A stretch of 64,000 nt of DNA from Colius striatus. Its lineage: Eukaryota > Chordata > Aves > Coliiformes > Coliidae. This document shows positions 1 through 64,000 of the stretch, in pieces. The stretch's first letter is position 1. Each line of letters begins with the position of its first letter. The stretch lies in assembly GCF_028858725.1 (NCBI RefSeq), contig NC_084771.1, positions 10,196,915 to 10,260,914 on the forward strand. The letters run 5' to 3'. The translations under genes and the position numbers were made by a program. The notes under the pieces were generated by a model. The model was not told the origin of the DNA. It did no database searches and saw only the letters and a program-made list of their open reading frames with translations.

Positions 1-4695
<4,695 letters not shown>

Positions 4696-4790
4696 TCAGG
4701 TGTGCGCGCGCGCTCCCACCCCTGAGGGAAGGAGGAGGCGGCCCGCCTGCCTCTGCGCGAGGCCGCGCTGCGCCTCAGCCCTGCTCCAGG

Positions 4791-7700
4791 TGTATTTCTG
4801 TGGCGCTTTTAATAAAAACAGATGGGTAGATACCTTCCCCTTGTCACTTCTCGTTTTCAGCTGCTTGCCCACTTATGTTTCAGTCGTGCCGCTCGCCGGG
4901 ATGGAGTGGCTGTAGGCAAGGAGTTGAGCGGAGGCCGAGGGGAAGGGCTGAGGGGATGATTTAACGACGAGGGCAGTGGTTGCTGATTTTTTTTCCTCAG
5001 GTTTTAGATGATTATCATGGGTGCATTAGGTCGGTTTGGAAATCGACTAGAGTCCTGTGCAAGGTAAAGGGGTGGCGACGAGGAAGAAAATCCACGTAGG
5101 AGTCAAAAACTGGGGAAGGAAAGTAGAATAGTTGAGAGCAGAGGGATGTAGCCCCGACCCCCTCACCCCGGTGTAGTGATTATTGTGGTGATTAAGCACT
5201 ATATCAGTCAACTACTGCAAATTAAAAACGAGTAAGAAAAAATATTGGTTTTCTAAATGGCAATACTGGCATCAGAAATAAAAATATGAGAGGGCTTTTG
5301 GGTAGATTTGGGTTTTATTTTTTCTTTTTGGGGGAGGCGAGTTGGATGGGTTTTTTTGTTATATTTTTGTTGTAGCTACTATGAAGCAACGTAATTAGTC
5401 TGGTATATGGCCAAATCTGAATTCCTGAACCACAGCAACTATAAGGAAGGGAGCTCATGTCCTTAAAGAATGGGTCTCCATCCTTATCTGCTGTTCTTAA
5501 GACTTTCTCATAAATGGTCTTTGCTGTTTTTCAGGACTTTCTAGACTGCAGCAAAATGCAGTCGACTTGATTGTGAAAACTTTTGCTACTTCCCAAAGCA
5601 AAACTGTATGAGCTACAGTTCTATCAGTGCTGTGTACTCCAGCATGTTACACATCTTATGTGGAGTTGCAGGTAAATCACATACTAATGATTTGAGAAAA
5701 TAATCATAAGTAGGGAAGAAGATACTCTAAAATGAAATTCAAATATATGTTATGTGTTCTCTCATTTTTGTCAAAATAATTTTGACTTGTGATGAATTTT
5801 GCTGAGAAATTGCAGAGAAGGTCAGGACAGAATATATCTCACTGTCATTGATCAAATATTAAAAAGATGTTCTGTTTAGAAATATGTCTAAAATGAAAAT
5901 AGCTATCATTAGGATCTAATATTTTTTTCCATTCATCTTTGATATACACATTTGCTGTTCATAACCCATGTGAAGTGTCTCAGAAACATTTAAATCAGTT
6001 AAGTTCAGAATATGTGCTTTCACTGATGTGAAAGTCTGCTAAAAATAATCCAACCTGAGAACGCTTTAAGAAATGATAGGTCTGGTACAGTGCATTAACA
6101 ACACAAGCTTTAATATTTGTTTAGTTCTTGGCAGCTTCGTCGAGAAAAGTAATTATATTTAAAACAGAACTGCAGGGGATGTAGCCTGCTGTCGTTTTGG
6201 CCTGCATTTCCCATGAGAAGAACCTCAGAGCTTGCATTTAGCTGCAAGGCTATATGCTGTTGCTGAGCAGGAGTCAGGCCGCTCTGGGGCTATTTTGGAG
6301 CAATCCATGGAGCCTGTTCTTAGTTTATTATGGAAGCATTTGCCAGCACTGTCCCTGTAGAATGCTGAGTAAAACAGAACTTAATTGCTTTTTCTTCTTC
6401 CCAATTCTACAACACTTACTGTTTTTTTTAAAGCTCTGTATGACCACTGATTTTTATAAACTTTGTGGTTATGTTTCTATTTCTTAGGGTATTTTAAGCA
6501 GACAAAAAGTTTTTACAGGTGCTTCCCTACTCAAAGGAATAATAGGAATAAGGGCCACAGGTAGGGTTTCTAACTCTTACCAAGATAGATATTAAATGTA
6601 TTGTCCTAATTAGATTAAACCAAGTTTGTAAAGATATTTGGTATCTTTTTTTCTGTGTTTAACTAACTGTCAGCCTCTGTACTTTTTGATTTTTCATCGT
6701 TATTTTATCTCGACTGTGGTCTTGCAATACTTCCATTAATGGAATTGTGACTACATAAGTAGCAAAGACTTCTGGAACACTTGTAACAGCATCTCTGTAA
6801 CCTTATGAACTGAGAGATCCCATCACTATCCAGACCACATACTTGTAACTTTAACATTAGATATGCCAACGATGAGATGCAGATGGTAGGGAAAGGAGTG
6901 GTGAGCAGCAAGAGATCCAGCAGCAGTATCATGCATATTTAATTGAAAAGTCTACATTTTAATGCAACTTATGTTCTAATTTAATAAATAAGCCAATGTT
7001 AGAGACAATGAAATGGACAGAAGTGAGCATTTGGGGGAATTAAGGCATGAACTCTGTTAGGTACTCAAACAGGTGGTAAATTGAGGGAAGTGTAGAGTTT
7101 TGACATAATATAATGTGTGACCTCTTTCTAATGAGTGTCTGAGGTATTAGCAAACCACAGAAGGAAGTCTTTTTAATTGAAAAAGATACTTTGCTCTCCA
7201 AGCTTCATATTTAACATCTTACACTTTTTAATTAATAGGTTGAAGTCAAAGTTTATCTGAAGTTTCAGTAGACTTTTTTTTGATGGGTTCTCCCTTAGCA
7301 GGAATGCCTGCTTGTATTGAGTTTCAGATGGAAATACTACAGGGAATTTTGTCAATATAGTTTGTCAAATTTTATGGCTTCACAGGAAGTAGTATTTATA
7401 AGCCTCATTTTCAATATTTTATTTAGGATGCTGTTTATTAGATGAAACAATTATAAAAACTGAATGATTTGTGGAGAGGTGATGGTCTCTGGCAGTGTTT
7501 ATCAACACATTCCTTTTTTTCCTTAATAGAAACTGTTCTTACATACAACACGAATCACAAAAAGAGCAGGAAAGACAGGAGTTAAAGCACAGTATTCAAT
7601 AAAAGCACCATTGAGAGAACATGGGAAATGAATGCTAAGTGTGCCTAAGATGCTGAGTCTTCCAATATATTTTTTCCTTCTTTGTTCCATATAAATGTGC

Positions 7701-10700
7701 ACCACAGAGTCATTATTCAGAAAGAATATGCAACAAGAGACGTCATGTTGGCTGTCATAATTCACTCAATTCAAGCATTCAGTTCAACCTCTTCAACAAA
7801 GGAAGAGGTTGTTGAATAATAGGAATACTGTCTTGGTATGAAGAATGTATTTTAAGGCTGATGGATGAACCATCGTGTTTCTTGATCAACATCAGCACAA
7901 GAAGTGGAGGGTGTTCAGTGAGGCCCTGAAGTTCTTGAGTTGGCAGATGCCTCTGTCATGATACAGCAGAATGATTCTCTTTCAAAAAACAGTGAACAGA
8001 ATAAACAACATTAAGCCTCTCCTGTGGGGTACTCCCTTCCTGAGCCAGTTTGTACAACCAACTCATTTTTGGGAGAGAAAGACTTCAGAAGACAAAGTCC
8101 TGCCAGTTTTTTGGGGGTGGTCAGTGTTTGGGGGACTTCAGTGGTTTTTGGGGGGTGCAGGAGGTGTCTTTTTTCCGGGAGGATTAGCTTGACACAGAAG
8201 CAAGTGAAGCTGCAGTACTGTCAGAACATCTATGTTTATGCTTTGTAGTGTTTTGGCAAACAACCACTTACTTTCAGTGCTACTTTCAAACCGGTTTCAG
8301 TTAAGCTTTCTATTTTCTTGTCTGCTCTGCATGTGCTGGGCTGCTGTTAACTTCTGTTGCTTTCCAAGATGATTTTTGCACTTCCTTCTCTTCCAAGAGA
8401 GGAAGATGCCCTAAACAATCCTATCTGAGCACAGAACTCTCATCGTGTGCAGAATTTGCCATGGCAGTAGGCAGTGACTGCAGCAGAATGCATACAGAAC
8501 TGCATGAAGACAATACTTGAAAATGGTCTGCAAGTATGTGAAATATAAACCAAGCAGTCTAGCTGTGCTCTGGGCTGGGAGGGACGGGACAGGGCTTTTA
8601 TACCTGACTGACCACAAAGGTATGTTTTGCGTTGGATGTCAGTGATGAAATACAAGTCAAGAAGACTGAGGTCAGTGACTGCGTACAGGTCTGTGCCAAA
8701 AAGATGGAGTTATTTTTGTTTTGTTGGAGGCTGAGAGCCCTTAAAAGTCAGACAATACTGTAGGATAGAGCCATGTTGTCAGCCAGCCATCTACCCCTGT
8801 TTTAAAAATGTCTTACTCTGTATCAAGCTGCTTCTAACTCTGCCAGTGCACAGTGTATAAGCCTTACCACAGTTTTGCTAGGTTGCCCTTTTACTTCAGC
8901 TCTAGGGAAAGTTTATTCCTGAACATAGTGATGCATGCCATACCACTGAGTATTTTAGTGTGGAGATAACTGAGCTTAGGATGGTTCTAATTACATAATG
9001 AATTTTGAGGCATAGAAAGTGGCTGCAAGTGTGATTTTATTATCTTTATAATTGAAAACCTCATAAAATTTTTCCAGTAACACTTTGAACAGCTTTTAAA
9101 AAACGCAATAGCTTTTATCAGAGACTGCATTTCTTTTTATTGATTTCGAGCAGAAGGGATGTGATTCTATGACTTTCACTAATGCAATTGGGAGACCTGC
9201 GTGTCTGAACTGATAAGGGAATCCTCATGTTGAGCTCTGCAGTACCAGAAAGCTCTGCCCAGATTTACATTAAAATGTTTTTAGCCATTTTGGATTTTCA
9301 AAATACTGCTGAAGTACTATTTTCCCACTAATGTAAGCTGATTTCCCAAGTTAAGAAATTAATCTGATTTAAGTTATTCTGTGAAAAACAGATAAGCGTT
9401 TAGTGGGGAAAAAACTTAGGAAGCTGTACTATTCCCTTTGATAGCATCAGATGCATAATGAAATCTGGGAGGCCTGCATGGCTGCATCCCTCACATTGGA
9501 ATTATGTCAGACACTGCAAATTCAAGACTATGTGCTTGTCTGTTGCCTTTAGCAGAGTTTGTTTTTGCTTTGTAAGTGTATCCAGCATCTCATTGCAAGT
9601 TCACATTCCTTCGCTTAGAAATAGAAATGCGTAACATTTTAGGCAAACTTGGATATGTTCATTTGCTGAAGTAAGGCAAGACACGTGAGAGGTTTGATGA
9701 AAGTATTTTTGTGATGAGGCTGAAAAAAAACCTTGATGTGTCTACAAGGTTTTTTGCTTTGTGCAGGGATATGCAGCTCTGTGCTGCTTCTGCTGAAAAT
9801 GCCTAATGTAGAGGTAGACAGTGAGACTGAGAAAGGCAATTGTTCCCAAAGCTTTGGCACCTCTGCAGTGTCCTCACAAGAATAAAGATTCGGATAAATG
9901 TTAGATGGGATTTTCCTGCTGGAATTAGACAGTTGTGTGATGCAGAATTTTCTTTTGATAGCAGCATGGTGTTGAAGTGGCTCACTGCTTTGCAAACTCA
10001 AAATACCAGTCAAACAGATGAATTTAAACAGTGTGATGGTTTTCTGTTTACATAAAGTGAAAAAGACGAAGCTAAGAGAACTTGGGGGAGATACCCACTG
10101 GGTGGGAAGGATTGTGTTTGATTTATTATTATTTTAATTGCCTAATGGTGCTAAGGGAGAGTCTAGTTAAAGTCCCTGGAGAAGTCTTCAAAGGAGGAAA
10201 GATAAATATTGGAAAATGTTATTTATAGCCTTCAGTGTTTCTTCTTAGCCACACAAATACAAAAATTAAATACAAGGGCTGGATCGCATCTTCTGAAGCT
10301 TTTCTTTTGCATAAGCAATGTAGAAGAGTCAAACACAGCTGCCCAGAGAGTAACAGTGGTGTAGGGACTTTATAGTGGCTGTGGTACCTCCACCCAGCTG
10401 CATATCCTGATCCTTGTGTTCCCATGCTGATCTTGGCAGAACATGATTGTAGGATGGACTGACTGTTGTATAGTCTTTAATGAGCCATTAAAATGTGCCA
10501 GCATGTAGTTCTAAATTCTGTTTTGATGGCAAGAAAATAGCTTAAGCTACAGTCAGATAGAACATCCAAACCCTTTCAGAGACTGGTTCTTTCAGCTGCT
10601 TGCCATTTTCTCCTCTTTAGGGTTTAGCATCCTCCTGATCTTGTAAAGTAGCTGCACATTTAGTCACTCTGTGATCAAATTTACTAAAAGTGATCCCGGT

Positions 10701-13256
10701 TAGTATATATTTTTTTTCCTTAGATTATTTTTGGAAACAGCTGTGCCACTATGTTTAGATTTAAAAGGATATTATGATCTCGATGGAGAGTAGTTATGCA
10801 CAGTACAAGACAGGGGAATAAGTTCTTATTTGACTTGACTGTAGCCAGAGAAGATATTCTGATTCAGTTTTTAGGCTTGGAGAACAACATTTAGTGCATG
10901 AAAAAGACTATCTGCCCTAAATATTAATGTATGTTTTCAATACATTTAAAATATACCCAAGGGAGAAAATTCAGGCTGATGATCATGACAAAGCAGAATA
11001 TTTTTTAATGAAAAGACTGTTTTTAACCATGTCATAGGAAGTGCTTTGTATCCCATTCAAACTCCCATTTGACATATAAAATCGTCTTATCTGGAATATT
11101 TCCTTATGAACAGTGATTGTTCTGAAGTACAATCAATGGCTTCAGGGGTGCTTCTGCTCAGTGTGTCAAAAACAGCATGGTGTTTCCTGGCTGTCTGGCA
11201 ATTCAAAAGGTAGGCTGGAGCTTGTTTAGAAACCGCAGGATAATTTTGAATATGTTGAATGTGAACCTGGTAAATAACCAATAAGTTTCTCATTTCAATT
11301 TTAACATAAATTAGAAGATAAATTTTAAGTGAAGCCATGTGTTTCTAGTATACAAATATAATGAATTATGTATTATGTGCTTTATTTACCATTCTTCCAT
11401 GCTGGTTTGAAAACTGATCAGAGGAAAAAAAAATCTGGCAGCTAGAAAAAAGTTTCCTCACACTCTCCATTTCTGAGTCACTTGATAGCCATCACCTGCT
11501 GTTCCATAAAGGTCGACCTGATGATGATGTGAGAGTTAAGTAGCAAGGTAAAGGTCCTCTTCCTTTTTTCATGTATATCTAAAGTATGATGGCATCTTTC
11601 TTCATGAGTTTCTTGGGAAATTATTTTATTTCTACATCCTTCATGTATAAAAGGACAACACAGGTGGAACTGGGCAAATCTCATCTCATGCTGTCGGCTA
11701 ACATGTATGTACTTCTATTACCATGAACAGACGTAGATCTTTTTGTGTGCACATTCGGTAACAAGTTTTCTGTAATGTCCGTGTGATCACATAACAGTAT
11801 ATTATCAGTGAGCAGTTTTAGAAGATCCTGAATTAAAGCCATGCAGATGTAGTCTCAATTTCTCGTAGGGATGAGTTTTATAAGTATATACACAAGATTT
11901 TCTGTTTAAAGTTTGTTTGCATTAAGATATGCTCATATGAATAGGAGATCATTGGAAATATATTGGAGAACTACCCACAAATGCTTAAAATCAGTAAGAT
12001 CTTATCCCATGTTACAGATTTTCTTCCTAGTTTAGCTTGAGATATATGTCTGCAACTGCATAATTTAGTATTTCTTTTTGAAGAATGTTATTCTTGTAAC
12101 TCCTAATAGAATTGTTTTCATGGAGTTACCCAAACAGTTATATTAAACTAATTGGGAAACAGTGAGGTGTATTGTCAAATTTAGATTCCCTAATTTATTG
12201 AATCCATCTACTGAGTGTTTTGACAAGTTGCGTTTCTGGTGTTCAGCCCATTATCAATGCTCTTTGACACTAAAAAGAACAAAATTTGATCTGCAGTTTC
12301 TGAGACCAAGAGTTGATGTTAAAATAAGTGATACATGACTTTTCATATGCCAGATAATGGTGTCTTCTGTTTGTTTTTTTCTGTTTCCCTTTTTCCTGCC
12401 TTTGATCCTGATGACCTTTTCAGCCATATCAATTTTTTCCAATACTGTGCTTACATGTGTGCCATAAAAAAATTCATATTGTGAAATTCCAACAAATAGT
12501 AATATTATTGGAGGGTTGGGGATTTTAGTGCTTTGGGTTTTCTTTCCAGATGCATGAGTTGTCTTCTACATATTGCTGCCTTCTCATGTGCCAACATGGA
12601 CCAGTAATGAAAGCTAACCACACTGGGAACATTTTTATCCCTAGCTTTTACCCTCTCAGGAGTGCACATGGAGTGAACACCTCTCTTCTTACAAGCTTGC
12701 TGTGACTTTGTGCATACTAAGCTGCTTGATAACAACTTTGAAATACAGTGTTGACTGCTTTGGGATATTTCTTGCCTTTAGCCCAAAATGTGTCATGTAT
12801 GAAATCAGTGGCCAAAGTCTTCTACTATTTGACTTAAAAAGTGTAGAGATATTAAAAAATTATTTGCTTCTTTGTAGTTTGCTGTTAGCAACAGTTCTGT
12901 TTCCATTACATCTGTGCCCATTTTTTGAGCAATAATATCTGCATTCATTGAAGTTTGAAGTAGTACTTATATCTTCCAGACTATTTGGCTTTTACTAATG
13001 TGCATGACAAATAGCTGTGTTTCTTAGAACCGAACAAACCTTGGCAGGTTTGACATGATATTATGTATCTGTAACTATTGCTTAGGAGGTTAGCATGCTT
13101 GAATACAATTCCAAAGGGCAAAGAAGATTTGTTTAACTAAATGCAATGTGTTGGTATAGGAGCATTGTTAATGTTTCTTTAGTGTTTAAAAGTGGTTTAA
13201 ATATTTTTGTTGTTTTCAAAAAGTAGCATTCTTTTCAGTACACATAAGTGTGAATA
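4791..13256. other. Intergenic region between CDX4 copy A and CHIC1; no gene seen
   Basis: AT-rich sequence with many stop codons on both strands. The short open frames show no family resemblance or codon signature. It contains one clear 10-bp-stem hairpin at 7785-7811 and a cluster of three G-runs near 8107-8160. No CR1 element was recognised here. Confidence 0.6.
7785..7811. repeat. Inverted repeat (10-bp perfect stem, 7-nt loop)
   Basis: CAACCTCTTC at 7785-7794 and its exact reverse complement GAAGAGGTTG at 7802-7811 flank the loop AACAAAG. A few more outer pairs could form after a 3-nt bulge. No function is evident; the stem is too short for a typical microRNA precursor. Confidence 0.6.
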
Positions 13257-13262
13257 TTTATT
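13257..13262 (-). terminator. Candidate polyadenylation signal, CDX4 copy A
   Basis: AATAAA on the minus strand about 410 nt past the copy A stop codon. A weaker ATTAAA variant lies nearer, at 13537-13532. Neither is confirmed; the assignment rests only on position and hexamer. Confidence 0.35.
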
Positions 13263-13672
13263 AACATCTATGGTTTAGTCTAATAATATAAAATGTAACA
13301 AACCAAATACACCCAGCAGCCTATATTTTATGCAATAATACTCTATTTTATAATCAGTTCACTTAGTTTTCCATATATATGTGTGATCAGACTAAAACTA
13401 TGTTTACTTAAATCTTGAGTTATGTCATTCTTTGTGTCAGTGTCTGAAGCAAACTAATTCCTACTCAAAGATTTTGCATGATGAACCTTAGCAGCATGAG
13501 CTCCCTGAGATTTTTGCAGTAATTAGAATATTTTAATAGTGGTCCCTGTACATAGAAATCAGCACTCTGAAGACAGTTAAATGAGAATAGTCCTTTGCAA
13601 AGTTGAATTTTCTTGACGTAGCAATGAGGAAATCCCTTCTTGTCTTTTGTTTTCTCTTTTTTTTCCCTCTGT

Positions 13673-13879
13673 TCATTCTGAAACCATGACTTGATGAATG
13701 TCACTGGGCTGTAATCCAGTTATTCCATGTGGTGGTGGGAACAGAGAACTAGATATTTCATTTGGACTGAGTGAGCCAGAGTCACTCTGAGCTGAGCCCC
13801 CACTGCCATCAAACTGAGATATTTTCTTCTTGATAATTTTTCTTTCTTTTGCTCGGCGATTCTGGAACCAGATTTTTAC
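13673..13879 (-). CDS. CDX4: CDX4 copy A, exon 3 (recognition helix and C-terminus)
   Basis: Starts in phase 0 after ACACTGCAG with [14 protein letters not shown], the DNA-recognition helix, and continues with [15 protein letters not shown], a Ser/Asp-rich stretch and [12 protein letters not shown]. The stop is TGA at 13675-13673. The sequence before the acceptor is poor in pyrimidines (about CATTTATAACACTGCAG), so this acceptor looks weak. The basic KKK stretch after the homeodomain is probably part of the nuclear localisation signal. Confidence 0.9.
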   Translation of the reverse strand, partial: VKIWFQNRRAKERKIIKKKISQFDGSGGSAQSDSGSLSPNEISSSLFPPPHGITGLQPSDIHQVMVSE

Positions 13880-16800
13880 CTGCAGTGTTATAAATGATAT
13901 CTGATTAATTCAAAGTAGTGGTCAACTTTTTACAGTAATAATAGCAACAAATATCTAGATATGTTAAAAACAACCCCTATAAAATATTCGCATAAACCCC
14001 AAACAAACAAGCAAAAACGCCAGAAACAAAGAAACCCCCCCCCCCAACCCCCCAGTGTTTTAGTTACTCTGTATACATTTTCTTCATTCTAATCAATAGA
14101 AAATTACTTTCTTCTGTTAGACCTAGTGGAAAGTGAGATTACTGTGTTATATTTAGGCACATAAGAATCAACTTTGACTCAGGGTCCATCTAATTTGTTA
14201 TCCAGACTGTCAGTGGCACGTGTCAGACTTTAGAAAGATTCCAATTGTGGAATAATTTTGAAGATATCTTGATCATCTGTCTTATAGGTTAATTCAGGCC
14301 CAAATAGTGAAGGTGGTTCTTCATTTATATTGTGGGTGATTTTTGTGTGTGCATATACTTTATATATTAAAAGTTTAGCATTTTTTTGTTACTGGAGTGT
14401 GTAGATGTGTACTTTACAGACACATATACAGTACATATGTACATGTGTATAAATTGATATATTAGCATTAATTAATGATGAGGAATTTCCCAGGCTAATT
14501 GTGCATATGTAAAGGCTCTTATCTGTTTGAAATCTACTTTTAGTTGAAGGATCTATATTTTCTTTCCATAGCTGAAAGTGTGAATGAGTAGAAAACATCA
14601 TTTATGTTTTCCTTACCATTAATTTTTTGCATTCTTACTTTAAAGTGTTTGTTGTATCCTTTAAGGATTCAGTGTGGTTCTGTGAATACAATGTGATATA
14701 GAACGTCATCCCATTGCTTTGTGTTAAAAATCTCATCATTATTCTCTAGTTATTTTGTCATTACCTTCCTGGGAATGACAGTAAAAAACATTTAGCTTTG
14801 TCACAAGTCCTGTAGAAATGCAGATAATATTGTCTACATTACACTTGAAGGAAACTTACCAGTAAAAATTTTGATGGCTTTAAGAGCCACAGTTATATAA
14901 AAGGAAACCACTGATTTTATGTGGTGTCACTGGTTACTCCAGGCATTTTGTTCTCCGTCACCCGACTTGCATAACATTAAGGTAGAGATTTTGAATCTTT
15001 CATAATTACAGTTCTCTGCAAGTTTTCCAATGCAGCTGTATCATACTGTATAACAAACTTTAGTCCATTAATTATAGACTTGTTTTTCATAGTTGCTTTC
15101 TGGGGCTGCTTACAGTCTGTGGAGTATAATCTGCGCACTGTTTAGAGCTGGGATTGAACACCATTGCACTACAATATGTTTATAAAGATCTAGCACTTGG
15201 TCCTAAAATACTGTTGTTTATCTATTCATCCTTACACTTCCAGCCTCAATTGGTCCCTCTCTATTCCGTGTTCTTGCACATACTGAATGCAGAAGCAGAG
15301 GAGGCCACTGAAAGAGGATATTTTAGATACAATATGTACATTCAGAAAGAACAAAAATGTGTAGAATTCTGTTGTTGTTTTTTTTTTTTTTTAAAGAGAT
15401 CTCGTGTTTAAATTTACCTGGGGGCAATAAATCTGGTTGCTAAGGTATCGCCAAATCCTCCCTTATCCTCCAACTGCAGCAGAACCATTGCAATTCTGTT
15501 GTATAAGGTGGGTTGGATTCAACAGTTACTGTTTTGCAAACTGCAGAGCTTTGCTTCAAAAGTATGCTCTCCAAACACAATGACTTTGGGAAATTCTTTA
15601 TCCTGAATTCCTCCAGTCCTTGTGTGAACACAGCTAATATCCCTGGGCCCCTGTTCAGAAGACTTTCTTCAGAACAGAGCTTAAATATTTACTTGATATG
15701 AATGAATGAATACAGAGCTGCTTTCCAAAGAAGCAATGGATCCCAATATGCACTTGAAAATTTCCTGAATGGATAGTCCTGGCTACATATATATATGCAT
15801 AACAGGCATAAAAATTCAGCACAAAATTTTATAGCCTGAGTTATATAGTATATAGTGGGTGTGAACTACTACTGTAGGTGAAGTACTTGTAAACAGTACC
15901 TGCAAAAAGAGATCCTGGCTTGAAAATCTAAAGTGAGTTTGTAAAAACTCATTAAAATGTGCTGAAATCTAACTGACTGAGGAAGAATGTGGCCTGTGAA
16001 ACAGTAGCAATAAATTTGTAACAACAATTATGTAAGTAGGTCATTTGATTGCTCTTTGAATATTGAGTTTTCATTTTTCCTGGCTTACAGCTGAAATATA
16101 CCAATGCTTTGGATTTTTTCTGACCACCATTTTCTGTGATTGTGTGAAGAAATAAAATGGTGAATGTCATAACTATTGAGAACAGAGTTTAAGATCATGT
16201 TAAACTGAACTGTTTAAATTGTAGCTGTCTAGCAAGCTGTTATGTGCATAAGAATACATACTTTTTCTGCTACAAATGAATTCCTACTGTTTGATTACCC
16301 ATAATTGGAGGTTTCTCTCAAATTATCCTATTTTTGAATTTGTATTTGCACAGTGTATTCTCTGTGTGTTATAAATTAGATCATGGTTGCCTTTGCACTG
16401 CTTTTGGATGCAGAATGCGAATGCTGCTCATGTTCCCTGATAGTAACAGTGTCTGATGAGTGGGTGCATACAAATGATGGAGAGCCTATGTACCTGTCTT
16501 TCAGATAGTCCCAGGTTTGCTGCAAGTTCTGACTTTCTCCTTATTGTAATGTATCTGTTGCAGTGAAATTCCTTCTCTAATTCTAGTCTCTGATGATCTG
16601 TGTAAACAACCCGGTACTTTTCTTTTGTTCTTGTTTTACCTGTTTAAGAAAGAAATATTATTAATATGTTGCATTTTATTTTTCTATAGCATCTTTATTT
16701 CAAACATCTCAAACATTTTACAGACATTAATTAAGCTGCAGAGTAGTTGTGTGGGATTGTTTCCTGTTACAGGGAAGGAATGTGAGATGCAGGGTGAGGG

Positions 16801-19800
16801 AGTGGGTATTGGTTATGATAACTGTCTATCCCTCTATCTGCCTTTCTCTGTAAACATACATTTAAATGTAACGCTCTTAAGTGAAAAACAGCCTGAAGCA
16901 TCTTAAATAATTCATAGCAGTGTATAATTGATGCTGGCTATATTTGATCTCAAAGGGGTTTAATTTCAGTGCTCATTGAAGTAACTTCCATGTATATGCA
17001 GGCAAAAATACCCAGGATTTCAAGAACGAAGTTCAGTCACAATTTGTTGAGTCATACTGTGTCCTAATTATTTGTTTGTGTTTTTAAAGTTCACCTCTGT
17101 AACACAAAGAAGTGTCCAACGGGAAAAGCTTTTGTTTCTTGTGTGGCCATAGGACATGCTTATAAGCTCATTAATATTTTGAAGTTATTTTTTCTAGAAG
17201 GTCCAGTCTTGCAAGATGCTGAGTGCCTGTAGAGGCGTTATTGGGGGCACTCTGTGTCCTCAGCTTCCCCTTTGAGTTGAAGGCACTTGGCAATTTGTAA
17301 GATGAGTCAATAAAATACTTGTAAAAGGATTTTAGAATCATCTTATCTCTAATATATAAAAGAAATGTTCTTAGATATAGTAGATAAATACTATTAAGAG
17401 AAGCATTACTTGATGTTTAGAAGACATCTCTCATTTCATAGACTTCTTTAAACAATTCTTCGCGTAATAATAATACAGAGAGATTGCTTTTCAACTTATT
17501 TGTTCTCCTTTGCACTTTCAACAGCCAGCTAGATAGTTTTCTTTTTTCTTCAGATCTTCCCAGGTTTTTTTTGGGTTTTTTTGATGTGAGCTTTCTGGGA
17601 CAAACTGTAGGACAAAGACCCCTTTAAAGTGGTTCCCTAAAATCCATTGAGGTGTTAAGATGAAGCACACGACACACAAAGGAGCGACAAGGAGATCTTA
17701 TCAAGAACCCCTTTCACATTCAGAAACACAAACCAATTGGTTTGGAATTTACAAGCCCTAAACAAATGTCAGACTCTTTCATCTTAGGAGAGGGAAAAAA
17801 AAAGGACAGAAATAGATGAAGGACTATTTTTTTCCTCAATTATCTTTAATTTTGGACCAACACTGAGGATAGACTGCAATATTTTTAACTAAAGGCTGAA
17901 GGTAGACATAGCTTAAGCCATTTGGAAAGATGCATGATTAAGGATGTTTTCTCAAATCCTATGCCATTTTTACTTTTAGTGTATAAGGTTTTCCTGCTTA
18001 GATTTGCAGGACTAAATCATCAAACTAAGTTTACTTTTTTTCAAGGTACAAATTCTTGGCTTTGAAATATTTGCTGTGATAGATATAATGTTAACAATAG
18101 TATAGATATTCAGGTTCCTTGTAAACTGAAGGCTTAGGAGGTAATCTTTGAAAAAAAGTTAAAATTCAACAGGGTTATTCTGGCTTCACTATAATCAGCA
18201 AATATAGCCATGATTTAAGGGGGTGGAGTAAAGGAGTAGTTTTCTCCATTCCCCTTGGTCATAAAATTCACAGAGCATTTCTTCTGAAGACAATAAAGCT
18301 AGGAGAAGGCCTCTTTATTTGCTGTGAAAATCATCACCCTTTCCGGCAATATAACTCCTGAAGAAAAGAAGGAGAAGGAAGAGACAAGACTGCATATCAA
18401 AGCAAAGTAAAGTGTTGAAAGGGTCTGTTGCCTCAATATGACAGATATGCCTCAAAACCTCAGACAATGTAGCCCAGTGGAAAATAGATGTCACAACTAG
18501 TTTACAAAGCAAAATAAATTAGCGTTAGAGCAGAGGCCTGGCCTTTTTCCTGCTTTTGTATTTTGCTTTCGGTCTGTGTTTCTGCTGTGATGTAATCTGT
18601 ATTCCTTGTCCACCACTGCATGCTTAAACAAGAACATAAAATGTGTTGACTAGAGTTTAAAAACCAAAAAACCCTGTGATTGATCTTTAAAAATAGAAAA
18701 ATAATGTCCTTTTTGTTTTGTCCCCTTAAAGGCTTTCTTAGAAAGGTCACTCCCAGATGAAAGTGGATATCAAGTTTTAAAAGATATAAAATCTGTTTTC
18801 TAGGCCCTTGTTCAGATATATTCCTTGCAGGAAGATTCATGCTTTAAAGGCTCACTCACTCTCATCAAATACACATTTTACACTATTGATTACACAGCTT
18901 TTAGAAATGAATTGGTCTGAAGTTCTACTTTTACGTAACTCAAGTTGAATGGACATTTTGTCATTGTTTTTTACTCAACACGAGATCAGACTGTGAGGAA
19001 TTCTGCATATATTCTTTTCCTCATTTTGACAGCCTGTCTGGGAAGATACTTTCACCAAGGCCACTTTAGATGTTTGTTAAAATTTCTTATCACCTCTTAT
19101 GTGTGCAATATCTGTGTATTAAAATTAAAACCGTTTTGGTTCTGAGTACAAAGTTATGGCCTTTTAGTAAGAGGATATATCATTTCAAATCAAGTTGCAT
19201 CTGTTGAAAGGAGATAGTACTTCTGTCTTTGTCATGTTATTTCACCCTGAGAATTGACTTGGGTAGGTTCTCATTTCACTTTTCCTGCAATTTAATTTCT
19301 TTTGTGTGAAATGCTAAATGCAAATATTGAACCAGAATGTAGTAGACTTAATAGAGTCTAAATAGAGAAGAAAAATTCCTATTAAAATCTCCTCCACACA
19401 AATAATTTCCATTCTCTTTAGGACAATATTTCAGCAGGCTCCCTCATTTTGTTAAATGTGATTTCTGTTATTCTCTGCTATTCATGTACATCAATGTGAG
19501 TACAAGCCACTACTGCAGTTAAGGCCATACACCTATTTACATGCAGAAATAGAACTGTAGAATTTAAGGCTGCAATTCTGACATTTTAGAGCAATGAACT
19601 GTATTAAACAGCAATAATATTGAAGGGCAGAGGCAATGGCTGCTTTGATAGCATAAGTAATATTCTGGCAATAAGGGAAAACAGAGAGCAAGTCGGGTTC
19701 AGAGAGCAGTTATAATAGTATCAAGCACATTTTTAATGCTATCTTCTAGAGAAAGCATTGATGAGTTAATATGAAGCTGTTACACACATGATTTTAGCCT

Positions 19801-22075
19801 TGCTATTCTTTGTTTGAATTCCCTTTCATTCTTCACAACTTTTTGTGTTGGCACTAAAATTTTCTCTTTTATGGTTAACATTTTTTTAAACAAGCACCAA
19901 TGAAAAGTTAAATCTATTTGGTACTTTTCTCACTTGACAAAATACCACATTGATGCCTTACTGTCCAAACCCCTTTTTTTGAAGCTGGGTTGGTGTCTTG
20001 AATCCAATTCTTCGAAGTCCTGAGCTGTTTTTAACACTTCAAAGGACTGGGCTCCAGGAATGTGTAGCCTCAGGACCTTATCTATTGACAGACCCTGTTT
20101 CACCTGTGCAGAATCCATGAAGTATTTCATGTATATAAATTCCATGTAAGTGCTTTTGAGACTAGAGATTAATTTAAGCACATAACTGCTTTTCCTGGAT
20201 GACATATATGTTTTATGAAGTTGAGCAAGCGTGTGAGAAACAGTGTCTTCCATGTCTGTACAATAAGGGTAAAACTAAGATTTATATTGCTAAGTCCATG
20301 CTTTAAGAAAGCTAACATGTTTCCAGTTCAGCAACAACATGACAGAGACAGGATTGCCTCATTGACATTCAGTAGTGTCAATTGAATTTGGTCTAGACTC
20401 AAGTCTTACATCACTTCTACACCTGGAAATCTCCAATGATGTTAATGAAGTTACTGCTGATTTATGTGAGTATACGTAAGGGGGAAAACAGACAATAAAT
20501 CTAATTGGCTCTGAAGACCTTTGTAGAGGCTCCCAGTGAAAGGTTGGCATTGCGATATCCTAATGTTCAGTAGGCATTGTATATTTAGTAACAGTGGAAA
20601 AAAATGTGTCTGCTTTATAACTAAGAAACAATTACCTGACTAATTTTTCTCTTGAGTAATAACCATTCCAAGGAGGATTTGTCTCAAGCAGCAGTGGTGA
20701 TTTTCTGTGTCTTGTAAAGTTGCTCTAATTGTAATTGCTCTTCTTTAGAGCATTTTCTTTGATGCTCTCTAACACAGACTTACTACTTTTAACCTTAACA
20801 ATAGCATTAGCAAACCTTGCTACACCCAATTTACACCTTGGGAATATACATTCAAAGGATCATCTGACATGCAGCTTGTGACAAAAACAGGCACATCAAC
20901 GAGTGACACTTGCAAGAAAGTGATTTTTTTTTTTTAAATTGTGTCATTGTGACAAGATGCAAAATTCTGGTACAGGAGAAAAATATGTTAAAGCAATTTG
21001 AAACTGAATGAAAAGGAAGCTTGAGTGATGAGATATGTGCTCTGCGAACAAAATAGTCTATGTGGATCATTTGAGTCAGATTACTTCTCTCAGAATATTT
21101 CTTCTCACCTAATAAATCTATGTATAAAAATAAAGGACAAAGGAACAACAGCAGAAAATGGCATAATCACTAGAATTGGAGCAGGGCACATAATTTTCTT
21201 TGAAAGCATTGAAAAGCTTTAAAAACATCAACCTATTTTATATTGCTGATTACCTTGCGGCACAAAATATTTGTGTAGTTTCTTGGCATACAACAGTTAA
21301 GTGTTGCTGCATTCATTGTTCCATAACATTCTCAAGGATAGCATGTTTTACATCCAAAATGCTTTGCAGAGTGTTACAGCAATAATTCCTGGGCCTGAGT
21401 GAGATGTAGACATATCTAACCACAACAGCCATTCCACTGTAGTAACCATAGAAAGCCACTGGCAAAGCCTTTATGACAAAAGTGAAACTAGTGCAAATTT
21501 AGTTAAAACTGCATTAAACAGCAGTAGGTTAAATAAATGTCATAAATGACCCACCAACCTATGTGCTTCAAGTAAAGTTAATTATTTATAAGCTCAGTGA
21601 TAGCAGAAGATGCTTTCTCAGGTAGAAAGTTGAACAGACACTTACCGGTGGTGTTAACTTGCACTGTTTTCCTCATCCATTCATAAGAGCTGTGCCTTTG
21701 GCTGTTGGGAGAGATTTGCTGTGCATTAATTGTATCTACAGGAGGCAACCCCCCAGTACCAGCAGGATGGAGGGAGCTGTAATCAGCAGAACTGTAGGAG
21801 ACCTGTCCAGGAGACGAGCCATTGATCTGTGCAGCAGCAACCGTGCTGGATGGTCCTGGGCCGTAAGCGTTCCAGTCCTCCCTCTGTGGGCCATAGTGAG
21901 ATCCCCAGGCTCCCGCAGGCTGTCCGTGGGTATCCAGACTTGGCACATGATGATATCCCATGTAATCTGAATAGGGTGGAGTAGACACAAAATTCTGCAC
22001 TGGCAGGTTGTTATTAGCCCTTGCAGATCCTGGATACATGCTGCTCTCTTTCTCCAAGAGAGAGCTCACATACAT
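13673..22075 (-). CDS. CDX4: CDX4-type caudal homeobox transcription factor, copy A (whole gene, 3 exons)
   Basis: Exons 22075-21646, 16639-16494 and 13879-13673 join in frame (430+146+207 nt) to a 260-residue protein. CDX proteins are nuclear ParaHox factors that bind TTTATG/A-type sites and set posterior axis and Hox expression downstream of Wnt, FGF and retinoic acid signals. Visible features in order: the caudal activation N-terminus ([10 protein letters not shown], then [15 protein letters not shown]), the PBX-type motif [10 protein letters not shown] (residues 130-139), the homeodomain at about 149-208 with Trp196, Gln198, Asn199 and Arg201, and a C-terminus ending HQVMVSE. An ATG ten codons upstream is in frame, but the family starts at MYVS, so 22075 is chosen. 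Homeodomain position 22 is Cys (FHCNRY), and the [12 protein letters not shown] tail looks like mammalian CDX4 as I remember it. It lies in tandem with copy B upstream and CHIC1 downstream, all on the minus strand. The reading frame is intact throughout. Confidence 0.9.
16494..16639 (-). CDS. CDX4: CDX4 copy A, exon 2 (most of the homeodomain)
   Basis: A 146-nt exon, entered after TTCTTAAACAG and left at CAG|GTACAT. It completes Gly144 and encodes residues 145-192, starting [20 protein letters not shown] and ending LSERQ. The donor lacks G at +5 and looks weak. It differs from the copy B exon at 16 bases; three of these change the amino acid (Lys/Arg, Cys/Tyr, Gly/Arg). Confidence 0.92.
17590..17735 (-). 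promoter_or_regulatory. Diverged intron 1 element shared with copy B
   Basis: Aligns moderately with 38070-38190 in intron 1 of copy B. Shared pieces on the plus strand are TTAAGATG-AG-ACAC, GATCTTATC and CATTCAGAA in the same order. It lies between exon 2 and the 18255 element in both genes, so it marks the colinear paralogous intron. Whether it has a regulatory role is unknown. Confidence 0.45.
18255..18545 (-). promoter_or_regulatory. Conserved intron 1 element, copy A (candidate enhancer)
   Basis: Positions 18255-18477 align without gaps to 39438-39660 in intron 1 of copy B with five differences in 223 bp, and similarity resumes to 18545 after a length change. The surrounding intron does not align. 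Motifs seen on the plus strand: CATAAA at 18260-18265 (reverse of the CDX site TTTATG), TTTATT at 18314-18319, and ATCAAAG at 18396-18402 (reverse of the TCF/LEF site CTTTGAT). This fits Wnt-driven, CDX-autoregulated expression but is inference. A single-copy regulatory element is more likely than a mobile element because it occupies the same intron, order and orientation in both genes. Confidence 0.65.
21646..22075 (-). CDS. CDX4: CDX4 copy A, exon 1 (activation domain and YEWM motif)
   Basis: Encodes residues 1-143 and the first base of Gly144. The donor is strong (G|GTAAGTG at 21645). Positions 21661-22012 match exon 1 of copy B with only three differences, all synonymous; codons 1-19 and the last five codons are clearly more divergent. 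The plus strand also has a 103-codon open frame here, which is an antisense shadow. Confidence 0.9.
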
Positions 22076-22221
22076 GACTGTCACAGGCTGCAAATATGTT
22101 GTCACAACATCTTGTTCTTCCGTATTTTCTTTTGCTGCTTAAAAACAATTGGTTTTGGTTTTCTCTTATAATGCCACTCTGCTTGGAATCTTCTACTTCA
22201 TCCTCTTTTATTATCAAGTGT

Positions 22222-22372
22222 GTTACCAGGTCCTGGTGGTAATGGTTTACCAAGATCTTGTCTGACGTCAGTCTAACTGCCTGCCTCATAATTACATTTA
22301 CATTCAAATGAAGGGCTGACCAACCCCACCTTTCTGCTGGCTCTGGTGCTTTCTCTTTTAGAGAACTTTATC
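22222..22372 (-). promoter_or_regulatory. Promoter-proximal block of CDX4 copy A
   Basis: About 150-300 bp upstream of the copy A ATG, this block aligns well with 44876-45039 upstream of copy B, including ACTGCCTGCC, ATTACATTT-CATTCAAATG and AAGGGCTGACC. A full CRE palindrome TGACGTCA sits at 22263-22270; copy B has only TGATGTCA. A TATA-like ATTATAAGAG (minus strand, near 22172-22163) lies between this block and the ATG. The transcription start is not determined. Confidence 0.55.
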
Positions 22373-25300
22373 TATTCTATTACCCTTCCCTGATATTCAG
22401 CAGCAACTCCAGTACTGGAAGGTGATGCAACAATTGCTTGTATTTGTAGCTTGGTAAATATACCTTTTTTAAAAAAGAAAAGACAGTGGTAACTACAATA
22501 GCAATGTTTGGTGTTCAAATGGTTGTTGCCTGAAACATTTATTTTCTGATGTGTTATCAATCAAGTAGTAAATCTGTTACTCAGCTTCTCAGATACTCAA
22601 AATAAAAAGATCTAATTTTTGATTCCTAAATGAAGAGCTGCAGTCAATTTGAATAATTCTAAGTTACTGTAAATAACTTGAGAATACAGAGCACCTTGTA
22701 AACAACATGTCTTGAATATAACTCTCAAAAGTTTTCCCCTAATTATTGATGTTTGTAAGTGGTTTTTTAGTGTGGGAAAAATTAAGGCTCAAACTGTAAA
22801 TGCACATGTTGACACTATACCCATACAGAGTGATTTAAAGAGATCCCTTCATCTCATGGCCATAGCAAACTGATAAATTTTTAAAAGCAGACAATCTTCT
22901 TACCAAAGGTGATGCCAGAAGAACAAAGAAAATTACTGTAAAAAGTAGTCAAAAAAGTCTTAGATTTAGCCCAGTACTACTGTTGGCTTCTGTTTCAAAC
23001 TGAAGTCCACCTTTCTCTGCCGGAAAGGCTGGGCACCTTCCCTTGAAACCTCTGTGTAGTCGTCTGTTTGCAGTGGTGGCAGCTTAGGTAAGTGAAATCA
23101 GCAGGGAGAAAACATCAGGGTTATCCAGTTAGTGGATCAGAACTGCCTTGATGTGTTTCTGTGAAGTGCCTGACGTGTGGATACTCTATGTGTCAATGTG
23201 AGGGTTCCAACTAAGAAAAAATATTTGGGAGGTGGTTTTATATGTTGAGCTTGATATTGAACTAAACCATACTTTGTCTTGAGAATTGCTTCTGTATGGT
23301 TATCTAGGTATAATTTGTAGGGTGAATTTAATATATTTTTACCTTGGATAGATTTCTTTGCAGTGAGCTATTTGTCAAGGGGTATGCTTGCAAAAGAGCT
23401 GCAAATTACAGCAGGTTGTTTCCCTTTACAAAGGTGTGGTTTTTCATTCAGTATGATTTGTATTTTGACACTACTTGTATTCACACATCCCTTCTAATTC
23501 CAGCACTAAAGGATTCTAAGTATGTACTTAAAGACAGTGAAGATATTCCTCTTCTGATTTGGTTCTTGTTTTGTTTTTGTTTTAAGAAATAATTTTTACT
23601 AAGGAGTGTAGTAAAATCTTTATAGTTCATTTTGCTATATTTCCAGATTTCTTTAGTAAACTTTGAGATTCTGAGAATGTTGAGGATGGGATGTGTGAAT
23701 CATGGGACAAGACATGGAGAAAGTAAGGCCTTCTGTAATTGTTGTACCCTTATAGAAACAGAGGTTAAAATTACAACCAAAAATAGGGAAACAACTCTTG
23801 TTTTCTTCACCTTGAAAGAAAAGGAATTACAGTTTTTGAGAGCTCATGCAGTTTTTAGCACTGATTCATGTTAAAATAATCCAAATTATATAAGAGATGT
23901 TTCCTCTCCTGCAGGTATCCTTGTAATCTTTGGCCTATTTGTGAGTCTTATGCCAGCAGTTGAATTCAGATGGATTGCTAAATGTTCTGCAGAGCTGCCA
24001 GTCACTGGCAGATCCATAGTAAGGGCAAGTTTTGTCTCCGTTGGCTGTATCTAAAATCCATTGGCATAGGACAACTGAACATTGGTTGCTCATAGATCTC
24101 AGATGAGAGGCATTAACTCCTAAGCATACGATTTTTACATTTCAGTGGATGACATTTAATTTCATAGAATGCATTAGATGATGCATTTTTAAGCCTTGGT
24201 CTTCTTTTTTTTCTGGGATGCCTCTGCACATACCCCCCACAATTTCAGTGTCACCTAATCCTATTTTTTGTATCTCAGAGCTTTATCCTTTATTCTCTGT
24301 TTTTCTTTTATCTTTTGTTTATACTCCTCCTTTCCCTTTTTTGTTCTGCCTGTTCCATTATCTGAATTTTCTTTAGATCTATTTCGATTCTTTCCAGAAC
24401 ATAATTAGATCAAGATATGCCAATGGCGAATTGCTACACAGATTTGATATCAGCTAACAATAGTAAGCTTTGAATAAGGCATTTTGTTTAAAAAAAAATT
24501 TACATAGCAGGATAAGATTGCTGGGTAGGACAGCAGATTTTTAACACCAAAGTGAGAATAAGATAACTAAAATGACAACTTTCAGACAGTCTTCTGCATC
24601 CTGACTCACATACCTCCTGTCTTGTGTACCAGAACCATGTGGATGTATTAAAAAAAGTATGAGGTCTTTTCATGTAGTCCAGTAGTTTGAGGCTACCAAA
24701 ATTTGGGGTTGATGATTTTTGAGACATAAATGACTATTATCTGAGCCCTCCTTCCCAGACACATTTCTTGGCCACGCACGTGCCCTTCCTGCTCAGATCC
24801 AACATGTCAGTAACTTCAGAGCCACTGAACTGCTGCATCTTCAGTGTGTGGCTGTAACTTACACTGTAGTTCCAGGAACAATTTTAGTGTGTATTGCTGT
24901 CGAGGAGGAAAAAAGTGAACTGCCCTTGCCTTGTCTGCATTTGCCCAGTGAGAAGATGGCAATGAGTTGCTGGTGGTAGAGGAAGGAGCAATGTGCCTGT
25001 TTAAAGTGCTTGTGAAAATATCACGTTGCCATAGGCCCTCTCCTGGCTTTCTGGAGTGATGAGAAAGTGAAAGCAGTTCTGAGGTAGTGGCTTAAACAAC
25101 CAGAAGTCTCATCCATAGAGTGGTTTGTATTTATATCCTTTTCTGCAGTGGATGATAAAGAATAGGAAAGATCTGTGTTCTATTGGCAACAAGAGTGCTC
25201 TGCTCTTTGGCATACTTCAGAGAGATGAATGGCCAGAATAACTGAACTCAGGTTGCAGTTTTCTGGGTTTTTTTCTCTACCTGTAATAATGTTGTGTTAA

Positions 25301-28300
25301 AATGCTGTGTGTAATTTGTTTACTTAACCAGTGTCCACAGAGAGTTGCCTCAGTGTTTGTTGTAATTAAGTTGTATGTGTGTAATATTAAATGTACTTTG
25401 AGATCTTTGAGGAAGAAAGTTTTCTTGTTTTCTAAGAAGTGATTGATGAAAATCTGTCAATAGTAATGAGTGTAGTGATAACCATTGGATCTATTAAAGT
25501 TCTTTTTGTACAGGCAATGTAGATGGTACACTAGAGTATATATGCTATTCTAAAGAGCACTTTTAAAGTGGGTAATAATAATATAACCACAAATGTGCAA
25601 TTAAAGGTTCTAATGACAGCTATTATAACTATAAATTCAGGGACTACGGGTAGATTAAAACTGCCTGTGCAACAATAACTGATATTAGAGGTGTTTATAC
25701 CTGTGATTGTTTTTATTAGAAACCATGACTCATAAAGTTACTGTTCTTTTTATGTGGAGATAAGAAGAAACAAATCTGTCCATCTTTGAAAAGTCTGAAA
25801 ACTATGTGAAATCTTTCTGGGGTTTTGTTTTCTGAGGCGAAAAGCAGGTGAGCTTAATGTGTCCTGCTCCGAGTAAAGCGATAGAAATAGATGCTTGTTT
25901 TCTTGCCTCTGGATGACCACTCCAATAACACTCCAGTAACATCAGGCTTAAGAATGCTTCTTGCCTAAACCTTTCTAACTGCATGCTTGGAATTTCAAAG
26001 GAATGGCTAGCTAAGGACTTTGTTAGTGAACGGCTGGTAGTTTTAATGCAGTATTTCAAAGGTGTTATTGACCATCTTTATTCAAGCTAGTCTTTGCAGG
26101 TACACTCATTTCTTCTAAAATTAGTAATCAGCTGTATAAATCTTGAGGAAAAGTCAGTCAGTATGTGATACACTATCAGCTGAAATTAGTTCTGTTGGAA
26201 AAAAAATCAGACTAGTTATGAAGGAAGGTAGTTGGTTATAAAAAAGAAACTGCTCTTGGTTTCAATGAAGCTTTTACATATATAAGAGTCTGAAAATTTC
26301 ATTTACCCTTTGTAATTGGGCTGATTGAATATGCAACACCCTGGTTACATCTCATTTTCAGGGCTTGAAATGCAAGCACATGTCAAATTGTATCTCCATA
26401 TTGACAAATGAAATGATGAAATTCTGTGAAATGAAAAAATGTGACACAACTGGAGAGCTTAATGAGCAATGACAGCTGAGCCATTTTCACTTACTGAACT
26501 GAGCTCTTCTGGGGAAAAATGGGATCCACCACAAGTTTCAGTTCTGTTCTGTGAATCTCTCATCCCTAGTGTATTTCTCATCACAAGAGACCAACAGGAG
26601 AAACAAAAATGTCAATTGATGTGAAGCCTTCCTCGGTGCTTTCATTTTTAATTCCATGCTCTGAAATCGTGTTTCTTAACAAATCCCTTTGAAAATGCCA
26701 AAAAGTTACTTGTTGGAAGCACAGTGAGTTTATTTACCCTTCTATCTACTCCACTACTGTTTTTCTTTACTCCATTACTATTTTGCTCAGTGCTGCTAAC
26801 AGTGACTTATTTGCCATTTCCTAATGTTAACGTCTACATTTTATGAAAAGTTGTGACAATATATTTCAGTACAATCTGCATCAGTGTTGCATTTGCCAGG
26901 AAAGAATAGTTTGGAGCTAAAGGAGAGTCTTACTATTCTGCAATCTAAATAATTTAAAACCTGCTACAAAATCAATACTGCCAGTAATAAGAGTGTGTCT
27001 TACTGCTCAACAAGGAGACTTAATACAGAGGAGTTACCAAGCTTGCATATGAACTCCAGATTAAATTGATTCTATTTAGAAGAACCATGAAAGTTAACAG
27101 CAGATCCTCTACTGGTATTTATTTGGTTTCCTTCCTGACTCATGTATGGAAGGGCTGTCACTTACTGTGGGGAGAGCATAGCTAGATAGAACTATTGGGT
27201 GCTCATTATTGAGTTCTTGAGGCTTTCTTTGGTGTGCTCTTTCTTTCCTGAGGTAACAAAGGAAGCAATTGCCTTCCCTGATTGCCATTCTTGCCACATG
27301 CATGGTTTCTATTTCTGGCACGCTGGCATTTCTCTTGCACAAATTTAACTCTTCTTTCATACTTTCAGGTAAGAGAGATTATTATCTGTATAAAATCTGC
27401 CTTAGAGTCAATATATTTTATTGTGGTTTAGAAGACCAGGAACACACAGAGTATATCATAATTAAGCCTCGCCATTTTTTGTGATACCTCTTAGAAGAGA
27501 GTTTGGTACAAAATGTACAAGAAAGTAGTTGTGCTCTTGGAGTATGAACACAGTTGGCAAACATTTTCATCATAAACCCCGTGCCTCTTCTTTTACGTAC
27601 TGAGGTTTGCACAATATTGTATCCAACTAGTAATGTTCAGTGCCTATCCCAAATGCAGCTGGCTGTGTTGTAACTTAGGGCTGTGCCCCAAGCAATTGCA
27701 GATACTACATATTTGAAGTGTTTTGTTTTAGACATGTACTTTTGAATTGTGTAGTTGCATGAAGTTTTTGTCAAAGGTAATTTTGACTATATTCTTCTTG
27801 TTATTTTTGTACCATACAGATCACAACTCTTACTGGGTAATGGGGTTTAAAGGTTAGTGAACGCCTCTGAAAATTGGATATGCCTTGATCGTCCTTTTAA
27901 TCACAATTAGGATTAAGGGCTTAGATATTCTTGTGATATAGTCTAAGGTATGCTTTTCTTCTTCGAAGCACTTTGTTGACAACCAATCAATCTTCACAGC
28001 AACTCTGCTGCAGTGTCCCCAGTTTTCAGATGTGATAAAAATGATAGGTTATATGATATACCCTAAGTCGGGAAGAAAGTATTGTTCTGAGGACTGGCAC
28101 CAGCATTTCATGACTCACAATGTTGGACCAAAATATTTTCAGTTGATTTGGCTCTGATTTTATGATTCTCATTTTCAGTTGTACACAATACAGTCTCTAA
28201 GCAGCAGCACTAGACAAGCTTTTTAGAGAAAAATAGCTTTCTTGTGATTTTGGTGGGAAACAAGTTAAAGGATAAGGCACACTGAAAGTATTTAGTTGAA

Positions 28301-31113
28301 TAGATTGCTAGTTAGTTTTTTAAAAAAATTGTACTACTTAAAACAATCACTGGCATAACTAGAAGGTTAATAATCTCCAAGGTATTGCCCAGGTTTATAG
28401 ATACTGCTTTTGGAGCCATAAATTTTAACCTTTGAACGTGTGCTTCTGCAAATAAAATCCAGCCTTATTTTGTGTACTTAACAACTTCTGATTGGAAACA
28501 CATAGCAACCTATAGCGAGCATGCTTTCAGCAAACTGGAACAGAAATGAGGCAGATCTTCAAAGTGGTCACTTATCTTCCTCAATAACTCTTCTACATGT
28601 AAACAAGATAAACCAGGTCGTTGTGCCAGATCCCCCTCTGTCTGAGTGATGTTTAAATCATTTTAAAGAGAAAGAAGTTATCTTCAGATATACTTATTTC
28701 CTTAAATTTCCTACTTGATGGACTTTCTTCTTTATAAAATTTTAATACAAAATTAAAATACATCATGGAAATGTGATTAAAACAGGTATCTGTGAACTTG
28801 ATCTTGGAAAAACCTGAGGCCAGGGTTCTGTGCACTTAAATAGAGCTAGGTCCTAAAGTATTGTATATCAGTATAAAAAACAGGTTCCCTCTGTGTTCTT
28901 ACCTCTTGAAAGTCTAAATCTGGAAATTTTTATTGATTTGTCTCTAGTACACAAACATAATTCTGTTTGCTTGACCAATGTGAGGATGCTTTTCTCCTTG
29001 AACCTTTTTCAGTCTCTATTAAGTGAAATGTGTGTGCGTGTGTGTTAACTGTGAGTAAAATATCCCTAGCATTTCCCTCTGCAGACAGAATGGCTGTTCT
29101 GTATATTTCGAACAGATTCCTATTTTGGACATATCCAATGGATATCTCTTTTGGGAGAGCAGTGTTTTGCTTTGGTTGCCATGCTCATCAATATGGATGG
29201 TAAATCACTTTGGTTCCCATGTGCAGTTTGTCATGTTCTGCTTTTCATAGTATGTGGAAATCAGTAGGAGTTTTTCTGTTGATGAACTTTGAATTGCAGT
29301 TCCTTCACCTCATTTGTATTCCCTATGCAAAGCTTCAGACTGCTGCTGCCAGCAAATGGTGCAGCATCGTGGAAGGAAATAGTGGGAATTTTACAATGTA
29401 AATATGTGTTTGTGTAAAGTTGGAATTTACTCTTACTTAGTGCTGCCCTTCTAGCAACCATAAAGTGATAAATAAAATTAAGAATCAGTGAAAAGTGACA
29501 GCTTCCTGAACCATCCTGGGCTTGCCATTCTCTACTTTTTTTGTAAGTTTCTTTTACCATCACCCTGCTTTTAAACTGGACATTACCAGTTGGTAACAAA
29601 CTCATCTGCACAAAATATCTGCACGTTCACTTGCCACACTAGCTGATAGCACATTGGAAAATGGTTACAAAAAAAGTAATTTATTTTAATGTTCTTTATA
29701 TACACAGAAATTTTACATTGCCAACATTTTGATGACCTAATAGTACTATTTGTTCTAAGTAAGGAAAAAACCCCAAGAATGTAGTGCCTAAATGACTTAA
29801 TGCTCCTAAGTCTTATTTGCAACAGTGACAGAGGTATTTAGGAGGACACCTTGGTGAAGATAGGCATCCTAAATTTCTGAACTGCTTTTGACAATGAGGA
29901 TATAAATTCCCAAATCACTTGTGTGCTTGAAGAATCTTCCTTTTGCAGACAAGTTATGCACATGCAATCGTTAGTCATCTTAGAGGAAGTATCTGGATTA
30001 TTCTCAAGTACTGAATACCTTCCAAAAGCTGCTTAGTATGGAAGGGGTCAGCAATTCAGGAATGAGGCCCACTTAAACAATGCTGAGAGCTTGTATTCAA
30101 GTGAAATATTTGTTTACTTTGTCTCCCATTAATTTGGCATCTTGGATTTTTTTTTAGTGTCAAATAGCTCTGAAAACTGGACCAAATTTAAAATGAGTTG
30201 AACACAGTCATTGAATCTTTACCCTCGGGCTGTGCTTTCCCATGAAATGCAGTCAGTTTTTAATGACACTTTTTAAAAGGATTTCCCCCTACTTTGTTAT
30301 CTCTTTTAGGATACAAAATGAGTCTGACATGATTTTTCTTCTCTCCAAAATGAGCATGGGTGGAGATTCACAACTCTAGAATGCTTTCAAAGCATTTCTG
30401 GTAACACTGAAGCATGTGGAGCATTGGAAATCATACGTGTCAAAACAAAAAAGTTCCAAGATGCTTGTCACTGACCTTTGCCCTTAACATGTATTGAGTG
30501 CAATCACCACAACCCAGGGTTTCCATCAAGAGGACCAATACATATAAGACCAGTTTTCATTTATCAAGATCCATGTGTAAAGTCCATGAAAGTGAGATTA
30601 GTACATGGAACCTGTGTGGAGATCAAAGGAGAAGAAATCCTCTCTTCACTTGGGGGTGAGGGACAGACAGAGCACTTGTGCAGCCGCCTTACTGTCTCAG
30701 CAATGTTGTACTGCCTGTGGCCCATTTTCAGGGGTTTGTTTTGTCTGCAACATCCTGTAACAAGTGTCTGTATCTGCTCCTCAGCTCTCCTCCCTCTCAG
30801 TGCATACTCACCTGCTGCACAGCTAGAGGGATGCTTGCCCTGGATCACAGACGTGGCATGGCATCCTTGTCCAGAGGCTCCCTGCAACTAGGATTCCTGG
30901 CACAAGGCAATGCCATTGCCCTTGGGAACTTGCACTATCCTGCAGACCTGGCAAGTGGCTCTTGGTTGACTGTACTTGAAGCTTATGTGCACAGAACTGT
31001 CATGCTGGTGACTCCTGCCAAACAGCTACAGCTGTCCTCTCCCTCTCTCATCCTGTAGTGCTCCATGTACTGGTAGTTATATTGTTCGTTATGCAGTAGC
31101 TCCTCAGGCAGAC
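22373..31113. other. Region between the two CDX4 copies; no gene seen
   Basis: Holds the 3' flank of copy B at its right end and otherwise AT-rich sequence without recognisable coding segments. Positions 30480-31080 are less AT-rich and carry overlapping open frames of 107-137 codons on both strands, but none resembles a known protein; part of this probably is copy B 3'UTR. I found no third homeodomain here. A weak MIR-like stretch may lie near 27990-28080. Confidence 0.55.
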
Positions 31114-31368
31114 TTACTGAGAGGCCACTACCTGCTGCAGGTTCCCATTGTGCTGCAAACCATTCATGGGAAGTGGAGGTGGAGGAGGTGGGGGTGGAAA
31201 TAAAGAACTGGGCATCTCTGAATGAGTCTGTTGGTCAGGAACTGGCATTGGGCTCACTGAGCCAGAGTCACTCTGCATAGAGCCAAGATTGCTGCCGTCA
31301 AAATGAGTCATTTTCTTCTTCATTAATTTTCTTTCTTTGGCTCTGCGATTCTGGAACCAGATTTTCAC
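31114..31368 (-). CDS. CDX4: CDX4 copy B, exon 3 (recognition helix and proline-rich C-terminus)
   Basis: Begins GTG AAA ATC TGG in phase 0 after a strong acceptor (TCCTCTGCTCCTCTGCAG). Encodes [19 protein letters not shown], then a Ser/Asp stretch, SPMPVPDQQ, eight prolines and [17 protein letters not shown], with stop TAA at 31116-31114. The first codon is the splice-continued Val, not a start. Confidence 0.92.
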   Translation of the reverse strand: MKIWFQNRRAKERKLMKKKMTHFDGSNLGSMQSDSGSVSPMPVPDQQTHSEMPSSLFPPPPPPPPLPMNGLQHNGNLQQVVASQ

Positions 31369-34300
31369 CTGCAGAGGAGCAGAGGAAATGGTGTTTTTCA
31401 GTTGCTAGTAGAATAAACGTGGTCCTTTTGTGTATACAGTCAGGGGTCATAGATAAAATCAATTGTGTGAGGACCAGTGAGAAAAGGCAGTGACAAACAG
31501 ACAGCAGAGCTGTTTGCTTGGTTTTCATACATGTAGTCTTTCCTATCTGCTTATTAAAAAGGGGGTTTTGGGGTTAGTTTTGTTTTTAGGAAGGAAAATA
31601 TGAGCAGTGATGTAGTAGCTCAGTGCCTTTTATCTTGTATGTAGATGGAGCCAGACTCTGCTTCTGGTTCCTGTGCAGTCCACTGCTTTACACCAGTCAC
31701 TGCTCTATCACAATAATAGAGTCATCTTTGGGAAGAAATGAAGAATCTGCTGAAACGTATGTGGTTTTGATTAGGGCAGAACAAGAGGACATGAGATGAA
31801 GCTGATAAGTAATGGCTGATTCAAAATACAGCAGAACTTAGTCCAGTGCAAAAGGGTGAATGTTCTATGGCAACTAAAATGTTGTTGGATGTGAATCTCC
31901 CATGCTGGATTTAAAGCAGTGTATGCCAGGGATTTAGTCTAGAAAATTACTCTCCCTTATGTCTAGTGAGGGCATTGAGTAAAGCTACCTCATTCAGATA
32001 GGTGGTGTTTTTTTGTTAGTGTTCAGATGGCAAAGGAAACACTTTTGGTGCTATAACCCAAAGAAAAATCAATGGCTTGCTGAGAAATAATGATTTTTTA
32101 GTTATCCTTCACTAGAAACTAGAAAATGGGAAAGAATGATGATCAGAAAGGAGGTGAAACAGTAAGAGGTGATAACATCTGTTAAAATGCAAGATAGATT
32201 GTATTTTAAAAGAAAACCTAGTGGTGAAGTCCCACAAAGCATCTTAAGGAGTCTCTATGATGATTTCGGTGTACTCCTTGGGGTGTTTTTATTTCCATTT
32301 TAGAACTGAAGAATTAAGATACACACAAAGCTTGTTGAAATTTGAACTCAGTCTCTTAAGGCCCAGGCTAGTGTCTGAGACATTTGGCAGTTCATTTCAT
32401 TGTCTTAGTTTCTGAATATAATTTCAATACTGAATAGTGTGCCATTAAACCAGTCTCAGATAACACCCAGATCTCTCTTGCATTCTGATCCTGCTGAGGT
32501 AATCTAGTTTCACTCGTGTTTGACAACAAGCATGAAAAGGTGAAACAGTTTAAAAAACAAACACCTCTCTGGCTTCAGTGTTCTTACCTGCCTTTAAATT
32601 TAGACTTCTGTTCTGGTTTCTTATTAAAGTAGGAATGCAGATTTGCAGCAGTGATCCAAGAAGCATTTTAATAGGTGCTTCATGGTTGGATCTCAGTTAT
32701 CAAATAACTACAAGTAAATGCAGGTCTGTGATGTCAGACTAAAAGCTGACATGGTCAGCTGCATCTATTTGACTTGTTCTTCACCTGTTGCCCTCTTTCC
32801 TGTACTTTTTTCTATTGTAACACTTCCCCTGAAGTCTGATTTTTTCTCTTCTTTCTTCTCATCTCCTTTATTTATGTATCCTTCCTATATTAGCAATGCT
32901 TCATTTTGCCTTTTTTTTTTCTTAGTTATTACATCTTTCCTTGTTTAAACAATTGTTCTTTATTCTTTTGTCTTGATATGTTCTTCGCAGTGTTCTGGGT
33001 GGGATTTTGGCATAGCCAGGAAAAATGATTTTCCAGAAAATCTTTTCAGTTTTTAGGCTGAGTACTATGGAACTTGAGATAGAACAGCGTGTGTTCACAG
33101 TCATACTCATAATATGGGGTTAATTTGTATGAAAGGGTAGCAGTGTATAAAAATTGTGTATTTGTTTCTTAAATTTTCAAAAGTGAGTTCAGAGGTACAG
33201 GCTTTATGCACTGGAATGAATTTTGTATGTGACACATATTGATGACCCTAGTAAGGCCACATCTGGAGTACTATGTCCAGTTTTGGGCTCCCCAGCTCAA
33301 AAATGAGAGAGAACTTCTGAAGAGAGCCCAATGCAGTACTACCAAGGTCATCAGGAGACTGGAACATCTTTCTTATGAGGAAAGACTGCAGGAACTGGGG
33401 CTATTTAGTCTGGAGAAGAGAAGGCTGAGAGGGGACTGTATTAACACTTGTAAGTACCTAAAGGGTGGGGGTGGAGAGGATGGGACAAGTCTTTTTTCTG
33501 TAGTGCCCAGTATCAGGACAAAGAGTAACAAACACAACTGGAACACAGAAAGTTCCACTTGAACACGAGGAAAAAGTTTACTGTGAGGGTGATGGAGCCC
33601 TGGCTCAGGCTGCCCAGGGAGGTTGTGGAGGCTCCTTCTCAGGAGGTTTCCAAACCTGCACGTTCCTGTGCTCCCTGATCAAAGGGAGCCTGGTTTAGCA
33701 GGGGCTTGGGCTGGGGAGCTCTGGAGGTCCCTTCCAACCCCCACCATTCTGAGATTCTGTGATGAAGAAAAGCATATGTTTTGATAACTGCTGCCATGTT
33801 TCCCAAATATGCATTAAAAAAATATATCACATCTTTTTTGTATCACCACTTCAAATATACTAACAAAAAGTTTTAACAGGAATTATCACTGAACTAAGAA
33901 TTTTCAAGTAAATATTGTCAGTCATTTACAGAATCAGCATAATGAAATCAAGTTATTAAGGTTTTAACAGCCAGCAAAAACCCGCAGTGTGTATCTTTTA
34001 TACCCAGCATAAATAATTTTCCTTTTCAGTAATTAAATACTCTCATTCTGCAGCAGATTAAGGAATATTTGCAAAATGAGTATTTTGCTTCTCCATTTGT
34101 GTAAACTCTTCCAGTGTGTGCTGTTGTGAGACAAGTTGAAGTTGGATGAGCAGTGCTACAACTAGACAGATTTTGGACTGTCCTTGCTCAGGAGAGCCCA
34201 AAAACGAATGGTGAATCAGGCATAATCTTCAGTCAGTGCTACTGAATAATAATGGACCAAGGAAACAGTGCTGTGATGGCCTGCAAATAGAAGAGGCAGC

Positions 34301-37300
34301 AAATGCATATATTGTGTCCTGAAATCTGTTCTGGGAGATCCTTCAGTAATTTTCATGTTTCACTGCATACTTTAGTGTCTCACATCAAGAAACTCCCAAG
34401 TAAAATGAGACTGAGCACATGCATAGACATTGTGAGTGTCTTTGTGGGAGATCTAGCATGGCATCTTATCTGCCTTGTTTGTGTGAGCCACAGATGAGGC
34501 TGTGTATCTGCTTTGCTTTGGTAGGGGGTGGCACAGACCTTGCAATTGCATGACTGAAGAATGGCACAGAGTGAGTGGTTCCAGAGCAAATTGTGTATAG
34601 CTTTTGACCAGAAAGGATTACGTTTTGGCTCAAGTTGTGGGAATAGAAGTGGAAATTGGTGGGAGTGGAAGGAAATAGGGACAGGAAAATGGTGCAGAAA
34701 GTATGCAGAAAATCTTTAAGAAAAGGTAAAAGGTAGACAAAGAAACAAACATCTTCAAGGGTCCTCAACGTACTTGAGCTCATCACTTCCATCCTCTGCT
34801 GCAACTGACCTTGTTGAAATTGGTTATAGAATTCCCATTGCCCTCAGCAGAACCAGGACTTCCACTTTAGAAATTTCAGCAAAAATTTCTCCCTGCTACT
34901 GCTACCCCAGGAAAACAGAGAAATCTGGGCACAATTTTGTTGATGTTTTTAAACTCCTTGTTTCTCAGAACGGGACTCTATGTAAGCCTGGTATTAGCTC
35001 CCCAATAAGAGCTGAAGTAGTGCTGGTGGGATGTTCAGAAAGAGTGCAAACAGGGCTGTGGAGCCATACAGCTGTATAGTTTGAGTTCCTACACCACAAA
35101 AGGGACCCATTGTTTGGTTATTTGAGGCGTTAGCATTTTTGTGTTCATAGTCAGTACTGTTATCTCCTCATCAGAATAATAAATTCAAAGCAATCCTGAA
35201 TGGGTGATCCATACTCTACCTGTCTCTCGGAAAGTCTTAGGTTTGCAGCAAGTTCAGACTTCCTCCTGATTGTAATGTATCTGTTGTAATGAAATTCCTT
35301 CTCTAATTCTAATCTCTGATGATCTGTGTAAACCACTCGGTACTTCTCTCTTGTTCTTGTTTTACCTGTTTTGAAAAAAGAACACATTGCTTCAAGCTAG
35401 AATTTTTTCACTTCAGTAACACAAAATATCTGACTTTACATTTGAAAATACACTTGTGGGTATTTTAGGCCTGATGCTCTATGCACTTACCCAGAGTAAC
35501 TCCCTTGACTGCAGAGCGCTTGGTCTTGATTTACCATACAAGAGGTTTATACCATCAGATTTTGGATTTGCTCCTTAGTGAATGGATGATAAACTGGTAC
35601 TCATGTTCTCGTGTTATCATTTGGGAAAGGGAAGCAAGGAGCCAGGAAACCCGGATTCGGTTCCCAGCTCTGCTGCCAGCTTCCTGCCTACTGTTGGATT
35701 GCTCAGTTTTTCTGTCCCTAAAGCTGCTGCACTGCTACCTGTTTCATAGGGAAGTTGTGATGGATATTTTACTGTGTAGAAAATATCGAGAGCTTCTGAA
35801 GTTCCTCCTTATTGTTACTAGAAAAATGAATGCAATACTGTTATTGTTGCTGCAACTTGGAGGTTGTGTTTTTCTTTCAAGTCAGGCATAGTCTATCCGT
35901 GACTTGATAATAGCACAGGGAATAGTAACAGATTTTCAGATGACAGTTAATAAAAAAGAGAAAAAGAGAGCAATAATCCTTAACAAAGGACATTGAACAA
36001 TGATAGAACTGCAGCATCTGTTCTTTTGCGAGCAGCAGTGCTACATCCTTTCAGCTGTGGGCACAGCTGACTGAGGCAGGCATGGCTCAGCAGTATCCCA
36101 GTCATTAAAAGATAATGGCAAATGAAGAGAGCTAGTGAACACAGATGCAAGGAGCTGAGATTTTATGGATTCCATACAGGATGATTTCTGAGGACAGAAG
36201 ATACTGACGGTAGCAAAAGAGAATGGAGAATGGAAAAGGCTAATGATGCTTCCTCTATCACCTACTTTTCCCCTGTTGTTAATGTTCATATTAGGCAATC
36301 GATATATTAGAGATTCACTTGCTTGAAACCATGGCCCCTGAGAAGATTGGTTCCTTGTTATATTAAGACCGGTGTTGCCATGTTCAATAACCACACTCTT
36401 GCCATTTGTTTTTTATGCTTCCTTTTCTTTTTATATAATTCTGTGGACATTTCTTCAGATGTACATATTTAGACAGCAAGAAAATGCAAAGTAAACCATT
36501 TACAGAGTGCTCACTGTTGGTTGTGAATCTTTGTGTCCTTAGTGATCACTACTGTAGAACAGCCTCCTTAGATTCAGGTTCTCTCAGATGATGCACAAAA
36601 CCCAAGCCATATTGTGGCCTGTTGCCCGTAACAGTGCTAGTGCTGCAGATGTGGCTTAGCTTCATACAACAGCTCAGGTTTGCTTACAGAACTTTTCCTG
36701 AATAGATTGTGTGAGTGCCTAACTCTTCAAACTCATAATAATCACACTCTGAATAAGAGCAGTTAATTTTGAATGGAGAGGGCTGAAATAGACTTTCAGG
36801 CATTGAGTTGGTAAAATGTTAGTCTCTGAGGAGATCACTGTGGCACTCCACCCCATAGCAACCCTCTTCCTCCTTGCAGGAGAGAATAGTGAGAGGTTTC
36901 ATGTATCAGTGATGCCAAAGCCCTGATTTCTTCCCAGCCCCTCCTTCCAACTCCCCTTGCTTTTGAAGTTTAAATAGCATCCAAAGATCAGAATTCAGGA
37001 TACAGAACTATAACAGAATCTTGAAGTACATTAACCTGTGAAACTAAATAATGAATTAAGGGATAATGTTGGTTTTTTTTTTTCCCCAGCTATGGAGGGA
37101 GACATGATATCTCTTTATTTTAATAGCTGAACATATTTATAGAAGTTAAAGTTACCTCCACTTGCTGTATACACTGTATGGTAATAACTTGAGAGCCATA
37201 ACACTTTTTTCTCCTTCAGCATTTGACATTCAGTACTTTGGTGAGCCAAAAATTCCTTTAAGTAGCAAAATATTGTTTGCATTAAAAGGTTCTTTGGGCT

Positions 37301-40300
37301 TTGGTCCTTCTTGTACTGTTTGTATAGATCCTAGATACAGAGTTGTTTGGGGCTGGAAGTCCTGGTCAGTGTAATACTGTAAACAAATACCATAACACCG
37401 CAGTATGGGGATAATAGCTGGTTCACCACACGACTGGGTTTCTCTGGGACTCTTCCATCAGCTTCCATGCTCCATGGTGTTCAACCCTGGGAAAGCACTA
37501 GGAATTGATAGGGAGTTTACAATGCTGTGGGCATTTTTCAGCTGCCTTAAGGCCATCAGCCTGTTTTATTTGCAGTATTTCAAGGAGGAAAATAGATACA
37601 TGCATGTTTGTGTTAGTTCCTTAGGCTGGGGTTTCTGCTCAGTGCATGCAGCCAAAACCACTTTATCTCAAATCTGTTAACTTCCCTATGCAGGTTCTGC
37701 TCCACCGTGCTTGGTTGGGGTAGATACGTAGGACATTCTCATTTCAATAGCATTTCTATCATTGTGAAACTGTAGGGAAAGCAGAATTAAGCCAATGCTG
37801 TTTACACTGATAATCAAGTGAAAAGTGCTGTTAACTTTACAACATTATGGTAAGAATTTTAGAGTCTCTAAAGAACAGCAGTTACTCAGTTCAGTCCACA
37901 TAAATACTAGGACATTTGTTTTCATTCATTCCAAGTGTAAATTGTTTGTTTAACATATGGTCACCTGGGGTGCTTTAATGCTTCCCTTGATATTTTTAAA
38001 CTTTTGATCTCTCTAGCTGGTGGTTTGGTTAGGATTTTTTTCCTCTTTAAATGAGAATTTGGGGTCATTCTGTGGGACAAAATGTTTAAAATGTTGCCTT
38101 AGTCTCCTTTGTGTTGTTAAGATGGAGTACACAAATGAGCAACAGGGTGATCTTATCTTGAACTCTATTCTCATTCAGAAGCCATAGACAAATATCGAAT
38201 GTTCTTCTGTTGCCAAAACAAGGTGGTAAACTTCAAGAGAAACCTTCCTGTTTCTGGTCTTAAGTACTTAAACCCTTATTGCTGGAGTAGGAGAGGGTTG
38301 GGCTTTTTACTTTTTAAACTGAGGAAATTAAATGGTGTGGAAACCAGAACTTTCTCCCATAAGCAGAAAAAGGAAAGACCATTTCCTTCCCAAAAGTCAA
38401 CAATACTCTGAGAAAAATTCTCTGATTTGCCATAGAAATTTGTCTTTAATAGTAATTTTTTGTGTGTGTGTAGAGTAAAACCCTCTGTGAGAGACAGCAG
38501 AAATTGGGAGCTGAGATCTGCCAGAGTCTTCGGCAAGGTTATTTGTATTTCCAGCAGAGTCATGTTTTAGTCTATTAGGCCTTCACCCAGAGTCTCATTG
38601 ATGTCAGTGAGAATCTTCCTAATGCCTTTGTTGGATGCTGGGTTGGAATTAGTCTGCATATGGCATTTCCTTTCAAAGGCAAAGTACACTTTTATTTGCC
38701 AAAGTTAACAAACAGCAGTAACAAAACCTATTGCTAAATTCCATCCATTAGAATAGATCCCCTCTTCTGCATTCTGAGCCAAACTGCTCCTGGTTGTACT
38801 TATAATAATGTGTTTTATTTGAAGGAGAAGTATTACCTGAGTAAAATTTGAAGTAAGACACTCCAGAGACAGCAGAGTGATGTTCTTCACTTCTCAGACT
38901 TCATTTAGTCATGCAATCATAAAAATTATATTTTAATCTAATTCTTTAGTCAAATCCTGCATATTTTACTCAGGTGAATGAAACTACCAACATTTAACTT
39001 TCTGCAATTTTAATTATCTTTTGTTAGTGATAAATTATAACTTTAATCAGTAATATTGTGTTAGTTTTATTGGAAACATGTTCCATCATGGACAGTTATA
39101 CTATGGAATTGCAAGTGGCTGGGGAGGTTGTTAGTAGTTGAGTGGAATGAAAATTAAACAAAAGAGCTTTGAAACTACTACCTTTGCAGTGTGACTGCCT
39201 GTGTGTGTGTGGAGTGCATTTCCTGGTTTAAATGAGCTATTTAAGAACAAAGAGTTCTATCAAAAACCTATTTTGCCAATAGTGACTGTTGAACAGTGCC
39301 TTTGGAGTGACAAGAAATAAGACATTTCAGAAAGCTCTTCATGAGACGCGGATTAACAATCCTGTTCTATCACATCCACTCTGGCAATTTTTGAGACTGG
39401 CCAACTTTTGAGTTGGGGGAAGGGAACAGCTTTCCCATTGGTCATAAAATTCACAGAGCATTTCTTCTGAAGACAATAAAGCTAGGAGAAGGCCTCTTTA
39501 TTTGCTGTGAAAATTATCACCCTTTCCGGCAATATAACTCCTGAAGAAAAGAGGGAGAAGGAAGAGACAAGACTGCATATCAAAGCAAAGTGAAGTGTTA
39601 AAAGGGTCTGTTGCCTCAATATGACAGATAGGCCTCAAAACCTCAGACAATGTAGCCCAGGAAAGGAAAGGAAAAAAAAAATCACCATTGGACCTCACAA
39701 CTAGTTTACAAAGCAAAATAAATTAGCATTAGAACTAGCCCTGGCCCCTTCTCCAGTGCCTCTTCTCTTAACTTTTCAGGAGTGTTCTTCATCTACTAAA
39801 ACTGCATCATTCATAAAATCGAGAAGCTCCGTATAGAACAGTGTTGGATTGCTTACAAAGCACTGTAATCTGAATTACAGAGTTTAACATTATTTCAGAA
39901 GCAGTTAATGTCTGTACTTGATGCTGGGATGTTAGTTTAAGTCAGCTCAAAATGTGAGACAGGTTTCTGGCCTGAAGATTTGCTCAGTTCAAATCTACAT
40001 CTTTATGTTAGTTTAGTATTAAGAGAGATTAGTGTTACTGATCTTATAAAGATATGAACTGTCAGACATCACACCCAAGAATTTTGGTTTGAGACTATCT
40101 ATATAAATATTTATGCACTTTCAATGTGTGGGAAAAGAAAGGGGCAAATTCTCTCTAGTGTAATTTCACCAACTTAATTGAAGTGGTGAATCATAGAGTG
40201 GTAAGAGTTGGAAGGGATCTCAAGAGATCATCTAGTCCAACTCCCTTGCTAAAGCAAGTTCAAAACTAGTTTTGAGTAAGTGTTGAAAGTGGACATTGTG

Positions 40301-43300
40301 CTGCACATAAAGTTCTGGAAAGTTCATTTTTTTAAACAAGCCCCACACTGCCATGGTATTAGAAAATGATACATGAATCCAACCCTGTATAATGTGAATA
40401 ATAATATTCCTGCCAGAAGCCCTGATGCCATGACTAGTACTATTCATTATTGTAAAGTTGGCTGCATAAAGGTTTGTGGAACATGGTGAAATTTTTATTG
40501 TGTTTTCTGCTGAGTCTTGATCTTTTGTTCTTGTTATACATGTTGAGATGACTCATGCTGAAAAGAACAGAATAGAATCATAGAATTGGAACCTTTCAAC
40601 AATTTTCTGTGCTGCTGACTTCCTTTAAAAATGCTAATGTCATCAAATTGGAATGTGTTCTACAGCTCATTGGCCAAATTCTGTCCTTCACTTTGCTAGT
40701 GTCAACGTTTCTGTTCATCTGCATCATCCAGAAGCAGTTGACTCCGAAGCAGAGTAATTTTGAAGTTATCAGACAGATCACTGCCCTGTGTGGATTTTGT
40801 TTAGAAGAAGGATTCAACTTGCAGAGAATGGAGGTGGATTTCCAAGTGGCAAGATCCAGGAAACTCCATTTCCAATAACAATATAGACTAAAAACCAAGT
40901 CGTTACCTGATTTTTCTTCCAAGTGGTTTATGTTCTTTAGGCATTCAGCATTTTGCAGGAATGGATGCTCAAGAAGATTTGAAGGAATATAACTCCTTCC
41001 TTCCAAGACTACGTGCTGTATGTTTACAGTGCATTTGGTAATGATGCATATCAGCACCTGTCATCATCATTAGAAAACCTGTCTTTATGTCTTCAGAATA
41101 AATGTTTATTGAACAAAAATGCTAGGTATGTTGTTATCTATGGTAAAGTTATCTGCTCATAATTAAGTTTCAAAACTTGTTCTCTCCCTGTTTTGTGATA
41201 ACATAAATGTGAATCTTAAGATGTACTTTCAGCTTTGTGAGCAAATTGCCACTGCTGCTGGGACTGCCTGGTAGTTAACTGTTCACACTCATTGTTTTGG
41301 GCACAGTTTTACTGCAGGTGTATGCTGCTTTTCACAAGGGCAAAAAGTGAAGTCTGTTCCTGTGTGAGTGACTTGCATATCTCCATAAAAATATTGAAAT
41401 AACAGGAGATTTGTAACTTGTTGTAAGGTGGGTTTACTCTACTTTCCATCAAAGAATTTGCCTTTAGTTGTGTGTGAAATTGCCACCTCGTATCTCTAGT
41501 TGTCATGGCTTTGTTCTGTCCTCTGTTACAGTTGTGTGTTGTTTTGGTGTGCTTGCCCTTTTGAAGTGGGGCTTTAGGAAAGGCGACAGGAGCAATATAT
41601 GGGTTAGAGAAGGGTCTTTTTCAGTCAGTGTTCTTGGCTGAAAATACTAAGCAGATAGTGTTTCCTATTTCAGCTGTTCCGAATCTGAACATATTTGCTT
41701 TCTCCTGTATTCTGAATACCCTCAAGAATGCAGGTCCTAGGCATTGGATCCTATGTGAACTACATTTAGGATCAAGTGCCAGTCCTTCCAGTTCCAAAGC
41801 TGCAGGGAAACACATTCAGACATCCTTCAACCAGAGAGAGAAGGACTGGTGAAAGTGTTAGTAGGTCTTTTCTGTGGGAAATGCATTGCAGTAACACTAA
41901 ACTGACAGTCTCACATGTAATACTGAGATCTTCCAGTGGTTCTAAGTAGCATAACTGCATAAGCTTCACTTAAAACCAGTTAAAAACATGGTTTTGTATT
42001 AGACGTTGTTACAGAGAAAGACTTAGAATCATATTTTTCCCTGTTCCAGGTTACTTGTATGGATAACGTATTATTAAAAGACCTGAAGGGCATGAGGCAG
42101 TGGCAGAAATTTCAAGTATTTTGTTTGTCCTCTGTCAGGTCATGAGGCCAGAAAACACTAATAAGAGAAGCTAAGCACGAATTCTCTGGAGATGGAAGTG
42201 TCATTGATTCTGGACCTTCTTTCTGTAGCTGTTAGAAGTCAGACTGCTTAAAGTAAGTAAACCTTTGGAAACAATCTCACCTGATTTTAAATGGATAATA
42301 TTACAGGATCATTTCTTGCACACTTTCAGGAATATCTTGCAAAAATCACTTGCCTTAATAATTATTGTTTTCATTGTGAGATAATGTTAGTATTGATAAC
42401 TAGTAATGATCAAATAATAAAATGAATCTGTCTCTGTTCGGATCACTTCAGGTAGGTCTGAGGCTCAGTGTTTCTGTCTTTAAGAACAGTGGCTCACATC
42501 TATTTCACAGGGATTAAGGAAAGCTGTTAAATAACAGGTGTGATTCGTTCACTCTTGCCCATACTGAAATTTCTAAAGGTCTTGCAAAAACACAGAAGGG
42601 TAGTGCTTTGAGGATGTAAAACCCCATGGATTCTGTCTAAGAAAATGCTAAGGATTTTGATCATGATCCAGCAAACAACACTGGTACTGGCAGTTAGCCT
42701 AGTCATGCATTTGAAGTCACTTGAAACACTTGCATGCTAAGACCCAGACTGACATAAGTGCATTGCTACATCTGACATTACTGGTAGGGCACTTTACAAT
42801 TTATTTATTTTTTTTTAAATGGAGAAAAATGAAAGGACCTTTGCTTTTAAACAGGGGAAAAGGAGTGAATGAAATAAAATGAACCAACGCCGGTGAAGCG
42901 GATATATTTGCACTGAGAATTCCTGGCCTAGCAAAACAAATAAGAGGGGAAGAAGCAGCAGGATAATTACTTTACTGGGTTTTTCCCTAAAGCATGACCC
43001 AGTGCCTATTAAATGAATGGATAGGCTCCCACTAACTTCAGAGGGTCTTATGGTAGCCCATGGGCATTTGGGGGGGATGTGCTCCTGTGACATGTTATTT
43101 TCTTCAATTCTTCTTGAGATGAAGATGCTCAATATCTTGTTGGATCATTCCATAATAGAGAGACTTTCAGCACCTCCTGTGAATGCTGTGTGGAACAGAG
43201 CTGGGAGCAGGAAGAAGGGCTGAAGGGACAGGAACTGTCCTAGGATGTAACATTGAAATATTATGAGCATCTCTTTAGGGAAGGTATTGAGCATCCTTCA

Positions 43301-44707
43301 TTTCTACTGATTTTAGTGCATGCCAAAGCTGTTCAGCACCCCAGAGGATCAGATACTTTTATATAGTGAATTGTGCCTGTGTTCTTTTCAGGCACTTTTC
43401 CTTCTTTCTTTTCGTTCTTTTTTGTCTCATACAAGGCACAGAATTTTTTCATTTAGGGATGCTCAATATTTATACTTTTTTTGTTTTTCCAATCAAACAG
43501 AACTTTTTCCTCATGCTTCATGACTTTTTTTTTTACTGGTTAAATATGATTGAAGAATTGTTTTGTACTCCTCAACTACTATATGTCGGAGACTGATCTG
43601 TCACTGTATTAACTGATTGTGTTACCTTGGATCTTTGTATTCCTGCATATTCTGGGAGCTACAACTACAAAGTGAAGCAAGTCCTTCCTTATCATTCCTG
43701 TTTTTAAAGCATGGACTCATTGTTTGATCTTGCAGATCTCACTGCATTTCAGTGTTCTGAGGTTTAGAGAGGTGCTTTCTAATGCAAAGCCTTATTCCCA
43801 ACCCCCCTACTGTATTTATTTTACTTGAACTTTTCTTACATCCTCTAGAAATTGAGGAAAATAAACCAAGTGCAGGTGGGAGTGAAATACAACACTTTGA
43901 TCATGATTTCTTTCTGCACACGTGCTGCTTCATCCAATCTATAGGACTCCTATTAAAAGCAATTATTTGATATTACAATTTTTTAAACATCTCTGAAGTG
44001 AAACTACTTCACTGCAGAAGGACATTACTTTCCATTTCCCTCAGAATGAAATGTCAAGAAAGAAATATAAGAAATAGGTAATTAAAACCAACATCCAATA
44101 ATTGAACCAATATATAACTACTAGCAAGAAAATCCTTCAGAGCAACTAGGGTTGTTGTTTGTTCTAATGTACCCTTCCCTCTAAACATGGAACTTGGCAA
44201 AAAAAAAACCAAAAACCCAACAATGTCAGAAAAGTAAACTCTCTTCTCAGCATCAAACCTCAGTGCTCTCATACCTGTTGAAGTGGATTGCACCGTTTTC
44301 CTCATCCATTCGTAAGAGCTGTGCCTTTGGCTGTTGGGAGAGATTTGCTGTGCATTAATTGTATCTACAGGAGGCAACCCCCCAGTACCAGCAGGATGGA
44401 GGGAGCTGTAATCAGCAGAACTGTAGGAGACCTGTCCAGGAGACGAGCCATTGATCTGTGCAGCAGCAACCGTGCTGGATGGTCCTGGGCCGTAAGCGTT
44501 CCAGTCCTCCCTCTGTGGGCCATAGTGAGATCCCCAGGCTCCCGCAGGCTGTCCGTGGGTATCCAGACTTGGCACATGATGATATCCCATGTAATCTGAA
44601 TAGGGTGGAGTAGATACAAAATTCTGCACTGGCAGGTTGTTGCTGCTGCACCTTGCAGATCCTGGATACATGCTGGTTTCTTTATCCAAAAGATAACTCA
44701 CATACAT
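31114..44707 (-). CDS. CDX4: CDX4-type caudal homeobox transcription factor, copy B (whole gene, 3 exons)
   Basis: Exons 44707-44275, 35365-35220 and 31368-31114 join in frame (433+146+255 nt) to a 277-residue protein. The layout is that of a CDX factor: N-terminus [10 protein letters not shown] closer to the usual caudal start than copy [26 protein letters not shown] (131-140), homeodomain at about 150-209 with Trp197 and Asn200 intact, then a Ser-rich tail with eight consecutive prolines (251-258) ending QQVVASQ. Residues 23-140 are identical to copy A 22-139, while the C-terminus is largely different and longer. Homeodomain position 39 is Arg (ANLRLSERQ) where CDX proteins, including copy A, have Gly. 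Position 22 is Tyr. Introns are larger than in copy A (8.9 and 3.9 kb against 5.0 and 2.6 kb) and hold CR1 and MIR-like insertions. All splice sites and the frame are intact, so it should be functional. Which copy is the true one-to-one CDX4 orthologue cannot be settled here. Confidence 0.9.
33235..33765 (+). mobile_element. CR1 LINE, 3' fragment (intron 2 of CDX4 copy B)
   Basis: The plus strand encodes the last part of the CR1 reverse-transcriptase ORF ([13 protein letters not shown], then [20 protein letters not shown]) followed by the characteristic 3' UTR: a segment like CAGGCTGCCCAGGGAGGTTG, then GGTCCCTTCCAACCC and the terminal ATTCTGAGATTCTGTGA repeat. It is 5'-truncated, as most CR1 copies are, and has lost continuous coding. 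It is antisense to the host gene and absent from the equivalent intron of copy A. Confidence 0.9.
35220..35365 (-). CDS. CDX4: CDX4 copy B, exon 2 (most of the homeodomain)
   Basis: A 146-nt exon entered after a good acceptor (TTCTTTTTTCAAAACAG) and left at CAG|GTAGAG. Encodes residues 146-193, from [20 protein letters not shown] to NLRLSERQ. The Gly-to-Arg change in the turn before the recognition helix is the one unusual homeodomain residue. If translation read past the donor it would continue VEYGSPIQD, which is intron sequence. Confidence 0.92.
35630..35790 (+). mobile_element. Probable MIR-type SINE remnant (intron 1 of copy B)
   Basis: Shows the order of MIR core features: GAGCCAGGAAACCCGGATTC, TTCCCAGCTCTGCTGCCA, then a stretch resembling CTCAGTTTCTCCATCTGTAAAAT, then ACCTGTTTCATAGGGAAGTTG and GTGATGGAT. 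Heavily decayed, consistent with a pre-avian insertion. A 136-codon open frame over it has no protein similarity that I recognise. Confidence 0.6.
38070..38190 (-). promoter_or_regulatory. Diverged intron 1 element shared with copy A
   Basis: Counterpart of 17590-17735. The shared blocks GTTAAGATGGAG-ACACA, GATCTTATC and CATTCAGAA occur in the same order, with small gaps. It shows that intron 1 of both genes derives from one ancestral intron. Confidence 0.45.
39438..39746 (-). promoter_or_regulatory. Conserved intron 1 element, copy B (candidate enhancer)
   Basis: Counterpart of 18255-18545. The first 223 bp match copy A at 218 positions; then copy B has an extra purine-rich stretch (about 39661-39682) before similarity resumes with CACAACTAGTTTACAAAGC. 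It keeps the CATAAA, TTTATT and ATCAAAG (39579-39585) motifs. It lies 4.1 kb upstream of exon 2, against 1.6 kb in copy A. Confidence 0.65.
40190..40262 (-). mobile_element. CR1 LINE 3'-end fragment
   Basis: AATCATAGAGTGGTAAGAG, GTTGGAAGGGATCTCAAGAG and ATCATCTAGTCCAACTCC are the reverse complement of the CR1 3' terminus, so the element points leftwards. Only about 70 bp remains. It sits in intron 1 of copy B. Confidence 0.85.
44275..44707 (-). CDS. CDX4: CDX4 copy B, exon 1
   Basis: Encodes residues 1-144 and the first base of Gly145, ending before donor GTATGAG (44274). An ATG three codons upstream (44716) is in frame, but the family start MYVS at 44707 is preferred. One codon longer than exon 1 of copy A because of CSSNN in place of ANNN near residue 20. 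Positions 44290-44641 are nearly identical to copy A. Confidence 0.9.
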
Positions 44708-44767
44708 GATGCTCACAGCCTGGCTTTGTCTTGCTGGGACATCCTGCTCCTCACAGTGTGTGTTTGA

Positions 44768-44805
44768 TCTCTCTTCCCCTCCTCTTTCTTTCTCTCTCTT
44801 TTCTA
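44768..44805 (-). repeat. GA-rich purine tract upstream of the copy B start
   Basis: About 38 bp of pure CT on the plus strand (GA repeats on the minus strand) lies 60-100 bp upstream of the copy B ATG, within the likely 5'UTR or core promoter. A TATA-like ATTTATAGA is just upstream (44826-44818). Copy A lacks a comparable tract. Confidence 0.6.
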
Positions 44806-44875
44806 GCCCTGACTGGCTCTATAAATGACTCATGCTAGCCCTGATGTCCCTTTACTACACATGATTAACAATGGT

Positions 44876-45039
44876 TTTACCAGGTGCTGGTGGTAACAGT
44901 TTACTAAGGTCCTGCCTGATGTCACAGATAACTGCCTGCCCCAAAATTACATTTGCATTCAAATGAAGGGCTGACCATGCAGGCAACCCCACCTTGCTGC
45001 TAGTTCTAGTGCTTCCTTTCTCACAGACCCTTTATCTGT
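44876..45039 (-). promoter_or_regulatory. Promoter-proximal block of CDX4 copy B
   Basis: Aligns with 22222-22372 upstream of copy A at a distance of about 170 bp from the ATG. On the plus strand it contains ATTTGCAT (octamer type; ATTTACAT in copy A), CATTCAAATGAAGGGCTGAC and, near its right end, CTTTATCTG. Between the block and the gene are an AP-1-like TGACTCA (44825-44831) and a TATA-like element. The function is inferred from conservation and position. Confidence 0.55.
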
Positions 45040-48000
45040 TACCATCCTGGTTCTATACTTTATCAATGTAGTTTGAAGTCTCGAGGTCTTCAAGCAGAGT
45101 TGCATACATAGTTAGCCAATAAACTGTTCAGACAGTAGAAGCAGGATTTTTCTTGAACAATACATGTCAGACTCTAACTTCAGGCACTAGGTTATAATCA
45201 GCTAAAGCCTGATCTCTGCTAGCCCAGTAGTTTGTTGTTAGAATGTGCTATATTATTTTTTCAAAAACAAAGGACCAGCTCAGTCTTTAACTGCAGTTCT
45301 CATGTAGTTTTTCACATGAGCACTCCTCTTGACTTCAGCTCTTAGTCCATGTGGGAGAGCACTTAGAAACCAAAGTAATCCTACTGATTTTAACATTACA
45401 AAGGATATACAAGAAGTCTCATAGTAATTTTGAGCATTTGTTCATAGGAATAGTCTTGTTGATGTTAGCAAGCCTATTCATGAGCTGGCTGCTTGCCACT
45501 GTGATTGAAGTTTCTCTATTCTAACTTACAATGTTAACAGAACAAGAATCTGTTATTGAGAGAATGCAAAATTTGTCACTTTCCCTATGCTTATGTCCTG
45601 TTTGTGATATTGAAATGAGTGGTAGTTCTCCCTAAAGCCTTTTCTGTTCTCCTTGCTTTGCTCCTTCACAATAAGTAACACCTTTTTGTAGAAATACAGC
45701 AACAAATTCTTTTCAGCTCAACAAAGCACTTTCCTAACTTTCAGGAGCAATCTTGTGTTTGTAAGTAACACATTAATATGACATTATCTGTAACCAGGAG
45801 TGAGGGGAGAAAGTGTTGATTTTTTTAAAAAAACAAGATAGATACCCTAGCATTGTCTCTTAATGAGAATTTACTCTGTTTTCATTCCTGTTCCTTTAAT
45901 GACATGATACTTGCACCTTTATTAATGAACCAGCTCGTTAAAAGGATCTTTTTCCTAAACAGGTGCAAAGTGTAATGATGTTTTTCTTTGTTCAGAGGTG
46001 TATTTTTTTCTTTGAAAGTCTTTTGCACTTTAACACATTTAAACTTACAGGTTCCTCCTGGCTCTGAAGAGGAAAGAATCACTGCACACCTGACAACACT
46101 GTGGTTTCCCTTTGTGAGTGAATGGTGTCCTTAGGGTGGATTAACAAGATGAGTTTGTGGAAAAAGCTTTTTTGACTGGTAATTTCAGGACTAGGTGGAG
46201 AAGCACAGGCTGCCTTCTCTCAGTGTTTTAAGATTTTCCTGCTCTGCACTTGGGTAAAACTTGTGCTCTTTTACTTTTTGCTTCTTGTGAGTTTTTGAAG
46301 GGTAAGGTTTTGTGGTGTAAATGTTGAAAGGTATTTGAAAAATCATTAGGTGGGGGGGAAGTTAGGAGAAACTGTTTCTTCTGCTTGCATATGTGAGCTT
46401 ATGCACTTGCAATTTACACATCTGTGACAGCTGGCCATTCCAAATGACCAAGTATAGCTGTGGGTAGAGACTCCTCAAGTCTAGGGAAGCCATTGATCAG
46501 TGCATCATGTATCTGAAGAGCTGAAATCTCCTCTATCAGTGAAATTAAATCACTTCCATCCAATTAGAAATTAGTTTTCTCTAGGCAGTCTGTGTCTGTA
46601 GTTACCAATGTGATGGGATCTAAACATAGCATGTTTACACAAGTTTACAGGATATATACACAGTGTTTCACCCCCTTTCTCAATCATTTAGAGCAACGTC
46701 GTTCCTTGGTGGTTCTCAAGTTCAGACTCTATTGAAATAGTTAAAAAAAAAAATCATTTTTGGATTTTGCTGTAACTTGATCTCCATTACCTTTCCTTGT
46801 TTTCAAAACTACTGAAGACTTGTCCTTTTAAGCATTTCTATACCTCTTCTGAGTGCAGGTGTACCAATAAATCAGCTGAAGGAAGGAGCAGCAGCATTTG
46901 CTCATTTACAGTAGCATTAGTTGTAGCCCTCCAGCTGTCTGGAAGATGTTCTAATGATGTTCATGCCACAAAACTTTTCCTGCAGGCATTGGCTACCCGA
47001 TACATGAACTGCACAAAATGCTGCAGAAGGGCAGGGTCCCAACTGCTTAGTTTGGATCTTGATCTGCCCTTCTGCAGGGCTGGGGAATGTGGGATGCAGC
47101 AGGCTCCAGTCCTGCAGTCGTTCTCTAGCCAACCGCAACACTGTTACATGAGAAATGTTTTTGATCCATTTTTTCATAATGGTACAATCTGGTTCGTTAA
47201 GCTACTGAAAGCTGTCAGATAGTGTTTACTCAGGGTTATTAGGAAAAAAAAAGTAACTATAACATAAAAATACCTTTTGATGCTTTTTACTAATGCATGT
47301 GTATATCGACATGGAAGGAGACTGTTTCCTTGTTGGTGCTCCTCAAAGAAAGGACTGTACAATAAATGATTGTTAAACTGACAATACTTTACTCCTCTGG
47401 CCACATGCTGTGACACTAAGCAGGAAATGGTTTCCTTTAGATTCCTGGGTACCCTAACTTGGTCTGACTCCAGCAAGCTGTATTTTGGTTTTGGTTACTT
47501 CAAGGTTTTTTTTTAAATGAATATCTTTTTAATCTAACCTATAGGTTGAATGCCAGTCTTTAGGCTTGGATGTTTTTTAACTGCTGAGGGTACATGAATA
47601 ATCACATGCTGATGTAGTTAATTTTAAAATAAACATTTTCCTAGGTTGTCAAACACAAGGTATAAAGGGATTTGGATTTGAATTGCTTTTCATACTTTCT
47701 AGCAAGAATATGTATTTGTACCAGGTGCCATCTTGGGGAGATCAGTCTATATGTATACCCAGTTCTTTATAAAAATGCTGTTCTTCAAAACTGCTTCTGG
47801 AAAAAAATTCAGATGTTTCTCCAGTCAATTGTCACATCTGTGAAGTGTTTGTACACAGTGCTATATGTGTACAGTATGTGGAGCTACTTATTTTGGTGAA
47901 TAAAGCTTAAAGTCTGTTAGAATGCACTGGTGCAGTGCATCCATATGTGAAAAAACATGGCACTTCACATAGGGATTTGGTAGGTAGCTAATGGCACATC

Positions 48001-48879
48001 AGATGCCTGACATTTTTGTATACTAAATATAGCAAAGTTTACAATTGGGAACTAAACTGTAGATTTCAAACTGAGAGGAATTTTGCTTCAGGATTGTAGC
48101 CTATTTTTAGGAAAATTGCTGAAATATTTTGAATCCTGAATTCTTTCATTCCAACTTGGTGAAAGTCAGAACTCGCATTTCACGACCTGTAGTGTTTTAC
48201 TGATAACCCTGCACTGACAATTCCGAATTTCGTTTTTCTGTTCTGACTAAAGCTGTCTGCAAACATTTGGGTTTAGTGCATTATGCTTTGACATGCAGGA
48301 ACGATAGCAGCCAAATAGAAAAAAGGTCCCTCCAGAGCAGAAGCTTGGAGTAACAAAGCAGACCCCTGTCTCTCTTTCCTGAGTGTATTTTTCCTACAAT
48401 TGTATTTTAAAGCTACAATAATCTCAAACTTTACCACTCTTCTCATTTTTGACTGTAGTATAGCAAAGAAAAAGGTTGGGTTGTGATCTAAATATCTGAC
48501 TTGAGTGGTAACTGCCCTTGTATGTTGTAAAAGAAGTTTCATAGGCTAGAGAGGTATACTGGAGGCCTGGCATGTTAGAAATGACATTGCCTTGTCTTTG
48601 ATTTTTATGAACAAATGCTACAGAGCAGATAATGGGTCTGACTTAGAAAAGCTGACAAAGAGCAATAAATAGCATCCAAATTCATAACATAAATTTTATT
48701 AGGCATATACAGTCTTCCATAATATTTTTGGTGAATAACAGCATTAAGGCTAATAATGCAATTAAGGTGGAATTACTTGCCTTGTAAGACATTCTTCTGC
48801 CTTTTTAATAGCCTCTATTATGTGATAGTAAATTCCAACCATTATCAATATGAAACAAGACTTCTCCAAGATTAAATGG

Positions 48880-49060
48880 GTGAGGGAGCAGTGGCACAGG
48901 CTGCCCAGAGGGGTTGTGGAGGCTCCTTCCTTGGAGGTCTTCAAGACCCACCTGGACATGTTCCTATGCGACCTGATCTAGGTGACCCTGCTGCTGCAGG
49001 GGGGTTGGACTAGATGATCTCTAAAGGTCCCTTCCAACCCCCACCATTCTATGATTCTAA
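48880..49060 (+). mobile_element. CR1 LINE 3' fragment
   Basis: Reads GGCACAGGCTGCCCAGAGGG, then CTTCAAGACCCACCTGGACA, GGTTGGACTAGATGATCTCT, GGTCCCTTCCAACCCCCACC and ATTCTATGATTCT, the standard CR1 3' UTR and terminal repeat in forward orientation. 5'-truncated and non-coding. Confidence 0.92.
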
Positions 49061-49610
49061 ATGCACAATCTTGCAGATCTAACAGATATAATGACAATTC
49101 TGTGTTCTGGGCTCACGTTGAGACCCAAAAGATGAATGGAAATGACAAATTGTCCCAAATTCTCAAGAGTGGAAAGAACTTTCTGGTTTTGGCATAAGCC
49201 CAGAACACCTTCACCCTCTGGCCTCTCTACATTTGCATAGTTTCTACATTATGAGGTTAGGAATTAGTGACCACTATAGATAATGGTTGGGAAAACATTT
49301 CTTAAAGTGATTTGGTCAGATACTGCAGATGATGATGTGATGGCTGTGGTCAGAGACTAGGCAGGAACACTGGAATGCTCCAGTCCAGTTTCTGTTTTGT
49401 TACCTGAATGAATCTCCAGGGGTTTCCTTTTCATGTTATAAAGCCATGGGTCTGCTAAGGTTGTATCTTCAGCTTTCCTTGCTGGTATGTCTCAGATCAG
49501 AACCACTCCACTGTGCTGGGAACTGTAGTCCTTCTCCTACACATCCATTTTCTTATCTACGTCCTTACAGAACTGTAGTAACTCACTTGAATTTTTCTGA
49601 GCTTTCTTCT

Positions 49611-49635
49611 CCCCTCCCCGACCCCCCCCGCCCCC
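49611..49635 (-). other. G-quadruplex motif on the minus strand
   Basis: The minus strand carries four G runs of lengths 5, 8, 4 and 4, separated by one to two bases, which satisfies the usual G-quadruplex pattern with very short loops. It lies about 4.9 kb upstream of the copy B ATG, in a small local patch with several CpGs. Confidence 0.7.
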
Positions 49636-52600
49636 GCCACCTCGGAGCTGCATGTTTCGTTTCCATTCCAGCACTGATCCTTTACTCCTGTGAAGCAATG
49701 GAGACAGCTAGTGGTCAGCTGGCTGAATGGCAAGGAGATGTTGCAAATACATTTTTCACTGACTATGACCTTTCTCGGATTTCAAATCTCTGGATCTGTT
49801 CTGTTCTATAGTGAACAGCAGTGCCTGAAGTGATTTGTCTATCACATGCTCAGATGCCGAAAGCAGCAAAGCTATTACGAGTCCCAGTGTAAAATGAGTG
49901 CTCAAAGATCTAAAATGTGTTGCAACATAGGAGTAGTGAGCTGCCACTGATGAGAGGTCCGGGTGAGGGCGTGCAGGGCTGGTGTCTGTTACTCTGATAT
50001 GTTCCCTTGCATGGCATCCAATATGGCATCCAGTCACAGTGTTGGTATTTCACACCCACTTCCCACTAGAAGAAATATCTTAGGAGGTGATGACAGTAAA
50101 GAACAAAGAGCAGGACTACAGTATTATCATCTTGTATTCTTTAAGGAGTAGCTGTGTTTCCAATGTGTTTTCTGTGTTAATCAGTATATGTGCTCTTAAA
50201 AGAATGATAGCAACTTCTAAGATGGCTCTCTGTTGTGTAAAGAGAAACCTGACAAATCTGAGTAGATAGTAAGATGTAGAAGTGAGATAGGACAAACATG
50301 AAGATAAATGATTCTCAGTGCCACTGGCTTCTTCAGTTTCCTTGGGCTAGACAGTATGTGTTCCGTATTAATCTGTGAAACAGAAGTAACACTCATGACA
50401 TCATGTGATATTGTAGAATTTAATAAATGCCACAAAAAAGATCCTGTATGAGAGATGCAAAACATGAATTCTTTCTTTCATCACTTGTGAAATGAATTAG
50501 CTAACATATGTGGATGTATGTTTAGCCTCTAGGATGACTAAATTAAATGGCTGTCTCAAGAACACTGAAGATGATGCTAGTTCTGAAAAAGAATGCGTCT
50601 TTCCTAACTGTTATTTTCAGGATGCTTCTTTTAACACCTTACAATGGACTTGGGCTGTGTGAGTCATGCCACTTATGCAATGTGATTGAAGGGATGAAAT
50701 TCGTGCAGTCTAACCTGAGAATTCACCATCACACATAGGAAGGCACCAAAGGAGTCTGCTCAATAAAGTCCCCAGAACAAAGTGCAATGAGAACCAGAGC
50801 CTGTGTTCACTGCCCATCTCTGCTTGCATATTGCCTTTGTTGCAGGACCTCGGGGAAAACTTGTCCCATAGGCAAGAAGCCTGGTGTGGTCAGTTCATAC
50901 CTGATGTAGCAGCAGACCTGCTGCATAACAGAAGGTTTTCAGTCCCTGCCAAAACCTACATACTGTGATAAATGTTTGATATGAACTGAGTGGCCATGTG
51001 AGTTAAGTAAAAGGTAGTCTGGCAGTCTGGTACTCTGGTGTTTGTGTGGATATGTTTAACACTCTTCTGCTAGTGGGAACTTGCTTGTTTGCAGCTCTGT
51101 GAAATTTAGAAGAAAACTATGTTTTGTTTTGTTTTTAATGTATGGCAAAGCTAAATTGGGGCTGCTAAATCCTATCTGGTGAAATCCTTTCATCTTACGT
51201 AATGGTTTTGAGATCTCTCTGAACACGGGTCTCTAAGTGCATGTTTTCTTCTTTTCACCATAGATTCTACTAGGCAGTTTGCTGCAGACCACAGGCAGTA
51301 TGTGAATCATTGTAACTGAATTCTTAATGAGCATCAAGGATTATTTTTATATGTCTGTTGCTGCTGGAACTAGTGTACTTCCCGCTGCTCCTTAAGTAGG
51401 GGAAACACCTCTGATGTGACAGGTTGTCTCAGTATAGGTGACTGAGTGATCCACAGCTGCGAATAGTCACAGAGGGCCTCGCGTTGAAGTGGCGTTTTCC
51501 ACTAGGTGGCACTTGGAATACATGGCACAACCAAGGCCTACCCAGCTGAGCAAGGACCCCTATTAACTGCTATTCAAATTCTTAGTCAGTAATTGACCAA
51601 GCTAAAAAAGGATCAGCCTAGTGCTGCCTGCAGCAAGCTTCACAGCTCCTTTTAATACTACCATTGATTAAATCCCCACCCCCAACTCGATGTAAAAGAG
51701 AATTAGCTCAGAAATTATCCCCTCTCCAAATCCCTGCATCTAGCCTGCCCAGTTTCCCCCTTCAACAACCTAACTAATCTTTTCTCTCTCTGGAAATTAA
51801 ATATAACACCATTGTTTAAAAAAAAAGAGTTCTATTTTTAGCTGCCAGATACAACCAAAACGAAACCCTCTCATATTTCCCCACTGCTAATAAACATGAG
51901 TGGGCATCAATCATCTTGCTTTGCTCCATGCTTCTTCCTACCCAACTCACTCTACCCAGAGTGGCACAGGAGGTTGGAAGGAGTATACCCAAATAAAAGA
52001 GGCCAATAAGTAAGGACATAAATGACAGTGGAAGTAAAAGGCAAGGAAATAAATGACTTGGAGGAAAAAGAAAATTCCAAAATGAGAACTGCATGGAGCC
52101 CTAAGTAATATTGGTTTTTATACTTAGAGAACAGTTGTTTAAACTTTCCTAATGTTTCATTTCTGGATTTGAAGCAAAATTTGACAAAATCTGGATTCGG
52201 CACAAGCCTGTCTACATAATGCCCCACCTATACATATCCCACAGTGGGGAGTTTAGTGCCACCAAAGCTTCCAGTACTCTTGGTATTGCTAAGGAGCTTC
52301 AGAAAACATAAAAATGAGGAAGCATGGAATTCTTGCTCTGTTTGTTTTGAGATGAGTTGTAACCTAAGCAGGATGGAATATTGTCAAGGTCTAAGAAGAT
52401 GCTCAGTAAAGTGATGTGATGTTCACTGCTCAAAATGGAAAGTTCTTGGACAATGGAAAGAGGCATTGAAAAGGCTTTAAAAATACATGTCAGTGAGTTA
52501 TTGACTGATGTGAGCTCAGTGGTCATTACATGTCAGTTTACTACCAATAAATACCACCCACTGCTGCTGATCATGCTTATTGTCCTAAATTTTTGAATGT

Positions 52601-52639
52601 ACAACTATTTGGTGAGAGAAGAAATGATAAAGCTGAACA

Positions 52640-52760
52640 GCAGCTGAGGAAACCCAGATTCAGTTTTCAGTTCAGATCACCAAGTTTTGCTGTTGGCACA
52701 TGATTTAATCTAATTTCTGTCAATACAATGAATCTTGAACTGTTCAGGGGGTACAATGAT
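52640..52760 (+). mobile_element. Possible MIR-type SINE remnant
   Basis: GCTGAGGAAACCCAGATTCA followed by TTCAGTTCAGATCACCAAG and a stretch like the MIR core suggests an old SINE in forward orientation. The match is weak and made by eye. Confidence 0.35.
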
Positions 52761-55700
52761 GAAATCCTGTTCTTCACCATGAGCCATGAACAGATGAGCT
52801 CAAGTCACTGAAAGAACAGGACCGAATTGCTTCTTTTCCAACAGCTCTCATTAAGGATGCGAGTACATTCTCAGCAGCTGAGATATGGAAGTGGTTTTAA
52901 GTATTAAGCTTGTACATGGTCTTCTAACTGAGAGGTTTATAGGGTTCAAAATTATTCAGTAAACTCAAAAAGAGCCTTTAAGCTATTTATGTTGACTGTG
53001 CCCTTTTGAGGGGAGCTACTCTAAGTAGTAGGCTTGCAATTAGCATCATTAAAAATTCATTATGAACCAGATGAGATTATTAAAAATAAGTCAAATACTT
53101 TTGGTTCACTTGTTCTGATTAGCTGAATGTATTTCTGCAAATCCAGTATCAACTCATGAGTTGGAAACATTTGAGTTTGGTGTTACAAACAAAACTTCCA
53201 ATGTCACCCTGAAAGAAGCTCTGCAGTGTCTTACGTGGGAGGTTTGTAACTGTACAGCTGTTGCTTAAAGCACATAGCATCTGCAATATTGAAGCAGAAG
53301 ATGGATTTAAAAATAGAAATGTGTGGGCAATGAATGTGCTTATTTGGAAGGTACCATACATCTCATACCAGTGAGTGACCTTTTTGATTGTAGCCTTACG
53401 CTGAAGAGTCTGTAGCTGGGAAGCTGTTACTCGGTAGCTCTGATCTGCACCTTGGAACTTGAGGGCCGTTATGGCAGCAAACAGATCTAGTGGCAAAGGT
53501 TTACTAAAAGGAAAAGTGCTCCTCTGCTTTTGTTGAAAAGATGCTCAGTGGGAGTGACTCTAGTTTTTATACAAGGGTAAATGGCATGTGCAATTTTACC
53601 TGCAAGGTATTATTCAGAACAAAGAGCTTAGAAGGATTTGTATAAAGATGTGATAATTACATGAGTCATAGGAAATACAGTGCTTAGAGAATCTCAGTCC
53701 CTGTGCTTCAAGGCACAAATTGTGAGGGATAGTTTTTCAGAATTGTCTGGTGTGTAGTTTGCTGAAGTTTTTGCTAAAGTATCTGAGTTTAGATGCTGAT
53801 TATTTGAAAGACAGTACACTTGATTAAATGCATCATTGCCTTTGTTTTGAATAACAATCCTTGTTTACACTCTTCCAACTGTATGAGTATTTAACATCTC
53901 TTATAATGCCTTACATTGATGAAGATCAAAGTATTTGGCAGATATTTTCGATTTTTATACTTTCAGCAGCCAGATAAGTCTTTTTGCTTTAATCTAATCT
54001 GTTACACTGCCACTTCTATGGCTGCTAAGCTGAGCATGAGATAGTGTGGAGGCAGATGATTATCTGCATAGATACTTCTATGAACTGCTTATAAATCACT
54101 TGACATAATTACATGGAGTAAGGGCATCTTGAGAATAAGGAGTCATGGCTAACGATGTCTATTTGCATGTTTGCTGAGCTTAACATCCTACATGCCCTTT
54201 TCTTGAATATCTAGCTATTTACATAGGTACTGCAGTGGAATGTAGGATCCTCTCACCACCATCAACAAAGTTAACCTCATAATACTACTTGTAAGTACAA
54301 AAGTAATATTCATTTTCTATAGATTGAGAAATAAGGCAGAGAGAATTCAATCTGACAAGAAGTCAACAGTACAGCAAGAACTTTAGGTACAACTGGAATA
54401 TATATTTTAAAGTACAACCCAATGTACTATTCCTTCTCCTTTACACTCATTAAATTATCACTGTGTATGACCAGAAGTGAATGATGTGTTGAAGCAGTGC
54501 AACTCAAATTATGAAGTCAATGGCAATGTCAGAGCTGGGAGCAAAAATAAAAAAGGCATTTCAGAATTCTTCTAGTGTATCCTGACTTCATTCTGCAAAT
54601 AATCCTTTTGAAGAGACACACACAGAGTTCTAGTACATGGATTCTGGAAAAATAACTAAAGAATATCCTTTGGCTACGTTTTATTTAATTACTCCTTGGG
54701 TTGCACAAATAGTGAGTCTCCAAAAGATATAGGCAGAAAAATCAAAAGCAAATCTAAAGTAGTAGGAATCTTCTTTCAACAATGAAAATGTTGTTCAACA
54801 GTTTTTCAACAATGAAATGTAAACCTGTGCAGAGGAAGGCAGTATTCCAGTCAGCACACTGGGCTGAACCTGAAAGCTGATGAAAGAGTCTCAGCTGGCA
54901 TAATTTACATAGAGAAATGCTAAATGAAGGTGAAAATTACATCAATTTATCGTCTAATTTTAGTCTGTGTCACTGGTGACTGACACTTGAATTTGGGTTT
55001 TGGAAGATGCTGCTTGTGTATTATCAAGACAGCATAAAATAACTTTGTAATAGGCTCTTTCTTTTCTAGTGTGTCTGTCTAAAAAGCTTTAAAATGAAAC
55101 ATTGCAACTCTAACCAGATAAAGTCATGTGCCAAGGAGGCAGAGATACCTTTCTGTTTTGAAGTCAGCACAGTAGGGCTGTTGCCAGTGTGGCAAGAGAT
55201 CAAAAGGTACTGTGTGACTAAACAGTGCTTGATGTTGCTATGGCAGACACTTCTCTGTATCCATCAGTCACAGAGGAAATCTCCCAAATACAGAGTAAAC
55301 AGGGTTGTTGTACCAGGACCATTAGCACTCCATGGGCTTTAGGACTAAGTTATTGGAAGTGCCTGTCTGTCTTGCTTCTCTGGTTGTCCTTAACTGCGTC
55401 CTCTGATTCATGTATGGGGATGCAGAAAGGGTGGAATGAAAAATCCTCTTGGGTTTGGAGAGGAGGGATATGGAAGGATTTAAAGTTGAGGTGATGTTTA
55501 AAAGCTTGAAACCCACAATGTAGATCTCTGAGTATCCCAAAGACTTATTTTCCACTCATTCTTAGGTACTTATTGTCCCTAGCTTTTGGTGACAATGATA
55601 GAAAGAGAAAATGCTTGCAGGTAATTGCTGAATGGTTGCTATGCAAATATATAGATCCTTTCTATATTTTTGTAGCATAAGGCTTTATTGGTCTGCCTGA

Positions 55701-55924
55701 CAAAGAATATGTGCTGTCTTTGAAGATACACAGGTAGTACTTCTATTAACTCCTTTAGAGAACTGCTCAAGACGTGATAGAAGTGCAAGTGTGTCTGATC
55801 CCTTCATTGATACCTAAGGGGTAGATTTGTCTCCAAAATGTTAAGTACATGCTTTGTTGGATCCAAGAACTTCCAAAGAGCTTTTCAATAAGCATCATAA
55901 GTCTAACATGACTTAAGTGTTACC

Positions 55925-56030
55925 TTAATTTTTCATGTGGGAAAATGAGGCTCTTAGATTTGCCTATGGTCACACTTTGACTCTGGAACAGAACCAAGGA
56001 TTTTCCCAGGAGTTTTGACTGCAGGAGATG
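55925..56030 (-). mobile_element. Possible MIR-type SINE remnant
   Basis: GAAAATGAGGCTCTTAGATT, GCCTATGGTCACACTTTGAC and GGAACAGAACCAAGGATTTT follow the order of the reverse-complemented MIR core (the part resembling GAGGCTCAGAGAGGTTAAG, CAAGGTCACACAGC and GAACC-AGG). Decayed. Confidence 0.5.
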
Positions 56031-56052
56031 ACTATAGTTAATAGTTACATAT

Positions 56053-56093
56053 AGTTATCTGGTAGTTAGGACTAACTGTTATCTGGTAGTTAC
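56053..56093. repeat. Short direct repeat
   Basis: TTATCTGGTAGTTA occurs twice, about 25 bp apart, within a stretch rich in TAGTTA-like words. A small local duplication with no evident function. Confidence 0.5.
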
Positions 56094-59000
56094 CTGTAGC
56101 AATGCAAATGCAAGTCCACTTGCATTAAATGAAGATTCAAAAATTTTCTAACTGATTTAGTGAAAGGACTTTCTGTTCTGCTTCTGATAAAGAACAATAC
56201 AATACAGTCTAGCCTATGAATGGGGCTTACACGTGTTCCTGCCAATGTGTTTTTCTCCAAGTTTACAATATTGAAAGGGTGCTTTATTCACAGTATGTAG
56301 AAATTGCCATGAAAAAATAACCATTTTATAATTATAATTATTTCTGTGCTATTTATTCCTCAGGTATTGCTCTGACTGTAAATCCCAAGTGTTTTTTCCT
56401 GCCATATTTCCTTTTTTTTAAACTAGAACTGCTTCTTTATTTCTTTTAAGGTAGAGGAAGGAGTACTTGAGGTCCCAGGCTCAGTATGTTCCTTTTTTTT
56501 TCTCAGAGCCTTCCAACAGGATTTCCTATTTTCAACCTAAATACAGCATTTTGTTTTTGGAAAACAGGAAGGGCAGGCCATGGAATGGATGGCAATAAAG
56601 ATTATTGCTGAGATTTCCAAACTTGGATCTCAAATTTTAGCAGAAAGTGTACAGAAAAAACCCCCATGACCCTTCCCTTTTGAAGGTTTTTAAGGAAAAT
56701 AAATCCTAGCAGGAAATGTTAGATGGAATCTGTTTTCAGTCTTTTGTCTAAAGATGTATCTTATCTGCAAACAATGCCACTTTATATAGAGACTAGCTTG
56801 CAAGTGTGAGAACTCTTTTGTAAACTAGATTTAGATGTGAAGTCATCAGATCAGTGCATGAATAAAAACTCAAAACGTTATTAGAATGCAAGCTGCTAAT
56901 GCATCTCATTCCTATGCTTGTGGTGTGTGGAGGGGTTTTGTTTGATTTTTTTCCTTCTTCTCCTACTACAGTAATGGTGCAAAAATGTAATAGCCATCTG
57001 CTGAAATACAGTTTTGCTCTGTAACTCATCAGGGAAAAATAGCAGCCTCTTCCTCAGAGGAGCTACTCCTTAAATGTGTTCAAAGTGACAAACCTTTTTA
57101 AAATTCCTTTTAGATTCATAGAACCCAAGAAACAGCTCTTGAACAATTGGTATTCTTTACAAATGAAACTGTTCAGCATCTTGAACACAAGCAAATTTTA
57201 TCTTCAGTTTATACCCGTGGGAAACCCAGTGAAGATTCGATACCTGGCCAGCTCTGCTGCAAAACAGCCCGTTCCTCTGCAGACTTCTCAGAGGAAGTTT
57301 GTGGTAGTGATGGCACTCAAATGTTAATGCTGATTCTGTTCAATGGCACTTTAATAAAATCACTTTCCATAATACACCAACAATTTTAACTTTTAAAGCA
57401 ATCGAAAAGATCAGCCTTAGTTTCAGCCCTTGTTTGATTATATATCATGGGAAGTTTTCTATGACAGAGTCCTAGCTGTGATGTTACAGGGACACATTTC
57501 AGTCTTTCCTGAGATTTTAGAAATTCCTCCATTATCAAATGTTTCTGGTCTCATCAAATTAAATCAGAGGCAAAGGCTGACATTTGACAAAGTTAGTTAC
57601 TTTTTCATCAGCATAGATATATTGTGTTTATGCCATACCTGCAGACTGAGTTGGAAACACGCTTCTCATAATCTGCACAAAAATATCTCAGTATAGCTAT
57701 CTCGATCTTGATATCATCAGTTGCATACATTAATGTGTTTTCTTGCCTTGCAATAAGAAGGATCTTTATCAGCAGACTATTTCTCAAGAATTCATGATGA
57801 GGCTCTTGCTGCTTACCATAGTGCCTCCATTTGGGTTATCATTTATAATCCCAAACCTCATCTTGGAAACAAATTTTGCATGTAAAAATTTCTAAAAGTT
57901 TACTACAACTAGGAATTTCTCTTATCCAAGAAGTTTTCTCTTGATCCAAAAAGTCTGGGCTTAGATACTGCCTCTGCTAGCAGATCTACTAATGCATACA
58001 TCCCCCCCACCAAACAGAGTCTGAGATATACATATCTCTGCAAGCCTGACTGTGCTGTGATTACCCTTTTTGTTTGGTTGAGTTTTGTTACTTTTAGATG
58101 TAGTTCTTAAAGTAGGTTTCAGGACATATTCACTGGTTTTGCTTGCTGGACAGAATGCAACACAAGTCCAGTATGGTGAAGTTGTCCTTGCTCCAGAAAT
58201 TGTTGGGAAGATGCTTTGATAGGTTTAGGTAGTCCTGAAAAAGACTAAAAATGAACAGCAGCTTCAACTTCTGGATCAACGTAATGACTATTGCTAATGA
58301 TACTACGAATGTTACTAATTGTTTTCTTGTAAACAAGAAAAGAGCTACATCTCTTGTCTTTGTAACTGCTGACTTATTGATGAACACTGTAACTATAGGG
58401 GCTGTACTTTGTTTTCAAGGCATGTCAAAGTGATATTCCAGATCCACTGAATGCAGTGGATTCTGCTCAATGAATAAGCAACAGCAATTGCTCCAGGTGG
58501 TGACTGGGGCTGCTTTTTCAGCAAATGATCCTGTTGCTATGAGACAACAGGGAATCTCAGCTGGCTGCAGTCATGTGGTTTTATCCAAATCCAATACAGA
58601 AGGTTTGTTCTTGCCAGATGATGCAGTCTAAGTGAGCCTGGATATTCACAGGACCTGCTGAAGACTTGTTAATGTCATGTTTCTTCTATTGGGATGTCAC
58701 CAGAAATAGAAAGCATCAGACTTATTTGTAATATAGAGTTACAAAGAATACTGGCAAATTAAGGATTGCCTTTAACATGAGAAACTTACAGATGGGAGAG
58801 GATCCCTGAGGCTTTGCATATCCTGCATGCCTCATGGATCAGAGAAGAGAAACTTAGGCACAGAGACTTGCAGGTCTGTACAATGATCTAGTGAAACATT
58901 AAAGGGAGAGGCTTTTATTTATAAATTATTCTATAAAATGTCAATATATGATAGGAAAAGAGAAAGGAGATGCTCTGTTTGTCTCCACTGGTAGGCATTA

Positions 59001-62000
59001 GGCTAGAGGATGCTATAAGAGGTCTAGGAATCTATGAGCTTATTCTACTCTTTGAATCTCTGGGTGACACTAAATGCTTTGAAGGGTGTTATAAAACCAG
59101 TACATATATCAAGCCACAATGTCTTTAAATGAAGAAGTTGAGAATGTATTGTAGTTCTGTTAGAATCAATAGAACTACAGTATTTCTTCCTGCTATTTCC
59201 ACTTCTATCAATTGAAGGTCTAAGCAAACACTGTTTCTCTTAGAGCTGGTAATGCAGAAGTTTAGAACTGTTGCATCTTTATTCTAGAATAATCTGTGTG
59301 AACTGTATAAATGCTTCTTTGTCCATGACTTTGTATGCTGAAATCATAAACCAATGTTGTGTGTTAATGTGATGAGATAGGTATTCTGCACAGACAGTTT
59401 CTAAGTGGTATTCACATCAGATGAAGATATATCATAGCTTTGAAACATGAGTACACAACTCAGGAAATGGCTCCCTTGTGCTCCTCTATAGTCTAATTGA
59501 AATTCAAATATATAAAGGCTTGACTGATTGAATATAATCATTTGATTACTTTCAGCCTATACATCTACAGATTTTACATTATCAATAGAAATGCTGTCAT
59601 AAATCAGCAAGTCTGTGACAAGGAGAGCTTTTTAAAAAGAGCTTTTTGCAAAGATAGGAATGTTGTCTTCTCTCCGGTATCTCTAGCCCGAACTCACCTG
59701 CCCAGTGCAACTGCTTGGAAACAGGGTGGGGAACAAAGATCTATTTCAAGATGTTCTTTCCCTATTCAAGTTAATATAAATGCTGCTTAAGGTGTATGAG
59801 AAAGAAAATGAAACCTTTGTAGACCCATTTTTTTAGGTTTTGGGATGTCGTGGGTTTCTTTTTTTCTTTCCTTTTTTCTTTCTATTTTGATCTGATTGTC
59901 ATTTGTCAATAATTAGCAACATCTTAAACAAACGCTAATGCCCTTTTGGAAAGAAATCCTTCCCTTCTGTGTGATTAGAGGACCTCAACAGTAAGATGAA
60001 GAGAGAACAGAGTTGCTTTCCTTGCACATTTGCTATATCGTAGAGGAGATGGGAGCTATTTTTGCTCTTTTCTGGTGATACTGTCAAGAAATGAACAGAA
60101 GCAGAGTGGCTCTTGCAGGCCTCATATTGCAACACAGTATATAGAAAATACAGCTTCTAGCTCAGAGCTGGGTAATCCTTAAAAGGTTTGTCAAGATAGC
60201 TGCAGTCCATACCAAGCTACCAGTTGTCTACTGGAAAGGAAGCTTGTAAGAGTTACTTTTGTGGCACAATCCAGTGCTCAAAACAATTCTGCTATACTGG
60301 CAAAACAGAATGTTATGTTTGTGGGTTGGTTGGATTTTTTTGGTCATTCTCCTGACAATTAGGTAGTTTAGAAAAATTTTAAGTGTAAGTCCAAGCCTCA
60401 GAGATTCTGGTTCCAGCTCCCATGGGACTGCTTTTGACATCAGGTCTTGATATGTAGCACTGCGTGATGGGAGAGAGCCCCTGCTAATTTGACATTATTG
60501 CTTGGCAGTAAGAAATGTGTGTAAGGAGATCTGGTACTTCTCCAGGACAGAGGAAGGCTTGTTATCTAGTTTGAGTTATGTCATCTTCCATGTCAATGAT
60601 GAGTTCAGAGCAGAGCTTGGGAAAACTTGATTTAAACAAGTAGCCAGCAAAGCACAAGAAATGGGATTGAGGGCTGCTCTAACAAATACTTGCCAAAGCA
60701 AGTTTCTTAGGTTGTTGGGTTTTTTTCACATAACGGGAATAGGGCTTAAAAAACCACAATCAAGCTGTTCTCAGCTCAGTAGGATTTCAGCTTTGGCTGA
60801 GCTACTTATTCTTCTCAGTTGAGTCACCTCCACATCCACCCCCTCCTTCTGCTGCAACCAGAGGGCAGATGGTTGTTGCTGGAATTAGCCAGGCACTGTA
60901 CCACCTGCTGCAAGTTTCTGTATGTTCATTATCTTTGCAGCCATCTTTTCAGAAATGAGGGGGAGGAAGGGATAAAGATTTGTTTCATGCTGTACCAGAC
61001 TACGTAGTATCTCTGTGGAATGGGGTTCCCTCCCCTGGCCTTCGCAGGTACCATGCAGCAGAAAGCAAGTAACAATGCAGCAGCAGCCAGTGGCTACCAT
61101 TAACCCCATACTGGAACAGGACAGAACAGAATTCCACAGCAGCATCAATTTAACAGAAAATAAAAGCTCTCCAGACCACCAGGCACTGCTGTGACACAAG
61201 ATCCATTTACAGTGTCATCTCTGTGACTACCCAGGTGGAACCAACCATTACAGGCAGTTTTATGGGACTCATTGTTCCCCTTATGTGGAAGCATGGTCTC
61301 CCACTCTTGTGTCAAGAGCAGCCAGTAAGGATTCTGCTGATCATGAGAGAGACTGAAGGGGCAGCAATATTTATCTAACATCTGGAAGTTTCATGCTTGA
61401 AGAACACCATGTCACTTCAACCCTCATCCTACTAGATCCTCCTCTGCTAGGAAACAAGGATACCTGAAGTTGTCCTGATGGGTAAATGAATGCAGGAGTT
61501 TCTCCTGGTAAATTTGGGACTCTGTCCCTCTGACTTGTTCATATGTATTAACTGGGTCTCTATAACCAAGTGAACTGGGAGTGTTTTCATTTTTAAAGTA
61601 CAACTTGTGGCAGTGGTGTGATCATTTGATTTGCAGGAGTTTTTTCTAGATGCTTATTTATAGAGCAGAAGTATTAATCTAGCCCATTTTTATGTACTGA
61701 GGAGTTGTTTGCCATTCTTTACAAGTCAGCTTTTCTGATCATCACATGTTTGTTATCAATTAGGTTTTGTTTCCATTTTCCAAGTAGTAGAAATTTAGGC
61801 ACAGAAAAACCAGTTGCTGCTTTCAGAATTTAAGAACTACAATTTTGCAGGCCTGCTCTGAGTCACACAGCTAGATGGGAACAGTGTTAGTTCTAGGTGA
61901 GGTCTCTTTGAAAGGAAAGCAGTAGGATGTTACTTTTCCCTCTCTGATTTGACCAATATGGATGGTATGTGTCTTAGCTGAAGGGGGTTGCTGTTTTATC

Positions 62001-62626
62001 AAAACACAGTGAATCTATCTTTGAAAACTATGTCCAGAAACATATTTGACTTTGTAACTTCAGGTTGTTGAGGAGTAGTGCATGAACCATGTTGTGATTA
62101 ATATCCCCCACTCTCAACTCCTGGACAGAGCTCAGAAAAAGAACAGTTAATCTGTGTTATTATCAACATCTTCTAACAAGGACTTGTTAGTTTGGGGCAT
62201 GCAAAAAAGAATGAAAATGATTGTCTACCATCTGAGTCTCTGCAGCAATATCTTGGTAGTAAAATGTCTTATTCGATACTAATGGTATGCAAATATGCTT
62301 CGTAACACCCTTACACTGACAGACAGTGGGAGACACAGCTTGTGTTATATATTATAGCTCTTAATATTTAATCTAGTGCTCTTGTGTAACTGGAACTTTA
62401 CATTTGTGGTTTATGGCTTTGGAAGTACAAATTATGTGGCTTAAGCTTGCTGTACATCACTGAGAAGTGCTTGTAGCTTTTGTTGTACGGAGTAGAGGCT
62501 CTGCTAAACATTTATTATGTCATTGTGGAGGTAATTTGTTAGAGGAACGAGCTCCTCTCACAGTTCTTAGTCATTGCAGTGAGAGGTAAACAGATTTGCA
62601 GCTGTAGCTCAAATAGTTGGCAGTTT

Positions 62627-62692
62627 CATAGACTCATAGAATGATTTTGATGGGAAAAAACCTTTAAGATCATCAAGTCCTTTCAAGTAGGG
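62627..62692 (-). mobile_element. CR1 LINE 3'-end fragment, diverged
   Basis: CATAGACTCATAGAATGATT followed by GATGGGAAAAAACCTTTAAG and ATCATCAAGTCC is a diverged reverse-complement CR1 terminus. Confidence 0.7.
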
Positions 62693-64000
62693 CCCCCAGA
62701 AATTCAGAGGTTCTTTTATAGTATTTGTCTGGTAAAAGTAAAATTCAAAGCTGGGAGAAGTTTGTGAATACCTGACTTCAGTGTGTTCTGCCTTAACATT
62801 AATTGATTTTCTACCTTTCATGTAGCTATAGTAAGCATTTCTTTTTAATGTCTGAGAGCGCTTCTGACTGCACAGGCAGATGGAAATGTTCATTCCTTTT
62901 GCCAAAGAGCTTAGAGTCTAATAGATAATGCAGCCAAAAAATGTGAGGGGAAAAAAAAAAGAGGGAGAGAACATTATTTACTGAGTATCACTTACTAGGC
63001 TAATAGTAGAGCTAGAACAGGAGCGTCACCTAAGAGCTAGGTGGGAAGGACATCATCAGCTTGAGAATGTACCAGCCCAAGGCAGAACTCAGGCCTTCAC
63101 AGATTCCAAATCAAATCCTTTTAGATCTCCAAAGAAAATCAAAGGAAGAACAATCATTTGTTTAAGCTTAAGGATACTCAGTCTTTTCAATAGAAAATCA
63201 AACATAAGCAACCTCTCTTTGGAATAAGCCAGACTGCTGAGCTTCTGACCTCTTGTGGTCAGTTATGACACTGGTATTTCTTTTCTATGAGTTCAGCTTG
63301 TTATCTTTCATTTGAAGCCCTGGCCTAAATTGAGGAGTAGATAACAGTGGCTTTTCTTTACCAATATCCATCCTCAAGAGGGAAGGTTATTCTTAAACAT
63401 TTATTGAGTGCTGTGAGCTGTTTCATGTGGCTTCTTTCCTCTGTTGATTACCTCTGCCATAACCTTGTAAAATACTGGCACCACTCCTATAAAAGCTTAT
63501 ACCTAACCTTCCTCTGGATTAAAAGTTTGGGGTTTTATTTCCACCAGGGCAGGAGATAATAGCCCTCCCTGAGTCCTTTAAGTTTGCATCTAATGAGATG
63601 GATGTTCATCTACGTGAGGAATATTACGGTTTACTCCCGGATAGTGTTGCAGTCATTTTCTTTCCAGCAGGGTAGATGTGGTCATGACATTTGCAGTTTC
63701 TAGCAAAACAAATTTTGGTCTCAATACAAAGAATCTTCTGCTCTGCACAATCTCTTGCACAGTCAGATATGTTCTTCATGTGGTCTGAACTTACTGAACA
63801 TAAGTCCCAAAGTGGTGTAATCAGGAGAAGCCACTGAATCTGAGAACAGTCTTTAGACTGATGTTTGCCTGCATCAGGCTGTCTTGGAGTTCAGGTGAAG
63901 AGAAATCAAACTGTAGAAGGAACTGTACTTGAAACCTTGATTTTGAGTACAAATAAGTCATTTGGGGATTTTATAAAAATACAACAAAAACTGGGGTTCT

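Follow-up and report, generated by a model that had tools for sequence, protein, structure and literature searches.

Probable gene conversion within exon 1 of two tandem CDX4-like genes in Colius striatus

Background

How do two neighboring homeobox genes come to share 302 identical bases within a single exon, when the rest of that exon differs between them at synonymous and nonsynonymous sites alike? The question is raised by a 64,000-nucleotide stretch of the Colius striatus genome (the window), which carries two genes of the caudal (Cdx) type. Cdx genes set the posterior pattern of the body. Three of them are typically present in a vertebrate (PMC4522105, PMC2701559, available text), and the human, mouse, chicken, and frog sets, each with one Cdx4, follow this rule in the excerpted text of PMC4522105. 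In contrast to the single Cdx4 of those four species, positions 13673-44707 of the window contain two intact, tandem CDX4-like genes. In zebrafish, a Cdx4-Chic1-Lnx block is placed at two sites on chromosome 14, as an inverted duplication, in the available part of PMC2430539, and one Cdx4 locus is counted in that of PMC2543028. Among the literature matches listed, which mostly fall outside the subscription journals, no tandem or converted CDX4 pair is reported for a bird or reptile.

Two tandem caudal-type genes

The window contains two intact, three-exon caudal-type homeobox genes, copies A and B, which lie on the minus strand and have GT-AG splice sites. The genes are arranged in tandem, in the same orientation, and their first exons are 22.6 kb apart. 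The coding parts of the exons are:

13673-13879, minus strand: copy A exon 3, end of the homeodomain and a C-terminus ending VMVSE (from reading and codon alignment)
16494-16639, minus strand: copy A exon 2, first part of the homeodomain (Homeodomain, PF00046)
21646-22075, minus strand: copy A exon 1, coding part, with ATG at 22075 and donor GGTAAG (Caudal_act, PF04731, residues 13-143, 187 bits)
31114-31368, minus strand: copy B exon 3, end of the homeodomain and a longer, proline-rich C-terminus ending VVASQ (from reading and codon alignment)
35220-35365, minus strand: copy B exon 2, first part of the homeodomain (Homeodomain, PF00046)
44275-44707, minus strand: copy B exon 1, coding part, with ATG at 44707 and donor GGTATG (Caudal_act, PF04731, residues 13-145, 194.2 bits)

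The encoded proteins are 260 (copy A) and 277 (copy B) amino acids long. In both, Pfam finds Caudal_act, at the scores given above, followed by the homeodomain (78.6 bits in copy A and 73.2 bits in copy B). When copy B, the sole copy queried, was compared with the PDB, the homeodomains of CDX-1 and CDX-2 were the top matches. Given these Pfam and PDB matches, both genes are of the caudal type. We call them CDX4-like, a provisional name; the C-terminus looks CDX4-like to us. Presumably, the ends of copy A resemble mammalian CDX4, and those of copy B resemble fish and frog Cdx4.

A minus-strand open reading frame (ORF) inside 4150-4695 reads, as far as we can judge, like the N-terminus or first exon of CHIC1. 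It matches no Pfam family, and four CHIC1 probes give no further match in the window, of which only 4.1 kb is left on that side. Linkage of Cdx4 and Chic1 is known in fish, frog, and chicken (PMC2430539, available part).

Two other histories of the pair were rejected. Pseudogene decay of one copy has left no sign: neither frame is interrupted, both copies keep their splice sites, and dN in exon 2 is 0.028 against a dS of 0.537. Recent duplication of the whole gene is ruled out because exons 2 and 3 are highly diverged (dS 0.54 and 1.11, respectively) and most of the intron sequence cannot be aligned.

The surroundings of the genes add little. There are 42 stop-to-stop ORFs of at least 100 amino acids in the window, and ten of these, lying elsewhere than in the genes, have no Pfam match above the cut-off (two gave weak matches below it, with an E value of 0.065 each). 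The window has no Rfam match at gathering scores and no tRNA gene. Repeats common to 33233-33758, 40188-40262, and 48878-49058 are present near a reverse-transcriptase-like ORF (33233-33562), which we take to be a CR1-like reverse transcriptase and which matches nothing in Pfam; an element of this kind would point to a sauropsid. The copy A protein, as a single query for close relatives among viral contigs, returned four pattern-matching stretches and no confirmed relative; the copy B protein, searched likewise for close relatives among prokaryote genome contigs, returned 23 stretches and no confirmed relative, neither collection being meant for vertebrates.

An identical tract in exon 1

The original prediction was that 21661-22012 in copy A had been homogenized with its counterpart in copy B. 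In the codon alignment this block indeed differs at only 3 of 352 bases (21665, 21683, and 21986), all of them third-position, synonymous changes, and it contains an exact run of 302 bases. The block had been described as 118 codons; 117 whole codons were counted, and the near absence of synonymous change holds. Seven exact direct repeats emerge from a search for 28-mers with exactly two occurrences in the window, and the 302-base run is the longest of them. The tract and its extent are:

21684-21985, minus strand: tract core of copy A, all 302 bases matching 44313-44614
44313-44614, minus strand: core of the tract in copy B, 302 bases identical to 21684-21985
21666-22012, minus strand: best extent of the copy A tract by maximum likelihood, with 2 differences over 347 bases (two-rate breakpoint scan)

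Two rates of difference describe exon 1 far better than one (lnL -58.68 vs -86.93, a gain of 28 log units), and extents of 21684-22012 and 21684-21985 fit nearly as well as the best one. A run of this length is not reproduced by chance. When the 780 aligned coding bases, with their 92 differences, were permuted, none of 100,000 permutations reached a run of at least 302 (the largest was 124), and permuting the 260 aligned codons gave no run of at least 100 in 200,000 trials (the largest was 51). Shuffling only the 218 degenerate codons that encode the same amino acid in both copies never matched the observed run of 97 (0/200,000; the largest was 68). Such codons are identical at 97 of 97 positions in the tract, as against 85 of 121 elsewhere.

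Within the 302 bases (100 codons), none of 76 synonymous and none of 224 nonsynonymous sites differ, and 55 fourfold sites and 6 CpGs are all unchanged. The other 160 aligned codons have a dS of 0.742 and a dN of 0.122. The original argument that purifying selection on the protein is insufficient to account for the tract is therefore borne out: such selection is ruled out because the synonymous sites are also unchanged, and the rest of exon 1 differs at sites of both kinds.

On both sides of the tract, divergence is high. As had been noted, codons 1-19 differ at six bases and are followed by a one-codon indel near codon 20, and the last codons of exon 1 differ between the copies. Upstream (5') of the 352-bp block, 11 of 63 bases differ, corresponding to 5 of 13.7 synonymous and 6 of 49.3 nonsynonymous sites; 3' of the block 8 of 15 bases differ, and 3' of the 302-bp core the exon differs at 6 of 9.3 synonymous and 4 of 32.7 nonsynonymous sites. 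Both edges lie inside exon 1 and inside Caudal_act (residues 13-143), and neither coincides with a domain or exon border. In exon 2, 16 of the 144 bases that align are different (11%), and its 48 codons contain 13 synonymous changes, figures that agree with those first given. Exon 3, besides its high dS, has a dN of 0.21 and several indels. The longest exact runs shared by the copies in exons 2 and 3 are 22 bp and 21 bp.

When the window is compared with itself, exon 1 is the longest homology that survives between the copies (435 bp at 95.6%). Ranked next by score are a block in intron 1, exon 2, and a block upstream of the genes, after which come a portion of exon 3 and a weakly similar patch of intron. 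The upstream block, which is probably promoter-proximal, is located as follows:

22210-22376, minus strand: upstream block of copy A, 78% identical to 44864-45040
44864-45040, minus strand: upstream block of copy B, 78% identical to 22210-22376

An octamer-like ATGCAAAT in this block is intact in copy B and has a one-base difference between the copies.

The explanation that best fits the tract, and that we regard as probable, is a recent non-allelic (interlocus) gene conversion of the core of exon 1 between two old, tandem CDX4-like genes. Three other explanations have to be weighed against it.

Alternative explanations

One alternative is purifying selection at the DNA level, whereby an overlapping function (an exonic enhancer, an RNA element, or a second reading frame) would freeze the core of exon 1 in both copies. 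We consider this unlikely. It is a real rival nevertheless, because exon 1 is not the only near-identical sequence in this gene pair. A block that falls in the first intron of either gene model is also highly similar:

18255-18477, minus strand: copy A intron-1 element, differing from copy B by 5 substitutions over 223 bases
39438-39660, minus strand: intron-1 element of copy B, counterpart of 18255-18477

This intron-1 element is 97.8% identical between the copies, and its flanks barely align. Matches to consensus sequences for TCF/LEF, ETS, SOX, and Cdx-like factors, scored without a chance control, are present in it in both copies. It may be a Cdx4 enhancer conserved within the intron; the pair of blocks probably represents a shared enhancer, or else a second converted patch. 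We presume a link to a known FGF-response element of frog Cdx4. In the literature examined, including the available text of PMC10586617 and PMC2701559, no FGF-response element matching the intron-1 element is described.

The presence of such an element, bearing motifs and embedded in an intron most of which cannot be aligned, argues for constraint at the DNA level, and the rates agree: the 352-bp block and the element do not differ significantly (3/352 vs 5/223, Fisher p=0.27). The 302-bp core does differ from the element (0/302 vs 5/223, p=0.013), although the core was picked post hoc for its identity. The five changes in the element leave exact runs of at most 77 bp, as opposed to 302 in the exon, where constraint would have to freeze every base, including the 55 fourfold sites and 6 CpGs. 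Constraint that fixes every third base over 100 whole codons would be most unusual. Synonymous constraint elements are plentiful in Hox genes, and two of them lie in HOXA2, outside the homeobox (PMC4014394, available text). However, those two overlap residues 35-38 and 261-313, and each covers fewer than 100 codons (PMC4014394, same text). Constraint also fits poorly with the way in which divergence resumes at once at the edges of the tract, both of which lie inside Caudal_act. An antisense ORF (21626-21970, plus strand) and an ORF in an alternative frame (21736-22065, minus strand) overlap the region; they were given no weight. We also count against constraint that the activation domain of mammalian CDX4 is, as we take it, substantially unlike this one.

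The original claim that conversion is the simplest reading is accordingly kept for a tract of about 300-350 bp, with dS and dN of zero in its 302-bp core and with sharp edges. It had passed over constraint on the DNA, a possibility to which the 5 changes in 223 bases of the intron-1 element draw attention.

It is rather improbable that the tract is an artefact of assembly, in which the sequence of one copy was used to fill exon 1 of the other, or the two were collapsed. The identical run stops exactly at single-base differences, as a filled gap might. However, the 64 kb contain no N, and both flanks, together with the three nearest synonymous differences, are specific to each copy.

Conversion from RNA, in which a reverse transcript (cDNA) of the other gene, and not its DNA, would have been the template for the core of exon 1, is in keeping with a tract that lies wholly within one exon, but it is hardly credible, as no exons are joined, neither edge falls at a splice site, and repair from DNA gives the same outcome in fewer steps.

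Mechanism and age of the conversion

We infer both the mechanism of the conversion and its recency. A break in one exon 1 would have been repaired with about 300-350 bp copied from its counterpart, which lies 22.6 kb away and has the same orientation. The copied stretch would probably have ended where homology ends, with the indel near codon 20 as one limit and, as the other, the diverged end of the exon and the unalignable intron. Most estimates of conversion tract length are 50 to several hundred bp (PMC3924818, available text), with which a tract of 300-350 bp agrees.

The original prediction described the tract as confined to the activation domain. The identity does fall there, but functional targeting is improbable, and the restriction probably has no functional cause, since exon 1 is the longest block that can still be aligned and the tract ends inside Caudal_act on both sides.

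Conversion has probably recurred, with the effect that exon 1 has remained a good substrate and the short, isolated exons 2 and 3 have escaped. This view is based on the exact runs of at most 22 bp shared by exons 2 and 3, since exon 1, had it not been converted earlier, would probably have been a poor substrate. The minimal efficient segment is about 200 bp in yeast (PMC3924818, excerpt). If near-identity over such a length is required, one recent conversion between exons that had diverged as far as exons 2 and 3 would be difficult to start. The same source does not rule out conversion between paralogs with shorter identity, which counts against recurrence.

For dating, we assumed between 1.2 and 2.5 substitutions per site per billion years. 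With these rates and assuming neutrality, the absence of change at 76 synonymous sites gives a rough 95% upper age of about 8-16 My for the tract, and a dS of 0.74 gives, equally roughly, about 150-310 My for the gene pair. The GC content at third positions (GC3) is 0.45 in the tract, 0.50 and 0.44 in the rest of exon 1, and 0.32-0.44 in exons 2 and 3. Thus, the tract resembles the rest of exon 1 and does not clearly exceed exons 2 and 3, a pattern that provides no clear sign of GC-biased conversion.

Consequences for the proteins and significance

The two products had been described as sharing an activation domain and differing in their DNA-binding and C-terminal parts. The C-terminal parts are different, as the dN and indels of exon 3 indicate. 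A difference in the DNA-binding parts was overstated, because the homeodomains differ at three residues only, all encoded by exon 2 (K/R, C/Y, and G/R). When these are polarized by the CDX-1 and CDX-2 sequences of the PDB, copy B is derived at two and copy A at one, which is uninformative about the donor of the tract. At 35237, exon 2 of copy B has Arg just before LSERQ; copy A and the aligned CDX-1 and CDX-2 homeodomains of the PDB have Gly. The predicted outcome is a pair of factors that would share one activation domain, have a nearly identical homeodomain, and differ in their C-termini.

A broader history can be offered tentatively. The pair may go back to a tandem duplication of CDX4 in the distant past, one that perhaps predates birds or was even present in the amniote ancestor and whose second copy is absent from the three-Cdx account; repeated conversion would have kept the activation domain in common while the C-termini diverged, a case of modular evolution. 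If the reading is correct, an extra axial-patterning gene may have escaped notice in this lineage, and exon 1 would be a misleading basis for trees or orthology calls. The pair would also be a clean case of a developmental regulator in which one protein module is kept in concert and another diverges.

Comparison with known systems

The literature text searched does not mention the YEWMRK peptide in any of three forms. Several known systems resemble the pair in part. In Hox synonymous constraint elements, too, coding sequence outside the homeobox changes little at synonymous sites, but these elements are ascribed to overlapping function and were found across species, not between paralogs (available text of PMC4014394). 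Mouse Rhox2, Rhox3, and Rhox4 are tandem homeobox genes in which conversion is one possible cause of low synonymous divergence; there, however, whole 40-kb units are young and about 95% alike, whereas the pair described here is old and has one homogenized patch (PMC1562416, in part).

The avian Trojan family consists of linked bird paralogs, in which partial conversion was detected by GENECONV on silent sites, with converted fragments as short as about 300 bp and as long as almost 350 amino acids. Its members are leukocyte surface proteins, unlike the developmental transcription factors considered here (PMC4372362, excerpted text).

The nearest precedent is provided by TLR1 and TLR6, and region-limited conversion between tandem paralogs is thus already known. 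In these mammalian tandem paralogs, conversion keeps one functional region alike and the others diverge. In the available text of PMC2077338, the proportion of conserved residues that have identical codons is compared as well, a comparison like that of the degenerate same-residue codons made here for the tract and the remaining sequence. In the TLR genes, independent conversions took place in nine species and involve about 300 amino acids (PMC2077338, in part); here, a stretch of about 300 bp is involved, in a homeobox gene and in one genome.
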